NCBI GenBank assembly: GCA_947647735.1
Contig: CANSLJ010000001.1
Location: 62,001 to 126,000 of the forward strand
DNA length: 64,000 nucleotides
Direction of reading: 5' to 3'
Origin: an uncultured bacterium
GTDB taxonomy: Bacteria > Bacillota > Clostridia > Lachnospirales > Lachnospiraceae
Of the stretch, positions 1 to 64,000 are shown in pieces; positions within the stretch are counted from its first letter, which is position 1; each line of letters opens with the position of its first letter. Made by a program: the position numbers and the translations under genes. The notes under the pieces are model-generated. The model had not been told where the DNA came from, did not search any database, and saw nothing but the letters and a program-made list of their open reading frames with translations.

Positions 1-1438
1 TCTCCTCCCCGGACATGCGGAAACTCCCGGTGGTAAAGACCTGCTGGTATTTTTTCTTCTGCTGAAGATCCGTCACCTCCACCTCCAGAATACCGTTGAT
101 ATCATAGGTAAAACAGATATGAAAACCCGCCTCTCCCTTGCGGCAGGGAAGAATGTCCATCTCGATATCTCCCAGCTTTATATTTTCATCACAGTAGTAG
201 GATTCCCCCTGATAGACGCCCACAGAAATATGGTTCTGCCCGTCGAAAGCGTTCGTGTAAAATCCTGTTCTGGCGTTGGGAAGGACGCTGTTTCTCTCGA
301 TCACCGGCGACATGATCGGCCGGCTCGTGTCCATATAATTGACCACACTTGTCCCCAGCGTAAAGGGACAGATGTCCGTCAACACCAGATCCTTTATCTC
401 TTCCTTCCGCTCCTTGATGCCGGCATAGAGCCCTGCCCCCATCGCCACCACCTCGTCCGGCGGCCCGATCACGCAGGGCGCTTTTTCCAGAAAAGCCTGC
501 AGCCAGAAAGCGACCACCGGCATTCTGGAGGAACCGCCCACCAGTACCACTTCATTGATATCCTCCATGCTGCTCTCGCTGTCCTGCAGAACCCTTTTGA
601 CTACTTCCCCGATCCGTCCGAAAATATCTCCGCACAGCTCCGCCAGGTCTATCCCCGTCAGTGCCAGCGTCTTTTTCTCCTCCCCGAACACAAGCTCCGC
701 CTGCTTCTGCATAGTCAGCTCCCGTTTGCACTTCTCCGCCGCCCGAAGGAGAGACGCCTGCTCCTGCGATGCCAGTCCCTCATAATCCATATCGTTCACT
801 TCACAGAACCGGCGCGCGATGACCTCGTCAAAATCGTCGCCGCCCAGATGATTATCCCCGCTGACAGCCCTGATCTCTATCACATTGTCAAAAAAATCCA
901 CAATGGACACATCCAGTGTTCCGCCGCCGAAATCAAACACCAGATAGCTTCCCTCTTCCTCCCGACTGATCCGGCTTGCCGCCAGCGCCGCGGCGGAAGG
1001 TTCATTGATCAGCCGTTCCACCCGTATGCCGGCTAATGCCCCCGCCTGTTTTGTGGCATACCGCTGATTGTCGTTGAAATATGCCGGAACACTGATCACC
1101 GCCTCCGTCACTTCCTCCCCCAGAAAGTACTCCGCGTCCGCTTTTAACTGGCGCAATACAAAGGAGGAGAGTTCCTGCGGTGTAAAGTTTTGTCCCGCCA
1201 GCTCAAAGACATGGTCTGTCCCCATAAAACGTTTGAAGGATGCCGCCGAAGCCTCCGGATGGGATACCAGCCTCTCCCTTGCCACCGCCCCCACGCAGAT
1301 GCTGCCGTCCTCCTCCACGCTGACTGCGCTGGGTGTCAGAAACTGTCCCAGCCGATTGGGGATCAGGACTGTTTTTCCCTCCAGCCAGACACATGCCAGA
1401 GAGTTTGTTGTTCCAAGATCGATTCCGATAACCGCCAT
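1..1438 (-). CDS. hscC: HscC-like Hsp70 chaperone (3' end outside window)
   Basis: An Hsp70-family ATP-dependent chaperone. The first 479 codons are visible and the C-terminal end lies beyond the window edge. The N-terminal phosphate loop GIDLGTTNS, the VISVPAYF and INEPSAAALA blocks, FDFGGGTLDV and LVGGSSRMP all mark the actin-like ATPase domain. LTDICPFTLG and FTYDINGILEVEV lead into the substrate-binding domain. The linker and the ICPFTLG block resemble HscC rather than housekeeping DnaK, an inference from recalled family sequence. No J-protein or GrpE gene is adjacent. The ATG at 1438 directly precedes the AVIGIDLGTT motif. It lies 90 bases downstream of bioY on the same strand and may be cotranscribed with it. 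Confidence 0.85.
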   Translation of the reverse strand, partial: MAVIGIDLGTTNSLACVWLEGKTVLIPNRLGQFLTPSAVSVEEDGSICVGAVARERLVSHPEASAASFKRFMGTDHVFELAGQNFTPQELSSFVLRQLKADAEYFLGEEVTEAVISVPAYFNDNQRYATKQAGALAGIRVERLINEPSAAALAASRISREEEGSYLVFDFGGGTLDVSIVDFFDNVIEIRAVSGDNHLGGDDFDEVIARRFCEVNDMDYEGLASQEQASLLRAAEKCKRELTMQKQAELVFGEEKKTLALTGIDLAELCGDIFGRIGEVVKRVLQDSESSMEDINEVVLVGGSSRMPVVAFWLQAFLEKAPCVIGPPDEVVAMGAGLYAGIKERKEEIKDLVLTDICPFTLGTSVVNYMDTSRPIMSPVIERNSVLPNARTGFYTNAFDGQNHISVGVYQGESYYCDENIKLGDIEMDILPCRKGEAGFHICFTYDINGILEVEVTDLQQKKKYQQVFTTGSFRMSGEE

Positions 1439-1528
1439 TTTTCTTCCTCACTGTTTTACTGATTTATGCTATATCCGATACTGTTTCCTGTCTGTGTTCA
1501 AAGCCAGGGAACTTATTTTTCTGTATTA

Positions 1529-2116
1529 TCATCCGTAAAGACAATCTCTGATCACACTTCTCAGCCGTACCGCCGTCCCCGCCGCCAGCACACAGAGAAT
1601 GAGATCCGCCCACACAGTCAGCAAAAAGCCGTTCACAAGCAGTATCCTCCATGTAACCTCCTGAAAGATCAGAAAACGGCATAGGGCAAAATAGTAAACC
1701 ATACCGACGCTGTAATATACAAACAACCCGCAGACAGAGATCCCTAACAACCTCCTAAAACCAATCGTCCGAAACCGCCCGCACAACCACGCCATCATAT
1801 AGGAGGCCGCACAAAATCCAAGTAAATACCCGAAGGTCGGACGCAGCACATAGGACGGCCCTCCTCCCCCGGCAAATACAGGCATTCCCATCAGCCCTGC
1901 CAGAAGATATACCCCCACGCTGGCTCCCGCAAGGCGTTTATCGAGCAGCAGTCCCGCAAGCAGCACGAAAAACCATTGCAGCGTAAAATGCATGGAAACC
2001 GGCGCTGTCGGCAGCGTTATCCTGACAAACGCCCCGACGGCGATCAGCGCCGCAAACAGGCCGCCCGCCGTCAGTTCCCTGATATTGAAAAACTGTTTTT
2101 CTTTCGTTATATTCAT
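1529..2116 (-). CDS. bioY: BioY, substrate-binding subunit of a biotin ECF transporter
   Basis: An integral membrane S-component that binds biotin for an energy-coupling-factor transporter. The 195-residue product has about six hydrophobic segments and the BioY signatures: an N-terminal ALIAVGAFVRI helix, then PVSMHFTLQWFFVLLAGLLL, GLMGMPVFAGGGG and RPTFGYLLGF. Length is normal for the family. The ATG at 2116 has GAGAG upstream; in-frame starts further up (GTG at 2155) lack a better ribosome site. No ECF ATPase or T-component genes are adjacent, so it probably shares the cell's common module. It follows the CobA-HemD gene after about 70 bases on the same strand. No BirA-type palindrome was recognised upstream. 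Confidence 0.88.
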   Translation of the reverse strand: MNITKEKQFFNIRELTAGGLFAALIAVGAFVRITLPTAPVSMHFTLQWFFVLLAGLLLDKRLAGASVGVYLLAGLMGMPVFAGGGGPSYVLRPTFGYLLGFCAASYMMAWLCGRFRTIGFRRLLGISVCGLFVYYSVGMVYYFALCRFLIFQEVTWRILLVNGFLLTVWADLILCVLAAGTAVRLRSVIRDCLYG

Positions 2117-2185
2117 TCTTTTACTCTCGGTCAACTTTTTTCTCATCCGTAGCACACGCCCGCCCCGGACCGGTATAAGATTCTG

Positions 2186-3706
2186 CTACACCATAAATCC
2201 CAGTTCCACAAGACTCTCCACCGTCGCCTCCTTCGCGATCCGTATCTGCATCCCGTACTTTAACGCCTCACGGGCAGTCATTTCGCCGATACACAACGCC
2301 TGCACTTTTGTAAAATCCGTGTCGGGGAACATGGACACAAAGCCTCTGACCGTGGAGCTGCTTGTAAAGAACACGCCGTCCATATCATTGATATCGCAGA
2401 TCTGTACCGTACTTTTCAATCCTGATCCCCCGTCCGGCTCTCCGACCCGCACATCTCCTTCTCCTGTGACATATGCCGCAATATCCCTGACCGTGATATC
2501 TTTCCCTTTTTGCAGTTCAGTGGTCAGTTCCGGATTCCCGATCGCGGAACGGGCAAGAAGCACCTTATCCCCGTCCTCACACTGTACGTTTAGAAGCGCT
2601 CCCAGAGCCTTCCCGCTGTAAACCTCCGGCACCACATCCGCCAGAATCCCGTACTGCCTCAGCGCTTTCGCCGTACCGCTCCCGATGGCCGCGATGGACA
2701 CAACGTTCAAATGCCGCACATCCTTCCCCATATCCAGCAGTTCCCGCATAAATTCCGCCACGCCCGCCGGAGAGGTAAACACCAGAAAACGATACTCCTG
2801 CAGACGAAAGATTTCCTCGCGCAAAGGCGGATTGGGATGAATCCCTTCTATCGTGATCGTCGGGCATTCCACGGCTTCCGCCCCCAGTTCCCGAAGCCGT
2901 TCTGAGAGATCTTTGCCACGCTCCTTCGATCTTGTGACAAGAAATCTTTTGCCTGACAGAGGCAGTTTATCAAACCATGCAAATTTCTCGCCAAGCCGCA
3001 CTACTTCCCCCACGATAATGATCGCCGGCGTAGCAACGCCCTGTCTTTCCGCCTCCTGCTCCAGTGTGGCGAGCGTAGCGGTTATCTTTTTCTGTCTGCT
3101 TCCCGCTCCCTGCTGCAGGATCGCCGCCGGTGTCACCGGTTCCATTCCCGCCTCCAGCAACCCCGACAAAATGGAATGCAGACAGGATATCCCCATCAGA
3201 AATACCAACGTTCCGCCCGCTTCCTTTAATGCCCGGAAATTGATGGAAAGCGGCTCATTCCTCCTGTGGTGTCCGGTAATGATATGTACCGAGGATGCCA
3301 GATCCCGATGGGTTACCGGAATCCCGAAACAGGCGGGCACGGATATCGCCGAAGTCACACCGGGCACGATCTCAAAGGGAATCCGGTGTTCCACCAACAG
3401 TTCCAGTTCCTCCGCGCCCCGCCCGAACAAAAAAGGATCTCCTCCTTTTAACCGCACGACCCTTTTTCCCTGCTGTGCCAGAGAAAGCAACAGCCTGTTG
3501 ATCTGCTCCTGCGGCATTGTATGGCATCCTGCCCGCTTGCCCACATAGATCTTCTCTGCAGATTCCGGGATCAGCGCAAGCACGGAAGCCCCCGCCAGCG
3601 CATCATACACCACCACGTCCGCCTGTTCGATCACCTGTTTTCCTTTTATCGTCAAGAGTTCCGCACCCGATGGTCCCGCACCCACCAGCCAGACTTTCCC
3701 TGTCAT
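2186..3706 (-). CDS. cobA-hemD: Uroporphyrinogen-III methyltransferase/uroporphyrinogen-III synthase fusion
   Basis: A bifunctional tetrapyrrole enzyme. The N-terminal half (about residues 1-245) is an SAM-dependent uroporphyrinogen-III C-methyltransferase: VWLVGAGPSGAELLTIKG, VRLKGGDPFLFGRGAEE and VPGVTSAISVPA are its signatures. The C-terminal half (about 255-506) is uroporphyrinogen-III synthase, starting KRFLVTRSKERG and containing VFTSPAGV and FFTSSSTVRGF. Together they convert hydroxymethylbilane to precorrin-2 for siroheme or cobalamin. The fusion is common in Clostridia. The start at 3706 follows GGAAAGGGTG at good spacing; the ORF is open for 21 more codons upstream without such a site. 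HemC, which supplies the substrate, lies just upstream on the same strand. Confidence 0.93.
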   Translation of the reverse strand: MTGKVWLVGAGPSGAELLTIKGKQVIEQADVVVYDALAGASVLALIPESAEKIYVGKRAGCHTMPQEQINRLLLSLAQQGKRVVRLKGGDPFLFGRGAEELELLVEHRIPFEIVPGVTSAISVPACFGIPVTHRDLASSVHIITGHHRRNEPLSINFRALKEAGGTLVFLMGISCLHSILSGLLEAGMEPVTPAAILQQGAGSRQKKITATLATLEQEAERQGVATPAIIIVGEVVRLGEKFAWFDKLPLSGKRFLVTRSKERGKDLSERLRELGAEAVECPTITIEGIHPNPPLREEIFRLQEYRFLVFTSPAGVAEFMRELLDMGKDVRHLNVVSIAAIGSGTAKALRQYGILADVVPEVYSGKALGALLNVQCEDGDKVLLARSAIGNPELTTELQKGKDITVRDIAAYVTGEGDVRVGEPDGGSGLKSTVQICDINDMDGVFFTSSSTVRGFVSMFPDTDFTKVQALCIGEMTAREALKYGMQIRIAKEATVESLVELGFMV

Positions 3707-3869
3707 TCTTAACACCCTTTCCATATCTGCAATATTTTTCACTGCCTGTCTGATTCCGTTCCGCCACACGCAAGATAGGCTATCTTTTCCGGAAATTACT
3801 CTGCCATATACTCACAAATCCGCGCTCTCAACACCCTACATCCGATTTTGTCAAACCTTTGTCCCTTAA

Positions 3870-4805
3870 CTACGCCCTGTTTTCTTCCGAAATCGTTGCC
3901 ATCTCTTCCGCCAGCTTCCGCCCCAGTTCCACCGCCTCTGTCCGCTTTCCCCGGATCGTTTTCAGACAGTAACCTCCATCCATCGCCTGCCTGCCGCCAG
4001 TTTCCCTGGAAGCCATCTCCCCATTTTCCCGGTAATACAGCCCCGTCAGCACAAGCTCCTCTCCCTCTATCGCCGCATAAGCCGCCACCGGCGAGGAGCA
4101 CCCGCCGTCCAGCCATCTCACAAATGCCCGCTCCGCAAGCGCCGCATCTCTCGCCTCATCATCAAAAAAGCCGGATAAAAAACTGTAATCCGTACCTTTT
4201 CTCCCCTGCACCGCAAGAATCCCCTGCCCCGCCGCAGGCAGCATCTCCCCGCAGGAAAAATAACGAAAGATCCTGTGTTCCAGTCCAAGGCGCTTCAACC
4301 CTGCCGCCGCAAGCACCAGAGCGCTGTATTTCCCCTCTTCCAGCTTCCTAAGCCTGGTGAGGAGATTTCCCCGGATCATCTCCACCTGCATTTCCGGATA
4401 TATTTTTTTGATCTGCAGCTCCCGCCGCAGACTGGAAGTGCCAATCGGAAGCGCCGGATCCAGCTTTGTCACATTCTCCGGCAAAACCAGTACATCCCGC
4501 GGATCCTCCCGGCGTGAAAATCCCAGGATCGGCAGTTCATCACCGGTTTCCATCGGCATATCTTTCAGAGAATGCACCGAAAGCTGTGTTCTGTTATCCA
4601 GAAGCGCCCGATCCAGCTCCTTCACAAATAATCCCTTCCCGCCAATCTCCTCCAGCCTTTTTTCCAATATCTTATCGCCGGTGGTCTTCATAGCCAGAAT
4701 TTCCGCCGAAAGATCCGGACAGTTATCTCTGATATATGCCTGTACCATCTTCGCCTGCACCAGCGCCAATGCACTGTCTCTGCTGCCAATCGTAATTTTT
4801 TTCAT
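3870..4805 (-). CDS. hemC: Hydroxymethylbilane synthase (porphobilinogen deaminase)
   Basis: Polymerises four porphobilinogens into hydroxymethylbilane. The 311-residue protein has the family's usual length, the N-terminal IGSRDSALALVQA, the substrate-binding VHSLKDMPME and GTSSLRREL blocks, and the cofactor loop DGGCSSPVAAYA whose cysteine anchors the dipyrromethane primer. It is the first gene of a minus-strand tetrapyrrole set (hemC, then cobA-hemD). No glutamyl-tRNA reductase (hemA) gene precedes it; its upstream side is a 500-base AT-rich gap. That supports siroheme/corrinoid rather than full heme synthesis here, which is inference. Confidence 0.95.
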   Translation of the reverse strand: MKKITIGSRDSALALVQAKMVQAYIRDNCPDLSAEILAMKTTGDKILEKRLEEIGGKGLFVKELDRALLDNRTQLSVHSLKDMPMETGDELPILGFSRREDPRDVLVLPENVTKLDPALPIGTSSLRRELQIKKIYPEMQVEMIRGNLLTRLRKLEEGKYSALVLAAAGLKRLGLEHRIFRYFSCGEMLPAAGQGILAVQGRKGTDYSFLSGFFDDEARDAALAERAFVRWLDGGCSSPVAAYAAIEGEELVLTGLYYRENGEMASRETGGRQAMDGGYCLKTIRGKRTEAVELGRKLAEEMATISEENRA

Positions 4806-5313
4806 ATACTCCTGCCCGTTTCGCGCTCTATCTATCCTATATGTTCCATCAACTTCATTCTGTTAAATTTTTATATCAGCCTGAAACATCATTCAAATCA
4901 CTTTTTTCCTGCCAACATTTATTATATAACAAAATACCCTTTCTGCCAAAACATAAATGCTGCAATGAAAATTTCCTGCCGGTATTCGCCACAGACAACA
5001 AAAATATCAAAAAATTAATACTTGCGTATCTTTTAATTTTCCCTTATAATAAATCCACTCAGTTATATATTCTGTATATCATTTTATTTGCAACTCTGTG
5101 CCATATTATCCTGTTCACTATATTTTTCATATTTTTATCCGTTATATTTTATTTATCGTCTGCCATATTCTCTGATTTCAGCAACTATATCATATTCAAA
5201 AAATTCTGCAGTAACACATAAATTTTTTCCTCTGATATCAATATTAAATTCTTAATCATCTCAAATCTCACGGATTCTTTAAGATCCATCACCACATCAC
5301 AAAAGGAGTTTCT
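4806..5313. other. AT-rich intergenic region with one promoter
   Basis: About 500 bases without a convincing gene. It is markedly richer in A+T than the flanks. The only clear element is the plus-strand promoter annotated separately at 5022-5050. Open frames here have no ribosome site and no family signature. Confidence 0.6.
5022..5050 (+). promoter_or_regulatory. Promoter toward the Rpn-type nuclease gene
   Basis: TTGCGT and a perfect TATAAT separated by 17 bases. The predicted start is near 5057, giving a leader of about 250 bases before the gene at 5314. Confidence 0.6.
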
Positions 5314-6345
5314 ATGATGCAAAATTCTAAAACAGATTTTCAGACAAACGTATCTGCCTGTCCCGGCGCCGTACCCTGCTCTTATCTGAACGCCACCGGA
5401 AAGATAAGATACACCATGACCAACGACTACATGTTTAATATTATTTTTCGCAATGTGGATATTCTCGCAGAGCTGCTCTGCTCCCTGTTGGATCTTGACA
5501 AAAAACAGATTTCCTCCATCGAGATCAAAAATCCACTCCTGTCCGGCGACACCGCCCTCGAAAAAACCTTTATTCTGGATATCAATATTTTCTTAAATAG
5601 CAACGCTTTTATCAATATAGAAATGCAGGTCAACAATCTGGGAGACTGGTTTGACCGTTCCTTAAGTTATCTCTGCCGCTCCTTCGATCAGCTCTATCAC
5701 GGTGAAAACTATGCTTCCACAAAGTCTGTGCTGCATATAGGCATTCTTGATTTCAACATCTTTCCCGCCCACCCGGAATTCTATTCTTCTTATAAACTTA
5801 TGAATGTAAAAAATAAGCAAATATATAATGACAAATTTGAGCTCCGTGTGTTACAATTAAACCATGCCGATCTGGCAACTGAAAAAGATAAAAACTGTGG
5901 TCTGACACACTGGGCTTCACTTTTTAAAGCAGTCACCTGGGAGGAGATCAAGATGTTGGCTCATGAAAATTCTGTTTTTGATAAAGTTGCACAGGAACTG
6001 TATAAATCCAATTCTGATGAGCAGATCAGGTATGCCTGTCAGGCTCGTGAAGAATATGAATTTCAGATGAAACGCAGGCAGGCTATGCTGGAGGAAGCTG
6101 AAAAAAAGCAGCAAGAGTACGAATTTCAAATGAAACGCAGGCAGGAACAACTTGAAGAATACGAATTTCAGATGAAACGTAGGCAGACTATGCTCGAGGA
6201 AGCTGAAAAGAAGCAGCAAGAATACGAATCTCAAATAAAAGAAATCCAGAAGCAGCTTGAAGACAAAGATCTCCTCACCGCCACCTTAACAAATGAACTC
6301 CATAAACTCCGCCAGGAACTGGAACAATTAAAAAAAGACCATTAA
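5314..6345 (+). CDS. Rpn-family PD-(D/E)XK nuclease/putative transposase with repeat tail
   Basis: A member of the PD-(D/E)XK group of proteins annotated as transposases or recombination-promoting nucleases. The N-terminal 230 residues hold the core: TNDYMFNIIF, then LDINIFLN with Asp89 and NIEMQV with Glu103-x-Gln105 as the probable metal site. After about residue 245 comes a charged coiled-coil tail made of in-frame repeats of EYEFQMKRRQ (three near-identical copies plus a degenerate fourth), two with an LEEAEKKQQ extension. Ribosome site AAAGGAG precedes the ATG. The gene ends 18 bases before the PfkB kinase copy. Its cellular function is not established from sequence; a mobile or defence-linked role is inference. 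Confidence 0.75.
   Translation: MMQNSKTDFQTNVSACPGAVPCSYLNATGKIRYTMTNDYMFNIIFRNVDILAELLCSLLDLDKKQISSIEIKNPLLSGDTALEKTFILDINIFLNSNAFINIEMQVNNLGDWFDRSLSYLCRSFDQLYHGENYASTKSVLHIGILDFNIFPAHPEFYSSYKLMNVKNKQIYNDKFELRVLQLNHADLATEKDKNCGLTHWASLFKAVTWEEIKMLAHENSVFDKVAQELYKSNSDEQIRYACQAREEYEFQMKRRQAMLEEAEKKQQEYEFQMKRRQEQLEEYEFQMKRRQTMLEEAEKKQQEYESQIKEIQKQLEDKDLLTATLTNELHKLRQELEQLKKDH
6046..6255 (+). repeat. In-frame coding tandem repeats in the nuclease tail
   Basis: Three close copies of a segment encoding EYEFQMKRRQ, begun near 6049, 6118 and 6160, and a weaker fourth copy near 6220. Period lengths (69, 42 and 63 bases) are multiples of three, so copy-number change would keep the frame. Confidence 0.8.
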
Positions 6346-6363
6346 GCCGAGGTAACTCTTCCC

Positions 6364-7431
6364 ATGATCTACACCATCACCTTAAATCCCGCACTGGATA
6401 AAACTGTAGAAATCCCCTCTCTGACCATAGACAGCGTCAACCGCATCACCACACTGCGCACCGATCCCGGCGGAAAGGGCATCAATGTCTCCAAAGTGAT
6501 CCGAAAGCTGGGCGGAGAAAGCATTGCCGTTGGTATTCTGGCAGGGAATACAGGACGTGCCATCTGCGCCGCCGTGGAAAATATTGGAATCAAAACTGCT
6601 TTCAGATTTGTAAACGGGGAAACCCGCACCAACCTGAAAGTGATCGATCCGATAAATCACACTAACACCGACCTGAATGAACCGGGCATCACCATATCCG
6701 AAGACGTCCTGAATGAACTGCTCTCGGAGTTACTGTCCCGGATACAGGAAAACGATATCGTTGTCTTATCCGGCAGCCTGCCCAAAGGTTCCCCGGAAGA
6801 TACCTACTCTGTATGGGGGAACGCCTGCAAAAAAGCAGGCGCAAAGGTAATCCTTGACGCAGACGGAGAACTGCTCAAAAATGGCCTGACATCATCTCCG
6901 TATCTGATCAAGCCCAACCATCATGAAATCTCTGAACTGATGGGAAAAAAGCTGGAAAAGCCGAATGAACTGAAAAAAGCCGCCCGAACCCTGATGTCAC
7001 AATACAGCATTGCCAAAATCATAGTTTCTATGGGCGGTGCCGGCGCTCTTTTTGTGACGCCGGATGAAACCATCTATGCGGAAGGGTTAAAAGTCCCGGT
7101 GAAAAGTACAGTGGGTACCGGCGACAGCGTTGTCGCCGCCCTCGCCATATCAGAAGAATCCGGTAAAAATTTACAGGACACAGTCCGCCTTTCCATCGCC
7201 TGCGGAGCCGCCAACGTGATGTGCAGTGGGACACAGGCGGCGGAATATGAAACCGTGAAAAAACTGATACCGGAAGTTGTATATCAAAATCTAATACCTC
7301 TGCCCCCGGCATCTGTCTTTCATCTCTCAGTATCCTTCTCCTATGATTCCTGCACTTCCGGCTGCAACAGTTTCTCCTGCGTCCTGTACTCTTCGCCATC
7401 CTTCTTGTTCTGCGGAATCCTGTCCACATGA
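6364..7431 (+). CDS. PfkB-family 1-phosphofructokinase-like kinase, stop codon lost
   Basis: A ribokinase-family sugar-phosphate kinase, closely similar over its whole length to the gene at 13479. Signatures: TLNPALDKTV, DPGGKGINVSKV, VVLSGSLPKG and the catalytic VKSTVGTGDSVVAAL (catalytic Asp in GTGD). The paralogue is 310 residues long and stops right after VVFHKL. Here the equivalent VVYQNL is followed by codons CTA ATA, with the TAA one base out of frame. The frame therefore runs on for about 45 residues of Ser/Cys/Pro/Phe-rich sequence, antisense to the end of the convergent gene (91-base overlap). A single-base deletion at the 3' end would explain this. Ribosome site GAGG lies upstream. 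It is an isolated copy beside the Rpn-type gene, away from sugar genes. Confidence 0.85.
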   Translation: MIYTITLNPALDKTVEIPSLTIDSVNRITTLRTDPGGKGINVSKVIRKLGGESIAVGILAGNTGRAICAAVENIGIKTAFRFVNGETRTNLKVIDPINHTNTDLNEPGITISEDVLNELLSELLSRIQENDIVVLSGSLPKGSPEDTYSVWGNACKKAGAKVILDADGELLKNGLTSSPYLIKPNHHEISELMGKKLEKPNELKKAARTLMSQYSIAKIIVSMGGAGALFVTPDETIYAEGLKVPVKSTVGTGDSVVAALAISEESGKNLQDTVRLSIACGAANVMCSGTQAAEYETVKKLIPEVVYQNLIPLPPASVFHLSVSFSYDSCTSGCNSFSCVLYSSPSFLFCGILST

Positions 7432-8543
7432 TTGCGCTCGTCGATCAGTCTCTCCACCTCATCGGCAAGTTCCCTGGACGTTTCATCGAGACTGCTCTGC
7501 CGCGCCTCTCCAAGAGCCGCATCAACCGCCGCCTGCATCATACCGTCTTTTGTTAACTGCATGCTCTGCAGAGGATTATCGGAGATGCGCTGCAGCTTAA
7601 CGTCCCGCATATCCCGCAGAACCTGTGTTCCAAAGCTTCCGAAGATATAAGCCTCCTCGCTCTTTACGCTCACCTCACGCCGATAACTCTGCATCATCTC
7701 ACCTAACTGCCCTGTCGTAAAAGACTTATCCTTGAGAGCTTCCTTGAGAAACCTGTTTTGTCTGAGAAGATCCTGCGCAATGGAATCCGCCTGGGAAAGA
7801 AACCAGTGTCCGAAATCCCCCACCTTGTTTGACAGTTCCTCCACGCCCTTCTCATGATTTAAGGAGGACGTCATAACACCGGCTGCCGAATTATGTATCG
7901 CATCGGCGGCTGAATTCTCTTTCCCGGATGTATCGCCATCCTCCTCCGAAGCACCGTTCTCCAGTTCCTCCGCCGCCTTTTTCGCCTCTTCCATCGTCTT
8001 CAGCAGAGCCACCAGATCTCGGTTATTTTCATCGACTTCCTCCTTGCCCTGAGCAGACTTCATTGCCGCGATCTGCTGCGCCTCCTTCAACCTCCTCAGC
8101 GCTTCCTCCTCCTGAAAGTCCTTATTCTCCTGCATCTGTTCCTGCAGCTGCCTCTGCTGTTCAACAAGCTCTTTCATTAACGGATCATTGTACGACTTGT
8201 CGCTTCTCATCCTGCCATAGGCGGCGTTCATAACCTTTATCTGCTTCTCGAGCTCCTCCAGTTCGTCATAATATCCTTTTCTCGTCCTGGCATCAAACTG
8301 GGCTTCTTCCAGCTGACGGAGCATCACTTCCGCCATCTTGTCACTCTGTGCGCCCTGAACGTCCGCTCCCGGCTGAGCCGCCTGCTGCCTGCTTAAGTTT
8401 CTTCCCTCCTCTGAGATCGTAACCTCGTACTCCGGCCCAAACATGTTCTCTTCCGGCTGTACCTGCTCTGCATTTTCCGGGATGCCCTGCTCTACTGCCG
8501 GCATCATGTCCGCAGGGTTTACACCGATTCCTTTGATCAGCAT
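7341..8543 (-). CDS. Conserved-looking coiled-coil protein of unknown function
   Basis: Not recognised as a named family. The 400-residue protein has no signal peptide or membrane segment. It is rich in Glu, Gln and Lys, with long predicted helices (about residues 85-215) containing QQRQLQEQMQENKDFQEEEA, an acidic linker, and a C-terminal helical part. The start at 8543 follows GGAGG; the frame is open for 26 more codons upstream without a ribosome site. Its 3' end overlaps the read-through tail of the kinase gene by 91 bases in antisense. Transcribed alone. No function can be assigned. Confidence 0.7.
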   Translation of the reverse strand: MLIKGIGVNPADMMPAVEQGIPENAEQVQPEENMFGPEYEVTISEEGRNLSRQQAAQPGADVQGAQSDKMAEVMLRQLEEAQFDARTRKGYYDELEELEKQIKVMNAAYGRMRSDKSYNDPLMKELVEQQRQLQEQMQENKDFQEEEALRRLKEAQQIAAMKSAQGKEEVDENNRDLVALLKTMEEAKKAAEELENGASEEDGDTSGKENSAADAIHNSAAGVMTSSLNHEKGVEELSNKVGDFGHWFLSQADSIAQDLLRQNRFLKEALKDKSFTTGQLGEMMQSYRREVSVKSEEAYIFGSFGTQVLRDMRDVKLQRISDNPLQSMQLTKDGMMQAAVDAALGEARQSSLDETSRELADEVERLIDERNHVDRIPQNKKDGEEYRTQEKLLQPEVQES

Positions 8544-8635
8544 ACTAAAATACCTCCATTCCTTTGAAAATTTACCGCAATTCCGTTTGCGCAGTATCAC
8601 TTTTTCATTAATATATATCATCTATCAGTAAAATT

Positions 8636-9991
8636 TCACTCCCCCGACAGATGAGCACAATTCATATATGTACTTTCAAAATCAAGCTTCTCCTGAAATA
8701 TTTCTCCACACTCCGCGCACCGGCCCGCAGTATAGCTTTCCGTCACACACTTGCCAGTGCTGTCCTTTACATGGCTCTGATAGGTACCGGGAATCACCGT
8801 GGAATGCGCACATCCCGCATCCTCTCTCTGATCCGGATCGACCTCATAAACATTCCCATCCTCATCCGTAAACTGCCGGGCAAATCTAACCTCCAAATTC
8901 ATATCTTCATAGATCAGATCATCTCCTGTCGTGAACAGGTATTCACTGTCTGAAAAATACTCATATTGCCGCTCCACCCATGCGTCATCGTCGCCCAAAA
9001 TAAGCACATTCACTCCGTCATAGGCAAAGGCCGGCACAGACGAAACCACTAACATCATAACTGTCAGGATCACCGCCAGACATGTCACACCTTTCCTCCC
9101 GCCCTTTTTTCTCTCCTGGACGATATTTATCACTCTATCTTTTGTCAGATTTTTATTTCCGCCAAACCGCGTAAAGATATTTCTGTCTTTAGGAACAGAT
9201 TTCGACTGTTCAATAATTTCCTGCACATAGATCTTTCTTTGCTCCGGTGTCAGGTGACTGATCACCATGTTGTCACAATTCAGTTCACAGCTTCTGTTGA
9301 TCATTCCCGGCAGCCAGTATACAAGCGGATTAAACCAGTGTATGCAGACCGTTGCCATACCGATAAACTTGAGTAATGTATCCCTTCTTTTTATGTGGCA
9401 CATCTCATGCAGCAATACGACTTCTCTCTTCTCCCGCACCGGCTCATCCTGAAGTACGATAACCGGATGGAGATATCCTATCGTAAACGCGCCCGTCGGC
9501 AGGTCCGTCAGATATACGCTGACGTCTTTCTTCAGGCCAATCACGCCTTTCATTCTTTCAATCTCTTCCCCCGAAATATCCGCCTCCCTGTAAACCACTC
9601 CCGACAGGATCATCTTTTTAACATTTCTGTACTCAACTATTTTTTTAACCAGTAAACAGCATGCGATCACCGCCATAACAGCCAGAACAACGCCATACAG
9701 GATAAACGCCCGGGTTATACCGACTCTTTCGTGAGACCATAATATACCGGGGCTCTTCGGCGATATGAAAATTCTGATCTCCCGCTCCGCCTCTCCCCTG
9801 AAGCGCAGCTCCCTCATCACATACTTTATGCCCATCGCCGCAAAACCGGATATCAGAAAACAGGCGAGCGTCATCCAATGCCACATCTCCTGCCACCGGC
9901 AGGAAGAAAACCGCTCTGTCACTTTCCGGAAAACAACACCGCATATCAGCGCAAGGCTTCCGGAGAGAGACAGCAAAAACATCATCTTCAT
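8636..9991 (-). CDS. BlaR1/MecR1-type M56 membrane metallopeptidase
   Basis: A membrane zinc protease of the kind that inactivates BlaI/MecI repressors. Several hydrophobic segments lie in the first 120 residues. The M56 catalytic motif HEMCH is at 195-199, with the third ligand in ELNCD near 236, and a further membrane segment near 310 (LAVILTVMMLVVSSVPAFA). Classical BlaR1 has a penicillin-binding sensor domain after this; here there is instead a tail of about 120 residues with several cysteines and acidic stretches, so the signal sensed is unknown. The start codon overlaps the stop of the repressor gene by four bases (ATGA), showing translational coupling. Confidence 0.85.
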   Translation of the reverse strand: MKMMFLLSLSGSLALICGVVFRKVTERFSSCRWQEMWHWMTLACFLISGFAAMGIKYVMRELRFRGEAEREIRIFISPKSPGILWSHERVGITRAFILYGVVLAVMAVIACCLLVKKIVEYRNVKKMILSGVVYREADISGEEIERMKGVIGLKKDVSVYLTDLPTGAFTIGYLHPVIVLQDEPVREKREVVLLHEMCHIKRRDTLLKFIGMATVCIHWFNPLVYWLPGMINRSCELNCDNMVISHLTPEQRKIYVQEIIEQSKSVPKDRNIFTRFGGNKNLTKDRVINIVQERKKGGRKGVTCLAVILTVMMLVVSSVPAFAYDGVNVLILGDDDAWVERQYEYFSDSEYLFTTGDDLIYEDMNLEVRFARQFTDEDGNVYEVDPDQREDAGCAHSTVIPGTYQSHVKDSTGKCVTESYTAGRCAECGEIFQEKLDFESTYMNCAHLSGE

Positions 9992-10347
9992 CCCTGCTCC
10001 CTCAGGCCTGCCAGTCTTTCCAGTTCCTCAGCCTCGCGTTCCGTGATCTGTCTTCCTCCGTTTAACGCAGAGATAAAGTTTGTCAGAGAACCGCCATACA
10101 TACTGTCCAGGATTTCCTTTGTCCGCAATGTTTCAAATTCCTGCTTTGTATAAGCCGCCTTATACTTATGGCCCGTCTTCGTGACAAGCCCCTTATCAGC
10201 CAGCCTTGTCAGAAACGTATTCGTCGTCTGCCTTTTCCACTCCCTCCCGCGCTCCTTGAAATACAGGATAATCTCGTTGTTCGTCATCCCCTCCGATTTC
10301 CACAATACCTCCATGATCTCCTTTTCTGTCGGACTTAAACTAAGCAT
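9988..10347 (-). CDS. BlaI/MecI-family winged-helix repressor
   Basis: A 119-residue transcriptional repressor that should be cleaved or inactivated by the adjacent M56 protease. It has the family pattern SPTEKEIMEVLWKSEGMTNN, then the recognition helix region TNTFLTRLADKGLV and a dimerising C-terminal helix pair. The ATG at 10347 follows AGGAGG at six bases; more distal in-frame starts would place the ribosome site inside the gene. Its own promoter carries a MecI-like dyad, so autorepression is likely. No beta-lactamase gene is adjacent, so target genes other than the pair itself are unknown. Confidence 0.9.
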   Translation of the reverse strand: MLSLSPTEKEIMEVLWKSEGMTNNEIILYFKERGREWKRQTTNTFLTRLADKGLVTKTGHKYKAAYTKQEFETLRTKEILDSMYGGSLTNFISALNGGRQITEREAEELERLAGLREQG

Positions 10348-10373
10348 ACACATCCTCCTTTTCATCTTCAAAT

Positions 10374-10402
10374 ATTGTACTATATAATTGTAGTCGTGTC
10401 AA
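10374..10402 (-). promoter_or_regulatory. Promoter of the BlaI/BlaR1-like pair with overlapping operator
   Basis: On the minus strand TTGACA, 17 bases, TACAAT. The spacer holds an imperfect dyad at 10379-10394 (ACTA...TAGT ends with inner A/T matches) that resembles the MecI operator TACTACAnnTGTAGTA. Binding there would block RNA polymerase. Confidence 0.7.
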
Positions 10403-10662
10403 TCCATGCCATTTCCCCTACCCGAAAATGCGCAGGAAACAAGACGAACCACTTTCCTGTACATAAAATAGCGAACAAAGCCCATATTGCGAGATTTGCT
10501 TCGCGAACTCGCAAATTCCGAACCACTTTCCCATGAAATAAGAAAGCATCCGGATCCATATCTCCAGATGCTTTCCTGGCCTGCTCACAGCCCGCTGTTA
10601 TATTTTCGCCGCAAATCTTTCGTAATCTCCGACTGCTTTCTCTTATCCGAAGGCAGAACAAC
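10403..10662. repeat. Direct repeats flanking an inverted repeat; terminator
   Basis: This gap contains two copies of CGAACCACTTTCC (10445-10457 and 10519-10531) on either side of an inverted repeat TTGCGAG...CTCGCAA (10487-10514). Next to it is the hairpin annotated at 10542-10575. No gene is supported. Origin of the repeat unit is unknown. Confidence 0.4.
10542..10575 (-). terminator. Hairpin downstream of the GH4 gene
   Basis: Perfect nine-base arms GAAAGCATC/GATGCTTTC with further pairing inside. On the minus strand the following bases are TTATTT, only a weak T tract, so termination is plausible but not certain. Confidence 0.45.
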
Positions 10663-11985
10663 TTATTTTCTCTCCGCAAACGCCGGCAGATACGCCGCAT
10701 TCTCCCTGATGATATCATCCAGCATCTTCTCCGCTGCCGTAGCCGAGGGCACCAGCGGATGGATCGTCAGCGCCTGCAGCGCAAGGTCATAGTCCCCTGT
10801 GATCGCCGCCTTTATCGTAAGCTGCTCATAGTTTTTCACGATCTGCAAGAGCCCCCTTGCCTTTTCCGGCGTATGTCCGAGATGGATCGGATGAGCACCC
10901 GCTTTGTCTATCACACAGTTCCGCTCGATCACCGCATCCTCCGGCAGGTCAAGGTTTGTCCCCCGATTTAAGACATTCACCGTCTGGATATCCCCCTTAT
11001 TATTATAGATGGAATTGATCAGAGAACAGGCGGCATCGGAATAATGCGCCCCGCCCCGGCTCGCAAGCTGCGGCGGTTTCACCGCCAGATTTTCATCTTT
11101 ATAGAGTTCAAACAGCTCCTCCTCCACCTTCCTGACGACCTCTCCTCTGGTTCCTTTTGTCCCGGCAGCCTCGATACACTCCTCCAGCATCTGATCCGCC
11201 AGATAATAATATTTCAGATAGCTGATCGGCAGCATACCCAGCGAGCGGATAAAACTTCCCGGAAAATCAATATCGGGAATATTTGCCAGTTTTCCGGCTT
11301 TCCCTTCTTTCACGATCCGCCCGATCGTCTCCTCCGTCACATCTTTGCCCTTTATCATCACCTTCTGCACCCAGAACAGATGATTGATTCCCACAAAGTC
11401 ACAGTACACATCCTCCGCATCGCAGCCGAACAGCTTTGCCACATCATTCTGCACCCCGATGGGAGCATTGCATAAACCGATGGCTTTCACCTTCGTATGG
11501 TTCAGCACCGCCTCCGTCACCAGGCCTGAAGGGTTGCTGAAATTGATCAGCCACGCATCCGGGCACAGCCGCTCGATATCCTTACAGATATCCAGAATGG
11601 CCGGCACCGTGCGGAGCGCATTGGCAAACCCGCCTGCTCCGGTGGTCTCCTGTCCGATGGCATGATAGCGCAGCGGTATCTTCTCATCCCGGATACGCGC
11701 CTCCAGCTGCCCGATCCGAAACTGGGTCGTCACAAAATCCGCGTCCCGCAGCGCCTCCTCCCGATCCAGCGTCGAATGAATGCGGATATCACAGCCGCTT
11801 TTATCCACCATGCGCTGTGCCAGCGCGGAAACAATGGAAAGCTTCTCTTTCCCCTCCTCGATATCCACCAGATAAATATCCTTCACCGGCAGTTCCTCAT
11901 ATCTTTTGATAAATCCCTCGATCAGCTCCGGTGTATAGCTGGAGCCGCCTCCTATCGTCGCGATCTTCAATCCTTTCTCTGTCAT
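10663..11985 (-). CDS. Family 4 glycosidase (6-phospho-beta-glucosidase type)
   Basis: An NAD- and metal-dependent GH4 enzyme that hydrolyses phosphorylated disaccharides in the cytoplasm. It has the N-terminal NAD fold IATIGGGSSYTPEL, VTTQFRIGQLEAR, the metal-binding NFSNPSGLVTEA and GLCNAPIG blocks, and CDFVGINHLFW, which match the 6-phospho-beta-glucosidase branch rather than alpha-galactosidase. The 440-residue length is normal. The start at 11985 follows AAAGGGG; the longer frame lacks such a site. It is divergent from the BadF-type kinase gene, and the two have back-to-back promoters, which suggests shared sugar metabolism. The exact substrate cannot be read from sequence. Confidence 0.88.
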   Translation of the reverse strand: MTEKGLKIATIGGGSSYTPELIEGFIKRYEELPVKDIYLVDIEEGKEKLSIVSALAQRMVDKSGCDIRIHSTLDREEALRDADFVTTQFRIGQLEARIRDEKIPLRYHAIGQETTGAGGFANALRTVPAILDICKDIERLCPDAWLINFSNPSGLVTEAVLNHTKVKAIGLCNAPIGVQNDVAKLFGCDAEDVYCDFVGINHLFWVQKVMIKGKDVTEETIGRIVKEGKAGKLANIPDIDFPGSFIRSLGMLPISYLKYYYLADQMLEECIEAAGTKGTRGEVVRKVEEELFELYKDENLAVKPPQLASRGGAHYSDAACSLINSIYNNKGDIQTVNVLNRGTNLDLPEDAVIERNCVIDKAGAHPIHLGHTPEKARGLLQIVKNYEQLTIKAAITGDYDLALQALTIHPLVPSATAAEKMLDDIIRENAAYLPAFAERK

Positions 11986-12034
11986 GATAACCCCTTTCTT
12001 TTCCCCCGCAATATATTTTTGATCCATCCCCTGT

Positions 12035-12063
12035 ATTGTAACGGATGGTATCTTTATCGTCAA
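12035..12063 (-). promoter_or_regulatory. Promoter of the GH4 gene
   Basis: Minus-strand TTGACG, 17 bases, TACAAT, about 50 bases upstream of the GH4 start. Confidence 0.65.
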
Positions 12064-12078
12064 TGAGATCCGGGCTGA

Positions 12079-12107
12079 TTGACACTTTTTCTATTCTCTG
12101 CTATCCT
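12079..12107 (+). promoter_or_regulatory. Promoter of the BadF-type kinase gene
   Basis: Plus-strand TTGACA, 17 bases, TATCCT. The two -35 elements of this divergent pair are only about 15 bases apart, so one regulator could control both. Confidence 0.55.
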
Positions 12108-12210
12108 CATATAAATGTATGATACGGCATGATCTTTCTATCATCCATGACACATCTGAAACGCAGGCAGACCGTCTGTTTATCACTCAGGAAGAAAGCG
12201 GGGAGTCACA

Positions 12211-13203
12211 TTGAGCTATATATTAGGAATCGATCAGGGCGGTACAAAAACCGCGGCAGCCATTATAGACGAAACCGGAAATCTGTCCGGTATCGGTTAC
12301 GCTAAAGGCGCCTATTTTCCGGCACAGTCCCCGGAACTGGCTGTCTCCGAGATAAAGTTCGCCGTAAATGCGGCGCTCGCACAGGCCCGGCTTACGATCC
12401 ATGACGTTCACCACATCATCGCGGGCATTACCGGTGTTGACTATCCCGGCGATGATGCCATCATCCGTACCGCCTTGAAGCAGTCCTTTGCCGCTGACAG
12501 CATAAAAGATATCCATGTTTACAATGACGCCGTGATCGCCCTGTACAGCGGTACGCTGGAGGATTACGGCCTCGTGGTCTGCGCCGGCACCGGATTGAAC
12601 ATGGCGATCTGCCAGAAGAAAAACGAATACTTTGTATTCGGAGATTACCTCGGAGAAGAATTGCAGGGCGGCTCCGCTATCGCCCATCGCGGCATAAGAG
12701 CTGTCTTTGACACAAAGCTCGGCATCCGGCACGCCGAAAAACTGACGGAACTGTTTCTGCGGTTTTCCGGCGTGGACACTGTCGGGGAACTGCTCCGCCT
12801 GTATATGCAGGATAAGGATTTTCAATCCCGTATGCGGCTGATCGTCCCTGAAATGATGGAGCTTGCCATCTCCGGAGATCAGGACATTGACCGGCTTTTC
12901 CGTGAATTTGCAGAAGAACTCGGCATTTATATCCGCGCCGGCTTAAAAAATGCCGGACTTCTGGAAAAATCCGTTCCTTTGATCCTGACCGGCAGCGTCT
13001 TCAAGGGTATTCACAATCCTCTGGTAAAATATCTGACAGAGCAGGTTCACAATGCGGCACCGAAAGCCATCATTTCCAATGCAAAGTATGAACCTGTTGT
13101 GGGCGCCTGCGTCATGGGCATTCTACGGCAAAAAAACTTTTCGGAAATAATGAAACAAAACCTTTCGGAAAGTGCGGAGAGAACAGGGCTGCTTCGGAAA
13201 TGA
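12211..13203 (+). CDS. BadF/BadG-family kinase, N-acetylglucosamine kinase-like
   Basis: A 330-residue ATPase/kinase of the actin-like superfamily. The phosphate-1 motif LGIDQGGTKTAAAI, the connect motif VYNDAVIAL, the phosphate-2 motif VVCAGTGLNMAI and ILTGSVFKG are visible, as in eukaryotic-type N-acetylglucosamine kinases. It begins with TTG at 12211 behind GCGGGGAG; no ATG fits the motif as well. The gene diverges from the GH4 glycosidase, so it may phosphorylate the sugar released by it or a related amino sugar; this is inference. A strong hairpin at the 3' end overlaps the stop codon. Confidence 0.8.
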   Translation: MSYILGIDQGGTKTAAAIIDETGNLSGIGYAKGAYFPAQSPELAVSEIKFAVNAALAQARLTIHDVHHIIAGITGVDYPGDDAIIRTALKQSFAADSIKDIHVYNDAVIALYSGTLEDYGLVVCAGTGLNMAICQKKNEYFVFGDYLGEELQGGSAIAHRGIRAVFDTKLGIRHAEKLTELFLRFSGVDTVGELLRLYMQDKDFQSRMRLIVPEMMELAISGDQDIDRLFREFAEELGIYIRAGLKNAGLLEKSVPLILTGSVFKGIHNPLVKYLTEQVHNAAPKAIISNAKYEPVVGACVMGILRQKNFSEIMKQNLSESAERTGLLRK

Positions 13204-13224
13204 TCCGGACAGCCCTGTTCTCTC
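13177..13224 (+). terminator. Strong terminator hairpin overlapping the kinase stop codon
   Basis: Perfect 15-base arms at 13177-13191 and 13210-13224, with a further TTCGGA/TCCGGA pairing inside the loop that holds the TGA stop. T-rich sequence follows. Confidence 0.75.
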
Positions 13225-13365
13225 ATCTGATACCCTTTTGCTTCTTCTATACATCTTTTTGTCTTTTGTCTCCTTTTTTTGTTGTTCCTGTCACAATGTT
13301 CACATTCATTTTATATCTCCACCAATTTTCTAACAGAAATATCTTCAAAACTTTTGAAATAACAG

Positions 13366-13393
13366 TTGACAATTGTTGAAACTATGATATTAT
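13366..13393 (+). promoter_or_regulatory. Promoter of the hexitol operon
   Basis: TTGACA, 16 bases, TATTAT. An ATTGTTGAAAC element overlaps the region just after the -35 box, and a perfect dyad lies downstream (13414-13433). Confidence 0.65.
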
Positions 13394-13413
13394 ATGCTTA
13401 ATAGCTTTTATTC

Positions 13414-13433
13414 CAACAATTCATATGTTGTTG
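13414..13433. promoter_or_regulatory. Candidate operator of the DeoR-type regulator
   Basis: Perfect inverted repeat CAACAA-N8-TTGTTG just downstream of the operon promoter. A related GTTG-N6-CAAC element recurs at 14425-14438 before the dehydrogenase gene, and TTGTTGAAAC lies in the promoter. The only regulator in the operon is DeoR-type, so assignment to it is inference. Confidence 0.5.
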
Positions 13434-13478
13434 TTTCAATAATCCACACTATAATGTATCACACAAGGAGGTTACACC

Positions 13479-14411
13479 ATGATCTACACCGTCACGCTGA
13501 ACCCGGCTCTGGATAAGACAGTAGAAATCCCGTCCCTGACCGTGGACAGTGTCAACCGCATCACCACCATGCGCACCGATCCCGGAGGAAAAGGCATCAA
13601 CGTATCCAAGGTGATCCTGAAACTCGGCGGAGAGAGCATTGCTGTCGGTATTCTCGGGGGAAACACCGGCCGCGCTATCCGCAATGCCGTGGAGGATATG
13701 AAGATCCCCGCCGCTTTCCGGTTCGTGGAGGGGGAAACACGGACCAACCTGAAGGTCATCGACCCGGTAAATCACACGAACACCGACCTCAATGAACCGG
13801 GCATCACCGTATCCGGGGAGATCCTGAACGGACTGCTGGAAGAACTGCTGCCAAAAGTAAAGAACGGGGATATCGTCGTTCTCTCCGGCAGCCTGCCGAA
13901 AGGCTCCCCGAAGGATACCTACCACACCTGGACGGACGCCTGCAAAAAGGCAGGGGCAAAGGTCATTCTGGACGCGGATGGAGAACTGCTCCTAAACGGC
14001 CTTTCCGCCGCCCCCTACCTGATCAAACCCAACCATCACGAGCTCTCCGGACTGATGGGCGAAACGCTGGAGACGCCGGAAGAACTTGAAAAAGCCGCCC
14101 GCCGCCTGATGGCACAGTACGGCATCGCAAAGATCGTCGTCTCCATGGGAGGCGCCGGCGCCCTGTACGTGACAGCGGAGGAAACGATCTACGCGGAAGG
14201 CCTGAAGGTTCCGGTAAAGAGCACGGTAGGCGCGGGGGACAGTGTCGTCGCCGCCCTTGCCGTATCCGAGGAATCCGGAAAAAGCCTGGAAGATACCGTC
14301 CGCCTTTCCACCGCCTGCGGCGCTGCCAATGTGATGTGCAGCGGAACACAGGCGGCGGAATACGAAGTGATCGAGGAACTGATGCCCAAAGTCGTATTTC
14401 ACAAACTGTAA
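13479..14411 (+). CDS. PfkB-family kinase, 1-phosphofructokinase-like
   Basis: A 310-residue PfkB sugar-phosphate kinase, first gene of the hexitol operon. It carries TLNPALDKTV, DPGGKGINVSKV, ETRTNLKVID, VVLSGSLPKG and the catalytic STVGAGDSVVAAL, as in FruK and LacC enzymes, which add a second phosphate to fructose-1-phosphate or tagatose-6-phosphate. AAGGAGG precedes the ATG. It is nearly the same as the gene at 6364 but ends normally. With a mannitol-type PTS and a SorE-like dehydrogenase in the same operon, the expected job is making a hexulose 1,6-bisphosphate for glycolysis; which hexulose is inference. Confidence 0.9.
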   Translation: MIYTVTLNPALDKTVEIPSLTVDSVNRITTMRTDPGGKGINVSKVILKLGGESIAVGILGGNTGRAIRNAVEDMKIPAAFRFVEGETRTNLKVIDPVNHTNTDLNEPGITVSGEILNGLLEELLPKVKNGDIVVLSGSLPKGSPKDTYHTWTDACKKAGAKVILDADGELLLNGLSAAPYLIKPNHHELSGLMGETLETPEELEKAARRLMAQYGIAKIVVSMGGAGALYVTAEETIYAEGLKVPVKSTVGAGDSVVAALAVSEESGKSLEDTVRLSTACGAANVMCSGTQAAEYEVIEELMPKVVFHKL

Positions 14412-14473
14412 CACGAACTTAATTGTTGCAAAAACAACTATAATCCAATAAGATGAAGAAAGGAACTTTTATT

Positions 14474-15742
14474 ATGAAAGCAAAAGCCGTAAGACTGCAC
14501 GGAGCAAACGATTTAAGACTGGACGAGTTTGAACTCCCGGAGATCACCGACGACGAGATTCTCGTCAAGGTCGTGACCGACAGCATCTGTATGTCCACCT
14601 ACAAATGCGCTATTTTGGGTGAAGGCCACAAGCGCGTCCATGAGGATGTGGCTGACCATCCCGCTATCATGGGACATGAATTCGCGGGGGACATCGTAAA
14701 GGTCGGTAAAAACCATCAGGAGAAATTCAAACCGGGTATGAAGTTCACACTGCAGCCCGCCCTGAACTACAAGGGAACCATGTGGAGCCCGGGTTACTCC
14801 TACGAATTTTTCGGCGGAGACGCCACCTACTGCATTATTCCGGCAGAAGTGATGGAACTGAACTGTCTTTTGGAATACACCGGAAAAGCCTACTATGAAG
14901 CATCACTGGCAGAACCCATGTCCTGCAGCATCGGCGCCTTCAATGCAGCTTACCATACTCATATGGGTGTATATACCCATGACATGGGCATCAGAGAAAA
15001 CGGTAAACTCGCTATCATGGCGGGTGCAGGCCCTATGGGGCTTGGCGCGCTCACCTATGCCCTGCACCGGGACGTCCGTCCTTCCATGATCGTCGTGACG
15101 GATATCAACGCAGACCGCCTTGCCCGCGCGGAAGAACTGTTTCCGGTGGAGGAGGCAAAAAAGGACGGCATTGAACTGTATTTTATCAACATGAACGATC
15201 ACGAGGATCCCGTGGCAAAGCTCCGCGAGATCTCAGGCGGAACAGGCTTTGACGACGTTCTCTGCTATGCGCCGGTGGCTTCCGTCATCAAGCAGTCCAG
15301 CGATATCCTCGGGCGGGACGGGTGCCTCAACTTCTTTGCCGGCCCTACCGACAACCAGTTCAGCGCTTCCATCAACTTTTATGATGTGCACTACAACTCC
15401 ACCCATGTGATCGGCACCACCGGCGGCAATACCGACGATATGGTGGAATCCTTAAAGCTCACGGCGGCGGGACGCATCAATCCGGCGGTTATGGTGACCC
15501 ATGTGGGCGGCCTTGACTCCGCGGCAGATACCACCCTGAACCTGCCGAAGATCCCGGGCGGAAAGAAACTGATCTACACCCATCTGTCCATGCCCCTCAC
15601 CGCCCTGACCGACCTGCGCGCAAAGGGCGAGGCGGAGAATGATGCACGCTTTACGGCTCTGGCGGATATCGTGGATGCACATCAGGGACTCTGGTGCCCT
15701 GAGGCGGAAGAATATTTAATAGCAAACTTTATAGACAAATAA
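14474..15742 (+). CDS. SorE-like zinc alcohol dehydrogenase (sorbose-1-phosphate reductase type)
   Basis: A 422-residue zinc-dependent, NAD(P)-dependent dehydrogenase of the medium-chain family. Seen: the catalytic-zinc region DSICMSTYKCA and GHEFAGDIVKVG, the nucleotide loop AGAGPMGLGALTYAL, and DIN after the second strand. The overall pattern resembles L-sorbose-1-phosphate reductase, which interconverts a ketose 1-phosphate and a hexitol phosphate at the carbon next to the phosphate. The start at 14474 has AAAGGAAC upstream; the frame opens seven codons earlier without a ribosome site. It sits between the PfkB kinase and the DeoR/PTS genes. No MtlD-type gene is present, so this enzyme probably oxidises the PTS product. 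Confidence 0.8.
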   Translation: MKAKAVRLHGANDLRLDEFELPEITDDEILVKVVTDSICMSTYKCAILGEGHKRVHEDVADHPAIMGHEFAGDIVKVGKNHQEKFKPGMKFTLQPALNYKGTMWSPGYSYEFFGGDATYCIIPAEVMELNCLLEYTGKAYYEASLAEPMSCSIGAFNAAYHTHMGVYTHDMGIRENGKLAIMAGAGPMGLGALTYALHRDVRPSMIVVTDINADRLARAEELFPVEEAKKDGIELYFINMNDHEDPVAKLREISGGTGFDDVLCYAPVASVIKQSSDILGRDGCLNFFAGPTDNQFSASINFYDVHYNSTHVIGTTGGNTDDMVESLKLTAAGRINPAVMVTHVGGLDSAADTTLNLPKIPGGKKLIYTHLSMPLTALTDLRAKGEAENDARFTALADIVDAHQGLWCPEAEEYLIANFIDK

Positions 15743-15794
15743 CAACCGGATGCTCCGTTTCGTGAGCCGTCCGGTCCGAAACGGAGGAATTTAT

Positions 15795-16556
15795 ATGGAT
15801 ACAATGGAAACACGCAGAAATGCTATTGTGGATCTGATCAACGAAAGCGGAACCGTCAGCTTTTCCCAGCTGAAGGATGCCTTTCCCAACGTATCGGAGA
15901 TGACGCTTCGAACCGATCTGAAGATTCTTGATGAAACCAGACGGATCCTGAGGATCCACGGCGGCGCAAAATCCGTTCAGGTACTGATCGGCACAGACGA
16001 TTTCCTGAACCGGAAATCTGTCCGCAATATACCGCAGAAGCAGAAGATCGCTGAAAAAGCGCTGACACTGCTCCGCCCGGATACCACTGTTTTTCTGGAC
16101 TCCGGCAGCACCGCCACGGTACTTGCCCGCCAGATGCCGGATCAGTCCAACCTGATCTACACAACGGGACTCAGCTGTGCCACAGAGCTGGCAGGCCTGT
16201 CCGCACCCACGGTCATGCTGCCAGGCGGAACCTTAAACCGCTACAGTCAGAGTGTTTTCGGTTTTTCCGCCATCAAGGAACTGGAGGGCGTAAATTTTCA
16301 TCAGGCTTTCCTCGGTATCACCGGATATCATCCGGACTCGGGTTTCAGCTGCGGCATCCGGGATGAGGCGCTCTTAAAGCAGACAGCCATCCGTCAGTCG
16401 GATCAGGTGATTGTACTGATGGACTCCAGTAAGATCGGGCTCAAATGCAGCTTTAACATCTGTTCACTGGACGCTGTGGATATCCTGGTCTCCGATGGGG
16501 AACTTCCGGAATCCTTTCTGAGAGAATGCGAAAAACATCAGGTGGAGGTTTTATAA
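15795..16556 (+). CDS. DeoR-family transcriptional regulator
   Basis: A 253-residue sugar-phosphate-responsive regulator. The N-terminal DeoR helix-turn-helix is at about residues 5-55 (ETRRNAIVDLINESGTVSF, EMTLRTDLKILDE). The C-terminal effector domain contains DSGSTATVLA, LPGGTLNRYSQSVFG and VLMDSSKIG, typical of the family. The start at 15795 follows GGAGG at seven bases. It lies within the hexitol operon between dehydrogenase and PTS genes and is the natural candidate to bind the CAACAA/TTGTTG dyads. Confidence 0.9.
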   Translation: MDTMETRRNAIVDLINESGTVSFSQLKDAFPNVSEMTLRTDLKILDETRRILRIHGGAKSVQVLIGTDDFLNRKSVRNIPQKQKIAEKALTLLRPDTTVFLDSGSTATVLARQMPDQSNLIYTTGLSCATELAGLSAPTVMLPGGTLNRYSQSVFGFSAIKELEGVNFHQAFLGITGYHPDSGFSCGIRDEALLKQTAIRQSDQVIVLMDSSKIGLKCSFNICSLDAVDILVSDGELPESFLRECEKHQVEVL

Positions 16557-16644
16557 TATCTGCGTGAATCCTGTTCCATATATCATATCATAAAGCGGCA
16601 GATGCCCTGCAGGAGCATCTGCGGAACTGGAATAGGAGAACGAT

Positions 16645-18507
16645 ATGAAAAATAAAGTACAACGTTTTGGTAAATTTTTATCGGCTATGGTAATGCCGAA
16701 TATCGGTGCGCTGATCGCCTTCGGCTTTCTTGCCGCGCTGTTCATAGACACAGGCTGGATTCCCCACAAAGGGTTCAACAGTATGGTCGGTCCCATGCTG
16801 ACCTATCTGATTCCGATCCTGATCGCCTCCACAGGCGGCCGTATGATCGGCGGCGACAGAGGGCGTGTTGTGGGCGCCATCGCCGTCATCGGCGCTATCC
16901 TCAGCAACACGGATATCACCATGCTGATGGCTGCCATGGTCATGGGGCCCCTGGCAGGCTGGTGCGTCAAAAAATTCGACCAGCTTATGGACGGACATAT
17001 GCCTGCCGGCTTTGAAATGCTGATCAACAACTTCTCAGCAGGCATCATGGGCATGCTGCTGGCAATGCTCGGGTACATAGTGATCGGACCGGTCATGAGC
17101 GGTATTCTGGCAGTGCTCTCCTCCGGGGTAAGCGTTCTGGTCAATAACAATCTGCTCCCGTTGGCGGCGGTCTTCATTGAACCCGCAAAGGTACTGTTTT
17201 TAAACAACGCGATCAACCACGGGGTTTTTACGCCGATCGCCACACTGCAGGCGGCGGATGCCGGGAAATCCATTATGTATATGCTGGAGGCCAATCCCGG
17301 TCCGGGACTCGGCGTACTTCTCGCCTATATGTTCTTCTGCAGGGATAAAACAACAAAAGATTCCGCGCCGGGCGCGGTAGTCATCCATCTGCTGGGCGGT
17401 ATCCATGAGATCTATTTCCCGTATATCCTGATGAATCCTCTGGTGATCATCGCTCCCATCGTCGGCAATATGGCTGCGATCCTCTGGTACAGCATCACGG
17501 ACTGCGGTCTGGTAGGCCCTGCTTCACCGGGTTCCATCATCGCCTATCTGATGATGACGCCGGGCCCGGATATGGTGAAAGTCATTGTCGGCGTGTTGAT
17601 CGGAGCCGGAGTTTCCTTTGTGATCGCCTCCCCCATCGTCAAGATGGCAGGCAGCAAGAGCCTGGCGGAAGCCCAGAGTGAAATGGCGGCTATGAAAGCG
17701 GAAGCCAAAGGACAGAATGTGGTGCCCGGAACCGTGGAAAATGCGTCTGCCGTGAAGAAGATCGTCTTTGCCTGCGATGCGGGCATGGGTTCCTCCGCAA
17801 TGGGCGCGACCAAATTCCGCAACCGTATCAAAGGAAACCGCCCGGATATCACGGTGATCAACACCTCCGTGGACAATATTCCCGGAGACTGCGACATCGC
17901 AGTCGTACAGACCACACTGGCTGACCGCGCGAGAAAGTCCGCACCTCAGGCACAGCTCATCACGCTCGGCAATTTCCTGGCGGATCCTGCGCTGGATGCG
18001 CTGTATGTCCAGCTCACAACCGGCGACCAGCCGGCGGCACCGGCAGGGGAAAATACGGATATCGTGATCCCCGACGTGCCGATCAAAAAGAGTATCTTCA
18101 TAAAAGAGGGCATCAGGCTCGGCCAGAAACCGGTGACCAAAGAGGAAGCGATCCAGGCAGCAGGCGAACTGCTGGCGCAGCTGGGCTATGTAGACAGTTC
18201 CTATGTGGACGCCATGCAGGAGCGGGAGAAGCTTGTCTCCACCTACATGGGTATGGGCGTTGCCATCCCCCACGGCACCACCCAGGCGAAGGGCACCGTG
18301 AAAAAGAGCGGCATCGTATTCCTTCAGTACCCCGAAGGCGTTGACTTTGGTGAGGAAAAAGCACAGCTCGTATTCGGCATTGCCGGCGTGGGCGATGAAC
18401 ACTTGGATCTGCTGGCAAATATCTGTACGATGCTGGAGGATGAGGCAAGGCTGGAAACACTCAAGACTACCAACGATGTGGAGTGGGTGCTGGAACAGCT
18501 GGCGTAA
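16645..18507 (+). CDS. mtlA: Mannitol-type PTS enzyme IICBA
   Basis: A 620-residue membrane transporter that phosphorylates its hexitol during uptake. IIC: residues 1-340 with the GGIHEIYFPY motif at 251-260. IIB: residues 371-465 with the phosphocysteine Cys377 in CDAGMGSSAMGA. IIA: residues 481-620 with the phosphohistidine His543 in GVAIPHGT. All three domains are on one chain, as in E. coli MtlA. It ends the operon and is followed by a terminator. The domain family points to mannitol giving mannitol-1-phosphate, though a related hexitol is possible. Confidence 0.92.
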   Translation: MKNKVQRFGKFLSAMVMPNIGALIAFGFLAALFIDTGWIPHKGFNSMVGPMLTYLIPILIASTGGRMIGGDRGRVVGAIAVIGAILSNTDITMLMAAMVMGPLAGWCVKKFDQLMDGHMPAGFEMLINNFSAGIMGMLLAMLGYIVIGPVMSGILAVLSSGVSVLVNNNLLPLAAVFIEPAKVLFLNNAINHGVFTPIATLQAADAGKSIMYMLEANPGPGLGVLLAYMFFCRDKTTKDSAPGAVVIHLLGGIHEIYFPYILMNPLVIIAPIVGNMAAILWYSITDCGLVGPASPGSIIAYLMMTPGPDMVKVIVGVLIGAGVSFVIASPIVKMAGSKSLAEAQSEMAAMKAEAKGQNVVPGTVENASAVKKIVFACDAGMGSSAMGATKFRNRIKGNRPDITVINTSVDNIPGDCDIAVVQTTLADRARKSAPQAQLITLGNFLADPALDALYVQLTTGDQPAAPAGENTDIVIPDVPIKKSIFIKEGIRLGQKPVTKEEAIQAAGELLAQLGYVDSSYVDAMQEREKLVSTYMGMGVAIPHGTTQAKGTVKKSGIVFLQYPEGVDFGEEKAQLVFGIAGVGDEHLDLLANICTMLEDEARLETLKTTNDVEWVLEQLA

Positions 18508-18541
18508 ATCCCACGGATATCGTCAATATTAAACATAAAAC

Positions 18542-18564
18542 AGCTCCGGAATGACTCCGGAGCT
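18542..18564 (+). terminator. Terminator of the hexitol operon
   Basis: AGCTCCGGA-ATGAC-TCCGGAGCT hairpin followed by TATATCTTGTTTTT. Confidence 0.85.
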
Positions 18565-18642
18565 TATATCTTGTTTTTCCTGTTTATCTTTATCCTGCTG
18601 CGATATTTTTTAACCTCGCATCTTCAGCGCGATCCCCCACGC

Positions 18643-20019
18643 TCACTCATTCACCTTCGGCAATTTCGCAAAACTCTCCTCCAGCTCCGCATCCGTGGGA
18701 ACATAGTCCGTCATCTCGCCGTTATGGAACTTCTCATAAGCCACCATGTCAAAATAACCCGTCCCGGTAAGCCCGAAGAGGATCGTCTTCTCCTCACCGG
18801 TCTCCTTGCACTTCAGCGCCTCATCGATCGCCACACGGATCGCATGGCTGCTCTCCGGTGCGGGAAGGATGCCTTCCACTCTCGCAAACTGCTCCGCCGC
18901 CTCGAAGACCTTTGTCTGCTCCACGGATGTCGCCTCCATATAGCCGTCATGATAAAGCTGAGACAGGGTGCTGCTCATACCGTGATAGCGGAGCCCGCCC
19001 GCATGGTTCGCAGACGGAATAAAACCGCTGCCCAGCGTGTACATTTTCGCCAGCGGACATACCATACCTGTATCGCAGAAATCATAGGCAAAACGCCCTC
19101 TCGTAAAGCTGGGACAGGAAGCCGGTTCCACGGCAATAAAACGATAATCTTTCTCTCCTCTCAACTTCTCGCCCATAAACGGTGAGATCAGACCGCCCAG
19201 ATTACTGCCGCCGCCTGCGCAGCCGATGATCACATCCGGCACGATACCATATTTGTCCATCGCCGCCTTTGCCTCCAGGCCGATCACGGACTGATGCAGA
19301 AGCACCTGATTGAGTACACTGCCCAGCACATAGCGATAGCCTTCCGTGCCTGTCGCCACTTCCACCGCCTCGGAGATCGCACACCCCAGAGAGCCTGTAG
19401 TACCCGGATGTTCCGCGAGAATCTTTTTCCCGATCTCGGTTTCCATGGACGGGGACGGTGTCACCGATGCGCCGTAAGTCCGCATCACCTCCCGCCGGAA
19501 AGGTTTCTGCTCATAGCTCACTTTCACCATATATACCTTGCAGTCCAGATCCAGATAAGCACACGCCATGGAGAGCGCAGTTCCCCACTGTCCCGCGCCG
19601 GTCTCCGTTGTCACGCCCTTTAATCCCTGCTTTTTTGCATAGTATGCCTGGGCGATGGCGCTGTTTAATTTATGGGAACCGGAAGTATTATTTCCCTCAA
19701 ACTTATAGTATATCTTCGCCGGCGTCTGAAGCTTTTCCTCCAGACAGTAGGCGCGCACCAGCGGAGAGGGACGGTACATCTTATAAAAATCCCTGATCTC
19801 CTGAGGGATCGGAATATTTCTGTTATCATTATCCAGCTCCTGCCTGATCAGTTCATCGCAGAAAACAGGCTGCAGATCCTCAAAACGCATGGGTTCGCCG
19901 GTCCCCGGATTTAAAAGCGGCGCCGGTTTCGTCTTCATGTCCGCCCGCACATTATACCAGTCTCTCGGCATCTCCTCCTCTGACAGATAAATTTTATATG
20001 GAATTTTTTCGTTTGCCAT
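18643..20019 (-). CDS. trpB: TrpB2-type tryptophan synthase beta chain
   Basis: A PLP enzyme that joins indole and serine to tryptophan. The 458-residue length and N-terminal extension match the TrpB2 branch rather than classical TrpB (about 400). Seen: the PLP lysine in GNNTSGSHKLNSA, ETGAGQWGTALS, the phosphate loop GCAGGGSNLGG and the C-terminal LTGTGYFD. No trpA or other trp gene is adjacent, as usual for TrpB2, so it probably salvages free indole; this is inference. A clean promoter lies upstream. Confidence 0.92.
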   Translation of the reverse strand: MANEKIPYKIYLSEEEMPRDWYNVRADMKTKPAPLLNPGTGEPMRFEDLQPVFCDELIRQELDNDNRNIPIPQEIRDFYKMYRPSPLVRAYCLEEKLQTPAKIYYKFEGNNTSGSHKLNSAIAQAYYAKKQGLKGVTTETGAGQWGTALSMACAYLDLDCKVYMVKVSYEQKPFRREVMRTYGASVTPSPSMETEIGKKILAEHPGTTGSLGCAISEAVEVATGTEGYRYVLGSVLNQVLLHQSVIGLEAKAAMDKYGIVPDVIIGCAGGGSNLGGLISPFMGEKLRGEKDYRFIAVEPASCPSFTRGRFAYDFCDTGMVCPLAKMYTLGSGFIPSANHAGGLRYHGMSSTLSQLYHDGYMEATSVEQTKVFEAAEQFARVEGILPAPESSHAIRVAIDEALKCKETGEEKTILFGLTGTGYFDMVAYEKFHNGEMTDYVPTDAELEESFAKLPKVNE

Positions 20020-20060
20020 AACAGTTTACTCCTCTCGTTCTTATAAAAACCTATCGTCTT

Positions 20061-20089
20061 ATTGTAGATTTATTACTGCTCCTTGTCAA
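20061..20089 (-). promoter_or_regulatory. Promoter of the trpB2 gene
   Basis: Minus-strand TTGACA, 17 bases, TACAAT, about 40 bases before the start codon. No T-box or trp leader peptide was recognised between them. Confidence 0.75.
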
Positions 20090-20193
20090 GGAAAATGCAG
20101 TTTTCGGCTACTGAATACATTTTTTATTATTAAATGCAAAAAGTTGTAAAATATCGATACTTTTTGTACTCCAATACAAAAACTTTCCATATC

Positions 20194-21267
20194 TTACCTG
20201 TCATCCGCCGAGATCACAACAATCTCCCTCTCGCTCTCCAATCCCCCGCTGATCCCTTCCGTCGCATAGATCACTCCCCCGTCAGTGATCAGCACCATCT
20301 CAAAATCCTCCCCGTGCATCCGCCAGTACGAAACCGCATCCTCAACCCCCATAATATAAAGCGACGTGGAAAGCGCATCCGCCAGCGTCCCGTCCGCCGA
20401 AACCACCGTGACAGAAGCCAGATCCCCTGATGCCGGATACCCCGTCCGCGGATCCAGGATATGGATATAAGTGTTCCCGTCCTCCTCGAAATACCGCTCA
20501 TAGCCGCCGGAAGTCACCACAGCACAATTCTCCACGCTCACCACCGCCGCCAGTTCCTGTTCCCCCGACGGGTCCTTGATGCCGATCCGCCAGAGCATCC
20601 CGTCCGGCTTTTCGCCAAGCACCTGTACATTTCCGCCGAGGGATACCATCCCGGAAGAGATCCCGTACTCCTCATAGATTTCCATGATCCGCCCGGAAGT
20701 ATATCCCTTGGCGATCCCGCCCAGATCGACCTGCTGTCCCGCGCCAAGACGTATCTCATTTCCCTCCGCAAAAATCCTTGATGCATCCACCAGAGACAGT
20801 ACCTCCTGTAATTCCGCTTCCGACGGTACATGATACTCCTTTGTCGGAAATCCCCAGAGGCGCATCAGCGGATAGACCGTGAGATCAAACAGTCCTCCCG
20901 TCTGCCCGTAAATATCCATTCCACGCCGAAAAAGCACCGCCGTATCCTCCGATACCGTTCCGGTGCCTTCCCTGTTTAACATGGAAACCTCACTGGACGC
21001 ACTGCCCGTAGACAGCAGCGCATCCAGCCGCTTTACCTCCTCCACAGCCGCTTCCACAGCCGCCTCCGCATTTCTCCCGTAAGCCGTAAAACTCATCACG
21101 GTATCCATGGCAAAGAGCTCTCTGGTACAGGTTCGTGTACCCGCCCCCTGATGATACTCCATTATGCCGCAGGCCGCCAATATCAGAAACACCGCCCCCA
21201 ATATTCCCTGCAGTATTTTTCTATTCCTGCTTCCCTTACCGGACATCTCCTGAAAACACCCCTTCAT
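20194..21267 (-). CDS. apbE: ApbE-type FAD:protein FMN transferase lipoprotein
   Basis: Attaches FMN covalently to threonines of partner flavoproteins such as Rnf/Nqr subunits. The N-terminal hydrophobic segment ends in a lipobox LAAC, so the protein should be anchored outside the membrane. ApbE signatures: AMDTVMSFTAYG, FDLTVYPLMRLWGF, VDLGGIAKGYTSGRIME, SLGGNVQVLG and HILDPRTGYPA. Its length of 357 is typical. No Rnf or other flavinylation target is adjacent. It is transcribed alone on the minus strand. Confidence 0.92.
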   Translation of the reverse strand: MKGCFQEMSGKGSRNRKILQGILGAVFLILAACGIMEYHQGAGTRTCTRELFAMDTVMSFTAYGRNAEAAVEAAVEEVKRLDALLSTGSASSEVSMLNREGTGTVSEDTAVLFRRGMDIYGQTGGLFDLTVYPLMRLWGFPTKEYHVPSEAELQEVLSLVDASRIFAEGNEIRLGAGQQVDLGGIAKGYTSGRIMEIYEEYGISSGMVSLGGNVQVLGEKPDGMLWRIGIKDPSGEQELAAVVSVENCAVVTSGGYERYFEEDGNTYIHILDPRTGYPASGDLASVTVVSADGTLADALSTSLYIMGVEDAVSYWRMHGEDFEMVLITDGGVIYATEGISGGLESEREIVVISADDR

Positions 21268-21358
21268 ATCTTGCTCTCTTTCCGTTTATGCCCTTATTCT
21301 GCTGGCTTTTTTCAGAGATGTCAAGCATTTTTGCAGATGTAAAAGCAGCAGCCATCTG

Positions 21359-22387
21359 TCAGGTCTCTGAAAGATCAAATGTATCCGCCAGCATCTCCAG
21401 CGCCTCATCACTCACATCGTAGGAATTTCCCGAAATATCCCCCAGGAGATTTACCACCACAAAAGATTTTTCCGTCTCCGCAATGATAAGCCCCTTATGA
21501 TCGCTGTTTGCCAAAAGCACCGTCACGCCGTTTTTCGTCTCATATTCCCACTGTCTATAGTCATCCATATCCCCGACATTCAGCATCGTCCCGTTGAACG
21601 TCCCTTTCCTGTCGCGGCTGATCTGACAATCCGTCACACAGGCATTCTCCCCCGTGACCGCCGCCGTCCCTTCCAGCAGAAATGTGCCGTCCGCATAATA
21701 GAATGCATTCCCGTAAGTGACAAATATGTTTTCCGACGATCCGAAGAAATCCCCGCTTCCTGTTTTGGCACAGAGATCCTCATAACTGTCCGACTCCGCA
21801 AAACCGTTTAATTTTGTCAGCTGATATTTTTCACAGATCTCATCGATCTTATCCGCCATCTCCTGTGTATAGCATAGATACTCGCCGTATTCTTCCTCAA
21901 ATCCTGTGGCTGCATTTCCGACCTCCTGAAGTATCTTCCCGTCCGTGTCATAGTTTTCCAGAAATTCCTGCCACTCCATAGCCGCCATATGTTCCGGGCT
22001 TCCTGCCATTCCCTGAAGTGAGATCATATCCACCTCCTGTTCCTGTAATTGAACATTCCCCTCCGGCGTTAAAATATCCTCTCCCTCCACTGTCTTTACC
22101 GGTATATCAACTTTCTGTTTTCCGATCCCCAGATTCCAGAGCCCCAGCAGATGCCCAGCCGCCGCCGTGATCGGCACAAGCATCAATACCGCCGCTGCCG
22201 CAGCTCCGTAATAAACCTTTTTCGCTCTCCTCTTTTCCTGTTTTTTCATGATATTTTCCTTCCTCTCTCTTTTCATCAGATCCTCGTCCTCCGCCAGTGC
22301 CCATATGTTTTCCAGCATCCTTTCTTTTGCGGCTCTATCCGGTTTTACTCTTTCATATGCCTCAAAAATGTCCTGTCTCTGCATCAT
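21359..22387 (-). CDS. Membrane-anchored probable anti-sigma factor
   Basis: A 342-residue protein with a cytoplasmic N-terminus of about 55 residues, one membrane segment (YYGAAAAAVLMLVPITAAAG) and a large extracytoplasmic domain with no recognised family, rich in acidic residues. It begins 10 bases after the ECF sigma factor stop, behind AGGTGG; the in-frame GTG further upstream abuts the sigma stop and is less likely. The arrangement (sigma gene, then single-span protein) is the classical one for anti-sigma factors, so the role is inferred from context. The sensed signal is unknown. Confidence 0.7.
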   Translation of the reverse strand: MMQRQDIFEAYERVKPDRAAKERMLENIWALAEDEDLMKRERKENIMKKQEKRRAKKVYYGAAAAAVLMLVPITAAAGHLLGLWNLGIGKQKVDIPVKTVEGEDILTPEGNVQLQEQEVDMISLQGMAGSPEHMAAMEWQEFLENYDTDGKILQEVGNAATGFEEEYGEYLCYTQEMADKIDEICEKYQLTKLNGFAESDSYEDLCAKTGSGDFFGSSENIFVTYGNAFYYADGTFLLEGTAAVTGENACVTDCQISRDRKGTFNGTMLNVGDMDDYRQWEYETKNGVTVLLANSDHKGLIIAETEKSFVVVNLLGDISGNSYDVSDEALEMLADTFDLSET

Positions 22388-22396
22388 CGCCACCAC

Positions 22397-22876
22397 CTAT
22401 TCCATATACTTTTTTAACCGTTTCCTGGCTCTTGTCAGTCTGTTCCGCACAGTGGAGCTGCTGCATTTCAGCATCTTTGCGATCTCCGCTGTATTGTATC
22501 CCTCGTAATAGTACAGATAAACCACCATTCTATACTTTTCAGGCAGTTCCAGGATCGCCTCCAGCACAGGATTGTCCTCCGGAAATCCCGCTTCCTCCGC
22601 CCCAAGCTGATAATCCTCCACATTTCCCGCCGTATGTCCCCACCGCCGCAGCGCATCTTTGCATGCATTCGATGCCGTCACGATCAGCCACGCTTTTTCA
22701 TGGTTTTCCGATTGAAATCTCTTTTTACATGCTATCAGCTTTAAAAACGTCTCCTGCACAAGGTCTTCCGTATCCGCCGCATTCTTCATAAAGGAAAAAC
22801 AGACACGATACACCGTCTCCACATGACGATAATAAATTTCTGTAACGTCTTCCTCTGAATATAACGAAGAAGCCAT
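22397..22876 (-). CDS. ECF-type RNA polymerase sigma factor
   Basis: A 159-residue extracytoplasmic-function sigma factor. Region 2 spans about 10-75 (IYYRHVETVYRVCFSFMKNA, DLVQETFLKLI). Region 4 spans about 105-155 (LPEKYRMVVYLYYYEGYNTA followed by EIAKMLKCSSSTVRNRLTRA) and holds the helix-turn-helix. The ATG at 22876 follows AGGAGGTG. It is translated just ahead of its probable membrane anti-sigma factor. Target promoters cannot be deduced here. Confidence 0.93.
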   Translation of the reverse strand: MASSLYSEEDVTEIYYRHVETVYRVCFSFMKNAADTEDLVQETFLKLIACKKRFQSENHEKAWLIVTASNACKDALRRWGHTAGNVEDYQLGAEEAGFPEDNPVLEAILELPEKYRMVVYLYYYEGYNTAEIAKMLKCSSSTVRNRLTRARKRLKKYME

Positions 22877-23031
22877 CGTCCCCACCTCCTGTTCTCAGAT
22901 GCCTTTCCATCTGTTGATATTCCAGTACCGCGCGTCCTGTCAGTACACATTTGTTTTTATGTACTTTTACAATAAATACGATCCTCCCCGTTCAGGTGTC
23001 TCATCTGTCTCCAAAAATTTTTTTCCACTCA

Positions 23032-23063
23032 AAAAAACGGCATAGCCAGCGCTACACCGTTTA
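23032..23063 (-). terminator. Terminator of cysK
   Basis: Minus-strand AAACGG...CCGTTT hairpin with inner TAGC/GCTA pairing, followed by a run of seven T. Confidence 0.8.
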
Positions 23064-23079
23064 TCCTGAAGATATTCCA

Positions 23080-24015
23080 CTACTTCTCTTCCGCAAACAT
23101 CGCCGTGGACAGATACCGGTCTCCCGTATCCGGAAGTAATGCCACGATAACCTTTCCGGCATTCTCCGCTCTCTTCGCAAGCTCTGCCGCCGCCCAGAGC
23201 GCCGCCCCGGAGGAAATGCCGACCAGAATGCCCTCCGATCTCGCAAATTCCCTGCCCGTCGCAAAGGCGTCCTCATTCTCCACTTTGATGATCTCGTCAT
23301 AGATTTTTGTATTCAATGTATCCGGCACAAAGCCCGCTCCGATTCCCTGTATCTTATGAGCGCCGGACTTTCCTTCAGACAGTACAGGCGAACCCGACGG
23401 CTCCACCGCAACGATCTTCACCGCCGGGTTTTTCTCCTTCAGATATTCCCCGACGCCGCTGATAGTTCCGCCGGTTCCCACGCCCGCCACAAAAATGTCC
23501 ACTTTCCCTTCCGTGTCCTCCCAGATCTCCGGTCCTGTCGTCTCCCGATGCGCCTTCGGGTTTACCGGATTCACAAACTGTCCCGCGATCAGACTGTTCG
23601 GTATCTCCGCCGCCAGTTCCTCCGCTTTGGCGATTGCACCCTTCATCCCCTTTGCCCCTTCCGTCAGAACAAGCTCCGCGCCGTAGGCTTTCATCAGATT
23701 GCGCCGCTCCACGCTCATCGTATCGGGCATCGTGATGATGATACGGATGCCGAGGGACGCCGCGATCGCGGAGAGCCCGATACCCGTATTGCCGCTGGTG
23801 GGCTCGATGATCACAGAATCCTTTGTCAGCGTTCCCTTTTCCAGCGCATCAAATATAATGGCTTTCGCCACTCTGTCCTTCACACTGCCCGCCGGATTAA
23901 AATATTCCAGCTTCGCCAGGATCGTCGCCCCCGGCGCATACTTCTTTCCAAAATTCCCCGCCTCCAGCAGAGGTGTCCTTCCAACCAGTTCCGTTACACT
24001 CTTATAGATCGCCAT
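23080..24015 (-). CDS. cysK: Cysteine synthase A (O-acetylserine sulfhydrylase)
   Basis: Makes cysteine from O-acetylserine and sulfide with PLP. The 311-residue protein has the PLP lysine in [13 protein letters not shown], the substrate loop [11 protein letters not shown], the phosphate loop [15 protein letters not shown] and the C-terminal [17 protein letters not shown] lies 12 bases before the ATG. Its promoter carries a 17-base dyad that recurs upstream of iscS, and an Rrf2/IscR-like regulator is encoded divergently 360 bases away. That links cysteine supply to Fe-S or sulfur status. Confidence 0.95.
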
Positions 24016-24108
24016 GATAAATTTTTTCCTCCATTCCGGTCCTGCCGTTTCTTTTCTGATATCCTGTTTTTCAGCCGGATACGCACAGGAGCCTGTGCTT
24101 TTTTAATT

Positions 24109-24125
24109 CCTACTCATTTAGTAGG
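24109..24125. promoter_or_regulatory. Operator dyad, copy 1 (cysK)
   Basis: Inverted repeat CCTACT-N5-AGTAGG placed 8 bases downstream of the cysK -10 box. The same 17-base dyad with the same spacing occurs before iscS (28300-28316). Both are followed on the plus strand by GTTTATA and A/T. Candidate binding site for the Rrf2 regulator at 24374. Confidence 0.65.
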
Positions 24126-24133
24126 TTTATATA

Positions 24134-24162
24134 ATCATATCCATTTTCTGTCAGTTTGTCAA
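24134..24162 (-). promoter_or_regulatory. Promoter of cysK
   Basis: Minus-strand TTGACA, 17 bases, TATGAT. The operator dyad overlaps the expected start point. Confidence 0.8.
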
Positions 24163-24373
24163 TATCAATCTGCTCTTTTCCCGAAAACATTATCGCTGCC
24201 TCATTTTCCTGCCGTACCGCCCCGGTTCAACATCGCAATTTCCGTACAAAAATATAGATAATTATTTTCTTATATGATACGATAACATTATAAAAATGCA
24301 GGGTTTACAGAATGAGCAGCTATGACTGCCTGATCCCTGCAGGAACAAAAAAGAAAACGGAGTGTACCAAACC

Positions 24374-24781
24374 ATGATGATATCCACCAGAGGCCGCTAT
24401 GCCCTTCGCGTTATGATCGACCTTGCCGAACAGAAAACAGACAGCTATGTCCCCCTGAAAGAAATTGCCGCGAGACAGGAAATATCAGAAAAGTATCTGG
24501 AGAGCATTTTAAAACTTCTGGTAAAAGGAAAAGTCCTGACCGGGCTTCGGGGCAAAGGCGGCGGCTACCGCTTAAATAAAGCCCCTGAGGAATATACCAT
24601 AACCAGTATTCTGGAACTGACAGAGGAAACCCTCGCTCCCGTCAGCTGCCTTCAAAAAGACGCGGAGCCCTGCCAAAGAGCCCATGCCTGCAGGACACTC
24701 GGCATGTGGAAAGGGCTCGATCAGCTGGTAAGAGACTATTTTGATCATATCACGCTGGCGGATCTGCTGGGGAATGAATGA
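24374..24781 (+). CDS. Rrf2-family regulator, IscR-like
   Basis: A 135-residue winged-helix regulator. MISTRGRYALRVMIDLA and EKYLESILKLLVKGKVLTGL are the Rrf2 DNA-binding region, and LRGKGGGYRLNK the wing. Three cysteines in CLQKDAEPCQRAHAC match the position of the [2Fe-2S] ligands of IscR; CymR of Bacillus lacks this set. The ATG at 24374 is preferred over a GTG at 24362, which would place GGAG inside the gene. It diverges from cysK and converges on mnmA (3' overlap of 32 bases). Proposed to control cysK and iscSU through the shared dyad. Confidence 0.9.
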   Translation: MMISTRGRYALRVMIDLAEQKTDSYVPLKEIAARQEISEKYLESILKLLVKGKVLTGLRGKGGGYRLNKAPEEYTITSILELTEETLAPVSCLQKDAEPCQRAHACRTLGMWKGLDQLVRDYFDHITLADLLGNE

Positions 24782-25868
24782 TCTTCCCGCCGCCCAGCAC
24801 CAGATCCCCGTCATAAAGTACCACGGACTGCCCCTTTGTGATCGCCCGCTGAGGCTCATCAAAGGTCACTTTCAGCAGACCATCCTCTGTCATCTCCGCC
24901 ACAGCCGCCGCAGGGCGATGGCGGTAACGGATCTTTGCCTCCACCCGGATCTTCCCGGCAGGTTCCGCTATCGACACCCAGTTGACCTCCCCGGCAATGA
25001 GCGTCCGCTGAAACAGTTCTTCATTGGAACACAGCACAACCTCGTTGCTCTCCGGCCTGATCTCCTTCACATACCAGGGAGATGCCGCCGCGATCCCAAG
25101 CCCCCTGCGCTGTCCCACCGTATAATGGATGATGCCCTTATGTCTTCCGATGATCTCCCCGTCTTCCGTCACAAAATCACCTTCCGGCACCTTCTCCCCG
25201 GTATACTTTTCAATGAATCTTTCATAATGTCCGTCCGACACAAAACAGATATCCTGACTGTCCTGCTTATCCGCGTTATAAAAACCATACTCCTGTGCCA
25301 GCTCCCGCACCTTGTCCTTTGTCAGTTCCCCCAGCGGAAAGCAGACATGGGAAAGCTGCTCCTGCGTCAGGCAATAAAGCACATAACTCTGATCCTTTGT
25401 CTGATCCAGCGCCTTTCTCATCTGCCACCTGCCGCCGGCCTCATCTCTGCTGGTCCTTGCATAATGTCCTGTCACGATCTTATCACAGCCCAGAAGAAGC
25501 GCCCGCTCATACAGCTTTTCAAACTTCATATAGCGGTTACAGTCAATACAGGGATTGGGCGTCTCACCTTTTAAATAACTGTTTACAAACCTGTCCATCA
25601 CCTGACAGCGAAATTCCTCCGTAAAGCGAAACACATAAAAAGGCATGCCGAGCTTTCGCGCCACCAGCGCCGCATCCTCCGCATCATCCGCCGTGCAGCA
25701 GGTTTTGCCGCCCTGATCCGCCTCATCCTCACCCTGATATAATTTCATCATCGCGCCGATGCAATCATATCCCTGCCCCTGCATCAGCGCCGCCGCCACC
25801 GAAGAATCCACCCCGCCGCTCATGGCGATCAACGCCTTTGCCTGCCCATTTTCCTTCGATAAATTCAT
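24750..25868 (-). CDS. mnmA: tRNA-specific 2-thiouridylase
   Basis: Thiolates uridine 34 of tRNA-Lys/Glu/Gln using sulfur from IscS. The 372-residue protein has the ATP loop IAMSGGVDSSVAAALM, the catalytic region ETPNPCIDCNRYMKF, the second cysteine in DSQDICFV, and VGQRRGLGI. The start at 25868 follows GGGAGAG. It lies close to iscS/iscU on the same strand but is separated from them by the plus-strand secreted-protein gene. The 3' end overlaps the regulator gene in antisense. Confidence 0.95.
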   Translation of the reverse strand: MNLSKENGQAKALIAMSGGVDSSVAAALMQGQGYDCIGAMMKLYQGEDEADQGGKTCCTADDAEDAALVARKLGMPFYVFRFTEEFRCQVMDRFVNSYLKGETPNPCIDCNRYMKFEKLYERALLLGCDKIVTGHYARTSRDEAGGRWQMRKALDQTKDQSYVLYCLTQEQLSHVCFPLGELTKDKVRELAQEYGFYNADKQDSQDICFVSDGHYERFIEKYTGEKVPEGDFVTEDGEIIGRHKGIIHYTVGQRRGLGIAAASPWYVKEIRPESNEVVLCSNEELFQRTLIAGEVNWVSIAEPAGKIRVEAKIRYRHRPAAAVAEMTEDGLLKVTFDEPQRAITKGQSVVLYDGDLVLGGGKIIHSPADPPA

Positions 25869-26101
25869 ATCTCTCCCGCTTGTAATCATTGGAAACCTTC
25901 CTCATCCATAAAATTCAAAGTTTCTTCCCTGCACTTCTCCTGTTTCCGTATCAGTTCAAAAATCTTCTTAATATCAGTATAAACAGCCTGTCACTCCCGC
26001 GCAATCACAAATTAAAGTTTCAGCATATTAAAATTTTTTCTCTTTTAAAGATTAATTTTGGTTTTTATGATACACAAACTGTTCAAATACCAGAAACGAG
26101 G

Positions 26102-26130
26102 TTGAAAACACACACAGGATATGTTATATT
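26102..26130 (+). promoter_or_regulatory. Promoter of the repeat-containing secreted protein
   Basis: TTGAAA, 17 bases, TATATT, about 40 bases before the start codon. The rest of the 300-base gap (25869-26172) is AT-rich with no gene seen. Confidence 0.6.
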
Positions 26131-26172
26131 TAAAAACAACAGACTTTCTTACTTTCAGGAGGTATTTGTATT

Positions 26173-26586
26173 ATGAAGAAAATATTAGCTGCCGGTCTTG
26201 TGTGTGCAATGGCACTGACGGTAACTGTTCATGTGAAAGCCGAAGAAATACCAGCCACCTGCCACATCAGCGGATGTCCTCTGGGAGAATGCTTTATGGA
26301 TACAGACTGTGACGGTATTTGCGGAAACCACTATTTTGTCGATACAGACGGCAATGGTATCTGTGATTACCACTGCTATCTGGATGTAAACGCAGACGGG
26401 ATCTGCGATTATTTTATTGACGCAGACGAGGATGGGATCTGTGACCACTGCCATGACCATGGAAAACCAGTCCAGCCCTCCCCTTCCATTCAGCCTGCAC
26501 CGGATAACGATACCACTTATTACTACGGCGGACATCATGGCCGCCATCACGGATACAGAGGCGGCAGACACCACAGATGCAATTGA
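26173..26586 (+). CDS. Small secreted DxDGxGxC-repeat, His-rich protein
   Basis: A 137-residue exported protein. A signal peptide (residues 1-23, KKILAAGLVCAMALTVTVHV) is followed by four units of the form (D/N)xDxDGIC (TDCDGIC, TDGNGICDYHC, VNADGICDY, DEDGICDHC), spaced about 15-20 residues apart. They resemble Ca-binding loops with paired cysteines. A Pro-rich linker and a His/Gly/Arg-rich tail (YYYGGHHGRHHGYRGG) follow. AGGAGG precedes the start. Its family is not recognised by name; calcium or transition-metal binding is inference from the Asp and His patterns. It is enclosed by the mnmA and iscU genes on the other strand. Confidence 0.8.
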   Translation: MKKILAAGLVCAMALTVTVHVKAEEIPATCHISGCPLGECFMDTDCDGICGNHYFVDTDGNGICDYHCYLDVNADGICDYFIDADEDGICDHCHDHGKPVQPSPSIQPAPDNDTTYYYGGHHGRHHGYRGGRHHRCN

Positions 26587-26652
26587 TAAGCAAAACTGCA
26601 GAATCTGCCGGTCAGACCGCAGTACTCCGACCATATCTAAAATGATATTTTT

Positions 26653-26677
26653 AAAAACACCTTTATAAGGTGTTTTT
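26653..26677. terminator. Bidirectional terminator
   Basis: AAAAACACCTT-TAT-AAGGTGTTTTT hairpin with T tracts on both strands. It serves the secreted-protein gene and, on the minus strand, iscU, whose stop codon lies in the loop. Confidence 0.85.
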
Positions 26678-27037
26678 TTCATAATAATCCTTCACCGCCG
26701 TCCTGACAGCCTCCTCCGCCAGCACGGAGCAGTGCATCTTATGAGCCGGAAGCCCGTCAAGCGCCTCCGCCACGGCCTTGTTGGTCAATTCCAGCGCCTC
26801 GCTGATGGGCTTTCCCTTGATCATCTCCGTCGCCATGGAACTGCTGGCAATGGCGGAACCGCAGCCGAAAGTATTGAATGACACATCCGTGATAATATCA
26901 TTCTCCACTTTAATATACATTTTCATAATATCGCCGCATTTCGCGTTTCCCACCTCACCGATGCCATCCGCATCCTCCATCTTCCCTAAATTTCTGGGAT
27001 TTTGAAAATGATCCATCACTTTCTCACTATATAACAT
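26663..27037 (-). CDS. iscU: Fe-S cluster scaffold protein IscU/NifU N-terminal type
   Basis: Assembles Fe-S clusters with sulfur from IscS. The 124-residue protein has the three conserved cysteines in NAKCGDIM, FGCGSAIASSS and KMHCSVLAEEA. The ATG at 27037 follows AAAGGAG and overlaps the end of iscS by 11 bases, so the two are translated together. The frame is open further upstream but that part is antisense-free iscS sequence without a start signal. Cys and Asp placement is that of the IscU rather than the SufU branch (no long insertion). Confidence 0.92.
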   Translation of the reverse strand: MLYSEKVMDHFQNPRNLGKMEDADGIGEVGNAKCGDIMKMYIKVENDIITDVSFNTFGCGSAIASSSMATEMIKGKPISEALELTNKAVAEALDGLPAHKMHCSVLAEEAVRTAVKDYYEKNTL

Positions 27038-28214
27038 GTTTTCTCGCTCCTTTCTCCAGATCCTCCCACACCGGGGACATCCCGCGCAGATATTCCACCA
27101 CACCCGTGATCTCCTTTACCATATATTCCACTTCCTCCATCGTATTCTCCGGGGACAGCGTCAGCCGCAGAGAACCGTGCGCCACCTCATGAGGCAGCCC
27201 GATCGCCAGCAGCACATGACTCGGATCCAGCGAACCGGAAGTGCAGGCAGAGCCGGAGGAAGCCTCGATTCCCTTTGCATCCAGCAGCAGGAGAAGGGAT
27301 TCTCCCTCTATCCCTTCAAAACAAAAGTTTACATTCCCCGGCAACCGCCTCTCCCTGTCTCCGTTCAATCTGGCATGAGAAATCCCTGAAAGCCCCTCTA
27401 TCAGCGCATCCCGGAGCTTCACCTCATAAGCTCCGTTTTCCTCCAGTTTTTCCGCCGCAAGCGAAAGCGCCTTTGCCATGCCGACGATTCCCGGAACATT
27501 TTCTGTCCCCGCGCGTTTCCCTCTCTCCTGTGCTCCGCCTTCTATCAGGGAAAACAACGGAATCCCCTTCCTCACATACAATGCCCCCACGCCTTTCGGT
27601 CCATAAAATTTATGCGCCGAAAGGGAAAGCATATCAATGTTCATCTCCCTCACATCTATCTTCACATGCCCCGCCGCCTGTACCGCATCCGTATGGAAAA
27701 TAACCCCTGCCTCCCTGCAGACGGCACCGATCTCCTTTATCGGTTGCAATGTCCCGATCTCATTATTGGCAAACATCACACTCACAAGCGCCGTATCCTC
27801 CCGCAGCGCCCTCCTTACATCCTCCGCTCTGACAATGCCATCCTCATACACCGGCAGAAGCGTCACCGTAAACCCCTCCCGCTCCAGCTGCTCCAGCGTA
27901 TGAAGTACCGCATGATGCTCAAAAGCCGTGGAGATCAAATGAATCTTCCCCTGCTTCTTTCCCCATAAAGCCGCTGACCTTATCGCCTGATTATCCGCCT
28001 CACTGCCTCCGGAAGTAAAGATAATCTCCTTCGGCTCAGCCCCCAGAGAACGCGCTGTGATCTCCCTCGCCCCCGCAAGGACTTCCGCCGCACGCTGCCC
28101 CTCGCTGTGAAGACTGGAAGGATTTCCATATACCTCCTCCATACAGGCCGCCATCGCATCTATCACAGGCTTTGCTATCTTTGTTGTCGCCGCATTATCC
28201 GCATATATCTGCAT
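27027..28214 (-). CDS. iscS: Cysteine desulfurase
   Basis: PLP enzyme that takes sulfur from cysteine for Fe-S clusters and tRNA thiolation. The 395-residue protein has YADNAATTKIAKPVIDAM, the PLP lysine in SLSAHKFYGPKGVGALYVRK and the catalytic cysteine in SSGSACTSGSLDPSHVLLA. The start at 28214 follows GAGGAG; nine further codons upstream lack a ribosome site. It forms an operon with iscU, and mnmA nearby is a likely sulfur acceptor. An upstream dyad identical in layout to that of cysK suggests control by the Rrf2 regulator. Confidence 0.94.
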   Translation of the reverse strand: MQIYADNAATTKIAKPVIDAMAACMEEVYGNPSSLHSEGQRAAEVLAGAREITARSLGAEPKEIIFTSGGSEADNQAIRSAALWGKKQGKIHLISTAFEHHAVLHTLEQLEREGFTVTLLPVYEDGIVRAEDVRRALREDTALVSVMFANNEIGTLQPIKEIGAVCREAGVIFHTDAVQAAGHVKIDVREMNIDMLSLSAHKFYGPKGVGALYVRKGIPLFSLIEGGAQERGKRAGTENVPGIVGMAKALSLAAEKLEENGAYEVKLRDALIEGLSGISHARLNGDRERRLPGNVNFCFEGIEGESLLLLLDAKGIEASSGSACTSGSLDPSHVLLAIGLPHEVAHGSLRLTLSPENTMEEVEYMVKEITGVVEYLRGMSPVWEDLEKGARKHVI

Positions 28215-28299
28215 ATAAAATCTCCTCTCTCTGCTCACCATAAAACAGATCTTTCTATCTCTCCAACCTTGCTGTCGAAATTCATTTTAAACCAATTAT

Positions 28300-28330
28300 C
28301 CTACTATTGCAATAGGTTTATAGAATTTTA
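28300..28330 (-). promoter_or_regulatory. iscS promoter with operator dyad, copy 2
   Basis: Dyad CCTACTATTGCAATAGG at 28300-28316 lies 8 bases downstream of a minus-strand TAAAAT (28325-28330), the same geometry as at cysK. The -35 box (TTGCCG, 16 bases upstream) is weak. Confidence 0.6.
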
Positions 28331-28396
28331 ATCACCTCCGACAATGCGGCAATAAATACAACCGACTTGCCAGAACATCACTCCTCCCCCAAAAGT

Positions 28397-28432
28397 AAGG
28401 TTCCCGCAAGCTTCTTATAAGGTTCCCGTAAG
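28397..28432. repeat. Two direct repeats spaced two helical turns
   Basis: AAGGTTCCCGCAAG at 28397-28410 and AAGGTTCCCGTAAG at 28419-28432, 22 bases apart, about 100 bases before the YxeA gene and just before a TAGAAT at 28443-28448. Probable regulator binding region; the regulator is unknown. Confidence 0.45.
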
Positions 28433-28538
28433 GTGAAAGTGCTAGAATCAGACTAATGAAAAAACAGATATCCCCTGTGGAACAGCCGGTCTCTAAAACA
28501 CCGGAAACTTCCGCAGGAACAAGAAAGGAGTTCTCACC

Positions 28539-28925
28539 ATGAAGAAAAAAATTTTCACTGCAGCCGCAACACTGACCATCGCAGGCTTCCTCTGCCTTTG
28601 CGGATGGCTTATCCTGGGCAGCGGCAGCGCTTACTACGCCCGGATCGACAACAGCAGATTGCAACAGTCAGATTCCGATGAAGGAGTGATAAACCTCCAG
28701 GGCAACGGCGGACTGGCTTATACCTACACCCTGCCCGCATACAACGAAAACGGCAATGAAAAAGAGATCACCTTCGGCGCCTCCCGTGAACTGAAAGAAG
28801 GCGCCTTTGTCCGCCTCACCGTAATGCCCATACGCGGCGTCCTCGAATGGAGCGAAGCCCAATACAACGAACTGCCCGAAGCCGTCCAAAGCCATTATAC
28901 TCCGGCAACTGATACAACCAACTAA
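28539..28925 (+). CDS. YxeA-family (DUF1093) small exported protein
   Basis: A 128-residue protein with a signal peptide or anchor (TAAATLTIAGFLCLCGWLIL) followed by a small YxeA-like beta domain: YYARIDNSR, YTYTLPAYNENGNEKEITFG, then ELKEGAFVRLTVMPIRGVLE and ELPEAVQ. AAAGGAG precedes the ATG. The family is widespread in Firmicutes and its function is not established. It is a single-gene unit with the direct repeats described above upstream. Confidence 0.8.
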   Translation: MKKKIFTAAATLTIAGFLCLCGWLILGSGSAYYARIDNSRLQQSDSDEGVINLQGNGGLAYTYTLPAYNENGNEKEITFGASRELKEGAFVRLTVMPIRGVLEWSEAQYNELPEAVQSHYTPATDTTN

Positions 28926-28975
28926 CCCATTACCACCTTTAACTAATGGGCAAGCCAGTCCTTGCCAACACACAG

Positions 28976-29012
28976 CACAGATTAAAATATCCCGCAGATA
29001 TTTTAATCTGTG
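28976..29012. terminator. Long hairpin between convergent genes
   Basis: Perfect 15-base arms CACAGATTAAAATAT/ATATTTTAATCTGTG with a 7-base loop, lying between the YxeA gene and the convergent lipoprotein gene. It probably terminates transcription from either side, although T tracts are only within the arms. Confidence 0.55.
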
Positions 29013-29024
29013 CGTCCGGCACCA

Positions 29025-29957
29025 CTACTTTTTATACACTTCCTTTAAAGCCCCCTCCACCATCTCATACGGCACATCAAACGTAATCTTTCCCACCGCA
29101 TAGGGAGCGATCTCATAAATATTGGAAATAAACCGGATCCCATCCTCTGTAAAATACCACTCGCTGCCCTCCATCTTGCCCTCCAAAATACCCTCCAGGC
29201 CCGGAACAAGCATCTCCCTGTCAAAAAGTATCCCCTGCTCTTCCAGCTCTTCATACTGTCTCATCATCTCCTGCACACAGATCTCCTGAAAAGCCGCTTC
29301 ATCCTCTGCAATATCCGCGATCGATAAAAGCTTCCCTGTCCGCATATCAAAATTCACACCGTACTCCATATAATAACCGTGAGCACCGCCCTCATATCCG
29401 CTCGACATGGTTGAAAAGGCCAATATCCTGCCGTCATTTCTTGTCACCGTATACCCCTGTTCCAGACTATAACACATACTGTCATCCACGATCGGACTCT
29501 CCTTTGCCCATTCCAGAGTCTCTATCGCATTCTCTTCAAAAGTCTTCTCCCTCCTCTCAAACTCCTCCATGATCGATCCGGCAGCCTCCTCATTCCCCTC
29601 TATCACAACCGTCACACGATCACTGGAAGTGGTCATGACCACTGTTTCCCCCTCTTTATACTCCTGATCTTCCGTCTCAATATTGACAACCGCCGCTTTT
29701 CCCTCAAAAACCGCTCCCTGCTCACTTTCCGGACTTTCTCCAGTCCCTTCCGGCGCTTCTTCTCCCTCCGATGCTTCCGCCCTCTCAGGCTCTGCCGTTT
29801 TTTCATCCTCAGCCTGAGATGTGTCCTGAAACGCATCCTGAGATACATCCGCAATCTCTTCCTGCTCCACGATCTGTATATCCTCTTCATCGCTCCCGCA
29901 TGCCGCCAACACAACCGCCATACCAAAACCACATAACATCATCCGCCATTTTTTCAT
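29025..29957 (-). CDS. DUF3298/RsiV-like lipoprotein
   Basis: A 310-residue surface lipoprotein. The signal peptide ends in the lipobox LAAC. A long Glu/Asp/Ser-rich linker (about residues 25-95) is followed by a C-terminal domain with the DUF4163/DUF3298 pattern: SGYEGGAHGYYMEYGVNFD, TGKLLSIADI and YAVGKITFDVPYE. Such domains occur in RsiV and related envelope proteins. The chosen start (29957) has GAGGAAGAG in front; longer in-frame starts lie in unlikely sequence. The first residues match a typical MKKWRMM signal peptide. Function is unknown; no sigma factor is adjacent. Confidence 0.8.
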   Translation of the reverse strand: MKKWRMMLCGFGMAVVLAACGSDEEDIQIVEQEEIADVSQDAFQDTSQAEDEKTAEPERAEASEGEEAPEGTGESPESEQGAVFEGKAAVVNIETEDQEYKEGETVVMTTSSDRVTVVIEGNEEAAGSIMEEFERREKTFEENAIETLEWAKESPIVDDSMCYSLEQGYTVTRNDGRILAFSTMSSGYEGGAHGYYMEYGVNFDMRTGKLLSIADIAEDEAAFQEICVQEMMRQYEELEEQGILFDREMLVPGLEGILEGKMEGSEWYFTEDGIRFISNIYEIAPYAVGKITFDVPYEMVEGALKEVYKK

Positions 29958-30054
29958 CTTTTTACTCTTCCTCTCCATAAATAAAGCCTGACCGCCATAA
30001 ACTTTTGATTTATCACGATCAGGTTCCTCTCCACACAACAATTTCCATTTCCCG

Positions 30055-30546
30055 CTACAGCCCATACACTTCCCGGCACATCAGCTTTCCCGCCTCCGTC
30101 CTGAAAATCTGTCTGTATGCACGCTCTACCGCTTCCCTGCTTTCCTTTCCCTCATAGAGATTCACAAGGAAATCCGCCTCCACAAGAATCTGATAGTCGG
30201 CTCCGTCAATATCTGTATAAGTATGGTGATGTCCCACCAGAAAACAAACTCTGTCCACCGGTTCTCCTGCATAACCGGACTTCTCCAGCATCTCCCTTGC
30301 CGCTGCCGGTCCCTCCTTTTCCTGCAAAGGACCTGCATCGCTGCCATACTTTTCCTCCGCGATCTTAATACCGATATCATGCACAAATGCTGCAGCTTCC
30401 AGAATTTCCAGCGTACCGGCATCCAGCTTCTCCTCCTCACCGATCCACTTTGCAAAACTGTGAACCTTCAGAAAGTGATGAATCCTTGCCGGATCTTTTG
30501 CATAATATTTTACCATATTCCCTTTTAAAATATGTAACCTTTCCAT
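30055..30546 (-). CDS. HD-domain phosphohydrolase
   Basis: A 163-residue metal-dependent hydrolase of the HD superfamily. The conserved residues are HHFLKVHSFAKWIG, the HD pair in AAAFVHDIGI, VGHHHTY and EADFLVNL, in the right order. The substrate (nucleotide or other phosphoester) is not deducible. The start at 30546 has GGGG upstream; two earlier in-frame ATGs (30561 and 30576) are possible. Nine bases of the upstream extension of the lipoprotein frame overlap it, but that extension is not the chosen start. Confidence 0.8.
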   Translation of the reverse strand: MERLHILKGNMVKYYAKDPARIHHFLKVHSFAKWIGEEEKLDAGTLEILEAAAFVHDIGIKIAEEKYGSDAGPLQEKEGPAAAREMLEKSGYAGEPVDRVCFLVGHHHTYTDIDGADYQILVEADFLVNLYEGKESREAVERAYRQIFRTEAGKLMCREVYGL

Positions 30547-30597
30547 TTCAATCCCCGTCATACCCAATTTGTCCAAACCCGTACTCCACTGTGAACC

Positions 30598-31476
30598 TCA
30601 CTTCTTCGCCGCTTTTTTCTTCGTCAGATAATACATGGGCATTGCCACAAAGACCATCCCGCCGACTATATTTCCGATCGTAACCGGCAGCAGATTGACA
30701 AGAAACATATTGCCCACGTTCAGGCTCGCCAGATCCTGTGCCGTATAGCCATACAATTCCATCGCTTTCGCCGCATATTCCGGATTGGATGCCGCGATGA
30801 TCCCCGCTGTAATATAATACATATTTGCCACACAGTGCTCATAACCCGCCAGCACAAATGCCAGGATCGGGAAAAAACAGCCCCAGATCTTACCGCTCAC
30901 ATCTTTGGATGCCCCCGCCGTCAGTACCGCGAAACAGACAAGTATATTACACAAAATACCGGAAACAAACGCACTGCCAAAGGCAAGGTTTACTTTTCCG
31001 TAAGCAATCTTTATCGTATAAGCCGCCAGTGCACCGCCGCCGTAATTCCACTGTCCTGAAAAAGAGATAAGCGCCGCCACGATCACGGAACCCACTATAT
31101 TTCCCAGATAAACAAACAGTAATATCTTCACCATCTGTATCGCCTTATATCTTCTATCCAGAAATCCCGCAAACATCAGGCAATCCCCGGTAAACAGCTC
31201 GCCGCCGACCAGCACGATCAGCATCAGTCCAACCGGGAAGATACACCCCGTCAACGTTCTCGCCAGCCCCACATCCTCGATGCCGAAAGCCGCCACATTA
31301 CTGCTGCTCGCACCAAACGCAATAAACATTCCCGCCAGCACCGCCGCCACCATGATCTCAACAGGAGACTTCTTCAATTTATTATAGGAACCATTTTCAT
31401 AGTTCTCCATGATCTTATCCGCCGTATTTAAAAATGTTACCGGCATTACCTGTACTTCTTTCTCTTCTGCTGCCAT
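30598..31476 (-). CDS. Formate/nitrite (FNT) family channel
   Basis: A 292-residue pentameric-type anion channel with six membrane spans. FNT motifs: GMFIAFGASSSNVAAF, the LVGGELFTGDCLMF region and a C-terminal LLPVTIGNIVGGMVFVAMP. It carries formate, nitrite or a related small anion such as hydrosulfide across the membrane; the substrate cannot be decided here. GAGGAGAGGGAGAG precedes the ATG. It is a single-gene transcript with a consensus promoter. Confidence 0.92.
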   Translation of the reverse strand: MAAEEKEVQVMPVTFLNTADKIMENYENGSYNKLKKSPVEIMVAAVLAGMFIAFGASSSNVAAFGIEDVGLARTLTGCIFPVGLMLIVLVGGELFTGDCLMFAGFLDRRYKAIQMVKILLFVYLGNIVGSVIVAALISFSGQWNYGGGALAAYTIKIAYGKVNLAFGSAFVSGILCNILVCFAVLTAGASKDVSGKIWGCFFPILAFVLAGYEHCVANMYYITAGIIAASNPEYAAKAMELYGYTAQDLASLNVGNMFLVNLLPVTIGNIVGGMVFVAMPMYYLTKKKAAKK

Positions 31477-31520
31477 ATCTCTCCCTCTCCTCTGTATATA
31501 CTAACTGCTTTTCTCTCAAA

Positions 31521-31549
31521 ATTTTATAGAAACATTTCTTCTTTGTCAA
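31521..31549 (-). promoter_or_regulatory. Promoter of the FNT channel gene
   Basis: Minus-strand TTGACA, 17 bases, TAAAAT. Confidence 0.75.
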
Positions 31550-31576
31550 GACTGCCCCAACCCGCAATCTATCCTT

Positions 31577-32689
31577 TTACCAGTATAACTTCAATTTCTC
31601 TTCCGCCTCATCCGCACTTAACTGATACTCTTCCATAAGATGTGCGGCCGCGTCCTTTCTGATGATACCACATTTTTTTACAGCACCCAGGAATTTTTGA
31701 ATTCCCTCTTCCCATACTTCTTTTTGCATTTCTTTCTGTACTTCTACTTTTAATTCCTTTCTTACCTCTTCTTTTACTTCCTCTTTTACTTCTACCTTTA
31801 ACTCCTCCCTTACTTCTTCTTTTATTTCCTCCCTTACTTCTTTTCTCGCTTCCTCTCTCGCCTCTTTCCTGATTGCCTGCACATCCCAGCCCTGAAAATG
31901 TTTAAACAATTCTCCCATTTTGCGCTCCTTCACCTGATCTGTAAATATATCCACTTCTTCCTGTGGCACATTCAGTTTTGCTAAAAACATCCCTATGATC
32001 TGCACCATCATTTTCAACAGATATTCCGGCGACCCCTTTGTCACCTCTTTTAAAAATGCCTCGTCTACCTCTCTGCTGAGTCTCTCATAATCCTCCATGT
32101 TTTTCAGCTTGTCTATCATCATAAGAATAGACAATTCATCCTTCTTCTCTATCAGTTCCGCATTGCTGTAATCATGTAACTGTATCAGGATACATCGATA
32201 GTCCGGTATATATTTTCCTAATATATCGCTAAACAATACCCTGTCATGCAGACTGTTTGCTGCCGTCCATTTATCTGCACCGTCATAAAACACGACCGGC
32301 AATACCGGCGGATACTTAAAGCCCTTTGTCTTACTGATCCCGGCGTGCAGTTTTTCCTGTTCTTTCTCATAATCTTCCCAGATAAATGTAATATAACGAA
32401 ACACCTGCATGGTTACATTATAATCAACATCTGACTTATGTTCAATAAGAGAAACCAAATAAAATGAATTATTTTCAAGGTGTACTTTCTTTACTACATC
32501 AGAGTTTCTCTCTTCCGTAAACAGATGCACATACCGCTCCGTCACATCCTCGATATCTTCCGGCCTTACATCCTTCAACATCGGAATATCCACATAATTC
32601 CTCAAAAACTGGGAACACAGTATCGGATCTTCAAAAATAATCTTCCCTGAGCTGTCCCGAAACCTTGCGCCGCCTTTTTCCTTCGCCAT
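31577..32689 (-). CDS. Rpn-family PD-(D/E)XK protein with heptad-like Glu/Lys tail
   Basis: A 370-residue member of the Transposase_31/Rpn type. The nuclease-like core shows DPILCSQFLRNYVDIPML, LVSLIEHKSDVDYNVTMQVFRY (Glu-x-Lys motif) and PVVFYDGADKWTA. After about residue 275 comes a run of EVREE/EVKEE/EVRKE units forming a very charged helix, then a short C-terminal domain (LMEEYQLSADEAEEKL). The start at 32689 (AKEKGGARF) is preferred to the longer frame because upstream residues are unlike the family, although no strong ribosome site was seen. It is a different subfamily from the 5314 gene. Function is unproven. Confidence 0.75.
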   Translation of the reverse strand: MAKEKGGARFRDSSGKIIFEDPILCSQFLRNYVDIPMLKDVRPEDIEDVTERYVHLFTEERNSDVVKKVHLENNSFYLVSLIEHKSDVDYNVTMQVFRYITFIWEDYEKEQEKLHAGISKTKGFKYPPVLPVVFYDGADKWTAANSLHDRVLFSDILGKYIPDYRCILIQLHDYSNAELIEKKDELSILMMIDKLKNMEDYERLSREVDEAFLKEVTKGSPEYLLKMMVQIIGMFLAKLNVPQEEVDIFTDQVKERKMGELFKHFQGWDVQAIRKEAREEARKEVREEIKEEVREELKVEVKEEVKEEVRKELKVEVQKEMQKEVWEEGIQKFLGAVKKCGIIRKDAAAHLMEEYQLSADEAEEKLKLYW

Positions 32690-33061
32690 AAAATACCATC
32701 CTTTCCGGCATGGCATAAACAGCAGTGATGCACAAAGAAAATACCAAGAAGTACCCGCCGGCAAAACACCGAATTTATCCCACACCTTCTAATTAAAATT
32801 TTAATGTTGGAATACTTGCCTGAATGCTAGAATAAAGCAAGAATTGTTAATGTGAATAAAACTATTGTACCTTTGAAACTAGTACGATTCTTAATTATTT
32901 TACCAAAAGACCGTTCTATTGGCAATAAATTTTTTCTTAATTACTATCAATCAATAAATATCAATTATACCCCCAAAACACATCTCCCGCTATTCCCTTC
33001 CTGTCCAAAACATGATACAATCTTATCCATAAATCCACCACAAGACGAAAGGAGTTTTCTT
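32690..33061. other. AT-rich divergent intergenic region
   Basis: About 370 bases between the Rpn-family gene and the VOC gene. No gene, riboswitch or strong promoter pair was recognised apart from a GATACAAT near 33011-33018 that could be the VOC gene's -10 box. Confidence 0.4.
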
Positions 33062-33445
33062 ATGAAATTATCAGATTCTGTCACCGGTCTCCAGCACATC
33101 GGCATCCCTTCAGCGGACATCCAAAAGTCCATAGACTTTTATGCAGCGCTGGGCTTCACCAATATCTACGAAACAGACAACGGAGACGACCATGTAGCTT
33201 TTATGGAGCTGGGCGGCCTTGTTCTTGAACTTTACGGCAACCGCATTATCAAAGGAGAATCCGGCGCCATCGACCATATCGCTTTAAACAGCACCGATAT
33301 TGATGCGTCCTACGCCGCCTGCAAGGAACTTGGCCTCACCCTTTTTGATGATATGAGTTCCCTGCCTTTCTGGGACAACGGTATTAAATACTTCTCTGTC
33401 ATCGGCCCCAGCCGGGAAATCGTTGAGATCTGCCAGAAATTGTAA
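33062..33445 (+). CDS. VOC-superfamily (glyoxalase-like) protein
   Basis: A 127-residue vicinal-oxygen-chelate protein with two beta-alpha-beta-beta-beta halves. LQHIGIPSADIQKSIDFYAA is the first metal-ligand strand, followed by FMELGGLVLELYG; the second half has IDHIALNSTDIDASYAACKE and a final GPSREIVEICQ. The residues His, Glu, His, Glu for a metal are present. The start is set by AAAGGAG at 33051; an open frame extends upstream to 32852 but lacks any signal. The substrate is unknown. Confidence 0.85.
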   Translation: MKLSDSVTGLQHIGIPSADIQKSIDFYAALGFTNIYETDNGDDHVAFMELGGLVLELYGNRIIKGESGAIDHIALNSTDIDASYAACKELGLTLFDDMSSLPFWDNGIKYFSVIGPSREIVEICQKL

Positions 33446-33513
33446 GTATATGTGTCTTTTCTAATGGAAGATATGCAATAGAGCTGCTTGAATTCCAGGC
33501 AGCTCTGTTAATC

Positions 33514-33660
33514 TTACAGCATCCTCTTTTTCTTAAACATCAGAACATCTCTGGGAGCAGACCATTTCAAATTTTCAAATAGTATACCGCTGATTTCTTC
33601 TTTTACTGTAATCCCATAACCTTCTTTTATATCTTCGAATATTTCAATTGTACCTGTAAT
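33514..33660 (-). CDS. Small hypothetical protein with non-ATG start
   Basis: A 48-codon frame beginning at ATT (or at an in-frame TTG at 33675 overlapping the preceding stop), behind a very good GAGGAGGG. The product ends EISGILFENLKWSAPRDVLM then FKKKRML and looks protein-like, with alternating charged and hydrophobic residues. It directly follows the gene at 33672 on the same strand. Family not recognised. It may be a truncated remnant or use a rare start codon. Confidence 0.4.
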   Translation of the reverse strand: MTGTIEIFEDIKEGYGITVKEEISGILFENLKWSAPRDVLMFKKKRML

Positions 33661-33671
33661 ATTTTCCCTCC

Positions 33672-34163
33672 TCAAAATTCTTCATACATCGTTACACATA
33701 TCCCCAATTCTCCCATCAAACTGTCACCAAGTTCAACTATAATTTTTCTATCGGGGAATAAATTTTTGACTCTGTTTTTCCAAAAATATACTATCGCATT
33801 ACCAAATTGAAACACTATTTCATCATCATCCATCAGCTTCCCCGAATCACCAACAAAAAAATCCCCAAGGCTCCAGGTATTAACACTCATTTCAATAGCT
33901 TTTTTATCATAATGATATTGTTTTTCCAGTACAGAAATATAATCCATCGAATCTTCAACACTATGATTCCAGAATTGCTTAATAAATATATAATCTTTTA
34001 TTTGTATGATCTGAGGACAAAACAGATATGCTGAAGCAATCAGACCGTCTATTTTACATTTATATGCCGCATACTGCACTAAATCCGTGCACCACTGTGC
34101 ATCTTCCATTTTATTAACTATTGCATCGTTTACCACACTTTCAAATACTCTAATATTTTCCAT
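33672..34163 (-). CDS. Hypothetical protein (orphan, AT-rich)
   Basis: A soluble protein of about 163 residues with no signal peptide or membrane segment. It shows an acidic N-terminus, CKIDGLIASAYLFCPQIIQI, and an aromatic segment DFFVGDSGKLMDDDEIVFQF, then FWKNRVKNLFPDRKIIVELG. No family is recognised. Base composition is clearly lower in G+C than the surrounding genome, as in the small genes on either side, suggesting horizontal origin. The style and context resemble orphan immunity genes from polymorphic-toxin loci, but no toxin is present, so this is only a guess. The ATG at 34163 or two codons earlier could start it. Confidence 0.5.
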   Translation of the reverse strand: MENIRVFESVVNDAIVNKMEDAQWCTDLVQYAAYKCKIDGLIASAYLFCPQIIQIKDYIFIKQFWNHSVEDSMDYISVLEKQYHYDKKAIEMSVNTWSLGDFFVGDSGKLMDDDEIVFQFGNAIVYFWKNRVKNLFPDRKIIVELGDSLMGELGICVTMYEEF

Positions 34164-34273
34164 AATCATTACCTGCCTGCGCCAGACAATACTCCCCTGC
34201 CTTCTTTATAATCAGCCGACCAAACCAGCAACATAACAAGATCGTGACTTTCTCTCCTCTTTCCGCCAGCGAG

Positions 34274-34402
34274 TTATTCATCCGCATATAATGACATATA
34301 ACCTGGTCTTAGATTCCCAGTCTGTGTTTTTGCCCATGCTGTTTGTTCTGCTTTCAGCTTCCTAACTTCATTTTCTTTCCGATACCGTGTTCGGTCTGTC
34401 AT
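34274..34402 (-). CDS. Short ORF or gene remnant
   Basis: A 42-codon frame from ATG, Lys/Arg/Gln-rich, ending TQTGNLRPGYMSLYADE. It overlaps the end of the GreA-like remnant in another frame. Ribosome signal is poor. Possibly the surviving 3' end of another gene. Family not recognised. Confidence 0.3.
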   Translation of the reverse strand: MTDRTRYRKENEVRKLKAEQTAWAKTQTGNLRPGYMSLYADE

Positions 34403-34552
34403 CTTCAGCAGATTCGTCCTCGACAGGCTCCTCCTCAATGACAGCCTGCTGTAAGATTTTCTCTACCTCTTCGATGCGGGCTTTAAGATCCCGCTGTTCA
34501 TTTTTCTCCTCTTCGTACTTTACGTTTTCAGAAAGATCGCCGAGTGCACGTG
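34368..34552 (-). pseudogene. GreA-like transcription elongation factor fragment
   Basis: Without a start codon; a TAA stop lies directly upstream of the homologous part. The visible frame begins ARALGDLSENVKYEEEKNEQ and continues with LKARIEEVEKILQQAV, closely matching the coiled-coil N-terminal domain of GreA (the GDLSEN motif). It then ends in an acidic tail in place of the C-terminal domain. Neither end of a true greA is present, so this is a decayed or transferred fragment. Confidence 0.6.
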
Positions 34553-34666
34553 CTTATCCGGCAGTCTATGTCTTCCTCATATCCATCTGTAATTATTTTG
34601 CAAAATTCCTTTAACAGAACATGATCAGATAAATTTATCAGCATATTAATATCCACCATTTTTAGT

Positions 34667-35227
34667 TTAGTCAATTAACTTATCTGCCATTTTTTTAAGA
34701 TACAGTTCTTCTACCATCTGCTCCTGCTCCCTATTCATTTCATAGTAATCTCTCCAATATTTTTTCATATCTCTCTCATCATAAAGATACGGCAATAAAA
34801 TATTATCACTATTATACATAAATTCCCTTTCAGCCATGCTGGAATATATTTTTTCTTCTCCCCAAAAAACAGCAGATACAGCCGGAACACTATCTCCATT
34901 GTTTTCTACAAGCAGATACGGAAATATTTCTTCTCTTGCTCTACGGATCACATCTGATCCGGCATCCTCTAACAATATATTTTCTATACCATTCTCTCCT
35001 ATTACACAATTTCTTTCATTCTGTATCCCGCACAAAAAATCCTTTTCAGAAAAGGATATAACACCTCTGGTTCCTTCTGTATTCTGAAATAAAAAGTTCA
35101 TTCCATCCCAGGAAATTTCATCTGACAATAACGGATATTTTCCAGCCATTACAATATGGCAGACAGAAGCATATATACATCTGCTATAAAGTCTGATTCT
35201 ATCTGTAAACTCAAAAATTGTATTCAT
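34667..35227 (-). CDS. Hypothetical protein (orphan, AT-rich)
   Basis: A 186-residue soluble acidic protein, starting NTIFEFTDRIRLYSRCIYAS and ending with a charged helix (MNREQEQMVEELYLKKMADK). No family is recognised. It is part of the same AT-rich patch (33.5-35.3 kb) with the other orphan genes and the GreA-like fragment. The ATG at 35227 lies behind an AAAGGGG. No partner gene suggests a function. Confidence 0.55.
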   Translation of the reverse strand: MNTIFEFTDRIRLYSRCIYASVCHIVMAGKYPLLSDEISWDGMNFLFQNTEGTRGVISFSEKDFLCGIQNERNCVIGENGIENILLEDAGSDVIRRAREEIFPYLLVENNGDSVPAVSAVFWGEEKIYSSMAEREFMYNSDNILLPYLYDERDMKKYWRDYYEMNREQEQMVEELYLKKMADKLID

Positions 35228-35360
35228 TATGCCCCCTTTAATGCTGCGTCTTCTATAATATACCCTCCGGCTCCTATTTTCCGATCTGTCTTTCCGCCAT
35301 CATCATCTGTGCTTTCATGCAGTCGCAATGACTCTGCCGCAATCCGGAATTACACGTCCC

Positions 35361-36161
35361 TCATATCAGTCCCAGCCTCTCCAGCCCCAGATAAATCCCG
35401 TCATGAAACATATCCTCCGTCACCAGCGCCGCCCTCTTTATGATCTCTGGGGACGCATTCCCCATCGCCACGCCGGTCTTTGTCACTTCAAACATGGAAA
35501 TATCATTGTTGCTGTCCCCGAAACAGACCGTGTCTTCTTTTTCATAGCCCAGAACGCCGCACACCAGCGCGATGGCAAAGCCCTTGGAAAATCCCTTTTT
35601 CACAAATTCGATCGTACCGCCCGCCATTCCTTCTTCATGTTTCACATAGTCATAATAGGGCGCCAGCTCCGCATAAGCCCTCCGCTCATCACAGCCCGGA
35701 CGTATCTTCGCGCTGATCTTCGCAATATGCATATCGTTTTCATTTCCCCTGATCGGCCTCCATTTTTCCCCGAGCTGTTTCGTGATCAGTTCCGCAAACC
35801 AGTCCACCTCATTTGTATACTCATCCTGATCATAGTACATGAAATGCGTCCCCTCCATCACCGGGATCAGCCCGCAGCTGCGGAGTATCCCGGCGGAAAG
35901 CCCTGCCTCCTCCACAGTCATCTCCTTATCCAGAAGCACTTTTCCCTTATACTCTATATAGGCTCCACAGTTGGCGATCATGCCGGTAAAAGCCATCTGT
36001 TTCACCTCCTCCGGCACAAAGGAAAACGCCCGCCCTGTACAGAGAAACGCATCATGCCCGTTCTCCGTCAGCTTCCTGACCGCTTCCTTCGCACTCTGGG
36101 GAACCCCCTTTTTGATATCCAGTATCGTTCCATCCGCATCAAAAAACACAATCTTTCTCAT
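35361..36161 (-). CDS. HAD-superfamily Cof-type phosphatase
   Basis: A 266-residue cytoplasmic phosphatase. The catalytic motif FFDADGTILD is at the N-terminus (nucleophile Asp8 region), with ALVCGVLGYEKEDTVCFGDS then NNDISMFEV as motifs III/IV, and a Cof-type cap between. The start at 36161 follows GGCGGGAG; the open frame upstream lacks a signal. Substrates of this group are sugar phosphates or cofactors such as flavins and PLP; not deducible here. Confidence 0.9.
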   Translation of the reverse strand: MRKIVFFDADGTILDIKKGVPQSAKEAVRKLTENGHDAFLCTGRAFSFVPEEVKQMAFTGMIANCGAYIEYKGKVLLDKEMTVEEAGLSAGILRSCGLIPVMEGTHFMYYDQDEYTNEVDWFAELITKQLGEKWRPIRGNENDMHIAKISAKIRPGCDERRAYAELAPYYDYVKHEEGMAGGTIEFVKKGFSKGFAIALVCGVLGYEKEDTVCFGDSNNDISMFEVTKTGVAMGNASPEIIKRAALVTEDMFHDGIYLGLERLGLI

Positions 36162-36201
36162 AATACTCCCGCCTTTATAATCAATACTGTTCGTTAACCG
36201 C

Positions 36202-36250
36202 AAAAAATCAGAAGCCTGAATCCTGCACACACCGCAGAAAAGGCTTCTGA
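36202..36250 (-). terminator. Terminator of the ParA operon
   Basis: Minus-strand TCAGAAGCCT/AGGCTTCTGA arms (10 bases) followed by TTTTTT. Confidence 0.85.
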
Positions 36251-36277
36251 ATCTTATATCTCTCCAATATCACATTC

Positions 36278-36499
36278 CTACAGAAGATAAGTCGGCAGTT
36301 CGCAGTAAATCCGGCTTACCGCCTCGAACTTCTTCTCATGGATATCATCCGACGAGATAACGGAAGCCGCCACTACCGTCTCCTTCTTCTCCGCCGGCTT
36401 TTTCACTGCCTTTTTTGCCGGCGCCGCTTTTTTCTTCGGCTCACCGCTGTTTGGTACGCTCTCCGCCGCCCTCTGAATACTTCCCTTTCCTACTGACAT
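36278..36499 (-). CDS. Small Lys/Ala/Pro-rich protein paired with ParA
   Basis: A 73-residue basic protein. Residues 20-45 are a histone-H1-like run of Lys, Ala and Pro (KKKAAPAKKAVKKPAEKK), a typical non-specific DNA-binding or linker sequence. A C-terminal segment VISSDDIHEKKFEAVSRIYC is probably structured. It overlaps the 3' end of the ParA gene by 10 bases and has its own AGGAGG, so the two are coupled. No ParB homologue is present. A role as DNA- or membrane-tethering partner of ParA is inference. Confidence 0.7.
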   Translation of the reverse strand: MSVGKGSIQRAAESVPNSGEPKKKAAPAKKAVKKPAEKKETVVAASVISSDDIHEKKFEAVSRIYCELPTYLL

Positions 36500-37278
36500 A
36501 ACTGAATAACCTCCTTCGCTAATTCATAATATTCTTTTGCGCTTCTGCAGCTTTTTTTATACACAAGAACAGGACTGGAATCATCCTGTGCCCACTCGAT
36601 CGTGCTGTCCACGTGAATATAGTTTTCAAAAACCTTTACGCCTTCGAGCTCCTGCAAAGTCTCCAGCGTCTGACGGAAATAATTTTTCCGCTCATCCACC
36701 TTTGTGATCGCGATTCCCAACAGTTCCAGATCCGGTGCGATCTCCTCCGCACTGCCCAAAAACTCAAACATATTTGCCAGCCCGAACAATCCCCAGGGAC
36801 TGGACTCCACCGGAATGATCATTTTATCCGAAGCACAGAGGATATTCATCACCCAGCCTCCCAGCGTGGGCGGCGCATCGATCAGGATAAAATCATAATG
36901 TTCCGACGCCTTGATGCTCTTCAGCGCCTTCTTTAAGATAAACTCCCGCTGCCACTTCGCAAACAGCTCATACTCGATAGAACTCATCAGTGTGGAAGAG
37001 GGAATGATATCCAGACCCTCATAGCCCGTCGGTATGATAAAGTCCTGCAGATCCCGCTGGTTTTTGATCGCGGTATACAGATTCTTCTCCCCCTTCGCCA
37101 TCTCCAACACTTTCTCCTCCTCAAAAAAGGAAAGAGAAAGATTGAGCTGCATATCGCCGTCTAAGAGCAGCACCTTATATCCCAGAAGCGCCATCGCATA
37201 TCCGATGTTGGAACAGGATGTGCTCTTCCCACTCCCCCCTTTATTATTACAAAAACATATGGTAACCGTCTTTCCCAT
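36490..37278 (-). CDS. ParA/Soj-family ATPase
   Basis: A 262-residue deviant-Walker ATPase. The deviant Walker A box is FCNNKGGSGKSTSCSN (residues 9-24), Walker A-prime LLLDGDMQLNLS, and Walker B FILIDAPPTLGG. ParA proteins position plasmids, chromosomes or protein complexes by ATP-driven binding to DNA. The absence of a ParB gene and presence of a basic small partner suggest an orphan ParA for cargo positioning or an integrated plasmid remnant. Transcribed with the small gene and closed by a terminator. Confidence 0.9.
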   Translation of the reverse strand: MGKTVTICFCNNKGGSGKSTSCSNIGYAMALLGYKVLLLDGDMQLNLSLSFFEEEKVLEMAKGEKNLYTAIKNQRDLQDFIIPTGYEGLDIIPSSTLMSSIEYELFAKWQREFILKKALKSIKASEHYDFILIDAPPTLGGWVMNILCASDKMIIPVESSPWGLFGLANMFEFLGSAEEIAPDLELLGIAITKVDERKNYFRQTLETLQELEGVKVFENYIHVDSTIEWAQDDSSPVLVYKKSCRSAKEYYELAKEVIQLCQ

Positions 37279-37516
37279 TTGCTAAACCCCTGTTTCATCC
37301 GCGTCCCGGTTTCTTCCGTTTCATAACCCGAAAATCCGACACTCTCTATGTCCGCGGTTTATTCCCTTCCGACATGCTACAATACCAGTATACGTTCAAC
37401 GTCAAAACATGTCCAGAGGAAAATACCGCACAAAATGGTCCCATTTAAAATTTCTTTTATTTTCGTTTAGATTTTCTTAATAAAAAAAATTTTTCTTTTA
37501 GATTCCTGCCACACTT

Positions 37517-37545
37517 TTGACACATTTTCCATTTATTATTATAAA
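37517..37545 (+). promoter_or_regulatory. Promoter of a candidate small RNA
   Basis: TTGACA, 17 bases, TATAAA on the plus strand, with no gene on that strand before the terminator at 37647-37702. Confidence 0.6.
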
Positions 37546-37551
37546 CATAGA

Positions 37552-37702
37552 GCAGGGCACAAACCTACCGATATTACCCCACCTTCTTTACGAAGACTTC
37601 GGAACGGTTCCTGCATCTATTACACTTTTCATATCTCCCCCTTGTTTTAAAAGCAAATAAAACGCCCTGGCGAGTGAGCCGGGGCGTTTTATTTGCTTTT
37701 AA
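37552..37702 (+). ncRNA. Candidate small RNA with C-rich motifs
   Basis: The region from the predicted start (about 37552) to the terminator has no ribosome site or sensible frame. It contains short hairpins CGAAG/CTTCG and GGAAC/GTTCC, and unpaired C-rich stretches TACCCCACC and TCTCCCCCTTG. Such C-rich stretches are typical of Gram-positive regulatory RNAs that pair with ribosome sites. It matches no RNA family that I recognise. Confidence 0.45.
37647..37702 (+). terminator. Perfect 21-base terminator hairpin
   Basis: Arms 37647-37667 and 37682-37702 pair perfectly (core AAAACGCCC/GGGCGTTTT) around a 14-base loop, ending TTTTATTTGCTTTT. Symmetrical A/T flanks would let it work in both directions. 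Confidence 0.85.
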
Positions 37703-37703
37703 G

Positions 37704-37735
37704 AAAGCCGGCAATCCATAAACACTGCCGGCTTT
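37704..37735 (-). terminator. Terminator of metNI
   Basis: AAAGCCGGC/GCCGGCTTT hairpin immediately after the metI stop codon. Confidence 0.75.
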
Positions 37736-37738
37736 ACC

Positions 37739-38401
37739 CTATCGGTTTCTCTTGTCCATCTTCTTCGATATCTTCGTACCGACAAACTGCATGATCTGCA
37801 CCAGCACCACCAGCAGCACCACCGTAACCATCATGATATCCACCTGATACCGGTGATATCCATACCGGATCGCAACATCGCCAAGGCCGCCGCCGCCTAC
37901 CGTACCGGACATCGCGGAATACCCCAGGATCGTTGCGAGGGCGATCGTCCCGCCCACGATCAGCGATACCCTCGCCTCCGCCAGCAGTACCTTCCATACG
38001 ATGTGCCAGGTGCTCGCCCCCATACTCTGGGCGGCTTCCACCACACCCTTATCCACTTCCAGGAGCGATGATTCCACAAGCCTTGCGATAAAAGGAGCCG
38101 CCGCAATGGTCAGCGGTACGATAGTCGCCGTAGCGCCGTAGCTCTTTCCCACGATCAGCTTTGTAAAAGGCATCAGCATGATGAGCAGGATCAGAAACGG
38201 TACGCTCCTGACAATATTGACAATAAAATCCAGCACCTTGTAGACCACCGGATTCGGCTTCAGCCCGTCCCTTGCAGTCAATACCAGCGCGATCCCCATC
38301 GGCAGCCCGATGGCATACGCCAGAAACGTTGAGGAAAGCGTCATATAAATTGTAGTCCATGTTTCCTTTGCCAGCATGGAAAGCGTCTGTGCATTAAACA
38401 T
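37739..38401 (-). CDS. metI: Methionine ABC transporter permease
   Basis: A 220-residue membrane subunit of the MetNI-type importer, with five or six spans and the ABC-interaction loop EAAQSMGASTWHIVWKVLLA. The N-terminal TLSSTFLAYAIGLPMGIALV and the block VRSVPFLILLIMLMPFTKLI are typical of MetI. Its start overlaps the metN stop by eight bases. No MetQ substrate-binding lipoprotein gene is adjacent, so MetQ must be encoded elsewhere. Confidence 0.92.
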   Translation of the reverse strand: MFNAQTLSMLAKETWTTIYMTLSSTFLAYAIGLPMGIALVLTARDGLKPNPVVYKVLDFIVNIVRSVPFLILLIMLMPFTKLIVGKSYGATATIVPLTIAAAPFIARLVESSLLEVDKGVVEAAQSMGASTWHIVWKVLLAEARVSLIVGGTIALATILGYSAMSGTVGGGGLGDVAIRYGYHRYQVDIMMVTVVLLVVLVQIMQFVGTKISKKMDKRNR

Positions 38402-39410
38402 AATCTTCCAGTACCTCCACTCCCAGTTTTCTCTCCCGCAGATATTCGATCATGCGGTTTGCGATCATCTCCTCCTCCGGCAGCTGCAGGATCATCTGTC
38501 CGTGGGCGATACCGCCAATGTCCTTGGTATCCGCCAGCAGAATATTGACAGGAGCCTTGCATTCCAGAACCATATTGCCGATCACCGGCTCAAAGGAGGA
38601 ATTCTCCGAAAAGACGATACGGATGCACTTCTTTCCGTGCATCAGACTGTAATCTTTTCCGCTTCCCTGATAGATCAGCTTTTTGCCCGCCTTTGTCTTC
38701 GGATGGGAAAATACCTCCTCCACCGTCCCGGTCTCCGCAAGGCTTCCCTGATCGATGATCGCCACATGGGTGCAGACCTCCTGCACCACCGCCATCTCAT
38801 GGGTGATGATGACGATCGTGATCCCGAATCTCTGATTAATGTCCTTCAAAAGCGCCAGAATGGACTTCGTTGTGGTCGGATCCAGCGCGCTGGTAGCCTC
38901 GTCGCAGAGCAGGATCTTCGGGTCCATCGCCAGCGCCCTTGCGATCGCCACACGCTGCTTCTGCCCGCCGGAAAGCTGGGACGGATAAGCCTTCGCCTTC
39001 TCCTCCAGATCCACGATCTTTAACAGCTCCGCCGCCTTTTCCCTCGCCTTCTTCTTCGGCACTCCCACGATCTCCAGCGGAAAGCAGATATTATCCAGCA
39101 CCGTCCTCTGCATCAGCAGATTGAAATGCTGAAAGATCATGGCGATCTTCGTCCGCAGTTTCCTCAGCTCTTCCTCGCTCATCTTCGACAGATCATGCTG
39201 TTCGATACAGACCGTCCCCGTGGTGGGACGCTCCAGAAAGTTAAGGCAGCGCACCAGCGTGCTCTTGCCGGCACCGCTCATACCGATAATGCCGTATATC
39301 TCTCCTTTGTGGATCTCCAGATTGACGTGATCCAGCGCATTGACGACCGCATCCTTTGTCTCAAAGCTCTTGCTCACATCTTTTACTAAAATCATAGGTT
39401 CTTCGTACAT
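38394..39410 (-). CDS. metN: Methionine ABC transporter ATP-binding protein
   Basis: A 338-residue ABC ATPase with Walker A GMSGAGKSTLVR, Q-loop FQHFNLL, signature LSGGQKQRVAIARAL, Walker B ILLCDEATSALD and H-loop ITHEM. The C-terminal NIL domain (about residues 260-338), which binds methionine for transinhibition, is present. The start at 39410 follows ACGGAGA. It forms an operon with metI. No SAM riboswitch (S-box) was recognised in the leader. Confidence 0.93.
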   Translation of the reverse strand: MYEEPMILVKDVSKSFETKDAVVNALDHVNLEIHKGEIYGIIGMSGAGKSTLVRCLNFLERPTTGTVCIEQHDLSKMSEEELRKLRTKIAMIFQHFNLLMQRTVLDNICFPLEIVGVPKKKAREKAAELLKIVDLEEKAKAYPSQLSGGQKQRVAIARALAMDPKILLCDEATSALDPTTTKSILALLKDINQRFGITIVIITHEMAVVQEVCTHVAIIDQGSLAETGTVEEVFSHPKTKAGKKLIYQGSGKDYSLMHGKKCIRIVFSENSSFEPVIGNMVLECKAPVNILLADTKDIGGIAHGQMILQLPEEEMIANRMIEYLRERKLGVEVLEDYV

Positions 39411-39463
39411 ATTTTCTCCGTTCCGCCGCTCATAACAGCCCAGGCTATAAATCCATCCTTTTA

Positions 39464-39492
39464 ACAATACATGGTTACAAAAAGTTTGTCAA
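39464..39492 (-). promoter_or_regulatory. Promoter of metNI
   Basis: Minus-strand TTGACA, 17 bases, TATTGT, leaving a leader of only about 50 bases, too short for an S-box. Confidence 0.65.
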
Positions 39493-39671
39493 TGCATGCA
39501 TCGCAGACTATACAAAATACTCCATTTCTGCTATACTTAGCCTTATCATTGCAGTTAGTCAGCCAACGGACAGCACGCTCTGTGAGCTGTCCCCACGCTG
39601 CCGGCAGACAACAGGATTTGCAGATTATCCGTATAGGGCAGCAATAAAATCTTTCAGGATGAGGTATATTT

Positions 39672-40607
39672 ATGAACAAGAAAAAAGTTGTCGTTTCCCT
39701 CGGCCACAAAGCGCTTGGTTACACCACATCAGAACAGCTTGACGCCGTAAAAGTAACAGCAAAGGCACTGGCGGATCTGGTGGAAGCCGACTGCCAGCTT
39801 ACGATCACCCACAGTAACGGCCCTCAGGTCAGCATGATCCATAAAGCCATGACAGAGCTGCGCCGTGTCTATATCGACTATACACCGGCTCCCATGAGCG
39901 TCTGCTCAGCCATGAGCCAGGGGTATGTGGGCTACGATATTCAGAATGCCCTCCGCTCGGAGCTCCTTAACAGAGGCATCTCCAAACCCGTCAGCACGAT
40001 CCTGACACAGGTTACGGTGGATCCTTACGATGAAGCTTTCTATGCGCCCACGAAAAAGATCGGACGCTATATGTCCCGGGACGATGCGGATATCGAGATC
40101 AAAAAAGGAAACTATGTGGCGGAAGAGCCGGGCAAAGGATTTCTGCGCGTGATTGCCGCTCCGAAGCCTATCGATATCGTGGAGATCGACGCCATCAAAA
40201 CGCTCGCCGATGCCGATCAGGTCGTTATCGCCTGCGGCGGCGGCGGTATACCCGTCATCCAGCAGAACCACAACCTGAAAGGTGCCTCCGCCGTCATCGA
40301 AAAAGATGCCATCGCCGGAAAACTCGCCTCCGAATTACAGGCGGACATCCTGCTGATCCTGACCGGTGTGCCCTCCGTCTATACCGGTTTCCACACCAAG
40401 GAACAGGCAGCCATCCCGCAGATGAATGTGGAACAGGCGAAAGCCTTTATCAAAGACGGAGAGTTTGAGGAAACCACCATGCTCCCGAAGATCGAGGCCG
40501 CGATCTCCTATCTGGAAACCAATCCGGCGGGAAAAGCGATCATCACTTCCATGAATCTCGTAAAGGATGCGATCCGGGGCAAGGCAGGCACCGTGATCGT
40601 CGCATAG
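39672..40607 (+). CDS. arcC: Carbamate kinase-like protein
   Basis: A 311-residue amino-acid-kinase-fold protein that resembles ArcC throughout: THSNGPQV, SQGYVGYDIQNALRSEL, QVTVDPYDEAFYAPTKKIGR, VIACGGGGIPV, EKDAIAGKLAS and MLPKIEAAISYLE. The usual N-terminal ALGGNAL is replaced by VSLGHKALGYT, which changes the phosphate-binding Gly-Gly-Asn. It could be a paralogue with altered activity. No arginine deiminase, ornithine carbamoyltransferase or other carbamoyl-phosphate genes are adjacent. It is transcribed divergently from metNI and followed by a terminator. Confidence 0.85.
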   Translation: MNKKKVVVSLGHKALGYTTSEQLDAVKVTAKALADLVEADCQLTITHSNGPQVSMIHKAMTELRRVYIDYTPAPMSVCSAMSQGYVGYDIQNALRSELLNRGISKPVSTILTQVTVDPYDEAFYAPTKKIGRYMSRDDADIEIKKGNYVAEEPGKGFLRVIAAPKPIDIVEIDAIKTLADADQVVIACGGGGIPVIQQNHNLKGASAVIEKDAIAGKLASELQADILLILTGVPSVYTGFHTKEQAAIPQMNVEQAKAFIKDGEFEETTMLPKIEAAISYLETNPAGKAIITSMNLVKDAIRGKAGTVIVA

Positions 40608-40697
40608 CATCATGAGTATCGGCAAGAAGAATAAGCTTGCCCATTCAGCGAGCGGCAAATGTCAATCACGAATCGCAGATTCATGATAGTAATAATA

Positions 40698-40736
40698 AAC
40701 AGGCAGAGGAAACTTACTCCCCTGCCTGTTGTTTTT
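40698..40736 (+). terminator. Terminator of the carbamate kinase-like gene
   Basis: AACAGGCAG/CTGCCTGTT hairpin followed by GTTTTTC. Confidence 0.8.
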
Positions 40737-40761
40737 CATACATTCTGCCATAAAATATATA

Positions 40762-41304
40762 TTAATAATTCTCCGCATGCACTTCGAAATAGCTCTGCGG
40801 ATGATTGCAGGTCGGGCAGACCTCAGGTGCCTTTGTTCCCACGATGATATGTCCGCAGTTCCGGCACTCCCATACCTTCACTTCACTCTTTTCAAATACA
40901 GCCGCAGTCTCCACATTCTTCAACAGCGCGCGGTATCTCTCCTCATGATGCTTTTCGATCTCGCCCACAAGCCTGAATTTCGCCGCCAGTTCGGGGAACC
41001 CTTCCTCCTCCGCCGTCTTTGCAAAATTCTCATACATATCCGTCCATTCATAGTTTTCGCCGTCTGCCGCAGCCGCAAGATTTTCCTCTGTCTTACCGAT
41101 GCCGTTCAGCTCCTTAAACCACATCTTGGCATGCTCTTTCTCGTTATCCGCCGTCTTTAAAAACAAGCCCGCGATCTGTTCATAGCCCTCCTTCTTTGCC
41201 ACCGAAGCAAAGTAAGTGTACTTATTCCTCGCCTGTGACTCCCCTGCGAATGCCGCCTCCAGATTTTTCTCTGTCTGTGTTCCCGTATACTTTGTTGTTT
41301 TCAT
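40762..41304 (-). CDS. rbr: Rubrerythrin, possible internal translation product
   Basis: This is the same frame as the fusion's C-terminal 180 residues, listed because Met491 is preceded by a perfect ribosome site (AAGGAGG at normal spacing). From there the product is a full-length rubrerythrin, [20 protein letters not shown] onward, with ExxH pairs for the diiron site and a C-terminal rubredoxin knuckle. Its activity would be NADH-dependent peroxide reduction. Whether fusion, separate protein or both are made cannot be decided from sequence. Confidence 0.5.
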
Positions 41305-42774
41305 GATTTCCTCCTTCATGGTATGAAATGGCGCGCCCGCCGGCGGCATGGATGCCTCGCCCGCATGCGCAATATTGGTATGTTCCGATATTTCCTCACT
41401 GATCGTACAAAGGTCGCTAACGGATAATCCGTGAATATCCTCATTGCCGGTGATCCTTGCAAAAGTTTTTAACTCCTCCGCGGAGCATTTCAGGTAATTC
41501 TCCACCCGTTTTGCGGCGGCATCGATATGCAGCCTCTCCCGCAGTTTTTCATCCTGCGTGGCCACCCCCACCGGGCACATTCCCGTGCCGCAGATACGAT
41601 ACTGCTGGCAGGCCGCCGCCACCATGGCGGCAGAGGCAATCGCAACAGCGTCCGCACCCATGGCGATCGCTTTTGCAAAATCGGAAGATACCCTGAAACC
41701 GCCTGTGATGACCAGATCGATATCCGAGCCGACCGCATCAAGATATTTTCTGGCACGATAGAGCGCATAGATCGTCGGCACACTGGTGGAATCCCTTATG
41801 ATGGCGGGAGATGCCCCCGTCGCGCCGCCCCGTCCGTCGATCGTAATAAAATCGGGCTCCGCATAGACGCAGTACTCCAGATCTCTCTCGATGCGCCCCG
41901 CCGCGATCTTGATGCCGATCGGCCTGCCCTCACTCCGCCTGCGCAGCTCGCTCACCAGTTTTTTCAGATCCTGCGCATTGTCGATCCCCGGGAATCTGGA
42001 TGGACTGATAACGTCCTCCCCCAGCGGTTTATTCCTGATCTTCGCGATCTCCGGCGTCACCTTGCCTCCCGGCAGATGTCCTCCCATCCCCGGTTTTGTT
42101 CCCTGCCCGATCTTGATCTCGATGGCGTCGGAAGTTTTCAGATTCTCATCCGTCACGCTGTACAGATTGGGCACATACTCAAAGATATATTTATATGCTG
42201 CCGCTTTCTCCTCCGGAAGGATACCGCCCTCGCCGCTGCACATCGCCGTACCCGCCGCCGCGCTTCCTCTTGCCATGGCGATCTTCGTCTCTTTCGAGAG
42301 GGCGCCGAAGGACATATGGGAAATGTAAACCGGCATATCCAGCACCATCGGTTTTTCCGCATGCTTCCCGATGACCGTTTTCAGGGACACCTCCGCATGC
42401 TCCTCCAAAGGCATCGGATTTAACTGTGCTCCGAGCACAAGCACATCGTCCCAGTCCGGCATTTTCATCCGTGTGCCCATCGCCTCGATAGCCGATCTCC
42501 CGGTGAGCGCCATCTCATGAATTTCCTTCATATACCGGTAGTCACTGTCCGTTTTTCGGGTCTCTTTCGGATAACTCAGATCCTGAACCCCCGCATCCGC
42601 GGAGACGGGAATCTTCTCTGCTTCCGGCAGGGCGGCAGGCTTTTCGCTCTCCACCTCTTTAAACTTTTCCGGCGGCTGCTTACAGACAGGGCACTGTGTC
42701 AACCCGGAAAAAGGCTTTCCCTCTTTTTCCTCGTCATACACGTACCCGCAGATACTGCATCTGTAGACCATCAT
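40762..42774 (-). CDS. Rubredoxin/glutamate-synthase-like FMN protein/rubrerythrin fusion
   Basis: A 670-residue three-part redox protein. Residues 1-45: rubredoxin ([10 protein letters not shown] and [11 protein letters not shown]). Residues 80-480: FMN-binding glutamate-synthase central domain ([63 protein letters not shown] and a cysteine-containing Fe-S segment). Residues 491-670: complete rubrerythrin with diiron ferritin-like helices and a C-terminal rubredoxin ([20 protein letters not shown]). A strong AAGGAGGAAATC site sits in frame before Met491, so rubrerythrin may also be made alone. Encoded downstream of a PerR-type regulator, so peroxide defence is likely. Confidence 0.85.
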
Positions 42775-42783
42775 AAGTACCTC

Positions 42784-43149
42784 CTATTTCTTTTTTCCTC
42801 TGCATTTGGGACAAAGATAAAATACCTTCAGGTCATAAGATATGATCCCCTCCCCGAGCTGCCTCTCCAGATCCCCCGTGATATCTCCAAAAGTGATGTC
42901 CGACAACGCCCCGCACTGTTTACATACAAGATGATCATGTTTTTTGATCTTATCATAACGATCAGGAGAACCCTCCAGCGACAATCTCCGTATCAACCCT
43001 TCCTGACACAGCGCATTCAGGTTATTGTATACGGTTGCCTGAACGACTTTCGGTTCTGTTTTCTTCAGTTCCAGAAAAAGCTGCTCCGCCGTCATATGCT
43101 CATTGGACCAATTGACTAATTCCAGGATCTGTTTTGCATATCTGGTCAT
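42784..43149 (-). CDS. perR: PerR/Fur-family peroxide regulator
   Basis: A 121-residue Fur-family repressor. The winged helix covers TAEQLFLELKKTEPKVVQATVYNNLNALCQEGLI, followed by DRYDKIKKHDHLVCKQCG with metal-binding His/Asp residues and the zinc CxxC pairs (CKQC and CPKC). The PerR-type residues and context (rubrerythrin downstream, PerR box at its own promoter) point to peroxide sensing. It starts ten bases upstream of the fusion gene in the same operon. Confidence 0.88.
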   Translation of the reverse strand: MTRYAKQILELVNWSNEHMTAEQLFLELKKTEPKVVQATVYNNLNALCQEGLIRRLSLEGSPDRYDKIKKHDHLVCKQCGALSDITFGDITGDLERQLGEGIISYDLKVFYLCPKCRGKKK

Positions 43150-43167
43150 CTATCCACCGCCTCAAAC

Positions 43168-43182
43168 TTAGAATTATTCTAA
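43168..43182. promoter_or_regulatory. PerR box
   Basis: Perfect 7-1-7 palindrome TTAGAATTATTCTAA, close to the PerR consensus TTATAATnATTATAA. It abuts the -10 box of the PerR operon, so autoregulation is expected. Confidence 0.8.
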
Positions 43183-43210
43183 TTATAATATACTTCTCTT
43201 ACTTTGTCGA
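43182..43210 (-). promoter_or_regulatory. Promoter of the PerR operon
   Basis: Minus-strand TCGACA, 17 bases, perfect TATAAT. Confidence 0.75.
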
Positions 43211-43247
43211 GAGCATGTCACAAATTTATCCAAAAATATGCTGCCGC

Positions 43248-43691
43248 CTACTCCCCCAGCACGATCAGCAGCGCCCCTATCATAATGCAGAAATCGGACA
43301 CGTTAAAAATTAGATTCCGAACCCTTTTCACCGGGACATTCAACCGGAAATAATCCACCACATAACCTCTTCTCAATCTGTCGTAAGTATTGCTGAACGC
43401 GCCGCCCAGCAGGAGGGACAGCCCCCATCTCATGAGCCCCTTTCCCGCCATTCCGAAACTGCACAGAAAAAGTATCGTTGCCACTGCCGTCAATACCACG
43501 GAGATCCATTTCACGATCTTCGGCTTTTTCTCCCCTGCATTCAGCGCCACGCCCCGGTTATGGTGTTTTGTCAGGATGATCGTATCATGCAGAGCCTTCC
43601 TGCCGCTGTTTTCCGGGCTCTCCTTCTCCACGTGCTCCTTCCAGAAAAGTTCTCCTGTAAAAATGGTCAGTATTGTTAAAATATAACGCAT
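43248..43691 (-). CDS. LspA-like signal peptidase II
   Basis: A 147-residue membrane protein matching the lipoprotein signal peptidase fold. Seen: NRGVALN (45-51), LGGAFSNTYDRLRRGYVVDY with Asp104 and Asp113, and NVSDFCIMIGALLIV with Asp133. These correspond to the conserved Asn-Asp and NADS blocks that carry the two catalytic aspartates. It is shorter in the N-terminal part and diverges from typical LspA, so it may be a second, specialised copy. GAGGG precedes the ATG. A nearby lipoprotein gene (43829) is on the same strand. Confidence 0.75.
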   Translation of the reverse strand: MRYILTILTIFTGELFWKEHVEKESPENSGRKALHDTIILTKHHNRGVALNAGEKKPKIVKWISVVLTAVATILFLCSFGMAGKGLMRWGLSLLLGGAFSNTYDRLRRGYVVDYFRLNVPVKRVRNLIFNVSDFCIMIGALLIVLGE

Positions 43692-43828
43692 AGTTTTGTC
43701 CCTCGATCCTTAAATTGTCCACTATCCTCTCTATCACATTCCCTATATTCTACAACATTTTCCTCACATTTAACAAGCGGCATCTCCCCTGTTCTGTATA
43801 AGCCCCAAAGTAAATGCCGCCTCCTTTT

Positions 43829-44389
43829 TTAAAATGGATTATCGCTGGCTCCATACCCGAAATTAACTACGGTCCCTCCCCCGTACTCTTCCACAACCTT
43901 CAGATAATCCTTTTCGGAAATCTCCTCCGTTTCCTCCTCTCTTGTACACCGATAAGAGGCCTCCCCATTCTCATCAAAAACTTCCTCATACCGTGAGGTA
44001 ACCCACTCCTTCCTCTTCCCGTCGAACTCATAAACCTCAACACTATGCTCCGACGCCGTATAAATGCACTTATCCCCATGACTGACAGGATAGGCAGTCC
44101 CCATGCTCTCAATCCTGCCAAGGGGATATACTTCCCCGTCAACCGCATAATACACATCACAGTAAACCGCTGCGTTATGCCCGTTCCCGTCGTCATAAGT
44201 CCTGTCCGTTGTAAAAAGAACAAAGTTCTCCTCCCCGATATCCCGCCAGGAAAACTGTTCCTCATCTCCCAGTTCCGCTATGATCTGGCCGCATAGCGCC
44301 TCACTTTCCGTATCCTGTTTCTTTCCGCATCCTGCCAGCATAAAAGCACATAATGCCAGCACCATATAAACCCATCTGTATTTTCTCAT
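43829..44389 (-). CDS. Small lipoprotein of unknown function
   Basis: A 186-residue exported lipoprotein: the signal peptide ends in the lipobox LAGC. The mature part is acidic, beginning GKKQDTESEALCGQIIAELG, with aromatic-rich strands (FVLFTTDRTYDDGNG, VYEFDGKRKEWVTSRYEEVF). No domain is recognised. It starts 4 bases after the XRE-type regulator stop, so the two form one operon; the regulator has membrane spans of its own, suggesting an envelope-linked role. Confidence 0.75.
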   Translation of the reverse strand: MRKYRWVYMVLALCAFMLAGCGKKQDTESEALCGQIIAELGDEEQFSWRDIGEENFVLFTTDRTYDDGNGHNAAVYCDVYYAVDGEVYPLGRIESMGTAYPVSHGDKCIYTASEHSVEVYEFDGKRKEWVTSRYEEVFDENGEASYRCTREEETEEISEKDYLKVVEEYGGGTVVNFGYGASDNPF

Positions 44390-44393
44390 ATTT

Positions 44394-44912
44394 TTATCCT
44401 TTCTCTCCTCTACTTTTTACGAAATAGCCCAGACACAAAGCGACTCCCAACACTCCCGCCAAAACAGCCGGAATCATCAGAAGATCATAATTTACCGGTG
44501 CCGCCACATACTGCTCTGCCACCATATATCTGTACAATACATAGTGAAGTTGTTCCATAACAGTTTCCAGCATCTTCCCAAACGCCGCGATCATGATGCC
44601 GATCGCCAGAAATACCAGCCCGCCGCAAAGCAGCAGATTCATCCTCCTGTTATGGGCATTGATCCGCATCATATCATCCAGTGTGATCTGTGTTCTCTTC
44701 TCTTCCACATGGCCATCCTCCTCCAATAATAATTCTTCCAGAGAAGTCTGGAACAGAGCCGAAAGCCTGACAACGCTTTCCACATCCGGCATACTGGTCC
44801 CATTTTCCCATTTAGACAGAGTCTGTCTTGAAATATTCAGCTTCTCTGCCAGCTGCTCCTGTGTCATACCGGATAATTTTCTCAACTGATAAATCTTTTT
44901 TCCCAATTCCAT
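44394..44912 (-). CDS. XRE-family regulator with membrane segments
   Basis: A 172-residue protein. The N-terminal 65 residues are a Cro/CI helix-turn-helix (LRKLSGMTQEQLAEKLNISR followed by QTLSKWENG). After a charged linker come two membrane spans (LLCGGLVFLAIGIMIAAFG and LLMIPAVLAGVLGVALCLGY). It is therefore a membrane-tethered DNA-binding protein, a type frequent in Clostridia. Encoded just before the lipoprotein; the pair may sense envelope conditions, which is inference. Confidence 0.85.
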   Translation of the reverse strand: MELGKKIYQLRKLSGMTQEQLAEKLNISRQTLSKWENGTSMPDVESVVRLSALFQTSLEELLLEEDGHVEEKRTQITLDDMMRINAHNRRMNLLLCGGLVFLAIGIMIAAFGKMLETVMEQLHYVLYRYMVAEQYVAAPVNYDLLMIPAVLAGVLGVALCLGYFVKSRGEKG

Positions 44913-45075
44913 ACGCTCGCTCCTTCCGTGCTCTCATTCTATCCTACTACCATGAAAAAGATAAAGCAATGCGGGTTTACATTCCTGCTCTGAATGTTTA
45001 CAAACTATGTTATACTGATATAAAAGGATATTTTCATCACCCGAAAACCATCAGACACAGAAAAGCGAAAGCAAA

Positions 45076-46011
45076 ATGATCATACAGACAGGCATGCGCA
45101 CGGACATCCCGGCATTTTACCATAAATGGCTTTTAAACAGAATAGAAGAAGGCTTCGTACTTGTCCGCAATCCCTATAATCCGATCAGCGTGACAAAATA
45201 CAGCTTATCTCCTGACGTGGTGGATCTGATCGTATTTTGCACAAAGAATCCTGAGCCCATGCTTTCACACATGGATGCCTTACAGCCTTATGGACAATAC
45301 TGGTTCGTTACCATTACGCCCTATGGAAAAGAGATCGAGCCCCATGTTCCGGATAAAGAAAAAGTGATGGAGTGTTTCAGGAAGCTTTCTGAGATCGTTG
45401 GCATAGATTCGGTCGGATGGCGATATGATCCTGTTTTTATCAGCAGGGATTACCCCATAGAACGGCATCTGGAAGAATTTGAAAAAATGGCTGAAACGCT
45501 GTCGGGATATACCAGTACCTGCGTGATCAGCTTTATTGATATTTATAAAAAAGTGGAGCGCAATTTTCCGGAAATAAGAGTTGTCTCAAGAGAAGATCGG
45601 CTGAAACTCGGCAGAGCTTTTATCAAGATCGGCGGGCAGTACGGCATGACGATCAAACCCTGTGCCGAGGGAAATGAACTGGAACCCTACGGCGCCGACT
45701 GCTCCGGCTGTATGACAGTGAGCACTTTTGAAAAAGCTCTCCAATGCCATCTCGATGTGCCAAAGCGAAAAAACAATCAGCGCCACGGCGAGTGCGCCTG
45801 CCTGCTCGGCGCAGATATCGGCGCCTATGATACCTGCGGACATTTATGCAGATACTGTTATGCCAATACAAACGCCGCACTCGTCAGGGAAAACAGAAAA
45901 AAACATGATCCTGCATCCCCGTTTTTACTCGGTGGCAGCATGCCCGGCGATGTGATACATATTGCAGAGCAGAAAAGCTGGATAGACAGGCAGATGCGGC
46001 TTTTCGACTGA
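45076..46011 (+). CDS. DUF1848 protein (CxxxCxxC cluster-binding)
   Basis: A 311-residue member of the DUF1848 family. IIQTGMRTDIPAFYHKWLLN and VFCTKNPEPMLSHMDAL are family blocks, and the C-terminus has CGHLCRYCYANTN, a CxxxCxxC pattern as in radical-SAM enzymes; further cysteines (CSGC, CAC) lie before it. An Fe-S dependent function is probable but not established. It has a TIM-barrel-like layout. The gene stands alone on the plus strand. Confidence 0.85.
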   Translation: MIIQTGMRTDIPAFYHKWLLNRIEEGFVLVRNPYNPISVTKYSLSPDVVDLIVFCTKNPEPMLSHMDALQPYGQYWFVTITPYGKEIEPHVPDKEKVMECFRKLSEIVGIDSVGWRYDPVFISRDYPIERHLEEFEKMAETLSGYTSTCVISFIDIYKKVERNFPEIRVVSREDRLKLGRAFIKIGGQYGMTIKPCAEGNELEPYGADCSGCMTVSTFEKALQCHLDVPKRKNNQRHGECACLLGADIGAYDTCGHLCRYCYANTNAALVRENRKKHDPASPFLLGGSMPGDVIHIAEQKSWIDRQMRLFD

Positions 46012-46165
46012 GTTCTATCCAGCTCAATATTTGACAACTTATGAAATCCAAGCTTGTACAGTTATCATCATATCCTGACAATCAACCATATTTTTCCATT
46101 ACCAGGACCATGCTGTCTGACTTCGGTAAAAATTAAAGCTGCGGATAAATACCTCTTTCGACTTC

Positions 46166-47221
46166 TCATACACCAAACCATTTCTTTGTTTTATTTGCAA
46201 TATGAACCAGAAAAAGCATAACCGGCACTTCAGTCAATACGCCAACTGTGGTAGCTAATGCTGCCGGAGAAGTCGTTCCGAATAACGCAATAGCAACTGC
46301 AACCGACAATTCAAAAAAATTCGATGCGCCGATCATCCCTGCAGGAGCCGCAACTTTATGCGGCAGTTTCAGAATCCGGCAGGCAATATATGCAATTGCA
46401 AAAATCAAAAATGTCTGCAATGTCAAAGGTATTGCGATCAAAATAATATGCAGCGGATTGTCTAAAATAATATTTCCTTGAAATGAAAAAATCATCACAA
46501 GTGTAAGCAGCAGGCCAATACTGGTTATATTATCAAATTTATGAATAAAAATATTTTCAAAATAGTCTGTCCCTTTTTTCTTAATAACCATTGAACGAGT
46601 CAGCATTCCGCCGACAAGCGGTATCACAACAAACAGCACTACTGAGAGGATCAGTGTATCCCACGGTACAGTAACATTGGAAACACCAAGCAAAAACTTT
46701 ACAATCGGCACAAATGCCACAAGTATGATCAAATCATTCGTTGCAACCTGTACGACTGTATAAGCAGGATCACCTTTTGTTAAATTACTCCATACAAACA
46801 CCATTGCCGTACATGGTGCCGCACCAAGCAGAACTGCTCCCGCAAGATATTCGGTTGCAAGGTCTGGTGTAATAAAAGACTTGAATATTATAAAGAAAAA
46901 CAAGCTTGCTATACCATACATAGAAAAAGGCTTGATCAGCCAGTTTACAACCCAGGTGACAAATAGCCCTTTTGGATTCTTTCCCACATTTTTTATACTC
47001 TGAAAATCTATCCGCATCATCATCGGGTAGATCATAAGCCAGATAAGTACCGCCATTGGAATAGATACTTTCGCATATTCAAAACGATTGAGAAATATTG
47101 GAACAGAAGGAAGAAATTTCCCGATCAAAATACCCAAAATCATACATAACAGTACCCAAAGTGTAAGGTATTTTTGAAAACCGCTGATACCCTGGCTTTT
47201 TTTCTGAACATTTTTTTGCAT
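46166..47221 (-). CDS. Acr3-type arsenite efflux permease
   Basis: A 351-residue, ten-span membrane exporter for arsenite. The key cysteine is in LLGAAPCTAMVFVWSNLTKG, with VATNDLIILVAFVPIVKFL and PAGMIGASNFFELSVAVAIA as further Acr3 blocks. The ATG at 47221 follows AAGGAG; an upstream GTG is possible. It lies at the 3' side of the ArsR/lipoyl cluster but beyond that operon's terminator and the amidotransferase gene. No ArsR-type box was noticed directly before it. Composition is AT-rich. Confidence 0.9.
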   Translation of the reverse strand: MQKNVQKKSQGISGFQKYLTLWVLLCMILGILIGKFLPSVPIFLNRFEYAKVSIPMAVLIWLMIYPMMMRIDFQSIKNVGKNPKGLFVTWVVNWLIKPFSMYGIASLFFFIIFKSFITPDLATEYLAGAVLLGAAPCTAMVFVWSNLTKGDPAYTVVQVATNDLIILVAFVPIVKFLLGVSNVTVPWDTLILSVVLFVVIPLVGGMLTRSMVIKKKGTDYFENIFIHKFDNITSIGLLLTLVMIFSFQGNIILDNPLHIILIAIPLTLQTFLIFAIAYIACRILKLPHKVAAPAGMIGASNFFELSVAVAIALFGTTSPAALATTVGVLTEVPVMLFLVHIANKTKKWFGV

Positions 47222-47275
47222 ATCACACACTCCTTATATAACTTTTTGAATATCTCTGTTTCTCCTTGCTTTATC

Positions 47276-48010
47276 CTATCTGTCTTTTCTTTTGCATTGT
47301 TCTATAAAATCAGTTACCAAAGGAAGCATCGTAACGTCCCCCCCGCTGATCATCATTTCCGGATGCCATTGCACACCTACTACATAATCGTTTCCCTTCA
47401 TTTCAATCGCCTCTACAATTCCGTCACCTGCCTGTGCTGTAATCAAAAAATCATCGGAAACACATTTGATCGCCTGATGATGAAAACTGTTTACCCTGAT
47501 CTTCCCGCCTAATACTCTATTCAATCTGCTGTCCGGCTTTATTTCAATCATGTGAGTCGGGCACTCTCTGGGAGCTGACTGCATGTGTTTCAACACTTCC
47601 CCTTTTTCCCTTACATCCTGCAGTAAGTTCCCATGAAACGCCACATTGATCGCCTGAATTCCTTTACAGATTCCCAATATTGGTTTCTTCCTTTGATATC
47701 CCAGCCTAATAATATTCATATAAAACTGATCTACTATTTCCATCGAAAACCCCATTGAATTTCCAGGCTCCTCCCCATAGAACTTTGGCGCAATATCATA
47801 CCCTCCGGAAAGCAAAATCCCATCTATCCGCTCCAGTAACAGCCCGCACTCTTTTTCCTTATCCATTACCGGAAGGATCACGGGAACTCCACCAGCCTTT
47901 ATAATAGTATCTATATAATCATGATTCACATAATCCCGATAAAGCCCCGGAAACATACCATTTTCCATAATCAACAGATTTCCTGTTATACCGATCACCG
48001 GTTTTTTCAT
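47276..48010 (-). CDS. Class I glutamine amidotransferase (peptidase C26)
   Basis: A 244-residue gamma-glutamyl hydrolase-like enzyme of the PuuD/C26 group. The catalytic cysteine is in KPILGICKGIQAINV, the His-x-Glu in VVGVQWHPEMM, and the N-terminal block is KPVIGITGN with LLSGGYDIAP. It may hydrolyse gamma-glutamyl compounds (gamma-glutamyl-GABA or gamma-glutamyl-cysteine type thiols). It stands between the arsenite exporter and the HesB-like gene but behind a terminator. Confidence 0.88.
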   Translation of the reverse strand: MKKPVIGITGNLLIMENGMFPGLYRDYVNHDYIDTIIKAGGVPVILPVMDKEKECGLLLERIDGILLSGGYDIAPKFYGEEPGNSMGFSMEIVDQFYMNIIRLGYQRKKPILGICKGIQAINVAFHGNLLQDVREKGEVLKHMQSAPRECPTHMIEIKPDSRLNRVLGGKIRVNSFHHQAIKCVSDDFLITAQAGDGIVEAIEMKGNDYVVGVQWHPEMMISGGDVTMLPLVTDFIEQCKRKDR

Positions 48011-48050
48011 TTTCCCTCACTCCGGATCTGCTTACAAATTCAATATAATC

Positions 48051-48085
48051 AAAAAATGAGCGTGGATGCTTTTTAAGCATCCACG
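48051..48085 (-). terminator. Terminator of the ArsR/permease operon
   Basis: Minus-strand CGTGGATGCTT/AAGCATCCACG hairpin followed by CTCATTTTTT. It closes the transcription unit running from the ArsR gene to the HesB-like gene. Confidence 0.85.
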
Positions 48086-48098
48086 TCCTACCTTTCTA

Positions 48099-48368
48099 TT
48101 AAGAACAACAGGATGCACTGTCATTCAGTGTCAGTTTTTCTTCCTCCGCATCAATAATAACCGTTCCCGTCCACTGGCGGGTATCATCATCCATCAAGAC
48201 CGGAATCCCATTTATCATATCCGGTTTTTCATTCGCTCCTGTTTTTACCAATTCAAAATTTAATGACTTTCCACAACAGGAACGTGTTGTATGCAGACGC
48301 AAACCGTCACATTGCTCTGCTTTAAGCGCCTCGATGATAATTTTTTTTGCTGCATCTGTAATCTGCAT
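48099..48368 (-). CDS. HesB-like Fe-S/redox protein (Cys form of HesB-like selenoprotein)
   Basis: An 89-residue protein of the HesB/IscA relatives. ITDAAKKIIIEAL is followed by SCCGKSLNFEL with Cys31 and Cys32, and the protein ends ASCCS with Cys87 and Cys88. In the known HesB-like selenoprotein group one of the cysteines is selenocysteine; here all are cysteine codons. Ribosome site GGAGG sets the start at 48368. It is the last gene of the ArsR operon and may handle Fe-S or thiol-bound metal. Confidence 0.8.
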   Translation of the reverse strand: MQITDAAKKIIIEALKAEQCDGLRLHTTRSCCGKSLNFELVKTGANEKPDMINGIPVLMDDDTRQWTGTVIIDAEEEKLTLNDSASCCS

Positions 48369-48394
48369 AATAACTACCTCCAAATATATTTTAC

Positions 48395-48808
48395 TCAATC
48401 CGACTCAAATACCACAGACACCAGGAGCGTCGCCGCATCAGCAACACACCCCGGGCACTCCCTAAGAACCTTTCCGGAGCCTGCTCCCTTCAATTCCTTG
48501 CAAATAATAGATTTATTTTTTTCCTGAAATCCCTTAATGATTTCTTTACTCACACGGTAAATTTCTCTCCGGCGGTTTCCGGCAGACGGATTTGTCTGGC
48601 TTACTTTCATGCTTGCAATGGCAATTGCGCCAGACAATGCACCGCATACACCTTCCATACATCCCATGCCAAACCCATAGCCTTCCACCATCTGGTACAT
48701 CTGTTCTTCACTTATTCCAACTCTGTCACAGAAAGCACAGGCAACAGCCTGACTGCAGTTATAACCGGACCGGTGATTCATGACCGCTTTTTCAACCCAA
48801 TGATCCAT
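48395..48808 (-). CDS. C_GCAxxG_C_C family redox protein
   Basis: A 137-residue protein of a cysteine-rich family named by its motif. The conserved pattern is visible as GYNCSQAVACAF (Cys18), GFGMGCMEGVCGALSGAI (Cys50, Cys55) and, near the C-terminus, Cys103 and CPGC (Cys118, Cys121). Members are found in anaerobes and are thought to bind Fe-S or work as redox proteins; function is not established. It precedes the HesB-like gene, 26 bases apart. Confidence 0.85.
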   Translation of the reverse strand: MDHWVEKAVMNHRSGYNCSQAVACAFCDRVGISEEQMYQMVEGYGFGMGCMEGVCGALSGAIAIASMKVSQTNPSAGNRRREIYRVSKEIIKGFQEKNKSIICKELKGAGSGKVLRECPGCVADAATLLVSVVFESD

Positions 48809-48909
48809 AATACGATATCCCTGCTTTCATCTTCCTGTCAGCAGGAGGGAACCAGGCTCTGTCACCTGTAAATAATCCATATGCCACTGTGGTTTTCATA
48901 GGTTTTTCC

Positions 48910-49083
48910 TCACTTTCCAGACTTTCTCCCTGATTCAGTGTCCTGCTGCGAGCCCTCCTCTATAATCTCCATATCACAACAGCCGCCTTTTTTCTCCGGC
49001 TCCTCCACGATCTCCATGTTACAGCAGCCGCCTGACTTATTCCCTCCAAACAAACTTGCGAATAACCCTTTCTTTTCACTCAT
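48910..49083 (-). CDS. 57-residue Cys-Cys repeat peptide
   Basis: A small protein behind GGAGG. It carries two copies of a GGCC(N/D)MEI(V/I)EE unit (Cys20-Cys21 and Cys35-Cys36) after an N-terminal KKGLFASLFGGNKS. The same N-terminal pattern (GFFGSLFSG...EGCCNLEI) begins the thioredoxin-like protein at 56827, so this is a recurring module of the cluster. Vicinal Cys-Cys pairs suggest binding of a soft metal or metalloid such as arsenite or copper; that is inference. It directly follows the permease gene. Confidence 0.75.
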   Translation of the reverse strand: MSEKKGLFASLFGGNKSGGCCNMEIVEEPEKKGGCCDMEIIEEGSQQDTESGRKSGK

Positions 49084-49097
49084 CTTATTTTCCTCCT

Positions 49098-50021
49098 TTA
49101 AAGAATGAAATTAAATACATAACCGGTGATCACCGCTACGGCAAAGATACAAAGCACAAAAGCGATTACCATCTTCTTTTTGAAAATGGAACTGAGCAGA
49201 GACACTTCCGGGATGCTGGCTCCCGCACCGCCTAAGATCAATGCGATCATAACGCCAGGGGAAACACCTTTGGAAATCAGAATGCTGGCAATCGGAATCA
49301 TCGTTTCGGTGCGTATATACATCGGGATGCCGACAACCGCAGCCAGAGGAACCGCCCAAAGGTTGGATGCGCCTGCAAAGTTTGCCAGAAGGTCTGTCGG
49401 TACAAATTCATAAATAAATGCACCGATGCCCGCACCCAGAAGCAGGAAAAGCACAACTCCCTTAAACAGCCCAAATGCATCCTTCAAGGAAAGTTTAAAT
49501 GCCTGAAGCTGTTTCTGCCAGAATGTTCCCTGCAGTGTTTCCCAGCTCACACCGTCCTGATGTCCTCCTTTCACCGTGACATTCTTTATCTCTTTTTCAA
49601 ATCCTGCCGCATCCAGGATCAGCCCCATAACAACAGCAAATACAAAAGTAAAGACCGAATAAACAATTGTGGCTTTCACCCCAAAGAACGCCAGCATCAG
49701 CGTAACAATCGCCGGATTCAGTATCGGGGATGTCAGCAGAAATGAAATTGCCCCGCAAAAAGGTGCCCCGCTCTTAAACAGGCCGACCAGAACCGGAATG
49801 GTAGAGCAGGAACAAAATGGCGTAACTGCCCCAAGCGCTGCTCCGAGAACACTGTTAAGCCCTTTTTTCGGCGTGGTCAGGATACGCTTAATGCGGTCCT
49901 GTGAGATATAAATCTGCAGCAGAGCAACCACAAAGCTGATACCGATGAACAGACCAAACAACTCGCCAAACAGCATCAAAAAGGTCTTCCCTGCATGAAT
50001 CCATGTTTCTGTTGTGAACAT
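49098..50021 (-). CDS. DUF318-family permease
   Basis: A 307-residue membrane permease with about eight spans. The family motif TPFCSCSTIPVLVGLF carries Cys70 and Cys72, and SPILNPAIVTLMLAFFGV follows. Some members (ArsP) export methylated arsenicals; others are linked to redox-active cysteine proteins. It follows the ArsR gene and has a TTCGAT box pair upstream. Substrate is unproven but a metalloid or small thiol conjugate is likely from context. Confidence 0.85.
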   Translation of the reverse strand: MFTTETWIHAGKTFLMLFGELFGLFIGISFVVALLQIYISQDRIKRILTTPKKGLNSVLGAALGAVTPFCSCSTIPVLVGLFKSGAPFCGAISFLLTSPILNPAIVTLMLAFFGVKATIVYSVFTFVFAVVMGLILDAAGFEKEIKNVTVKGGHQDGVSWETLQGTFWQKQLQAFKLSLKDAFGLFKGVVLFLLLGAGIGAFIYEFVPTDLLANFAGASNLWAVPLAAVVGIPMYIRTETMIPIASILISKGVSPGVMIALILGGAGASIPEVSLLSSIFKKKMVIAFVLCIFAVAVITGYVFNFIL

Positions 50022-50079
50022 AATCGTTCCCTCCTGATAAATAAATTTTTATATTTTCTTCTTTACATCGGACAAATAG

Positions 50080-50095
50080 TTCGATTTTTTTCGAT
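50080..50095. promoter_or_regulatory. TTCGAT box pair between arsR and permease
   Basis: Two TTCGAT copies one helical turn apart (50080-50085, 50090-50095). Same motif as at the arsR promoter and upstream of the thioredoxin-like gene. Confidence 0.5.
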
Positions 50096-50174
50096 GTATT
50101 GTTTTTCAGTAAAGCCACGCGTTCCAACGTGGCCTTATCGCATATTTATTGAATTATGAATGTTCCGTGAGGTA

Positions 50175-50522
50175 TCAGCACAATGAATCCCCCATCATCT
50201 GCTGCCTGTTATCACTGCAGCTGCATGAAACGGATCCCGTACTATATCCGGAAGCGGTCAGCACTCCTAGCAGCTCTGCTGCCTTCCTGCTTCCTGCCTC
50301 GCTTATGGAATAGTGTGTCCATTTGCCCTCCTTCCGGCTTTCAACGATGCCGGAATCACATAAAATTTTCATATGGTGCGACAGCGTTGACTGACTGATC
50401 TGTAAATTTTCCAATAATACGCAGGCACATTTCTCACCGCCGCGGAGCATCTCTAAAATCTGCAGACGGTTTTCATCACAAAAGGCTTTGAACACCCTTG
50501 CATCAGCAGCATGGTCTCTCAT
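50175..50522 (-). CDS. arsR: ArsR-family repressor, CxC type
   Basis: A 115-residue winged-helix metalloregulator. The first recognition helix region has KCACVLLENLQISQSTLSHH with Cys32 and Cys34, the position of the ELCVCDL-type thiolate site that binds As(III)/Sb(III) in classical ArsR. The C-terminal tail adds Cys100, Cys102 and Cys115, unusual and perhaps a second site. Its own promoter carries ATCGAAA boxes, so it is presumably autoregulated, and the same boxes precede the lipoyl cluster. Confidence 0.92.
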   Translation of the reverse strand: MRDHAADARVFKAFCDENRLQILEMLRGGEKCACVLLENLQISQSTLSHHMKILCDSGIVESRKEGKWTHYSISEAGSRKAAELLGVLTASGYSTGSVSCSCSDNRQQMMGDSLC

Positions 50523-50544
50523 TGCATCACCTCACATTTATTTT

Positions 50545-50588
50545 TTTCGATTTATTAACATTATATTCACCGAATCGAAAAATGTCAA
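50545..50588 (-). promoter_or_regulatory. arsR promoter with TTTCGAT inverted boxes
   Basis: Minus-strand TTGACA, 17 bases, TATAAT (50560-50588). One TCGAT box lies inside the spacer (50574-50580) and the inverted partner lies just downstream of the -10 (50545-50551), a good layout for repression. Confidence 0.75.
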
Positions 50589-50614
50589 TGTATTTTGCAA
50601 ATTTTTTATGAGCA

Positions 50615-51307
50615 TCAAAATCCTAAATAGAACATGTACAATGCGATCGCCATAATAGCTGCTCCCATCGCAATTTTTAAAACCTTACTGAAAACGCCAT
50701 ACTTCCGGCTCGCCGTAATTTTCTGCACAAATCCAACAGAAGTGCCTGCAATAACTACCAGGACGCTATGCCCAGCAGAATAAAGGAGCAATAACAGAAT
50801 GCCCCATAAAACATTCCCGCCTCTTGCCACCAGGCCAAGCAATACAATCAGTACAGGGGTGGCACAGGGAGAAGAAAATATCCCGCCCATAATTCCCGCC
50901 GCCAGAGCACCGATATATCCCTTCTTTGAATTTTTGGCATTCAGCTGAACAGAAGGAATAAACTGGTAGACATCCCATGTCTGCAAGGCCATGAGAACCA
51001 TCAGAACCCCCAGAATAAGATACCACCATCTACCTGACGTTCCCATCAGCTTACCTGCTAATGACGCAGCCGTTCCAAGCACCGTAAATGTAATCGCCAT
51101 TCCTCCGGCAAATGTCAGGGACAGCCTGAATGCTTTCTTCGTATTATTTCCACCTGTTCCCCCAACGTACCCGATAATTAACGGGACACTGGATAAGGCA
51201 CAGGGCGTAACAGAGGTCAACACACCTGCAGACAGCGCCAAAAACGGAGCGATCCATAAGTTTCCCATGATTTCTCTCGATAAGGCCTCAAGCCACTGTT
51301 CAATCAT
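50615..51307 (-). CDS. ccdA: CcdA-type thiol-disulfide membrane transporter
   Basis: A 230-residue, six-span CcdA/DsbD-centre protein that carries reducing equivalents across the membrane. The two redox cysteines are Cys36 in TPCALSS and Cys148 in SSPCATPV, at the expected places in spans 1 and 4. The ATG at 51307 follows GGAGGCGGG and overlaps the thioredoxin stop by eight bases. It should pass electrons to the membrane thioredoxin encoded just before it. No cytochrome c biogenesis genes are nearby, so another thiol target is expected. Confidence 0.92.
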   Translation of the reverse strand: MIEQWLEALSREIMGNLWIAPFLALSAGVLTSVTPCALSSVPLIIGYVGGTGGNNTKKAFRLSLTFAGGMAITFTVLGTAASLAGKLMGTSGRWWYLILGVLMVLMALQTWDVYQFIPSVQLNAKNSKKGYIGALAAGIMGGIFSSPCATPVLIVLLGLVARGGNVLWGILLLLLYSAGHSVLVVIAGTSVGFVQKITASRKYGVFSKVLKIAMGAAIMAIALYMFYLGF

Positions 51308-51878
51308 TTCCCGCCTCCATTTCTGCAATTACATTTCTTAACTGCTCTTCTGTAATTCCGCCCTGATGCACGGTAAATGCGATTTCCCCTGTATCCCTGT
51401 AACTATACTGTAAAAACTGGATTTCTTCATTTTCATCCGGGGCATATGGGTTTCCCTCAGAATCGATAAAAACCTGTGTTGGTATTACCTCTATCGGGAA
51501 ATCGGATGCCAGATCATTATATTTCCAGACATCAACAAACAAAACAATCGCTTCCCCTGCCATTTCTTCATTCAGGGTTTCCAGCACAGGAGCCATCGCT
51601 TTACACGGCGCACAGGAATCTGCGCCAAAATCAATCACAATTGGCAGCCCATAGGACTTCAATCCCTCAAGGTCTATCTCTTCTGTCACATGCAGCGGAA
51701 AATACCCTTCCACCGCTTCTTTTTCCTGCCGCATTTTCAGATCATCTGCTGACATCCCTTCCGCGACCGGTTCCTGCCCGTTTTTTACGAACCATACGCC
51801 TCCAACTGCACAGACGGCCAAAATCGTTACAACGATTTTTATAATAAGTTTCTTTTTTCCTTCCACAGACTCCTGCAT
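51300..51878 (-). CDS. Membrane-anchored thioredoxin-fold protein
   Basis: A 192-residue protein with an N-terminal anchor (LIIKIVVTILAVCAVGGVWF) and an extracytoplasmic thioredoxin domain. The active site is DFGADSCAPCKAMAP (Cys89, Cys92), and the cis-proline region is IPTQVFID. It works with CcdA, to which it is translationally coupled. The start at 51878 follows AGGAGG; an upstream in-frame TTG is possible. In the cluster it extends the redox system to outside the membrane. Confidence 0.92.
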   Translation of the reverse strand: MQESVEGKKKLIIKIVVTILAVCAVGGVWFVKNGQEPVAEGMSADDLKMRQEKEAVEGYFPLHVTEEIDLEGLKSYGLPIVIDFGADSCAPCKAMAPVLETLNEEMAGEAIVLFVDVWKYNDLASDFPIEVIPTQVFIDSEGNPYAPDENEEIQFLQYSYRDTGEIAFTVHQGGITEEQLRNVIAEMEAGND

Positions 51879-51902
51879 GATCAAAAACCTCCTGTTCTTC
51901 TG

Positions 51903-52904
51903 TCATAGCGGTACATCAGCAAATAACCTCTGCAGATCCCGACTGGTAAGCTGCCTGATATATTTCTCGCATTCTATCTCCTGAACCTTTCCGGCCACTG
52001 TTTCTTTTCTCCACGGAATTCCCAAAAACTGGCCCTCAAGCTCCGAAACCGGCTTCAACTCAAAAAAATCCCCCTGCAGACAAATGTCCTCAATGACTGC
52101 ATCCTTTATCTTTACATATAAAGAAATCATGCCGCTTTCAAATTTCATTTCATTCCATAAGTCCATCTCCGGCGACGCCCCATAAGTCCATTCCCATGTG
52201 CGATACTTTTTCTCCGCCAGTTTTTCTATTTCATCCCTCTCCTCCGCTAAAATCCCGCGCCGCCTGAGCTCTCTGCAGTATTCTCTTTGATACGCATGTT
52301 CCACAAGTTCCTGAAACCGGCCGATATCCATCTCTTTTGGAAGAAAAGATGCAATGTTCCCTACACGGCTCCTGACAGATGTCACTCCTTTCGATGTAAA
52401 TTTCACCGGCCCGGGCATCAGCGCCCGTGAAAGAACCGCCAGATCACTGTCAAACAACAGTGTTCCATGATGCAGTATCCGGTTTCTCCAGAAATACTGT
52501 GCATTGCCTGAAATCTTCTTCCCTCCCGCTGTCAGGTCATTCCTCCCGCTGAAATCTGCCGGAACTCCTATATCCCGCAGCGCTTTTATCACAGGTTCCA
52601 GAAAACAGGAAAAATCATTTTTCCGGAAAGAATCCTCTGATCTTATCATTGTAAAATTCAGGTTTCCAAGGTCATGATATACCGCACCGCCGCCCGATAA
52701 GCGCCTGACTGTCCAAATGCCATGCTCCCTCACATAATCTAAATTTAGCTCCCGGTAAATATTCTGGTTTTTTCCTATTACAACCGCCGGTTCATTTCGC
52801 CATAGCATGAACAGATCATCCTTTAGATCTGTCCTTTTCATGAAATACTCCTCAACTGCCAGATTAAATGCCGGATCTGTTGACGGGTTTATGATCTGCT
52901 GCAA
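51903..52904 (-). CDS. lplA: Lipoate-protein ligase
   Basis: A 333-residue ligase that attaches lipoate to lysine of lipoyl domains. The catalytic region is WTVRRLSGGGAVYHDLGNLN, followed by NDLTAGGKKISGNAQYFWR with the essential lysine. A C-terminal accessory domain is present. The start is assigned to a TTG at 52904 behind AGGAG; an ATG at 52949 lies within the upstream gene and has no ribosome site. Its nearest probable substrate is the lipoyl domain fused to the DGC protein in the same cluster (Lys215). Confidence 0.9.
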   Translation of the reverse strand: MQQIINPSTDPAFNLAVEEYFMKRTDLKDDLFMLWRNEPAVVIGKNQNIYRELNLDYVREHGIWTVRRLSGGGAVYHDLGNLNFTMIRSEDSFRKNDFSCFLEPVIKALRDIGVPADFSGRNDLTAGGKKISGNAQYFWRNRILHHGTLLFDSDLAVLSRALMPGPVKFTSKGVTSVRSRVGNIASFLPKEMDIGRFQELVEHAYQREYCRELRRRGILAEERDEIEKLAEKKYRTWEWTYGASPEMDLWNEMKFESGMISLYVKIKDAVIEDICLQGDFFELKPVSELEGQFLGIPWRKETVAGKVQEIECEKYIRQLTSRDLQRLFADVPL

Positions 52905-52926
52905 TAATTTTCTCCTCACCTGTCTT

Positions 52927-53355
52927 TTATGATCCGGCAGAAGCCGCATCTATTTTTTTACATATTTCTTCTGCTATTTTGTCCACCATGTGGTAGTGTT
53001 CTTCGGTCAGGTCCTTCATAGATACCGTTTTTGAAAAGATAACTTCCGGGTCCAGGAAATCTGTAAGCACCACACAATCTCTTACCCGGCCGGAATATTT
53101 TTCGGTGGACTTCCTCGCACAATGCTTTTCACAGGCATCTACCGAAATGACAGGAAAGTTTTTTGCAAAATTGCGTTCTTCTTCCCCTCCTGCTAAAAAG
53201 AGTGGCAGACAAAGCGAGATTGCCTGCCCCGGCCGCAGCTCCTCCATGACCTTTCTGGTCGCCATCCTGGTAAGCGTACCGCCAAGCATTTCCTCCCCGC
53301 TGCAGGAGATGACTCCGATCTGCATCTTGAATGCCCCAATATTGATATCCGCCAT
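52927..53355 (-). CDS. DGC-domain putative zinc-binding protein (variant)
   Basis: A 142-residue member of the DGC family. The family's Asp-Gly-Cys is here Asp73-Ala74-Cys75 in VDACEKHCARK, with Cys79 after it; the N-terminal CSGEEMLGG corresponds to the first Cys motif. Two more cysteines (Cys49, Cys94) are present. It starts one base after the stop of the next DGC gene, behind AAGGAGG. The family is called zinc-binding, but its biochemical role is unknown. It precedes lipoate ligase. Confidence 0.8.
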   Translation of the reverse strand: MADINIGAFKMQIGVISCSGEEMLGGTLTRMATRKVMEELRPGQAISLCLPLFLAGGEEERNFAKNFPVISVDACEKHCARKSTEKYSGRVRDCVVLTDFLDPEVIFSKTVSMKDLTEEHYHMVDKIAEEICKKIDAASAGS

Positions 53356-53356
53356 G

Positions 53357-53758
53357 TTACGCTTCCTCCTTTGCAAGTTCTTTTACTTTTTCAGATACCT
53401 GTTCTGCCAGTTCACCTGCCATATTCCAGCCCGCCTCTGTCAGATAGGTTCCTGTCCCGGCATCCTCACCCCGGTGTGCCCGCATCGTATCAACAGCCCG
53501 GAATGCCGCTTTCACATTTCCTCCTGCCGCCTCCAGTGTCTTTGCGGCACACATCTTCGGGCAACCGTCCACGGCAATACAGGTTTTACCTTCAATACTT
53601 TCCTTTGCATCTTCATCCGCTGTCATAACACGGGCAAGACAGACCGCCTCACAAAGTTCCGGACACAGTTCCTCTGTTACTTTGAGTCCTGCCTCCCTTG
53701 ACAACAGCCCAAACACCTTTCCAATCCCGCTGCACGCAGCCACCTTCACTTTAGACAT
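53357..53758 (-). CDS. DGC-domain putative zinc-binding protein
   Basis: A 133-residue DGC protein. VAACSGIGKVFGLLS is the N-terminal motif, and IAVDGCPKMCAAKTLE the central Asp-Gly-Cys box (Asp64, Cys66, Cys70); Cys32, Cys36 and Cys40 lie between. Its start codon overlaps the stop of the DGC-lipoyl gene by eight bases. Three DGC paralogues in a row suggest subunits of one assembly or sequential carriers. Confidence 0.85.
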   Translation of the reverse strand: MSKVKVAACSGIGKVFGLLSREAGLKVTEELCPELCEAVCLARVMTADEDAKESIEGKTCIAVDGCPKMCAAKTLEAAGGNVKAAFRAVDTMRAHRGEDAGTGTYLTEAGWNMAGELAEQVSEKVKELAKEEA

Positions 53759-54611
53759 GAAATTCATCCACCTTTCTTTTCATAATCGGAAAATATCCGT
53801 TAAAATCGTAAAGCAGTCCTTTATCTTCTTCAAAATCTGCCAGTTCTATTTCTGCAATCCATCCCTGTTCATAAGGGTTCTGATTGATACGCTCCGGTTC
53901 ATTCAGCAGGTCCTCATTCACTCTTGTAACGGTGCCGCTCACAGGGCTTACAATTTCAAATACAGCTTTGCCGGATTCCAGGGAGCCAACCTCATCAAAC
54001 TGGGAAATCTCAGCGCCTACATTCGGTGCAGTAAAAAACATGATATCAGACAGGCTCTGCTGTACATAATCCGTAACCCCGATCCGTGCCTTACCTCCGG
54101 ATACATATGCCCAGACATCATTCTCATTAAAGAAAAAGGCTTCTTCCTCTGGAATACGGAACATAAATTTATCCTTCTGGTAAGTATCATAGGTAAGCTG
54201 TGCCGGGAAAAAAGACGTTTCCTGACCACTTTCCGCTGTATCTTCCTCTGTCTTTAGGCGGTCAGCCAGGTTCCCAATCAAAAGTTTTTCTGTTTCCCCC
54301 AAACGCAGGGAATCTGTTTTCAATGCAATGCCTGCGCTCTTTGCCTCCTCGCTGATATTGACTTTCTTCACAATTTTAAGTCCCTTTTCCGCTGCAAGTT
54401 TACTGGCACACCGGGAGGCACATCCATCAATCACCAGCAGAGGCTTTTCCTTGGCAATCCTGTTATACCGGGTATCCGCCACACGATAGAAAACCGGGCA
54501 GATGATCTCGCTCCCAGTCTCCTCTGATAACCGGATCGCAAGCTCCCCCGCCGCACATCCGGCACACTTGTCTAAACCATTACAGGGCAGTATGGCATAT
54601 TCTTTACTCAT
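53751..54611 (-). CDS. DGC domain fused to a GcvH-like lipoyl domain
   Basis: A 286-residue fusion. Residues 1-115 form a DGC domain: PCNGLDKCAGCA, then VIDGCASRCASK (Asp62-Gly63-Cys64, Cys68). Residues 155-286 are a GcvH/LbpA-like lipoyl domain: NENDVWAYVSGGKARIGVTD and the lipoyl-lysine hairpin GSLESGKAVFEIVSPVSGTV (Lys215), then INQNPYEQGWIAEIEL. Glycine cleavage system genes (gcvT, gcvP) are absent, so the lipoyl group probably serves another redox reaction. Lipoate ligase and dihydrolipoamide dehydrogenase are in the same cluster. The start overlaps the ferredoxin stop by eight bases. Confidence 0.88.
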   Translation of the reverse strand: MSKEYAILPCNGLDKCAGCAAGELAIRLSEETGSEIICPVFYRVADTRYNRIAKEKPLLVIDGCASRCASKLAAEKGLKIVKKVNISEEAKSAGIALKTDSLRLGETEKLLIGNLADRLKTEEDTAESGQETSFFPAQLTYDTYQKDKFMFRIPEEEAFFFNENDVWAYVSGGKARIGVTDYVQQSLSDIMFFTAPNVGAEISQFDEVGSLESGKAVFEIVSPVSGTVTRVNEDLLNEPERINQNPYEQGWIAEIELADFEEDKGLLYDFNGYFPIMKRKVDEFHV

Positions 54612-54897
54612 TTGCTTCCATCTCCTTCCTGACTTGTTTGATATGGGCAGTTGTTTCGGATTTGTTTGGGAAGGAAATGGCATCTACGCCACATGCTTTC
54701 CCGCAGGCCCGGCAGAATACCACACAGTTTTCCGGATTCTTTACCACCAGACGCTGCCCGCCCTCTTCCCTGACCTCATATACCTTATGTGGACAGAATT
54801 TTACGCACTCCATACAATCATTACATTTATTGTAATCAATCCGCGGGGACCAGTCGATCTTTTCACGGGGCACCCCCATAAATGTTTCTCCGCTCAT
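54604..54897 (-). CDS. Two-cluster 4Fe-4S ferredoxin-type protein
   Basis: A 97-residue electron carrier. Cluster I: CNDCMECVKFCP (Cys25, 28, 31, 35). Cluster II: CVVFCRACGKAC (Cys58, 62, 65, 69), whose spacing (x3, x2, x3) differs from the standard and lacks the following proline. Both ends carry extra residues compared with plain clostridial ferredoxins. It is placed between the HdrA-like gene and the DGC-lipoyl gene and coupled to the latter, so it is probably the electron link to the lipoyl carrier. Confidence 0.88.
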   Translation of the reverse strand: MSGETFMGVPREKIDWSPRIDYNKCNDCMECVKFCPHKVYEVREEGGQRLVVKNPENCVVFCRACGKACGVDAISFPNKSETTAHIKQVRKEMEANE

Positions 54898-54900
54898 TTC

Positions 54901-55275
54901 CTATACCTCCTCAAAGCCAAGTTCTTCCAGTGCCTTCCTTACTTTCTCAAAAGCCTGGTCATTCGTCATATCACGGATGTCTAACATCACACAGTCCTTC
55001 TCAACATCCAGGCCTGCCTCCTTAAACGCTGCCCGGAACATTTTTTTCTGCATATTCGGTGCACAGGCTCCAATGATCACTTTCCGGTTCGCTTTCAGGA
55101 AATCCGCCAGAAAACGGTCCCCGTCCTCCTCGCAGAGCTGCGGATGAATAAAACCATATTCCACGGGAAGCTCTACCCTTACCTGATTAATGAAATCCCA
55201 GATATCCATTGCCTGGAACCCCGGACATTTCCCGGTGCATACACACATAAGAAAACCATAACGCTGTTCTTCCAT
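54901..55275 (-). CDS. Stand-alone HdrA N-terminal-domain protein
   Basis: A 124-residue protein that resembles only the N-terminal part of heterodisulfide reductase subunit A. VIIGACAPNMQKKMFRAAFK followed by EAGLDVEKDCVMLDIRDM is the HdrA block, and the cysteines CVCTGKC (11, 13, 17), Cys48, Cys71 and Cys95 correspond to its cluster-binding region. The FAD domain of HdrA is missing. GGAGG precedes the ATG. With the ferredoxin it could bind or relay electrons in an Hdr-like reaction; the partner flavoprotein may be the dihydrolipoamide dehydrogenase next to it (inference). Confidence 0.75.
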   Translation of the reverse strand: MEEQRYGFLMCVCTGKCPGFQAMDIWDFINQVRVELPVEYGFIHPQLCEEDGDRFLADFLKANRKVIIGACAPNMQKKMFRAAFKEAGLDVEKDCVMLDIRDMTNDQAFEKVRKALEELGFEEV

Positions 55276-55332
55276 ATTTCACTGCCTCCATCTTATTCTT
55301 TTATTTGTTACCCTGTAAGGGGGTAATGCAGG

Positions 55333-56733
55333 TTAAATTTTATGTATCGCTTTCCCGGCAATCTCTCCACACGCTTCCCATACCGCTTCACTGACACTGG
55401 GATGGGGATGTATCATATCTGCGAGCATTTCTGCCGTTGCCCCAACCGTAACAGCCAGAGTCAGTTCTGAAATCATCTCAGAAGCGTCCGCCCCTAAAAT
55501 CTGGCCTCCAAGAATAACTCCCTTCTCATCCGCCACTACTTTTACAAAACCTTCTCTTTCTCCAAGTGTCAGTACACGCCCATTATGGCGCATATAAAAT
55601 TTCCCTACCTGCGGATGAATTCCTTTCCGCTCTGCTTCTTCCTCCGTCATGCCGACCGACGCACTCTCCGGCGAAGTATAAATGCAGGCAGGAACGGCCC
55701 TGTAGTTTAACGTATTCTTCATTCCCATCGCATTTTCCGCCGCAATGCGGCCTTCCATAAACGCCAGATGTGCCAGAAGTTTTCCTCCGGTCACATCCCC
55801 GGCCGCATAAACATCCGGAACCGAAGTCTGCATATACTCATCCACCACGATCCTGCCGCCTTCTGCCATTTCAAGTCCCAACGCCCCCACAGCTTCCGTC
55901 TCCAATTCTCTTCCTATGGAAAGCAGGACATTTTCACACGCAAGCTCCTGGTCTTTCCCCTTATCCTCATAAACGACAGTAAAACCGTCGGATTCCTTTC
56001 TTATCTCTTTCACTTTTACAGATGTTTTGATCACGATCCCCTGCCGTTTCAGAATCTTTGCCAATTCCGCAGCGACCTCGTAATCTTCTGTCGATACGAT
56101 CCGGTCTTTTAACTCCAATACCGTAACCTTTGTACCGGCCGCAGCGAACATAGCTGCAAACTCAACGCCTATCACTCCCCCGCCAATAACAGCCAGCGTC
56201 TCCGGAACCTTTGTAATTTCTAACATGTCTGTACTGGTAAGGACTCCGTCCAGATCTGCCCCTTTTATAAAAGACGGGATCATAGGCTTTGAACCTGTAG
56301 CCAGGATCAGCTTCCCGCAGGAAACGATTCTCTTTCCGTCTGTTGTTTCAACTTCCAGTGTGTGTGCCGACCGTACAGTTCCTCTCCCATAGATGACATC
56401 AATCTGATTTCCTTTCATAAGCTGCTCAATGCCTATCCTCAGATTTTTTACAATCCTGTCTTTCCGGAGCCCTGCCATATCCCAGCGGATATTTTCTACT
56501 CTGCTTTCAACGCCGAATTCTTTCGCCCCTTTCGCAGAGGAAATAAGTTCTGATGTCCTCAGCAATGCCTTTGCAGGAATACATCCCGCATTCATGCAGA
56601 CTCCTCCAAGCGCCTGTTTCTCAATCAAGACTACCCTTGCCCCCATCTGGGATGCCCGGATTGCCGCCACGTATCCGGCCGGGCCTCCTCCAAGAACAGC
56701 GACATCATATGTTATCTCTGATGTATGTGTCAT
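55333..56733 (-). CDS. lpdA: Dihydrolipoamide dehydrogenase
   Basis: A 466-residue FAD disulfide oxidoreductase. The FAD loop is VAVLGGGPAGYVAAI, the redox pair GGVCMNAGCIP (Cys46, Cys51), the NAD loop VIGGGVIGVEFAAMFA, the second FAD motif VYAAGDVTGGKLLAH, and the C-terminal HPHPSVSE supplies the catalytic His-Glu. All essential residues are present. No 2-oxoacid dehydrogenase genes are adjacent; the only lipoyl protein nearby is the DGC fusion. A short TTACCC/GGGTAA hairpin precedes the stop side of the gene. Confidence 0.93.
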   Translation of the reverse strand: MTHTSEITYDVAVLGGGPAGYVAAIRASQMGARVVLIEKQALGGVCMNAGCIPAKALLRTSELISSAKGAKEFGVESRVENIRWDMAGLRKDRIVKNLRIGIEQLMKGNQIDVIYGRGTVRSAHTLEVETTDGKRIVSCGKLILATGSKPMIPSFIKGADLDGVLTSTDMLEITKVPETLAVIGGGVIGVEFAAMFAAAGTKVTVLELKDRIVSTEDYEVAAELAKILKRQGIVIKTSVKVKEIRKESDGFTVVYEDKGKDQELACENVLLSIGRELETEAVGALGLEMAEGGRIVVDEYMQTSVPDVYAAGDVTGGKLLAHLAFMEGRIAAENAMGMKNTLNYRAVPACIYTSPESASVGMTEEEAERKGIHPQVGKFYMRHNGRVLTLGEREGFVKVVADEKGVILGGQILGADASEMISELTLAVTVGATAEMLADMIHPHPSVSEAVWEACGEIAGKAIHKI

Positions 56734-56826
56734 AAACCACCTTCCTTAAAACCTGCTATGCCATTTATGCACTTCTTTTTCACACATATATGCTTGTCAA
56801 ATCGCATTTTTTCGATATGTAAGGCA

Positions 56827-57195
56827 TTAAAAAATTTCTTCCAACAATTTTATAATGTCGTCTGTTTTCAGAACCTTTCCAACAGAAACAACTTTTTGAT
56901 CCAGAACCAATGCCGGAACACTCATCACGCCATATTCCATAATCTTCTGAATATCAGAAATATGTCTCACTTCCATATCAAGCCCCAGTTTTGCGACCGC
57001 CGCTTCCACATTTGCCTGCAGTATTTTACAGTTTGCACACCCTGTCCCCAAAACGATAATGGAACTGGACGAAGTCTCTATAGGAGCATCTGTTTCTTTT
57101 TTCACTGAATCTTCTGTAATCTCCAGGTTACAGCATCCTTCGGATTGTTTTCCGGAAAACAGACTGCCAAAGAATCCTTTTCTGCCGCTCATCAT
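56827..57195 (-). CDS. Thioredoxin-fold redox-active disulfide protein with Cys-Cys leader
   Basis: A 122-residue protein. Residues 1-30 are a KGFFGSLFSGKQSEGCCNLEI module, the same kind as the small protein at 48910. Residues 45-122 form a small thioredoxin domain with TGCANCK (Cys53, Cys56) and the cis-proline block MSVPALVLDQ, as in the redox-active disulfide protein 2 group. ATG ATG at 57195/57192 follow AAAGGAG. It is the first gene of the lipoyl cluster, downstream of the TTTCGAT-boxed promoter. Confidence 0.88.
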   Translation of the reverse strand: MMSGRKGFFGSLFSGKQSEGCCNLEITEDSVKKETDAPIETSSSSIIVLGTGCANCKILQANVEAAVAKLGLDMEVRHISDIQKIMEYGVMSVPALVLDQKVVSVGKVLKTDDIIKLLEEIF

Positions 57196-57221
57196 TTATT
57201 CTCCTTTCTAAAATTTATTAC

Positions 57222-57300
57222 TTCGATATTTTTCGATATATTTTTCAAATTCATTTTTTTCGATTTAATGTTAGTATACACTCATTTCGAAAAAAATCAA
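57222..57300 (-). promoter_or_regulatory. Promoter of the lipoyl cluster with four TTTCGA boxes
   Basis: Minus-strand TTGATT, 16 bases, TATACT (57273-57300). TTCGAT copies at 57222, 57231 and 57258 and TTTCGAAA at 57285-57292 surround it. The last falls inside the spacer, as at arsR. Another TTTCGAT sits at 56810-56816 just downstream of the first gene. Confidence 0.65.
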
Positions 57301-57383
57301 TATGTTTTTGAAAAATTTTATTTTGGTATATCTGCCATGGCGGAACGCATATATGTCTCCATTGCTGCCTTCATTCTATCCTT

Positions 57384-57510
57384 TCAGAGATCAGGCCCAG
57401 CCAGTCCTAAGGAAGAGGAAATACAGAACGGGATCACAGTCTTTCCTGCAAAGTCATCGTTTTTTACAAAATTATCCGCTGTTGTGGAAGCTTGCCTTTT
57501 CTTAAAAATG
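57384..57510 (-). pseudogene. Flavodoxin fragment
   Basis: A frame without start, ADNFVKNDDFAGKTVIPFCI and on to a stop at 57384, matching the middle of clostridial flavodoxins (FLExYDFSGKxVIPFC). Both the FMN loop and the C-terminus are missing. It lies between the cluster promoter and the nitroreductase gene in a 347-base gap that otherwise holds only the boxes described. Confidence 0.55.
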
Positions 57511-57542
57511 TAATTCACACATATGCCAGAATCGCCGATGTC

Positions 57543-58193
57543 TCATTTCACTTTACGTCCTGTAACAGCTTCAAAATGGTACTTTATAATACCAAGATCC
57601 ATCTTCGTATAGAATCCTTTTCCAGCTTTGGCAGATGCCTCCCCGTTTTCAAGTGTCACGTAGAACTTCTGCTGGTTCATCGCAGTAGGTGCCAGCAAAG
57701 CCGCTTCCATTCCCTTTGAAAACCAGTCCGGCATGCCCGATGCGCAATTACAAAGCTGCTCCATAGGTTTATTTTTATGCGCAGTTCCCTGTGTGGTTCC
57801 ATAACCCAGCGCAATGATACAAGCCAGCTTTTCCCCTCTCCTGATCTGTGCTGTGCTCTTTCCATGGGTCATTGCAACCCAGCAGGTATTCAGCCCAAGT
57901 TCCTGTGCTTTTAACACAAGCTTCTCCCCATAATACCCTGCTTTTTCATCCAGACCGGCATCCTTTTTGCCCACAAGCGCAATGTAGTTTTCTACACCGC
58001 TGAATTTTCCGTAATGCGCCATCATACTGTCAAAGCATTTGGGTTCATCGAAAATGATCTGAATGTTCATACCGCTTTCTTTGTTACATTCTTTTACAAG
58101 CGAAGTAAGCGTTTCCCTCTTCCCGCTCTCAATCTTCTTTTCGCTGTACTGCCGCACACTATGGCGCGCCTTCATGATTTCTAAAAAATCCAT
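57543..58193 (-). CDS. Nitroreductase-family flavoprotein
   Basis: A 216-residue FMN-dependent oxidoreductase. The N-terminal FMN site is KARHSVRQYSEKKI, the middle EKAGYYGEKLVLKAQELGLN followed by TCWVAM, and the C-terminal EAALLAPTAMNQQKF; these are the family landmarks for a nitroreductase of the NADH dehydrogenase-like sort. Substrate is unknown. An inverted repeat GTTTATG/CATAAAC (58275-58295) upstream could be an operator. It follows the flavodoxin fragments but is read alone. Confidence 0.88.
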   Translation of the reverse strand: MDFLEIMKARHSVRQYSEKKIESGKRETLTSLVKECNKESGMNIQIIFDEPKCFDSMMAHYGKFSGVENYIALVGKKDAGLDEKAGYYGEKLVLKAQELGLNTCWVAMTHGKSTAQIRRGEKLACIIALGYGTTQGTAHKNKPMEQLCNCASGMPDWFSKGMEAALLAPTAMNQQKFYVTLENGEASAKAGKGFYTKMDLGIIKYHFEAVTGRKVK

Positions 58194-58377
58194 GATATAA
58201 CACTCCTTCGGTTTATTTTTTTTAACGAATTATATCATATCTTATTTAGAAAAAACATTGGTAAAGAAAATCTAGTTTATGTATAAAGCATAAACGTCCT
58301 TTTTCTGCTTTCAGATGCAGCATCTTTACATCTGCGCCATAACTTTCAGGGATTAAATACAGTTGCTGATAATAACT

Positions 58378-58625
58378 CTATTGTATAATATTATTTTCTT
58401 TCAGCCATTTTTCCACATCTCCCGGCAGTTCACTTCCACCGGAATAATGTACGGACAACCCCTCGCCAAGCTCAGCATCCGGCGCCAGCTTCGCTATGGC
58501 CGTAAGGCTCTGTCCAAAACGTCCGCCGCCGTGACTGCAAAAAGGCAGGATCAATTTCCCGGAAAAATCATATTCTTCCAAAAAGGATGCAATCGGCATA
58601 GGGATCGAGGCCCACCAGTTTGGAT
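58378..58625 (-). pseudogene. Flavodoxin C-terminal part, cut off by element insertion
   Basis: The frame GYPNWWASIPMPIASFLEEY continuing through FSGKLILPFCSHGGG and LPGDVEKWLKENN is the C-terminal half of a flavodoxin-fold domain. It is separated from its N-terminal half (63539-64000) by the integrative element. Joining the two at the shared GGxTAxCC restores the frame IGYPNWW, so the domain was intact before insertion. The open frame extends a few codons into the element (start-like ATG at 58647). Confidence 0.85.
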
Positions 58626-58629
58626 ATCC
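58622..58629. other. Left attachment junction of the integrative element
   Basis: GGATATCC at the boundary between flavodoxin sequence and AT-rich element DNA. Shares GG-x-TA-x-CC with the right junction. Confidence 0.7.
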
Positions 58630-58670
58630 TAAATTTAAAAAAGTCAATCAATTTTAATCTAATATTTATA

Positions 58671-58699
58671 TTGTATGATAAAACAAAATAGAGTATAAT
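58671..58699 (+). promoter_or_regulatory. Promoter at the left end of the element
   Basis: TTGTAT, 17 bases, TATAAT, 38 bases before the small element gene. Confidence 0.7.
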
Positions 58700-58737
58700 T
58701 AAACCAACAAATCGGAGTTTAAAGGGAGAAAAACACA

Positions 58738-58944
58738 ATGAGCAAATATAGTTCTTTATGGGAATATATACAGAGTAATGGAAGTCCATCTCTTCGTCTA
58801 ACATTTAAAGAAATTCAGAATATTGCAGGGATACCAGTAGACCATTCTTTTCTAAAATACAAAAAGGAACTTACGGAATATGGCTATCAGGTCGGAAAAA
58901 TATCTATGAAAGAACAAACTATTATTTTTAATAAAATTGACTGA
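58738..58944 (+). CDS. Small element-borne protein (DUF7662-like)
   Basis: A 68-residue protein, KYSSLWEYIQSNGSPSLRLT followed by FKEIQNIAGIPVDHSFLKYK. This is the pattern of a small family often found on mobile elements and plasmids (W-E-Y-I start, F-x-E-I-x-x-I-A-G-x-P middle). AAGGGAG precedes the ATG and a good promoter lies upstream. Function is unknown; a DNA-binding or regulatory role is only a guess. The assignment to this DUF rests on remembered pattern. Confidence 0.6.
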   Translation: MSKYSSLWEYIQSNGSPSLRLTFKEIQNIAGIPVDHSFLKYKKELTEYGYQVGKISMKEQTIIFNKID

Positions 58945-59030
58945 TAGATTTCAGTTTGTCTTGATATTATTCATTAAAAGATACATATTTTCTATTATTT
59001 AAATGCTCTAAAAAGTTTTAAAAATATATG

Positions 59031-59366
59031 TGTATAAACTGTATATTTTTAAAACTTTTCCTTTAAAATCCCTTAAAATCAATACTTTCCGCCCCACCAT
59101 GGGCTTGTGGTGGGGCGAAAAGCCAACTGTATAAACTGTATAAATTATGCACATTTTTTCCATGACTTTAAAAATTAAGTGTATAAAATAATCGAAACAA
59201 CCTGTTTATACAGTTGAGCGGAGACATTCTTCCGCACTGTGAAACAGTGCAAAATATCAAAAAAATAAGAAAGAAAAAATTTATACACATTTTTTTAAAT
59301 ATTTTTAAATTTATCTGTATAAATCTTTCATTTTAAATTTAACGAAATGAAAGAGAGGTTTATACA
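59031..59366. repeat. Iterons TGTATAAA and hairpins: probable replication origin
   Basis: Eight exact copies of TGTATAAA lie before rep: plus-strand at 59031, 59128, 59137, 59180 and 59316, minus-strand at 59205, 59280 and 59359. Two hairpins lie among them: CGCCCCACC/GGTGGGGCG (59090-59117), the only GC-rich spot in the region, and GCACTGT/ACAGTGC (59234-59250). This is the layout of a rolling-circle double-strand origin with Rep-binding iterons. The nick site is not identified. The 422-base gap holds no gene. Confidence 0.65.
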
Positions 59367-59367
59367 G

Positions 59368-60711
59368 ATGAAAAGCAGAGTATTTCATTGTGTGCAATAC
59401 GAATTTAGTCCTAAAGATGGAACCGATTTTCAATTTAATGAAAGTAATATTATAAATTGTTTGGCTCATAAATCAATCAAGAAATATGCATATGTTAGGC
59501 ATGATAAAGATGTATATTCAAAAGATGATAAAGAGTTGTACGGTCGCAAAATAGGCGATCCCAAAAATGATCATTGGCATGTGATTTTAAAGACAGATGT
59601 GGCTATTGATGTGGAAGTTATAGCAAAATGGTTAGGTGTGCCACCTCAACAAATAGAGATTCCAAAAGGTAAAGGGGCATTTTTAGACAATGTTCAGTAT
59701 CTTACACATGAAGATGATAAACAGCAAAAAATGGGTAAATTTTTGTACCCAGATGAAGAAATACATAGCAATTTTGACTTTAGAGCCGAATTAACCAAAA
59801 GGGACGAAAACAAGCTAAAGTATGGTCGAGATTTAGACCACGAACAACAAATACTATATGATGTAATGTACGGCGGTAAAACAATCAGACAAGTGATTGA
59901 TGAGGATAAAATCTTTTACATGAACAGCTATAAAAAGGTTGATAGTGCAAGGCTAAAATATATACAACAATGTAATCCTCCAACAATGAGAATCAATTAT
60001 TACATCGAGGGCAAAGGTGGTGTTGGCAAAGGTCTGGCAAGCAGGGCAATCGCTCGCTCTCTTTATCCAGACTTAGAAAAGGATGATGATATTTTCTTTT
60101 GCATTGGTGACGGCAAAGCAACATTCGAGGGTTATGACGGCCAGCCTGTCATTATATGGAATGACTGCCGATCATTTGAATTGTTCAGTCTTTTAGGCAG
60201 CAGAGGGAATATATTTAATGTATTCGACATTCATCCGCAAGCGATTAGACAGAATGTAAAATACAGTTCAATCAATTTAATCAATACAGTTAATATCGTT
60301 AATTCGGTGCAATCATATCAAGAATTTTTAAACGGTTTAGCAGGTGAATATAATGACTATAAGGCAGAGGACAAAAGCCAATCATATAGACGATTTCCAA
60401 TCATTACTCTTTTAAGGCAGGACGATATTTCAGTTCTGTTAAATAAAGGGGTATTTGAGGATAGTATAGAAGACTTTACGGAATATATTCAGTACTCACA
60501 ACTTGTCGGAAATTTTCAAAAAATAGCACAAGCCTGCGGAAATAATTTTCCCATACAAAGAAAAATTGAAACTCAATTTATGCAACCAGTCGTTGAAAAG
60601 CATAATGAGTTGTTAGCAAAGAATAATCAAACATATACTGATGAGGAATTATTAGAAATGTTTAAGGATTACGGAAAAACAGTACCTATTGATCCCACAC
60701 TTCCCTTTTAA
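59368..60711 (+). CDS. rep: Rolling-circle Rep with HUH endonuclease and SF3-type helicase domains
   Basis: A 447-residue replication initiator. N-terminal HUH endonuclease: FHCVQYEF, the His-x-His motif DHWHVILK (His69, His71) and the catalytic-tyrosine candidate in NVQYLTHE (Tyr111). C-terminal helicase: Walker A IEGKGGVGKG (215-222), Walker B region GYDGQPVIIWNDC, LLGSRG and a motif-C-like INTVNIVNS. This two-domain form is that of CRESS-DNA viruses and the related bacterial pCRESS-type replicons, not of ordinary small RCR plasmid Reps. The start at 59368 has AGAGG upstream; an ATG at 59347 has none. Strong terminator downstream. Confidence 0.82.
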   Translation: MKSRVFHCVQYEFSPKDGTDFQFNESNIINCLAHKSIKKYAYVRHDKDVYSKDDKELYGRKIGDPKNDHWHVILKTDVAIDVEVIAKWLGVPPQQIEIPKGKGAFLDNVQYLTHEDDKQQKMGKFLYPDEEIHSNFDFRAELTKRDENKLKYGRDLDHEQQILYDVMYGGKTIRQVIDEDKIFYMNSYKKVDSARLKYIQQCNPPTMRINYYIEGKGGVGKGLASRAIARSLYPDLEKDDDIFFCIGDGKATFEGYDGQPVIIWNDCRSFELFSLLGSRGNIFNVFDIHPQAIRQNVKYSSINLINTVNIVNSVQSYQEFLNGLAGEYNDYKAEDKSQSYRRFPIITLLRQDDISVLLNKGVFEDSIEDFTEYIQYSQLVGNFQKIAQACGNNFPIQRKIETQFMQPVVEKHNELLAKNNQTYTDEELLEMFKDYGKTVPIDPTLPF

Positions 60712-60744
60712 AAATAAAGTGTTGCGTCCGCAACACTTTATTTT
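60711..60744 (+). terminator. Terminator of rep
   Basis: Fifteen-base perfect arms AAAATAAAGTGTTGC/GCAACACTTTATTTT with loop GTCC, starting at the rep stop codon and ending in T's. Confidence 0.9.
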
Positions 60745-60773
60745 TCTTAAGCTCCATGCAATGGCCCTCGGAG

Positions 60774-60807
60774 AGCCCGTCTCTCGTATGCGAGAGTATA
60801 ACGGGCT
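60774..60807. other. Candidate oriT: nested palindrome before the relaxase gene
   Basis: AGCCCGT (60774-60780) pairs with ACGGGCT (60801-60807); inside, CTCTCG pairs with CGAGAG around TATG. Nested inverted repeats just upstream of a MobV gene are typical of its origin of transfer. Nick position not identified. Confidence 0.5.
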
Positions 60808-60865
60808 ACACTCTCGAACAGCCAAATATCTCATATTTTGAATAGATATGAAAGGGGGAATATAT

Positions 60866-61861
60866 ATGCACTTGAGCAAGATTGCAAATGGGGCAGAGTC
60901 TCAGATACTGCAACATGACAGTAGAAGCATGTCTCATCATTCAAACACAAATATAGATACAAGCAAGTCTCATCTGAACTACAACTTAACAGAACCAGAC
61001 GGCAGGACTTCACTGCAGCGATTTAAGGATAGGCTTAGTGAGTGTTCATACCGCAAGCAAAAGAATAATGTCCGTATGGAAAGCATAATCATCACGGCAC
61101 CTAAAAACATAAGGCCTGCAGATATGGAGCAGTTCTTCAGAACTGCACACAAGGAGTTGCAGGAGCTTACTGGAGGCAAGGAAAATGAAGTTGGGGCATG
61201 GGTTCACATGGACGAGCATTTTGGGCATTTACACTACACTTTTGTGCCTGCCGTGGAAGTCAACGGTACACTCAAACTGTCCGCCAAAACCCTGATGAAC
61301 CGTGACAAGTTGAAAATCCTGCACCCTACTATGCAAGCTGCCATTGACAAGGCATTCGGACACCATGAATATATTGTTGTTGCTGACGATCCAAGAGACC
61401 GCCAACAAAGCAGTGACACTATTGCTGTTTACAAAGCAAAACAAGAAAAAATCAATCAACTTAACAGTGCTGTTAAATTAGCAAATGAACAACAAGAAGA
61501 TGCTTTTACAAGTATCATGCTAACATTTGAACAGCAGGCAAAAGTAAATAAGGATATTAAGACCGCAAAAGAAAAACTCAATGCCTTAAATGATAGGGCT
61601 GAGAAGACTGATATTTGGCTCCAAACTCTTAATAATAGCATAATTCAAAAGGGGGTTGAATTGGAGGAAATAGAAGGCAAAATAGAGCGATTAGAGCAAT
61701 ACTTGAAAGACAATCAATATATGTCTGAATGTATTGATTTAAGACATTACATTGAGGAAAATATTGACCCTGAATGGTTAGACGGTGTTTGGAATGATTT
61801 GTATGGAGAACCTGAAAATGTGCAACAATATTCCGATTGGGAAGATGAACTCGGATTGTAA
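60866..61861 (+). CDS. mob: MobV-family relaxase (Pre/Mob)
   Basis: A 331-residue DNA relaxase. N-terminal motif I shows HDSR (17-20) and NTNIDTSKSHLNYNL (27-41). Motif III is HMDEHFGHLHY (His114, Asp116-Glu117, His121, His123), the MobV metal-binding signature. A long coiled-coil C-terminal half (about 190-300) follows. The start at 60866 has AAGGGGG in front. It would nick the adjacent palindrome for transfer using a helper conjugation system. Normal MobV proteins are longer (about 400-500), so the tail is short. Confidence 0.88.
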   Translation: MHLSKIANGAESQILQHDSRSMSHHSNTNIDTSKSHLNYNLTEPDGRTSLQRFKDRLSECSYRKQKNNVRMESIIITAPKNIRPADMEQFFRTAHKELQELTGGKENEVGAWVHMDEHFGHLHYTFVPAVEVNGTLKLSAKTLMNRDKLKILHPTMQAAIDKAFGHHEYIVVADDPRDRQQSSDTIAVYKAKQEKINQLNSAVKLANEQQEDAFTSIMLTFEQQAKVNKDIKTAKEKLNALNDRAEKTDIWLQTLNNSIIQKGVELEEIEGKIERLEQYLKDNQYMSECIDLRHYIEENIDPEWLDGVWNDLYGEPENVQQYSDWEDELGL

Positions 61862-61893
61862 AATTGTATAACTTCTTTCAAAACAGTAGAACT

Positions 61894-61939
61894 GTCAAGG
61901 GCGGCGAGCTTACGCTCGCCGTTCATCTTGACCCTTGAC
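61894..61939. terminator. Nested hairpin between relaxase and recombinase genes
   Basis: Outer arms GTCAAGGG/CCCTTGAC, inner arms GGCGAGC/GCTCGCC (61903-61920). It separates convergent genes and is a likely terminator, without a clear T tract. Confidence 0.5.
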
Positions 61940-62019
61940 TGTTCGGGGCTTGACGGCTACAAAAAAATGGAAAAAGGGGATTGATAATGCACTTCTATCA
62001 ATTCCCCTTAATTATGCCT

Positions 62020-63507
62020 TTAATTCATTTCAATTTGAATCGAACCATCTTCATTTAGCAAAATTCTTTTAACTAATATTCGCAATAGGGATTGCTTTTG
62101 TTCCGTTGATAGCTCATTATATTGAACCTCTCCATCGAATTTAACGGAGCTGTGCAACACTCTGTTTTCAATCTTGTCGGTATCGAAAACACCATTTGCC
62201 CATTCCAACTGAAGTTTAGTTAATTCCTCTTGTTTTAAGCGAATTTTATCAAGTGTAGCATCCCTTAGCAATTCATCTTTGAGTGAAAAATCTAGCAATA
62301 AATCAATCTCTTTTTTGATGGTATTTATTTGTTGTCTAATGGTTTCTTTAGCTTGTTCTTCCGCTTGTACCTTTGAATAAAAAGTATCGAAATAGTGTTG
62401 CATTTCAACCGCAACTAACTCTTGTATATTAGCAAGTTTAACTCCCTTAAATGAAGCATTACAATAACCTCTATATTCACTTCTGCCGATACAACTAAGA
62501 GATCCATATTTACCTTTCATTTTGACGGTATGCCCACATTTGGCACACTTGATTAAACCAGACAATTCAAGCATTTTATTAGTTGGCTTATTGCTTGTAG
62601 CATAGGATTTGTTTTGGCTCAATCGTTCCTGCACAACTATAAAGGTTCTTGAGTCAACAACACCTTTCCAACTCGCTAAATAGGCAACCCATAATGATGT
62701 ATCATTAAATACTTTTTTTTTATTGCTTTGGTCTGTTTTGTTAACTATCTGCAATGCCCGTGAACCGTCAAATTCTGATTCATCATTAACGAATTGAACT
62801 TTCTGTAGCTTGTAATAATCATATAGTTTTTTATCCGCTTTTACATACAGTGGATTTGATAATATGTTCTTTATTTGAGTTGCAGACATTTTAACTGAAT
62901 AATAATCAAGGGCATATTTAACCAATTGATGTAGTGAAGTATTAGTATCTTCTGAATATTTTGAATACAATTCAATTACAAGATTTATGTTTTCATTAGG
63001 CTGTAATGAACTTAAATTGTTTATCTTGCATCTGGTAAAGCCAAAAGGTTCTTTACCACCCAACCAACGGCCATCAGTCTTTGCACGATAGTAATAACTG
63101 TCTTTAACTCGCTGGGCAATGCTTTGGCGCTCCATGTGCGCGAAACTGGCTAAAATATTAAGTAAAAATTCACCTGTTTCTGATGATGTGTCAAATTTTT
63201 CCAAAGCAGATTCAAAACTACATTTGTGCTTTTTCATAAAGTCATAGACATTGTAAAAATCTACGATATTACGAGAAAGCCTGTCTAATTTGTAAACTAT
63301 CACTTTGTCAATAATACCATACTCAATATCGTCCAACATTCTCTTAAAATCTGGTCGTTCTGTGTTCTTGCCACTGAAACCTTGATCGCTGTAAATCTCT
63401 GTTACATCATTAGTACGAATCAATCTTTTGCATTCGTCAATTTGTGTGTCGATTGAAACACTGTCTTGTTTGTCAACTGATTGCCTTGCATATATTGCTA
63501 CTCTCAT
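62020..63507 (-). CDS. Large serine recombinase (element integrase)
   Basis: A 495-residue serine recombinase. The catalytic serine is Ser10 in AIYARQSVDKQDSVSIDTQ; ELKRL-type block is YKLDRLSRNIVDF, and the resolvase domain spans 1-140. Then come the recombinase domain, a zinc ribbon CAKCGHTVKMKG and CIGRSEYRGYC, and a coiled-coil C-terminal region. The start at 63507 follows AGGAGG. The gene lies at the right end, with its start codon 57 bases from the junction, as expected for an integrase beside its att site. Confidence 0.93.
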   Translation of the reverse strand: MRVAIYARQSVDKQDSVSIDTQIDECKRLIRTNDVTEIYSDQGFSGKNTERPDFKRMLDDIEYGIIDKVIVYKLDRLSRNIVDFYNVYDFMKKHKCSFESALEKFDTSSETGEFLLNILASFAHMERQSIAQRVKDSYYYRAKTDGRWLGGKEPFGFTRCKINNLSSLQPNENINLVIELYSKYSEDTNTSLHQLVKYALDYYSVKMSATQIKNILSNPLYVKADKKLYDYYKLQKVQFVNDESEFDGSRALQIVNKTDQSNKKKVFNDTSLWVAYLASWKGVVDSRTFIVVQERLSQNKSYATSNKPTNKMLELSGLIKCAKCGHTVKMKGKYGSLSCIGRSEYRGYCNASFKGVKLANIQELVAVEMQHYFDTFYSKVQAEEQAKETIRQQINTIKKEIDLLLDFSLKDELLRDATLDKIRLKQEELTKLQLEWANGVFDTDKIENRVLHSSVKFDGEVQYNELSTEQKQSLLRILVKRILLNEDGSIQIEMN

Positions 63508-63538
63508 ATACAATACCTCCTATGTGAGTATTGTATCA

Positions 63539-64000
63539 TTAGTTGACCTTTTTGTATATAGGGTAACCGATCATCACAATGTTGTACTCATCCATATTCT
63601 CCACATGGTCGGCAAGCTCCGGACGAGCCTGTGCATTCTGGTCACGCTGCGCTTCCTCAAGCACCGTGTTGTAATCATTCGAGTACGGTTCCACACAGGT
63701 GATCTCAAACAGATCCGCTCCTGTCTGTGCCTGTATTTCCTCTGCGACACCCCTTGTATTGCCTCCCCATGAAAAGTATGCGATTAAAACCCTGCCGCCG
63801 CCTTCGGTCCTCTTATCTGACTGCCCCGACTGTACCGTCCCATGTTCCCCGGCAACGGCCCCACGCACCAGGCGCAACCCTAAATTGAAGCTGGCTGCAT
63901 CCGCCTCTAATGTGGCCCGATAAGCAGAGCGCATGTTCTTCGCAAAATCATTCCAGCCACCGCCCCGGTATACCTTCCGGTTTCCGCTTTTGGCCCCAGT
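63539..64000 (-). pseudogene. Formylglycine-enzyme/flavodoxin fusion gene, 3' part displaced by element
   Basis: Partial at the window edge. The first visible part, VYRGGGWNDFAKNMRSAYRA to LGLRLVRG, is the C-terminal end of a SUMF1/formylglycine-generating-enzyme-type domain. A Ser/Gly/Gln linker follows, then GGRVLIAYFSWGGNTRGVAE, the FMN-binding start of a flavodoxin, up to VMIGYP. There the element begins, and the frame adds IYKKVN before a stop. The missing half is at 58378-58625. Before insertion the protein would have been a FGE-like/flavodoxin fusion. A truncated product may still be made. Confidence 0.85.
63561..63568. other. Right attachment junction of the integrative element
   Basis: GGGTAACC at the boundary with flavodoxin sequence. 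It shares GG-x-TA-x-CC with 58622-58629. Joining left flank and right flank at TA gives an intact reading frame. Confidence 0.7.

Follow-up and report, generated by a model that had tools for sequence, protein, structure and literature searches.

The genes of this locus raise the question of why a lipoyl carrier protein, a lipoate ligase and a set of thiol redox proteins are encoded together in an uncultured bacterium of the Lachnospiraceae. We analysed a stretch of 64,000 nucleotides (hereafter the window; contig CANSLJ010000001.1). An earlier note, made from the DNA letters, had described one minus-strand run that includes dihydrolipoyl dehydrogenase (Lpd), a stand-alone HdrA N-terminal domain (HdrAN), a two-cluster ferredoxin (Fdx) and a DGC-GcvH fusion with Lys215. 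This inventory is real, and the other genes that it listed (two more DGC proteins, LplA, Trx, CcdA, ArsR and an ArsP-type permease) are also found on the minus strand (Table 1). Overlooked was the gene of the ACR3 arsenite exporter, which lies outside the range of that note and identifies the locus as an arsenic island: the window contains both an ArsR regulator and an arsenite exporter, as expected of an arsenic-resistance island.

Table 1. Genes and ArsR-type boxes of the locus, in positions of the window
Feature	Position	Strand	Basis or remark
ACR3 arsenite efflux transporter	46166..47230	-	TIGR00832 378.1 bits, cut-off 282.8
Small Cys-rich protein, HesB-like by analogy only	48099..48398	-	Without family match; relatives in two other core loci, L049 and L054 (phmmer)
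C_GCAxxG_C_C redox protein	48395..48808	-	Pfam PF09719 109.3 bits
57-aa peptide with repeated GGCC[ND]MEI	48910..49083	-	No family
ArsP_1 family permease (DUF318)	49098..50021	-	Pfam ArsP_1 182.7 bits; SaoE 122.9 bits, below cut-off 325
ArsR-type box, upstream of ArsP-type permease	50078..50095	-
ArsR/SmtB regulator, CAC motif (by eye)	50175..50522	-	NF033788 88.8 bits, cut-off 55
ArsR-type box, upstream of arsR	50534..50551	-	Just after TTGACA-17-TATAAT promoter (by eye)
CcdA / DsbD transmembrane domain	50615..51328	-	Pfam DsbD_TM 86.1 bits
Thioredoxin (Trx), N-terminal hydrophobic segment and CAPC (by eye)	51300..51884	-	Pfam Thioredoxin 51.5 bits
Lipoate-protein ligase (LplA)	51903..52949	-	TIGR00545 389.4 bits, cut-off 280
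DGC3, stand-alone DGC protein	52927..53376	-	Pfam DGC 58.7 bits; likely true start 53355 (by eye)
DGC2, stand-alone DGC protein	53357..53767	-	Pfam DGC 48.5 bits
DGC-GcvH (lipoyl) fusion, 286 aa	53751..54611	-	DGC residues about 6-93, GCV_H about 162-269; Lys215 codon 53967-53969
Two-cluster ferredoxin, CxxCxxCxxxC and CxxxCxxCxxxC	54604..54897	-	Fer4 families
Stand-alone HdrA N-terminal domain (HdrAN), 124 aa	54901..55275	-	Profile and fold
Dihydrolipoyl dehydrogenase (Lpd)	55333..56733	-	TIGR01350 510.7 bits, cut-off 408.8
Variant box ATCGAAAAAATGCGAT, upstream of lpd and core operon	56801..56816	-
Small thioredoxin-like protein (Thioredoxin_3 / MTH895-ArsE family)	56827..57195	-	TIGR00412 95.9 bits, cut-off 62
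Two ArsR-type boxes, upstream of Thioredoxin_3 gene	57220..57264	-

To define the gene system, we compared the locus with related loci. The earlier note would have been refuted by a neighbourhood not kept together elsewhere, but the set proved to be conserved. We observed that HdrAN is followed by the fusion, in this order and on the same strand, in all 29 fetched fusion loci outside the window, and that a ferredoxin motif lies between them in 28 of the 29. HdrAN is also present in 22/22 of the first-fetched loci, which had been found by searching with the fusion. The true core is HdrAN-Fdx-fusion-DGC2-DGC3, and the gene system is well supported. The partners vary: after removal of near-copies, Lpd is found near 17/27 and LplA near 10/27 core loci, and CcdA occurs in 9/31, Trx in 7/31 and Thioredoxin_3 in 13/31 core loci (window included). 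The CcdA and membrane-thioredoxin arm of the earlier note is thus accessory and not core. The module has a patchy distribution: of 391 genomes of the class, 7 carry it. Named carriers include Sinanaerobacter chloroacetimidivorans, Caloramator fervidus and Fusibacter sp. 3D3. Locus L080 holds DGC2-DGC3 twice, and the additional pair adjoins a separate lipoyl-type domain along with another LplA.

The predicted functional residues are highly conserved. Lys215 and the four DGC cysteines of the fusion are invariant in 23/23 aligned fusions, as are five cysteines of HdrAN (C11, C13, C17, C48 and C71; 23/23 rows) and all eight cysteines of the ferredoxin (17/17 rows). In DGC3, C25, C56, C82 and C86 are found in 22/22 rows, and in DGC2 the same holds for C12, C69 and C73, with C43 in 20/22. 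As the fusion contains the lipoyl-lysine motif within a GcvH fold and a ligase is encoded nearby, Lys215 is a putative lipoylation site.

If Lys215 is lipoylated, the ligase may serve this module only. In the window's own assembly (4.1 Mb, 86.6% complete), the single PF21948 match is the local LplA, which adjoins the core; there are no matches to PF00198 (E2 acyltransferase), and the one PF02347 match (22.2 bits) stays below the cut-off of 26 for glycine decarboxylase (GDC-P). The same pattern, i.e. no E2, no GDC-P over the cut-off and one LplA over the cut-off that adjoins the core, was found in five of the 11 genomes examined (G000, the window's assembly, G121, G096, G779 and G781). On these grounds, lipoylation looks dedicated to the module in these five genomes; this is judged from searches for E2, GDC-P and LplA, and other PF00364 acceptors are possible.

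What the module may act on is indicated by its neighbours. Genes of the ACR3, ArsA, ArsD, ArsC or ArsP type were found in 20/31 core loci and in all eight loci that contain only HdrAN-Fdx, compared to 1/40 random regions of the carrier genomes. SBF and ArsP calls in loci other than the window come from phmmer comparison to query proteins, and some of them were checked by a family model. The single positive control region overlaps a core locus. After removal of near-copies, 17/27 core loci remain positive (p 3.7e-8). Counting ArsM, which is found in 0/40 control regions, adds three loci, so that arsenic genes are present in 23/31 core loci (20/27 without near-copies); the metalloid link claimed in the earlier note is supported by this setting. 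With these queries, no arsenic gene was found in the fetched stretch of the remaining eight core loci (L036, L038, L043, L045, L052, L080, L081 and L088), among them that of an arsenate-growing Fusibacter (L038).

The setting is matched by shared regulatory boxes. A box pattern occurs at four places in the whole 4.1-Mb assembly, each inside the arsenic island, although the pattern was derived from the very sites that it then retrieved. In a related locus (L034), boxes are found at the same four promoters, including a similar box at the lpd position. ArsR is encoded directly upstream of the core operon in 9/31 core loci. These shared boxes suggest that the module is under ArsR control. Repeats that resemble those of the GGCC[ND]MEI peptide were noticed by eye in L034 (8399-8611).

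We give an even chance to the reading that the module is an ArsR-controlled accessory part of anaerobic arsenic-resistance islands, in which the lipoyl-DGC protein is a mobile dithiol for arsenicals. The local LplA would attach lipoate to Lys215 of the fusion, and the lipoyl arm would then exchange electrons with NAD(H) via Lpd. The HdrAN-ferredoxin pair may pass single low-potential electrons to or from the same thiol system. Together with the four-cysteine sites of the three DGC proteins, the lipoyl arm could bind and hand over trivalent arsenic or a similar metalloid. In this way, the metalloid or the arsenic enzymes would be held reduced for export by ACR3 or ArsP.

Alternatively, the module might serve metalloid stress indirectly, as a general anaerobic supply of thiols and disulfides that leads from NADH and ferredoxin to thioredoxins, ArsC or ArsM, with the DGC proteins being zinc or Fe-S redox proteins that bind no arsenic. 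The Trx, CcdA and Thioredoxin_3 genes near the core, the presence of ArsC or ArsM, which depend on thiol reductants, near some loci, and arsenic islands that carry HdrAN-Fdx without the lipoyl part all fit such a supply. Nevertheless, we consider it unlikely, since a plain thioredoxin reductase would be enough for the job, and loci in which neither Trx nor CcdA was called still keep the lipoyl fusion together with the DGC proteins. Lipoyl-DGC and HdrAN-Fdx might also themselves react on arsenic, by a lipoate- and ferredoxin-dependent reduction of arsenate or organoarsenicals, which would add a role for protein-bound lipoate; we consider this quite improbable. If so, the two would be candidates for part of the way in which Fusibacter sp. 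3D3, a carrier of the core, grows on arsenate without ArrAB. According to the part of the source available, this metabolism is termed uncharacterized by its authors, who favour ArsC together with thioredoxin and electron bifurcation (PMC9751042).

The ligand could also be of another kind. We doubt strongly that the cargo of lipoyl-DGC is a thiol or sulfane sulfur, in an sHdr/LbpA-like system, and that the arsenic setting merely reflects shared ArsR-type regulation. A lipoate-binding protein, an Hdr-derived domain and a dedicated ligase do occur together as in sHdr (PMC6067878, in part), sHdr genes are also under ArsR-type repressors in the portion of the source consulted (PMC12423496), and a cysteine desulfurase-like gene lies near 9/31 core loci. 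Yet no HdrB/HdrC-like or Etf gene was found by Pfam scans among 17 window proteins, and ACR3-, ArsD-, ArsC- and ArsP-type genes are strongly enriched. HgcA-like genes near 3/31 core loci (L036, L046 with 445.7 bits, and L048) and a fusion with a MerB domain in L044 leave room for mercury, or a broader class of compounds, as the ligand. The window proteins also have weak SaoE, TsoR, TsoB and SaoL scores; we take the SaoE and SaoL model names to refer to the SAO organometal system. These scores are far under their cut-offs, no Sao model being exceeded among 14 window proteins (NCBIfam), and arsenic markers are much more frequent. Moreover, hgcAB often adjoins ars genes anyway (PMC7438021 and PMC10349881, in the parts available). 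Handling of mercury or organometals instead of arsenic, close to HgcAB, MerB or SAO-type systems, would therefore surprise us most.

Returning to the arsenic reading, dithiols have affinity for As(III), and a lipoyl protein with its own ligase in arsenic islands would fit this affinity and be another role of lipoate. In the consulted part of a published account, the known roles are in central carbon metabolism and dissimilatory sulfur oxidation (PMC10332631). HdrAN-Fdx can be told apart as a small two-gene unit, found repeatedly in arsenic islands where the lipoyl part is missing. The module is rare, well conserved and apparently undescribed: in the parts of the literature covered by our search we found no description of it, and we know of no ars gene set that includes the core. 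It hints at a new way of handling arsenic-like poisons in oxygen-avoiding bacteria and offers genes that can be tested. The interpretation of the earlier note is partly supported: the set is conserved, metalloid-linked and apparently undescribed, but its CcdA arm is accessory and its likeness to sHdr is limited.

In sHdr sulfur oxidation, the lipoate-binding protein LbpA occurs with its own ligases (PMC6067878, in the part available). Both systems have a lipoyl carrier of the GcvH fold, an Hdr-derived protein and a lipoate ligase in the cluster, and some sHdr clusters share the ArsR-type regulator in the material available. The module differs in that its carrier is fused to DGC, only the N-terminal domain of HdrA is present and the neighbours are arsenic genes; the resemblance is limited, as no HdrB/HdrC-like gene is among the 17 window proteins scanned. 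The fusion also differs from GcvH itself, as it scores 98.2 bits, below the gcvH equivalog cut-off of 115.85, and no GcvP over the cut-off is found in the assembly. In a tree, 30 fusion H halves are separated from 23 GcvH proteins of the class by a long branch (100/100). GcvH-L stress operons carry a sirtuin and a macrodomain, neither of which was found by Pfam scans among 17 window proteins. HdrAN shares with HdrA the N-terminal Fe-S domain by profile and fold and would bind a cluster, whereas it is only 124 aa long, has no FAD/thioredoxin-reductase or ferredoxin domains, and contains an additional invariant cysteine, Cys17, that is missing from HdrA in two alignments. With the ars operons (ArsR, ACR3, ArsP, ArsC, ArsD, ArsA and ArsM), the module shares its neighbourhood and its type of regulator.

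The stand-alone HdrA N-terminal domain (HdrAN), the ferredoxin (Fdx), the DGC-GcvH fusion, DGC2 and DGC3 form a real module that is conserved in order, sporadically distributed and linked to arsenic islands. The earlier note had proposed searching for this neighbourhood across genomes, and we find that it is indeed conserved. In all 29 fusion loci outside the window, HdrAN and the fusion lie on the same strand and in the same order, with a ferredoxin motif between them in 28 loci (the exception is L039). A single locus of the core set lacks the fusion (L088, from genome G755). Scanning a single genome for each GTDB species with a pattern, an approach that detects close relatives only, yielded 15 loci with the full fusion. 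When 391 genomes of the class were searched, 46 matched at E 1e-20; seven of these carry the full-length fusion, at eight places including that in the window, and in the remaining matching genomes the similarity was confined to the GcvH part. Among the first 22 fetched loci, which had been picked via the fusion, HdrAN was present in all, and 21 DGC2 and 21 DGC3 proteins were called. The HdrAN profile gave 24 matches in 398 genomes of the phylum: nine strong full-length matches (window included), one partial match (G755) and 14 weaker ones (E 9e-32 to 2e-35). The eight strong loci outside the window were all fetched and contain the core. Identity to the protein of the window is 68–96% for HdrAN (21 other loci) and 44–87% for the fusion (22 other aligned loci); thus, HdrAN is more constrained than the fusion. 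Named carriers belong to Bacillota and Bacteroidota, and the titles of three MAGs (L043–L045) give no phylum.

The same pipeline was applied to core loci and controls. It called ACR3-, ArsA-, ArsD-, ArsC- or ArsP-type genes in 20 of the 31 core loci, window included; some loci are clipped at contig ends, the queries were drawn from the same loci, and the SBF and ArsP labels may take in non-arsenic family members. Such genes occurred in one of 40 random 19.4-kb control regions (five from each of eight carrier genomes, of which G403, G621, G644 and G749 are closely related), and this lone match, L129, overlaps the core locus of its own genome; another control, L098, overlaps a core locus by about 2.6 kb. 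After removal of four near-copies, 17 of 27 core loci have arsenic-type genes (Fisher p 3.7e-8). Counting arsenite methyltransferase (ArsM), which was included post hoc once the neighbour in L039 had been noted, raises the totals to 23/31 and 20/27; the matches score 291.1 bits in L039 (cut-off 263), 338.1 bits in L082 and, under the cut-off, 205.6 bits in L040, and the query had no match among the 40 controls. None of these gene types was called in eight core loci (L036, L038, L043, L045, L052, L080, L081 and L088), and in five of these (L036, L038, L045, L052 and L080) an ArsR is at most two genes away. Overall, ArsR is directly upstream of the core operon in 9/31 loci and within two genes in 12/31, compared to one ArsR-like ORF among 829 control ORFs.

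Further genes recur near the core. The eight fetched loci of the 14 weaker HdrAN matches (L089–L096) encode, at about 9.2–10.2 kb in each, HdrAN and a short ferredoxin without the fusion or other DGC or lipoyl genes, and all eight have arsenic-type genes alongside. In L039, a 550-aa protein (12769-14421) combining ferredoxin, DUF2703 and arsenite methyltransferase adjoins LplA and the core. Its DUF2703 relatives occur in eight of 31 core loci (L035, L036, L039, L042, L051, L080, L084, L085) and in no control, and DUF2703 is a possible additional partner. A cysteine desulfurase-like gene and a small FeS-domain protein (L034 8633-10401, also L051, L054, L055, L080, L084, L086, L087) are each found in 9/31 core loci versus 1/40 controls; in all likelihood, the control match is again L129. 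L044 encodes a thioredoxin domain fused to a MerB-like alkylmercury lyase domain (15376-16686). HgcA-like genes lie near three of the 31 core loci; in L046, a Bacteroidales MAG, HgcA (12153-13184; 445.7 bits, cut-off 275) immediately follows an ArsC-like gene and the DGC core.

In the window, all genes named in the earlier note were located, on the minus strand. From HdrAN to ccdA, neighbouring genes overlap or are at most 18 bases apart and the gap between lpd and HdrAN is 57 bases, which makes a single transcript from lpd to ccdA likely.

Genes of the arsenic island in the window
Feature	Position	Strand	Remark
Thioredoxin_3	56827-57195	minus	
lpd	55333-56733	minus	
HdrAN	54901-55275	minus	
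ferredoxin	54604-54897	minus	
DGC-GcvH fusion	53751-54611	minus	
DGC2	53357-53767	minus	
DGC3	52927-53376	minus	
lplA	51903-52949	minus	
thioredoxin, hydrophobic N-terminus	51300-51884	minus	
ccdA	50615-51328	minus	
arsR	50175-50522	minus	
arsP-type permease	49098-50021	minus	
CC-rich peptide, 57 aa	48910-49083	minus	
C_GCAxxG_C_C protein	48395-48808	minus	
small Cys-rich protein	48099-48398	minus	
ACR3 arsenite exporter	46166-47230		exceeds curated cut-off; beyond the run of the earlier note

A leader KGxFxSLFxG...GCCNxEI, possibly a metal-binding tag, is visible by eye both in the 57-aa peptide and at the N-terminus of Thioredoxin_3. Between ACR3 and the core lies a class-I glutamine amidotransferase-like peptidase C26 (47276-48010); of the 30 core loci outside the window, two (L051, L054) hold a relative, as against none of the 40 controls. 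Immediately upstream of the island is a TM1586-type nitroreductase (57543-58193), called in the window alone among the 31 core loci, and about 2 kb beyond the island a Rep_OBD-type plasmid replication protein (59347-60711) hints at mobility.

The pattern ATCGAAAAA occurs seven times in the window compared to 1.3 expected, a number reached in none of 100 shuffles, and six occurrences are intergenic within the arsenic island. The longer ATCGAAAAAWATNNAWNT has four occurrences without mismatches in the 4.1-Mb assembly, all in this island; it was derived from these sites, so that the informative part is its absence elsewhere. Its reversed control had no match in the assembly. The sites precede Thioredoxin_3 (two), arsR and the permease, and a variant box precedes lpd and the core operon. 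Since putative boxes stand before each unit here and at the same four promoters in the relative L034, this suggests that one ArsR may control all four units.

Eleven of 22 genomes were searched for E2 (PF00198), ligase (PF21948) and GDC-P (PF02347). In five of them (G000, the assembly of the window, G121, G096, G779 and G781), E2 was absent, no GDC-P exceeded the cut-off, and the one ligase over the cut-off adjoins the core; G121 is a single contig with 99% completeness. The fusion is the only GCV_H in G000 and G779, and the other three add one short partial match each (22–28 bits), probably biotin carriers. At least one E2 was found in the other six genomes and a ligase in all 11. Judged from gene content, the core-adjacent ligase of the five genomes without E2 looks dedicated to lipoylating the putative lipoyl fusion. 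In L080, a second DGC2-DGC3 pair has as neighbours another LplA and a separate domain of the Biotin_lipoyl type (35.9 against 22.1 bits), a second putative link between a DGC pair and lipoate that is confined to this locus. In a tree, the lipoyl halves of 30 fusions split from 23 GcvH of the class (100/100), on a long branch (1.85) and with LbpA and other GcvH-like proteins left out.

GcvH-type domains present a lipoyl arm, and Lpd uses NAD(H) to convert the lipoyl disulfide to the dithiol and back. Dithiols, dihydrolipoate among them, have a high affinity for As(III). The lipoyl arm of the fusion might shuttle between Lpd, the DGC cysteines and HdrAN-Fdx, and would bear a trivalent metalloid, or electrons for one. 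A worm lipoyl-domain variant has been linked to the arsenic response (PMC6453569). Because the HdrAN-Fdx pair is retained in loci without lipoate, this suggests that it may also work with other thiol proteins.

As far as could be found, the gene content of the module corresponds to no described system, and no published description was apparent in the portions of the literature covered. Adjacency of hgcAB to ars genes has been described previously (PMC7438021, PMC10349881). Fusibacter sp. 3D3 carries the core (L038); in the main text of its study, lipo-, heterodisulfide, DGC, zinc-binding and glycine cleavage terms are absent (PMC9751042). This strain grows on arsenate without ArrAB, both of its ArsC proteins are functional in E. 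coli, and its authors' working model combines ArsC, thioredoxin and electron bifurcation (PMC9751042).
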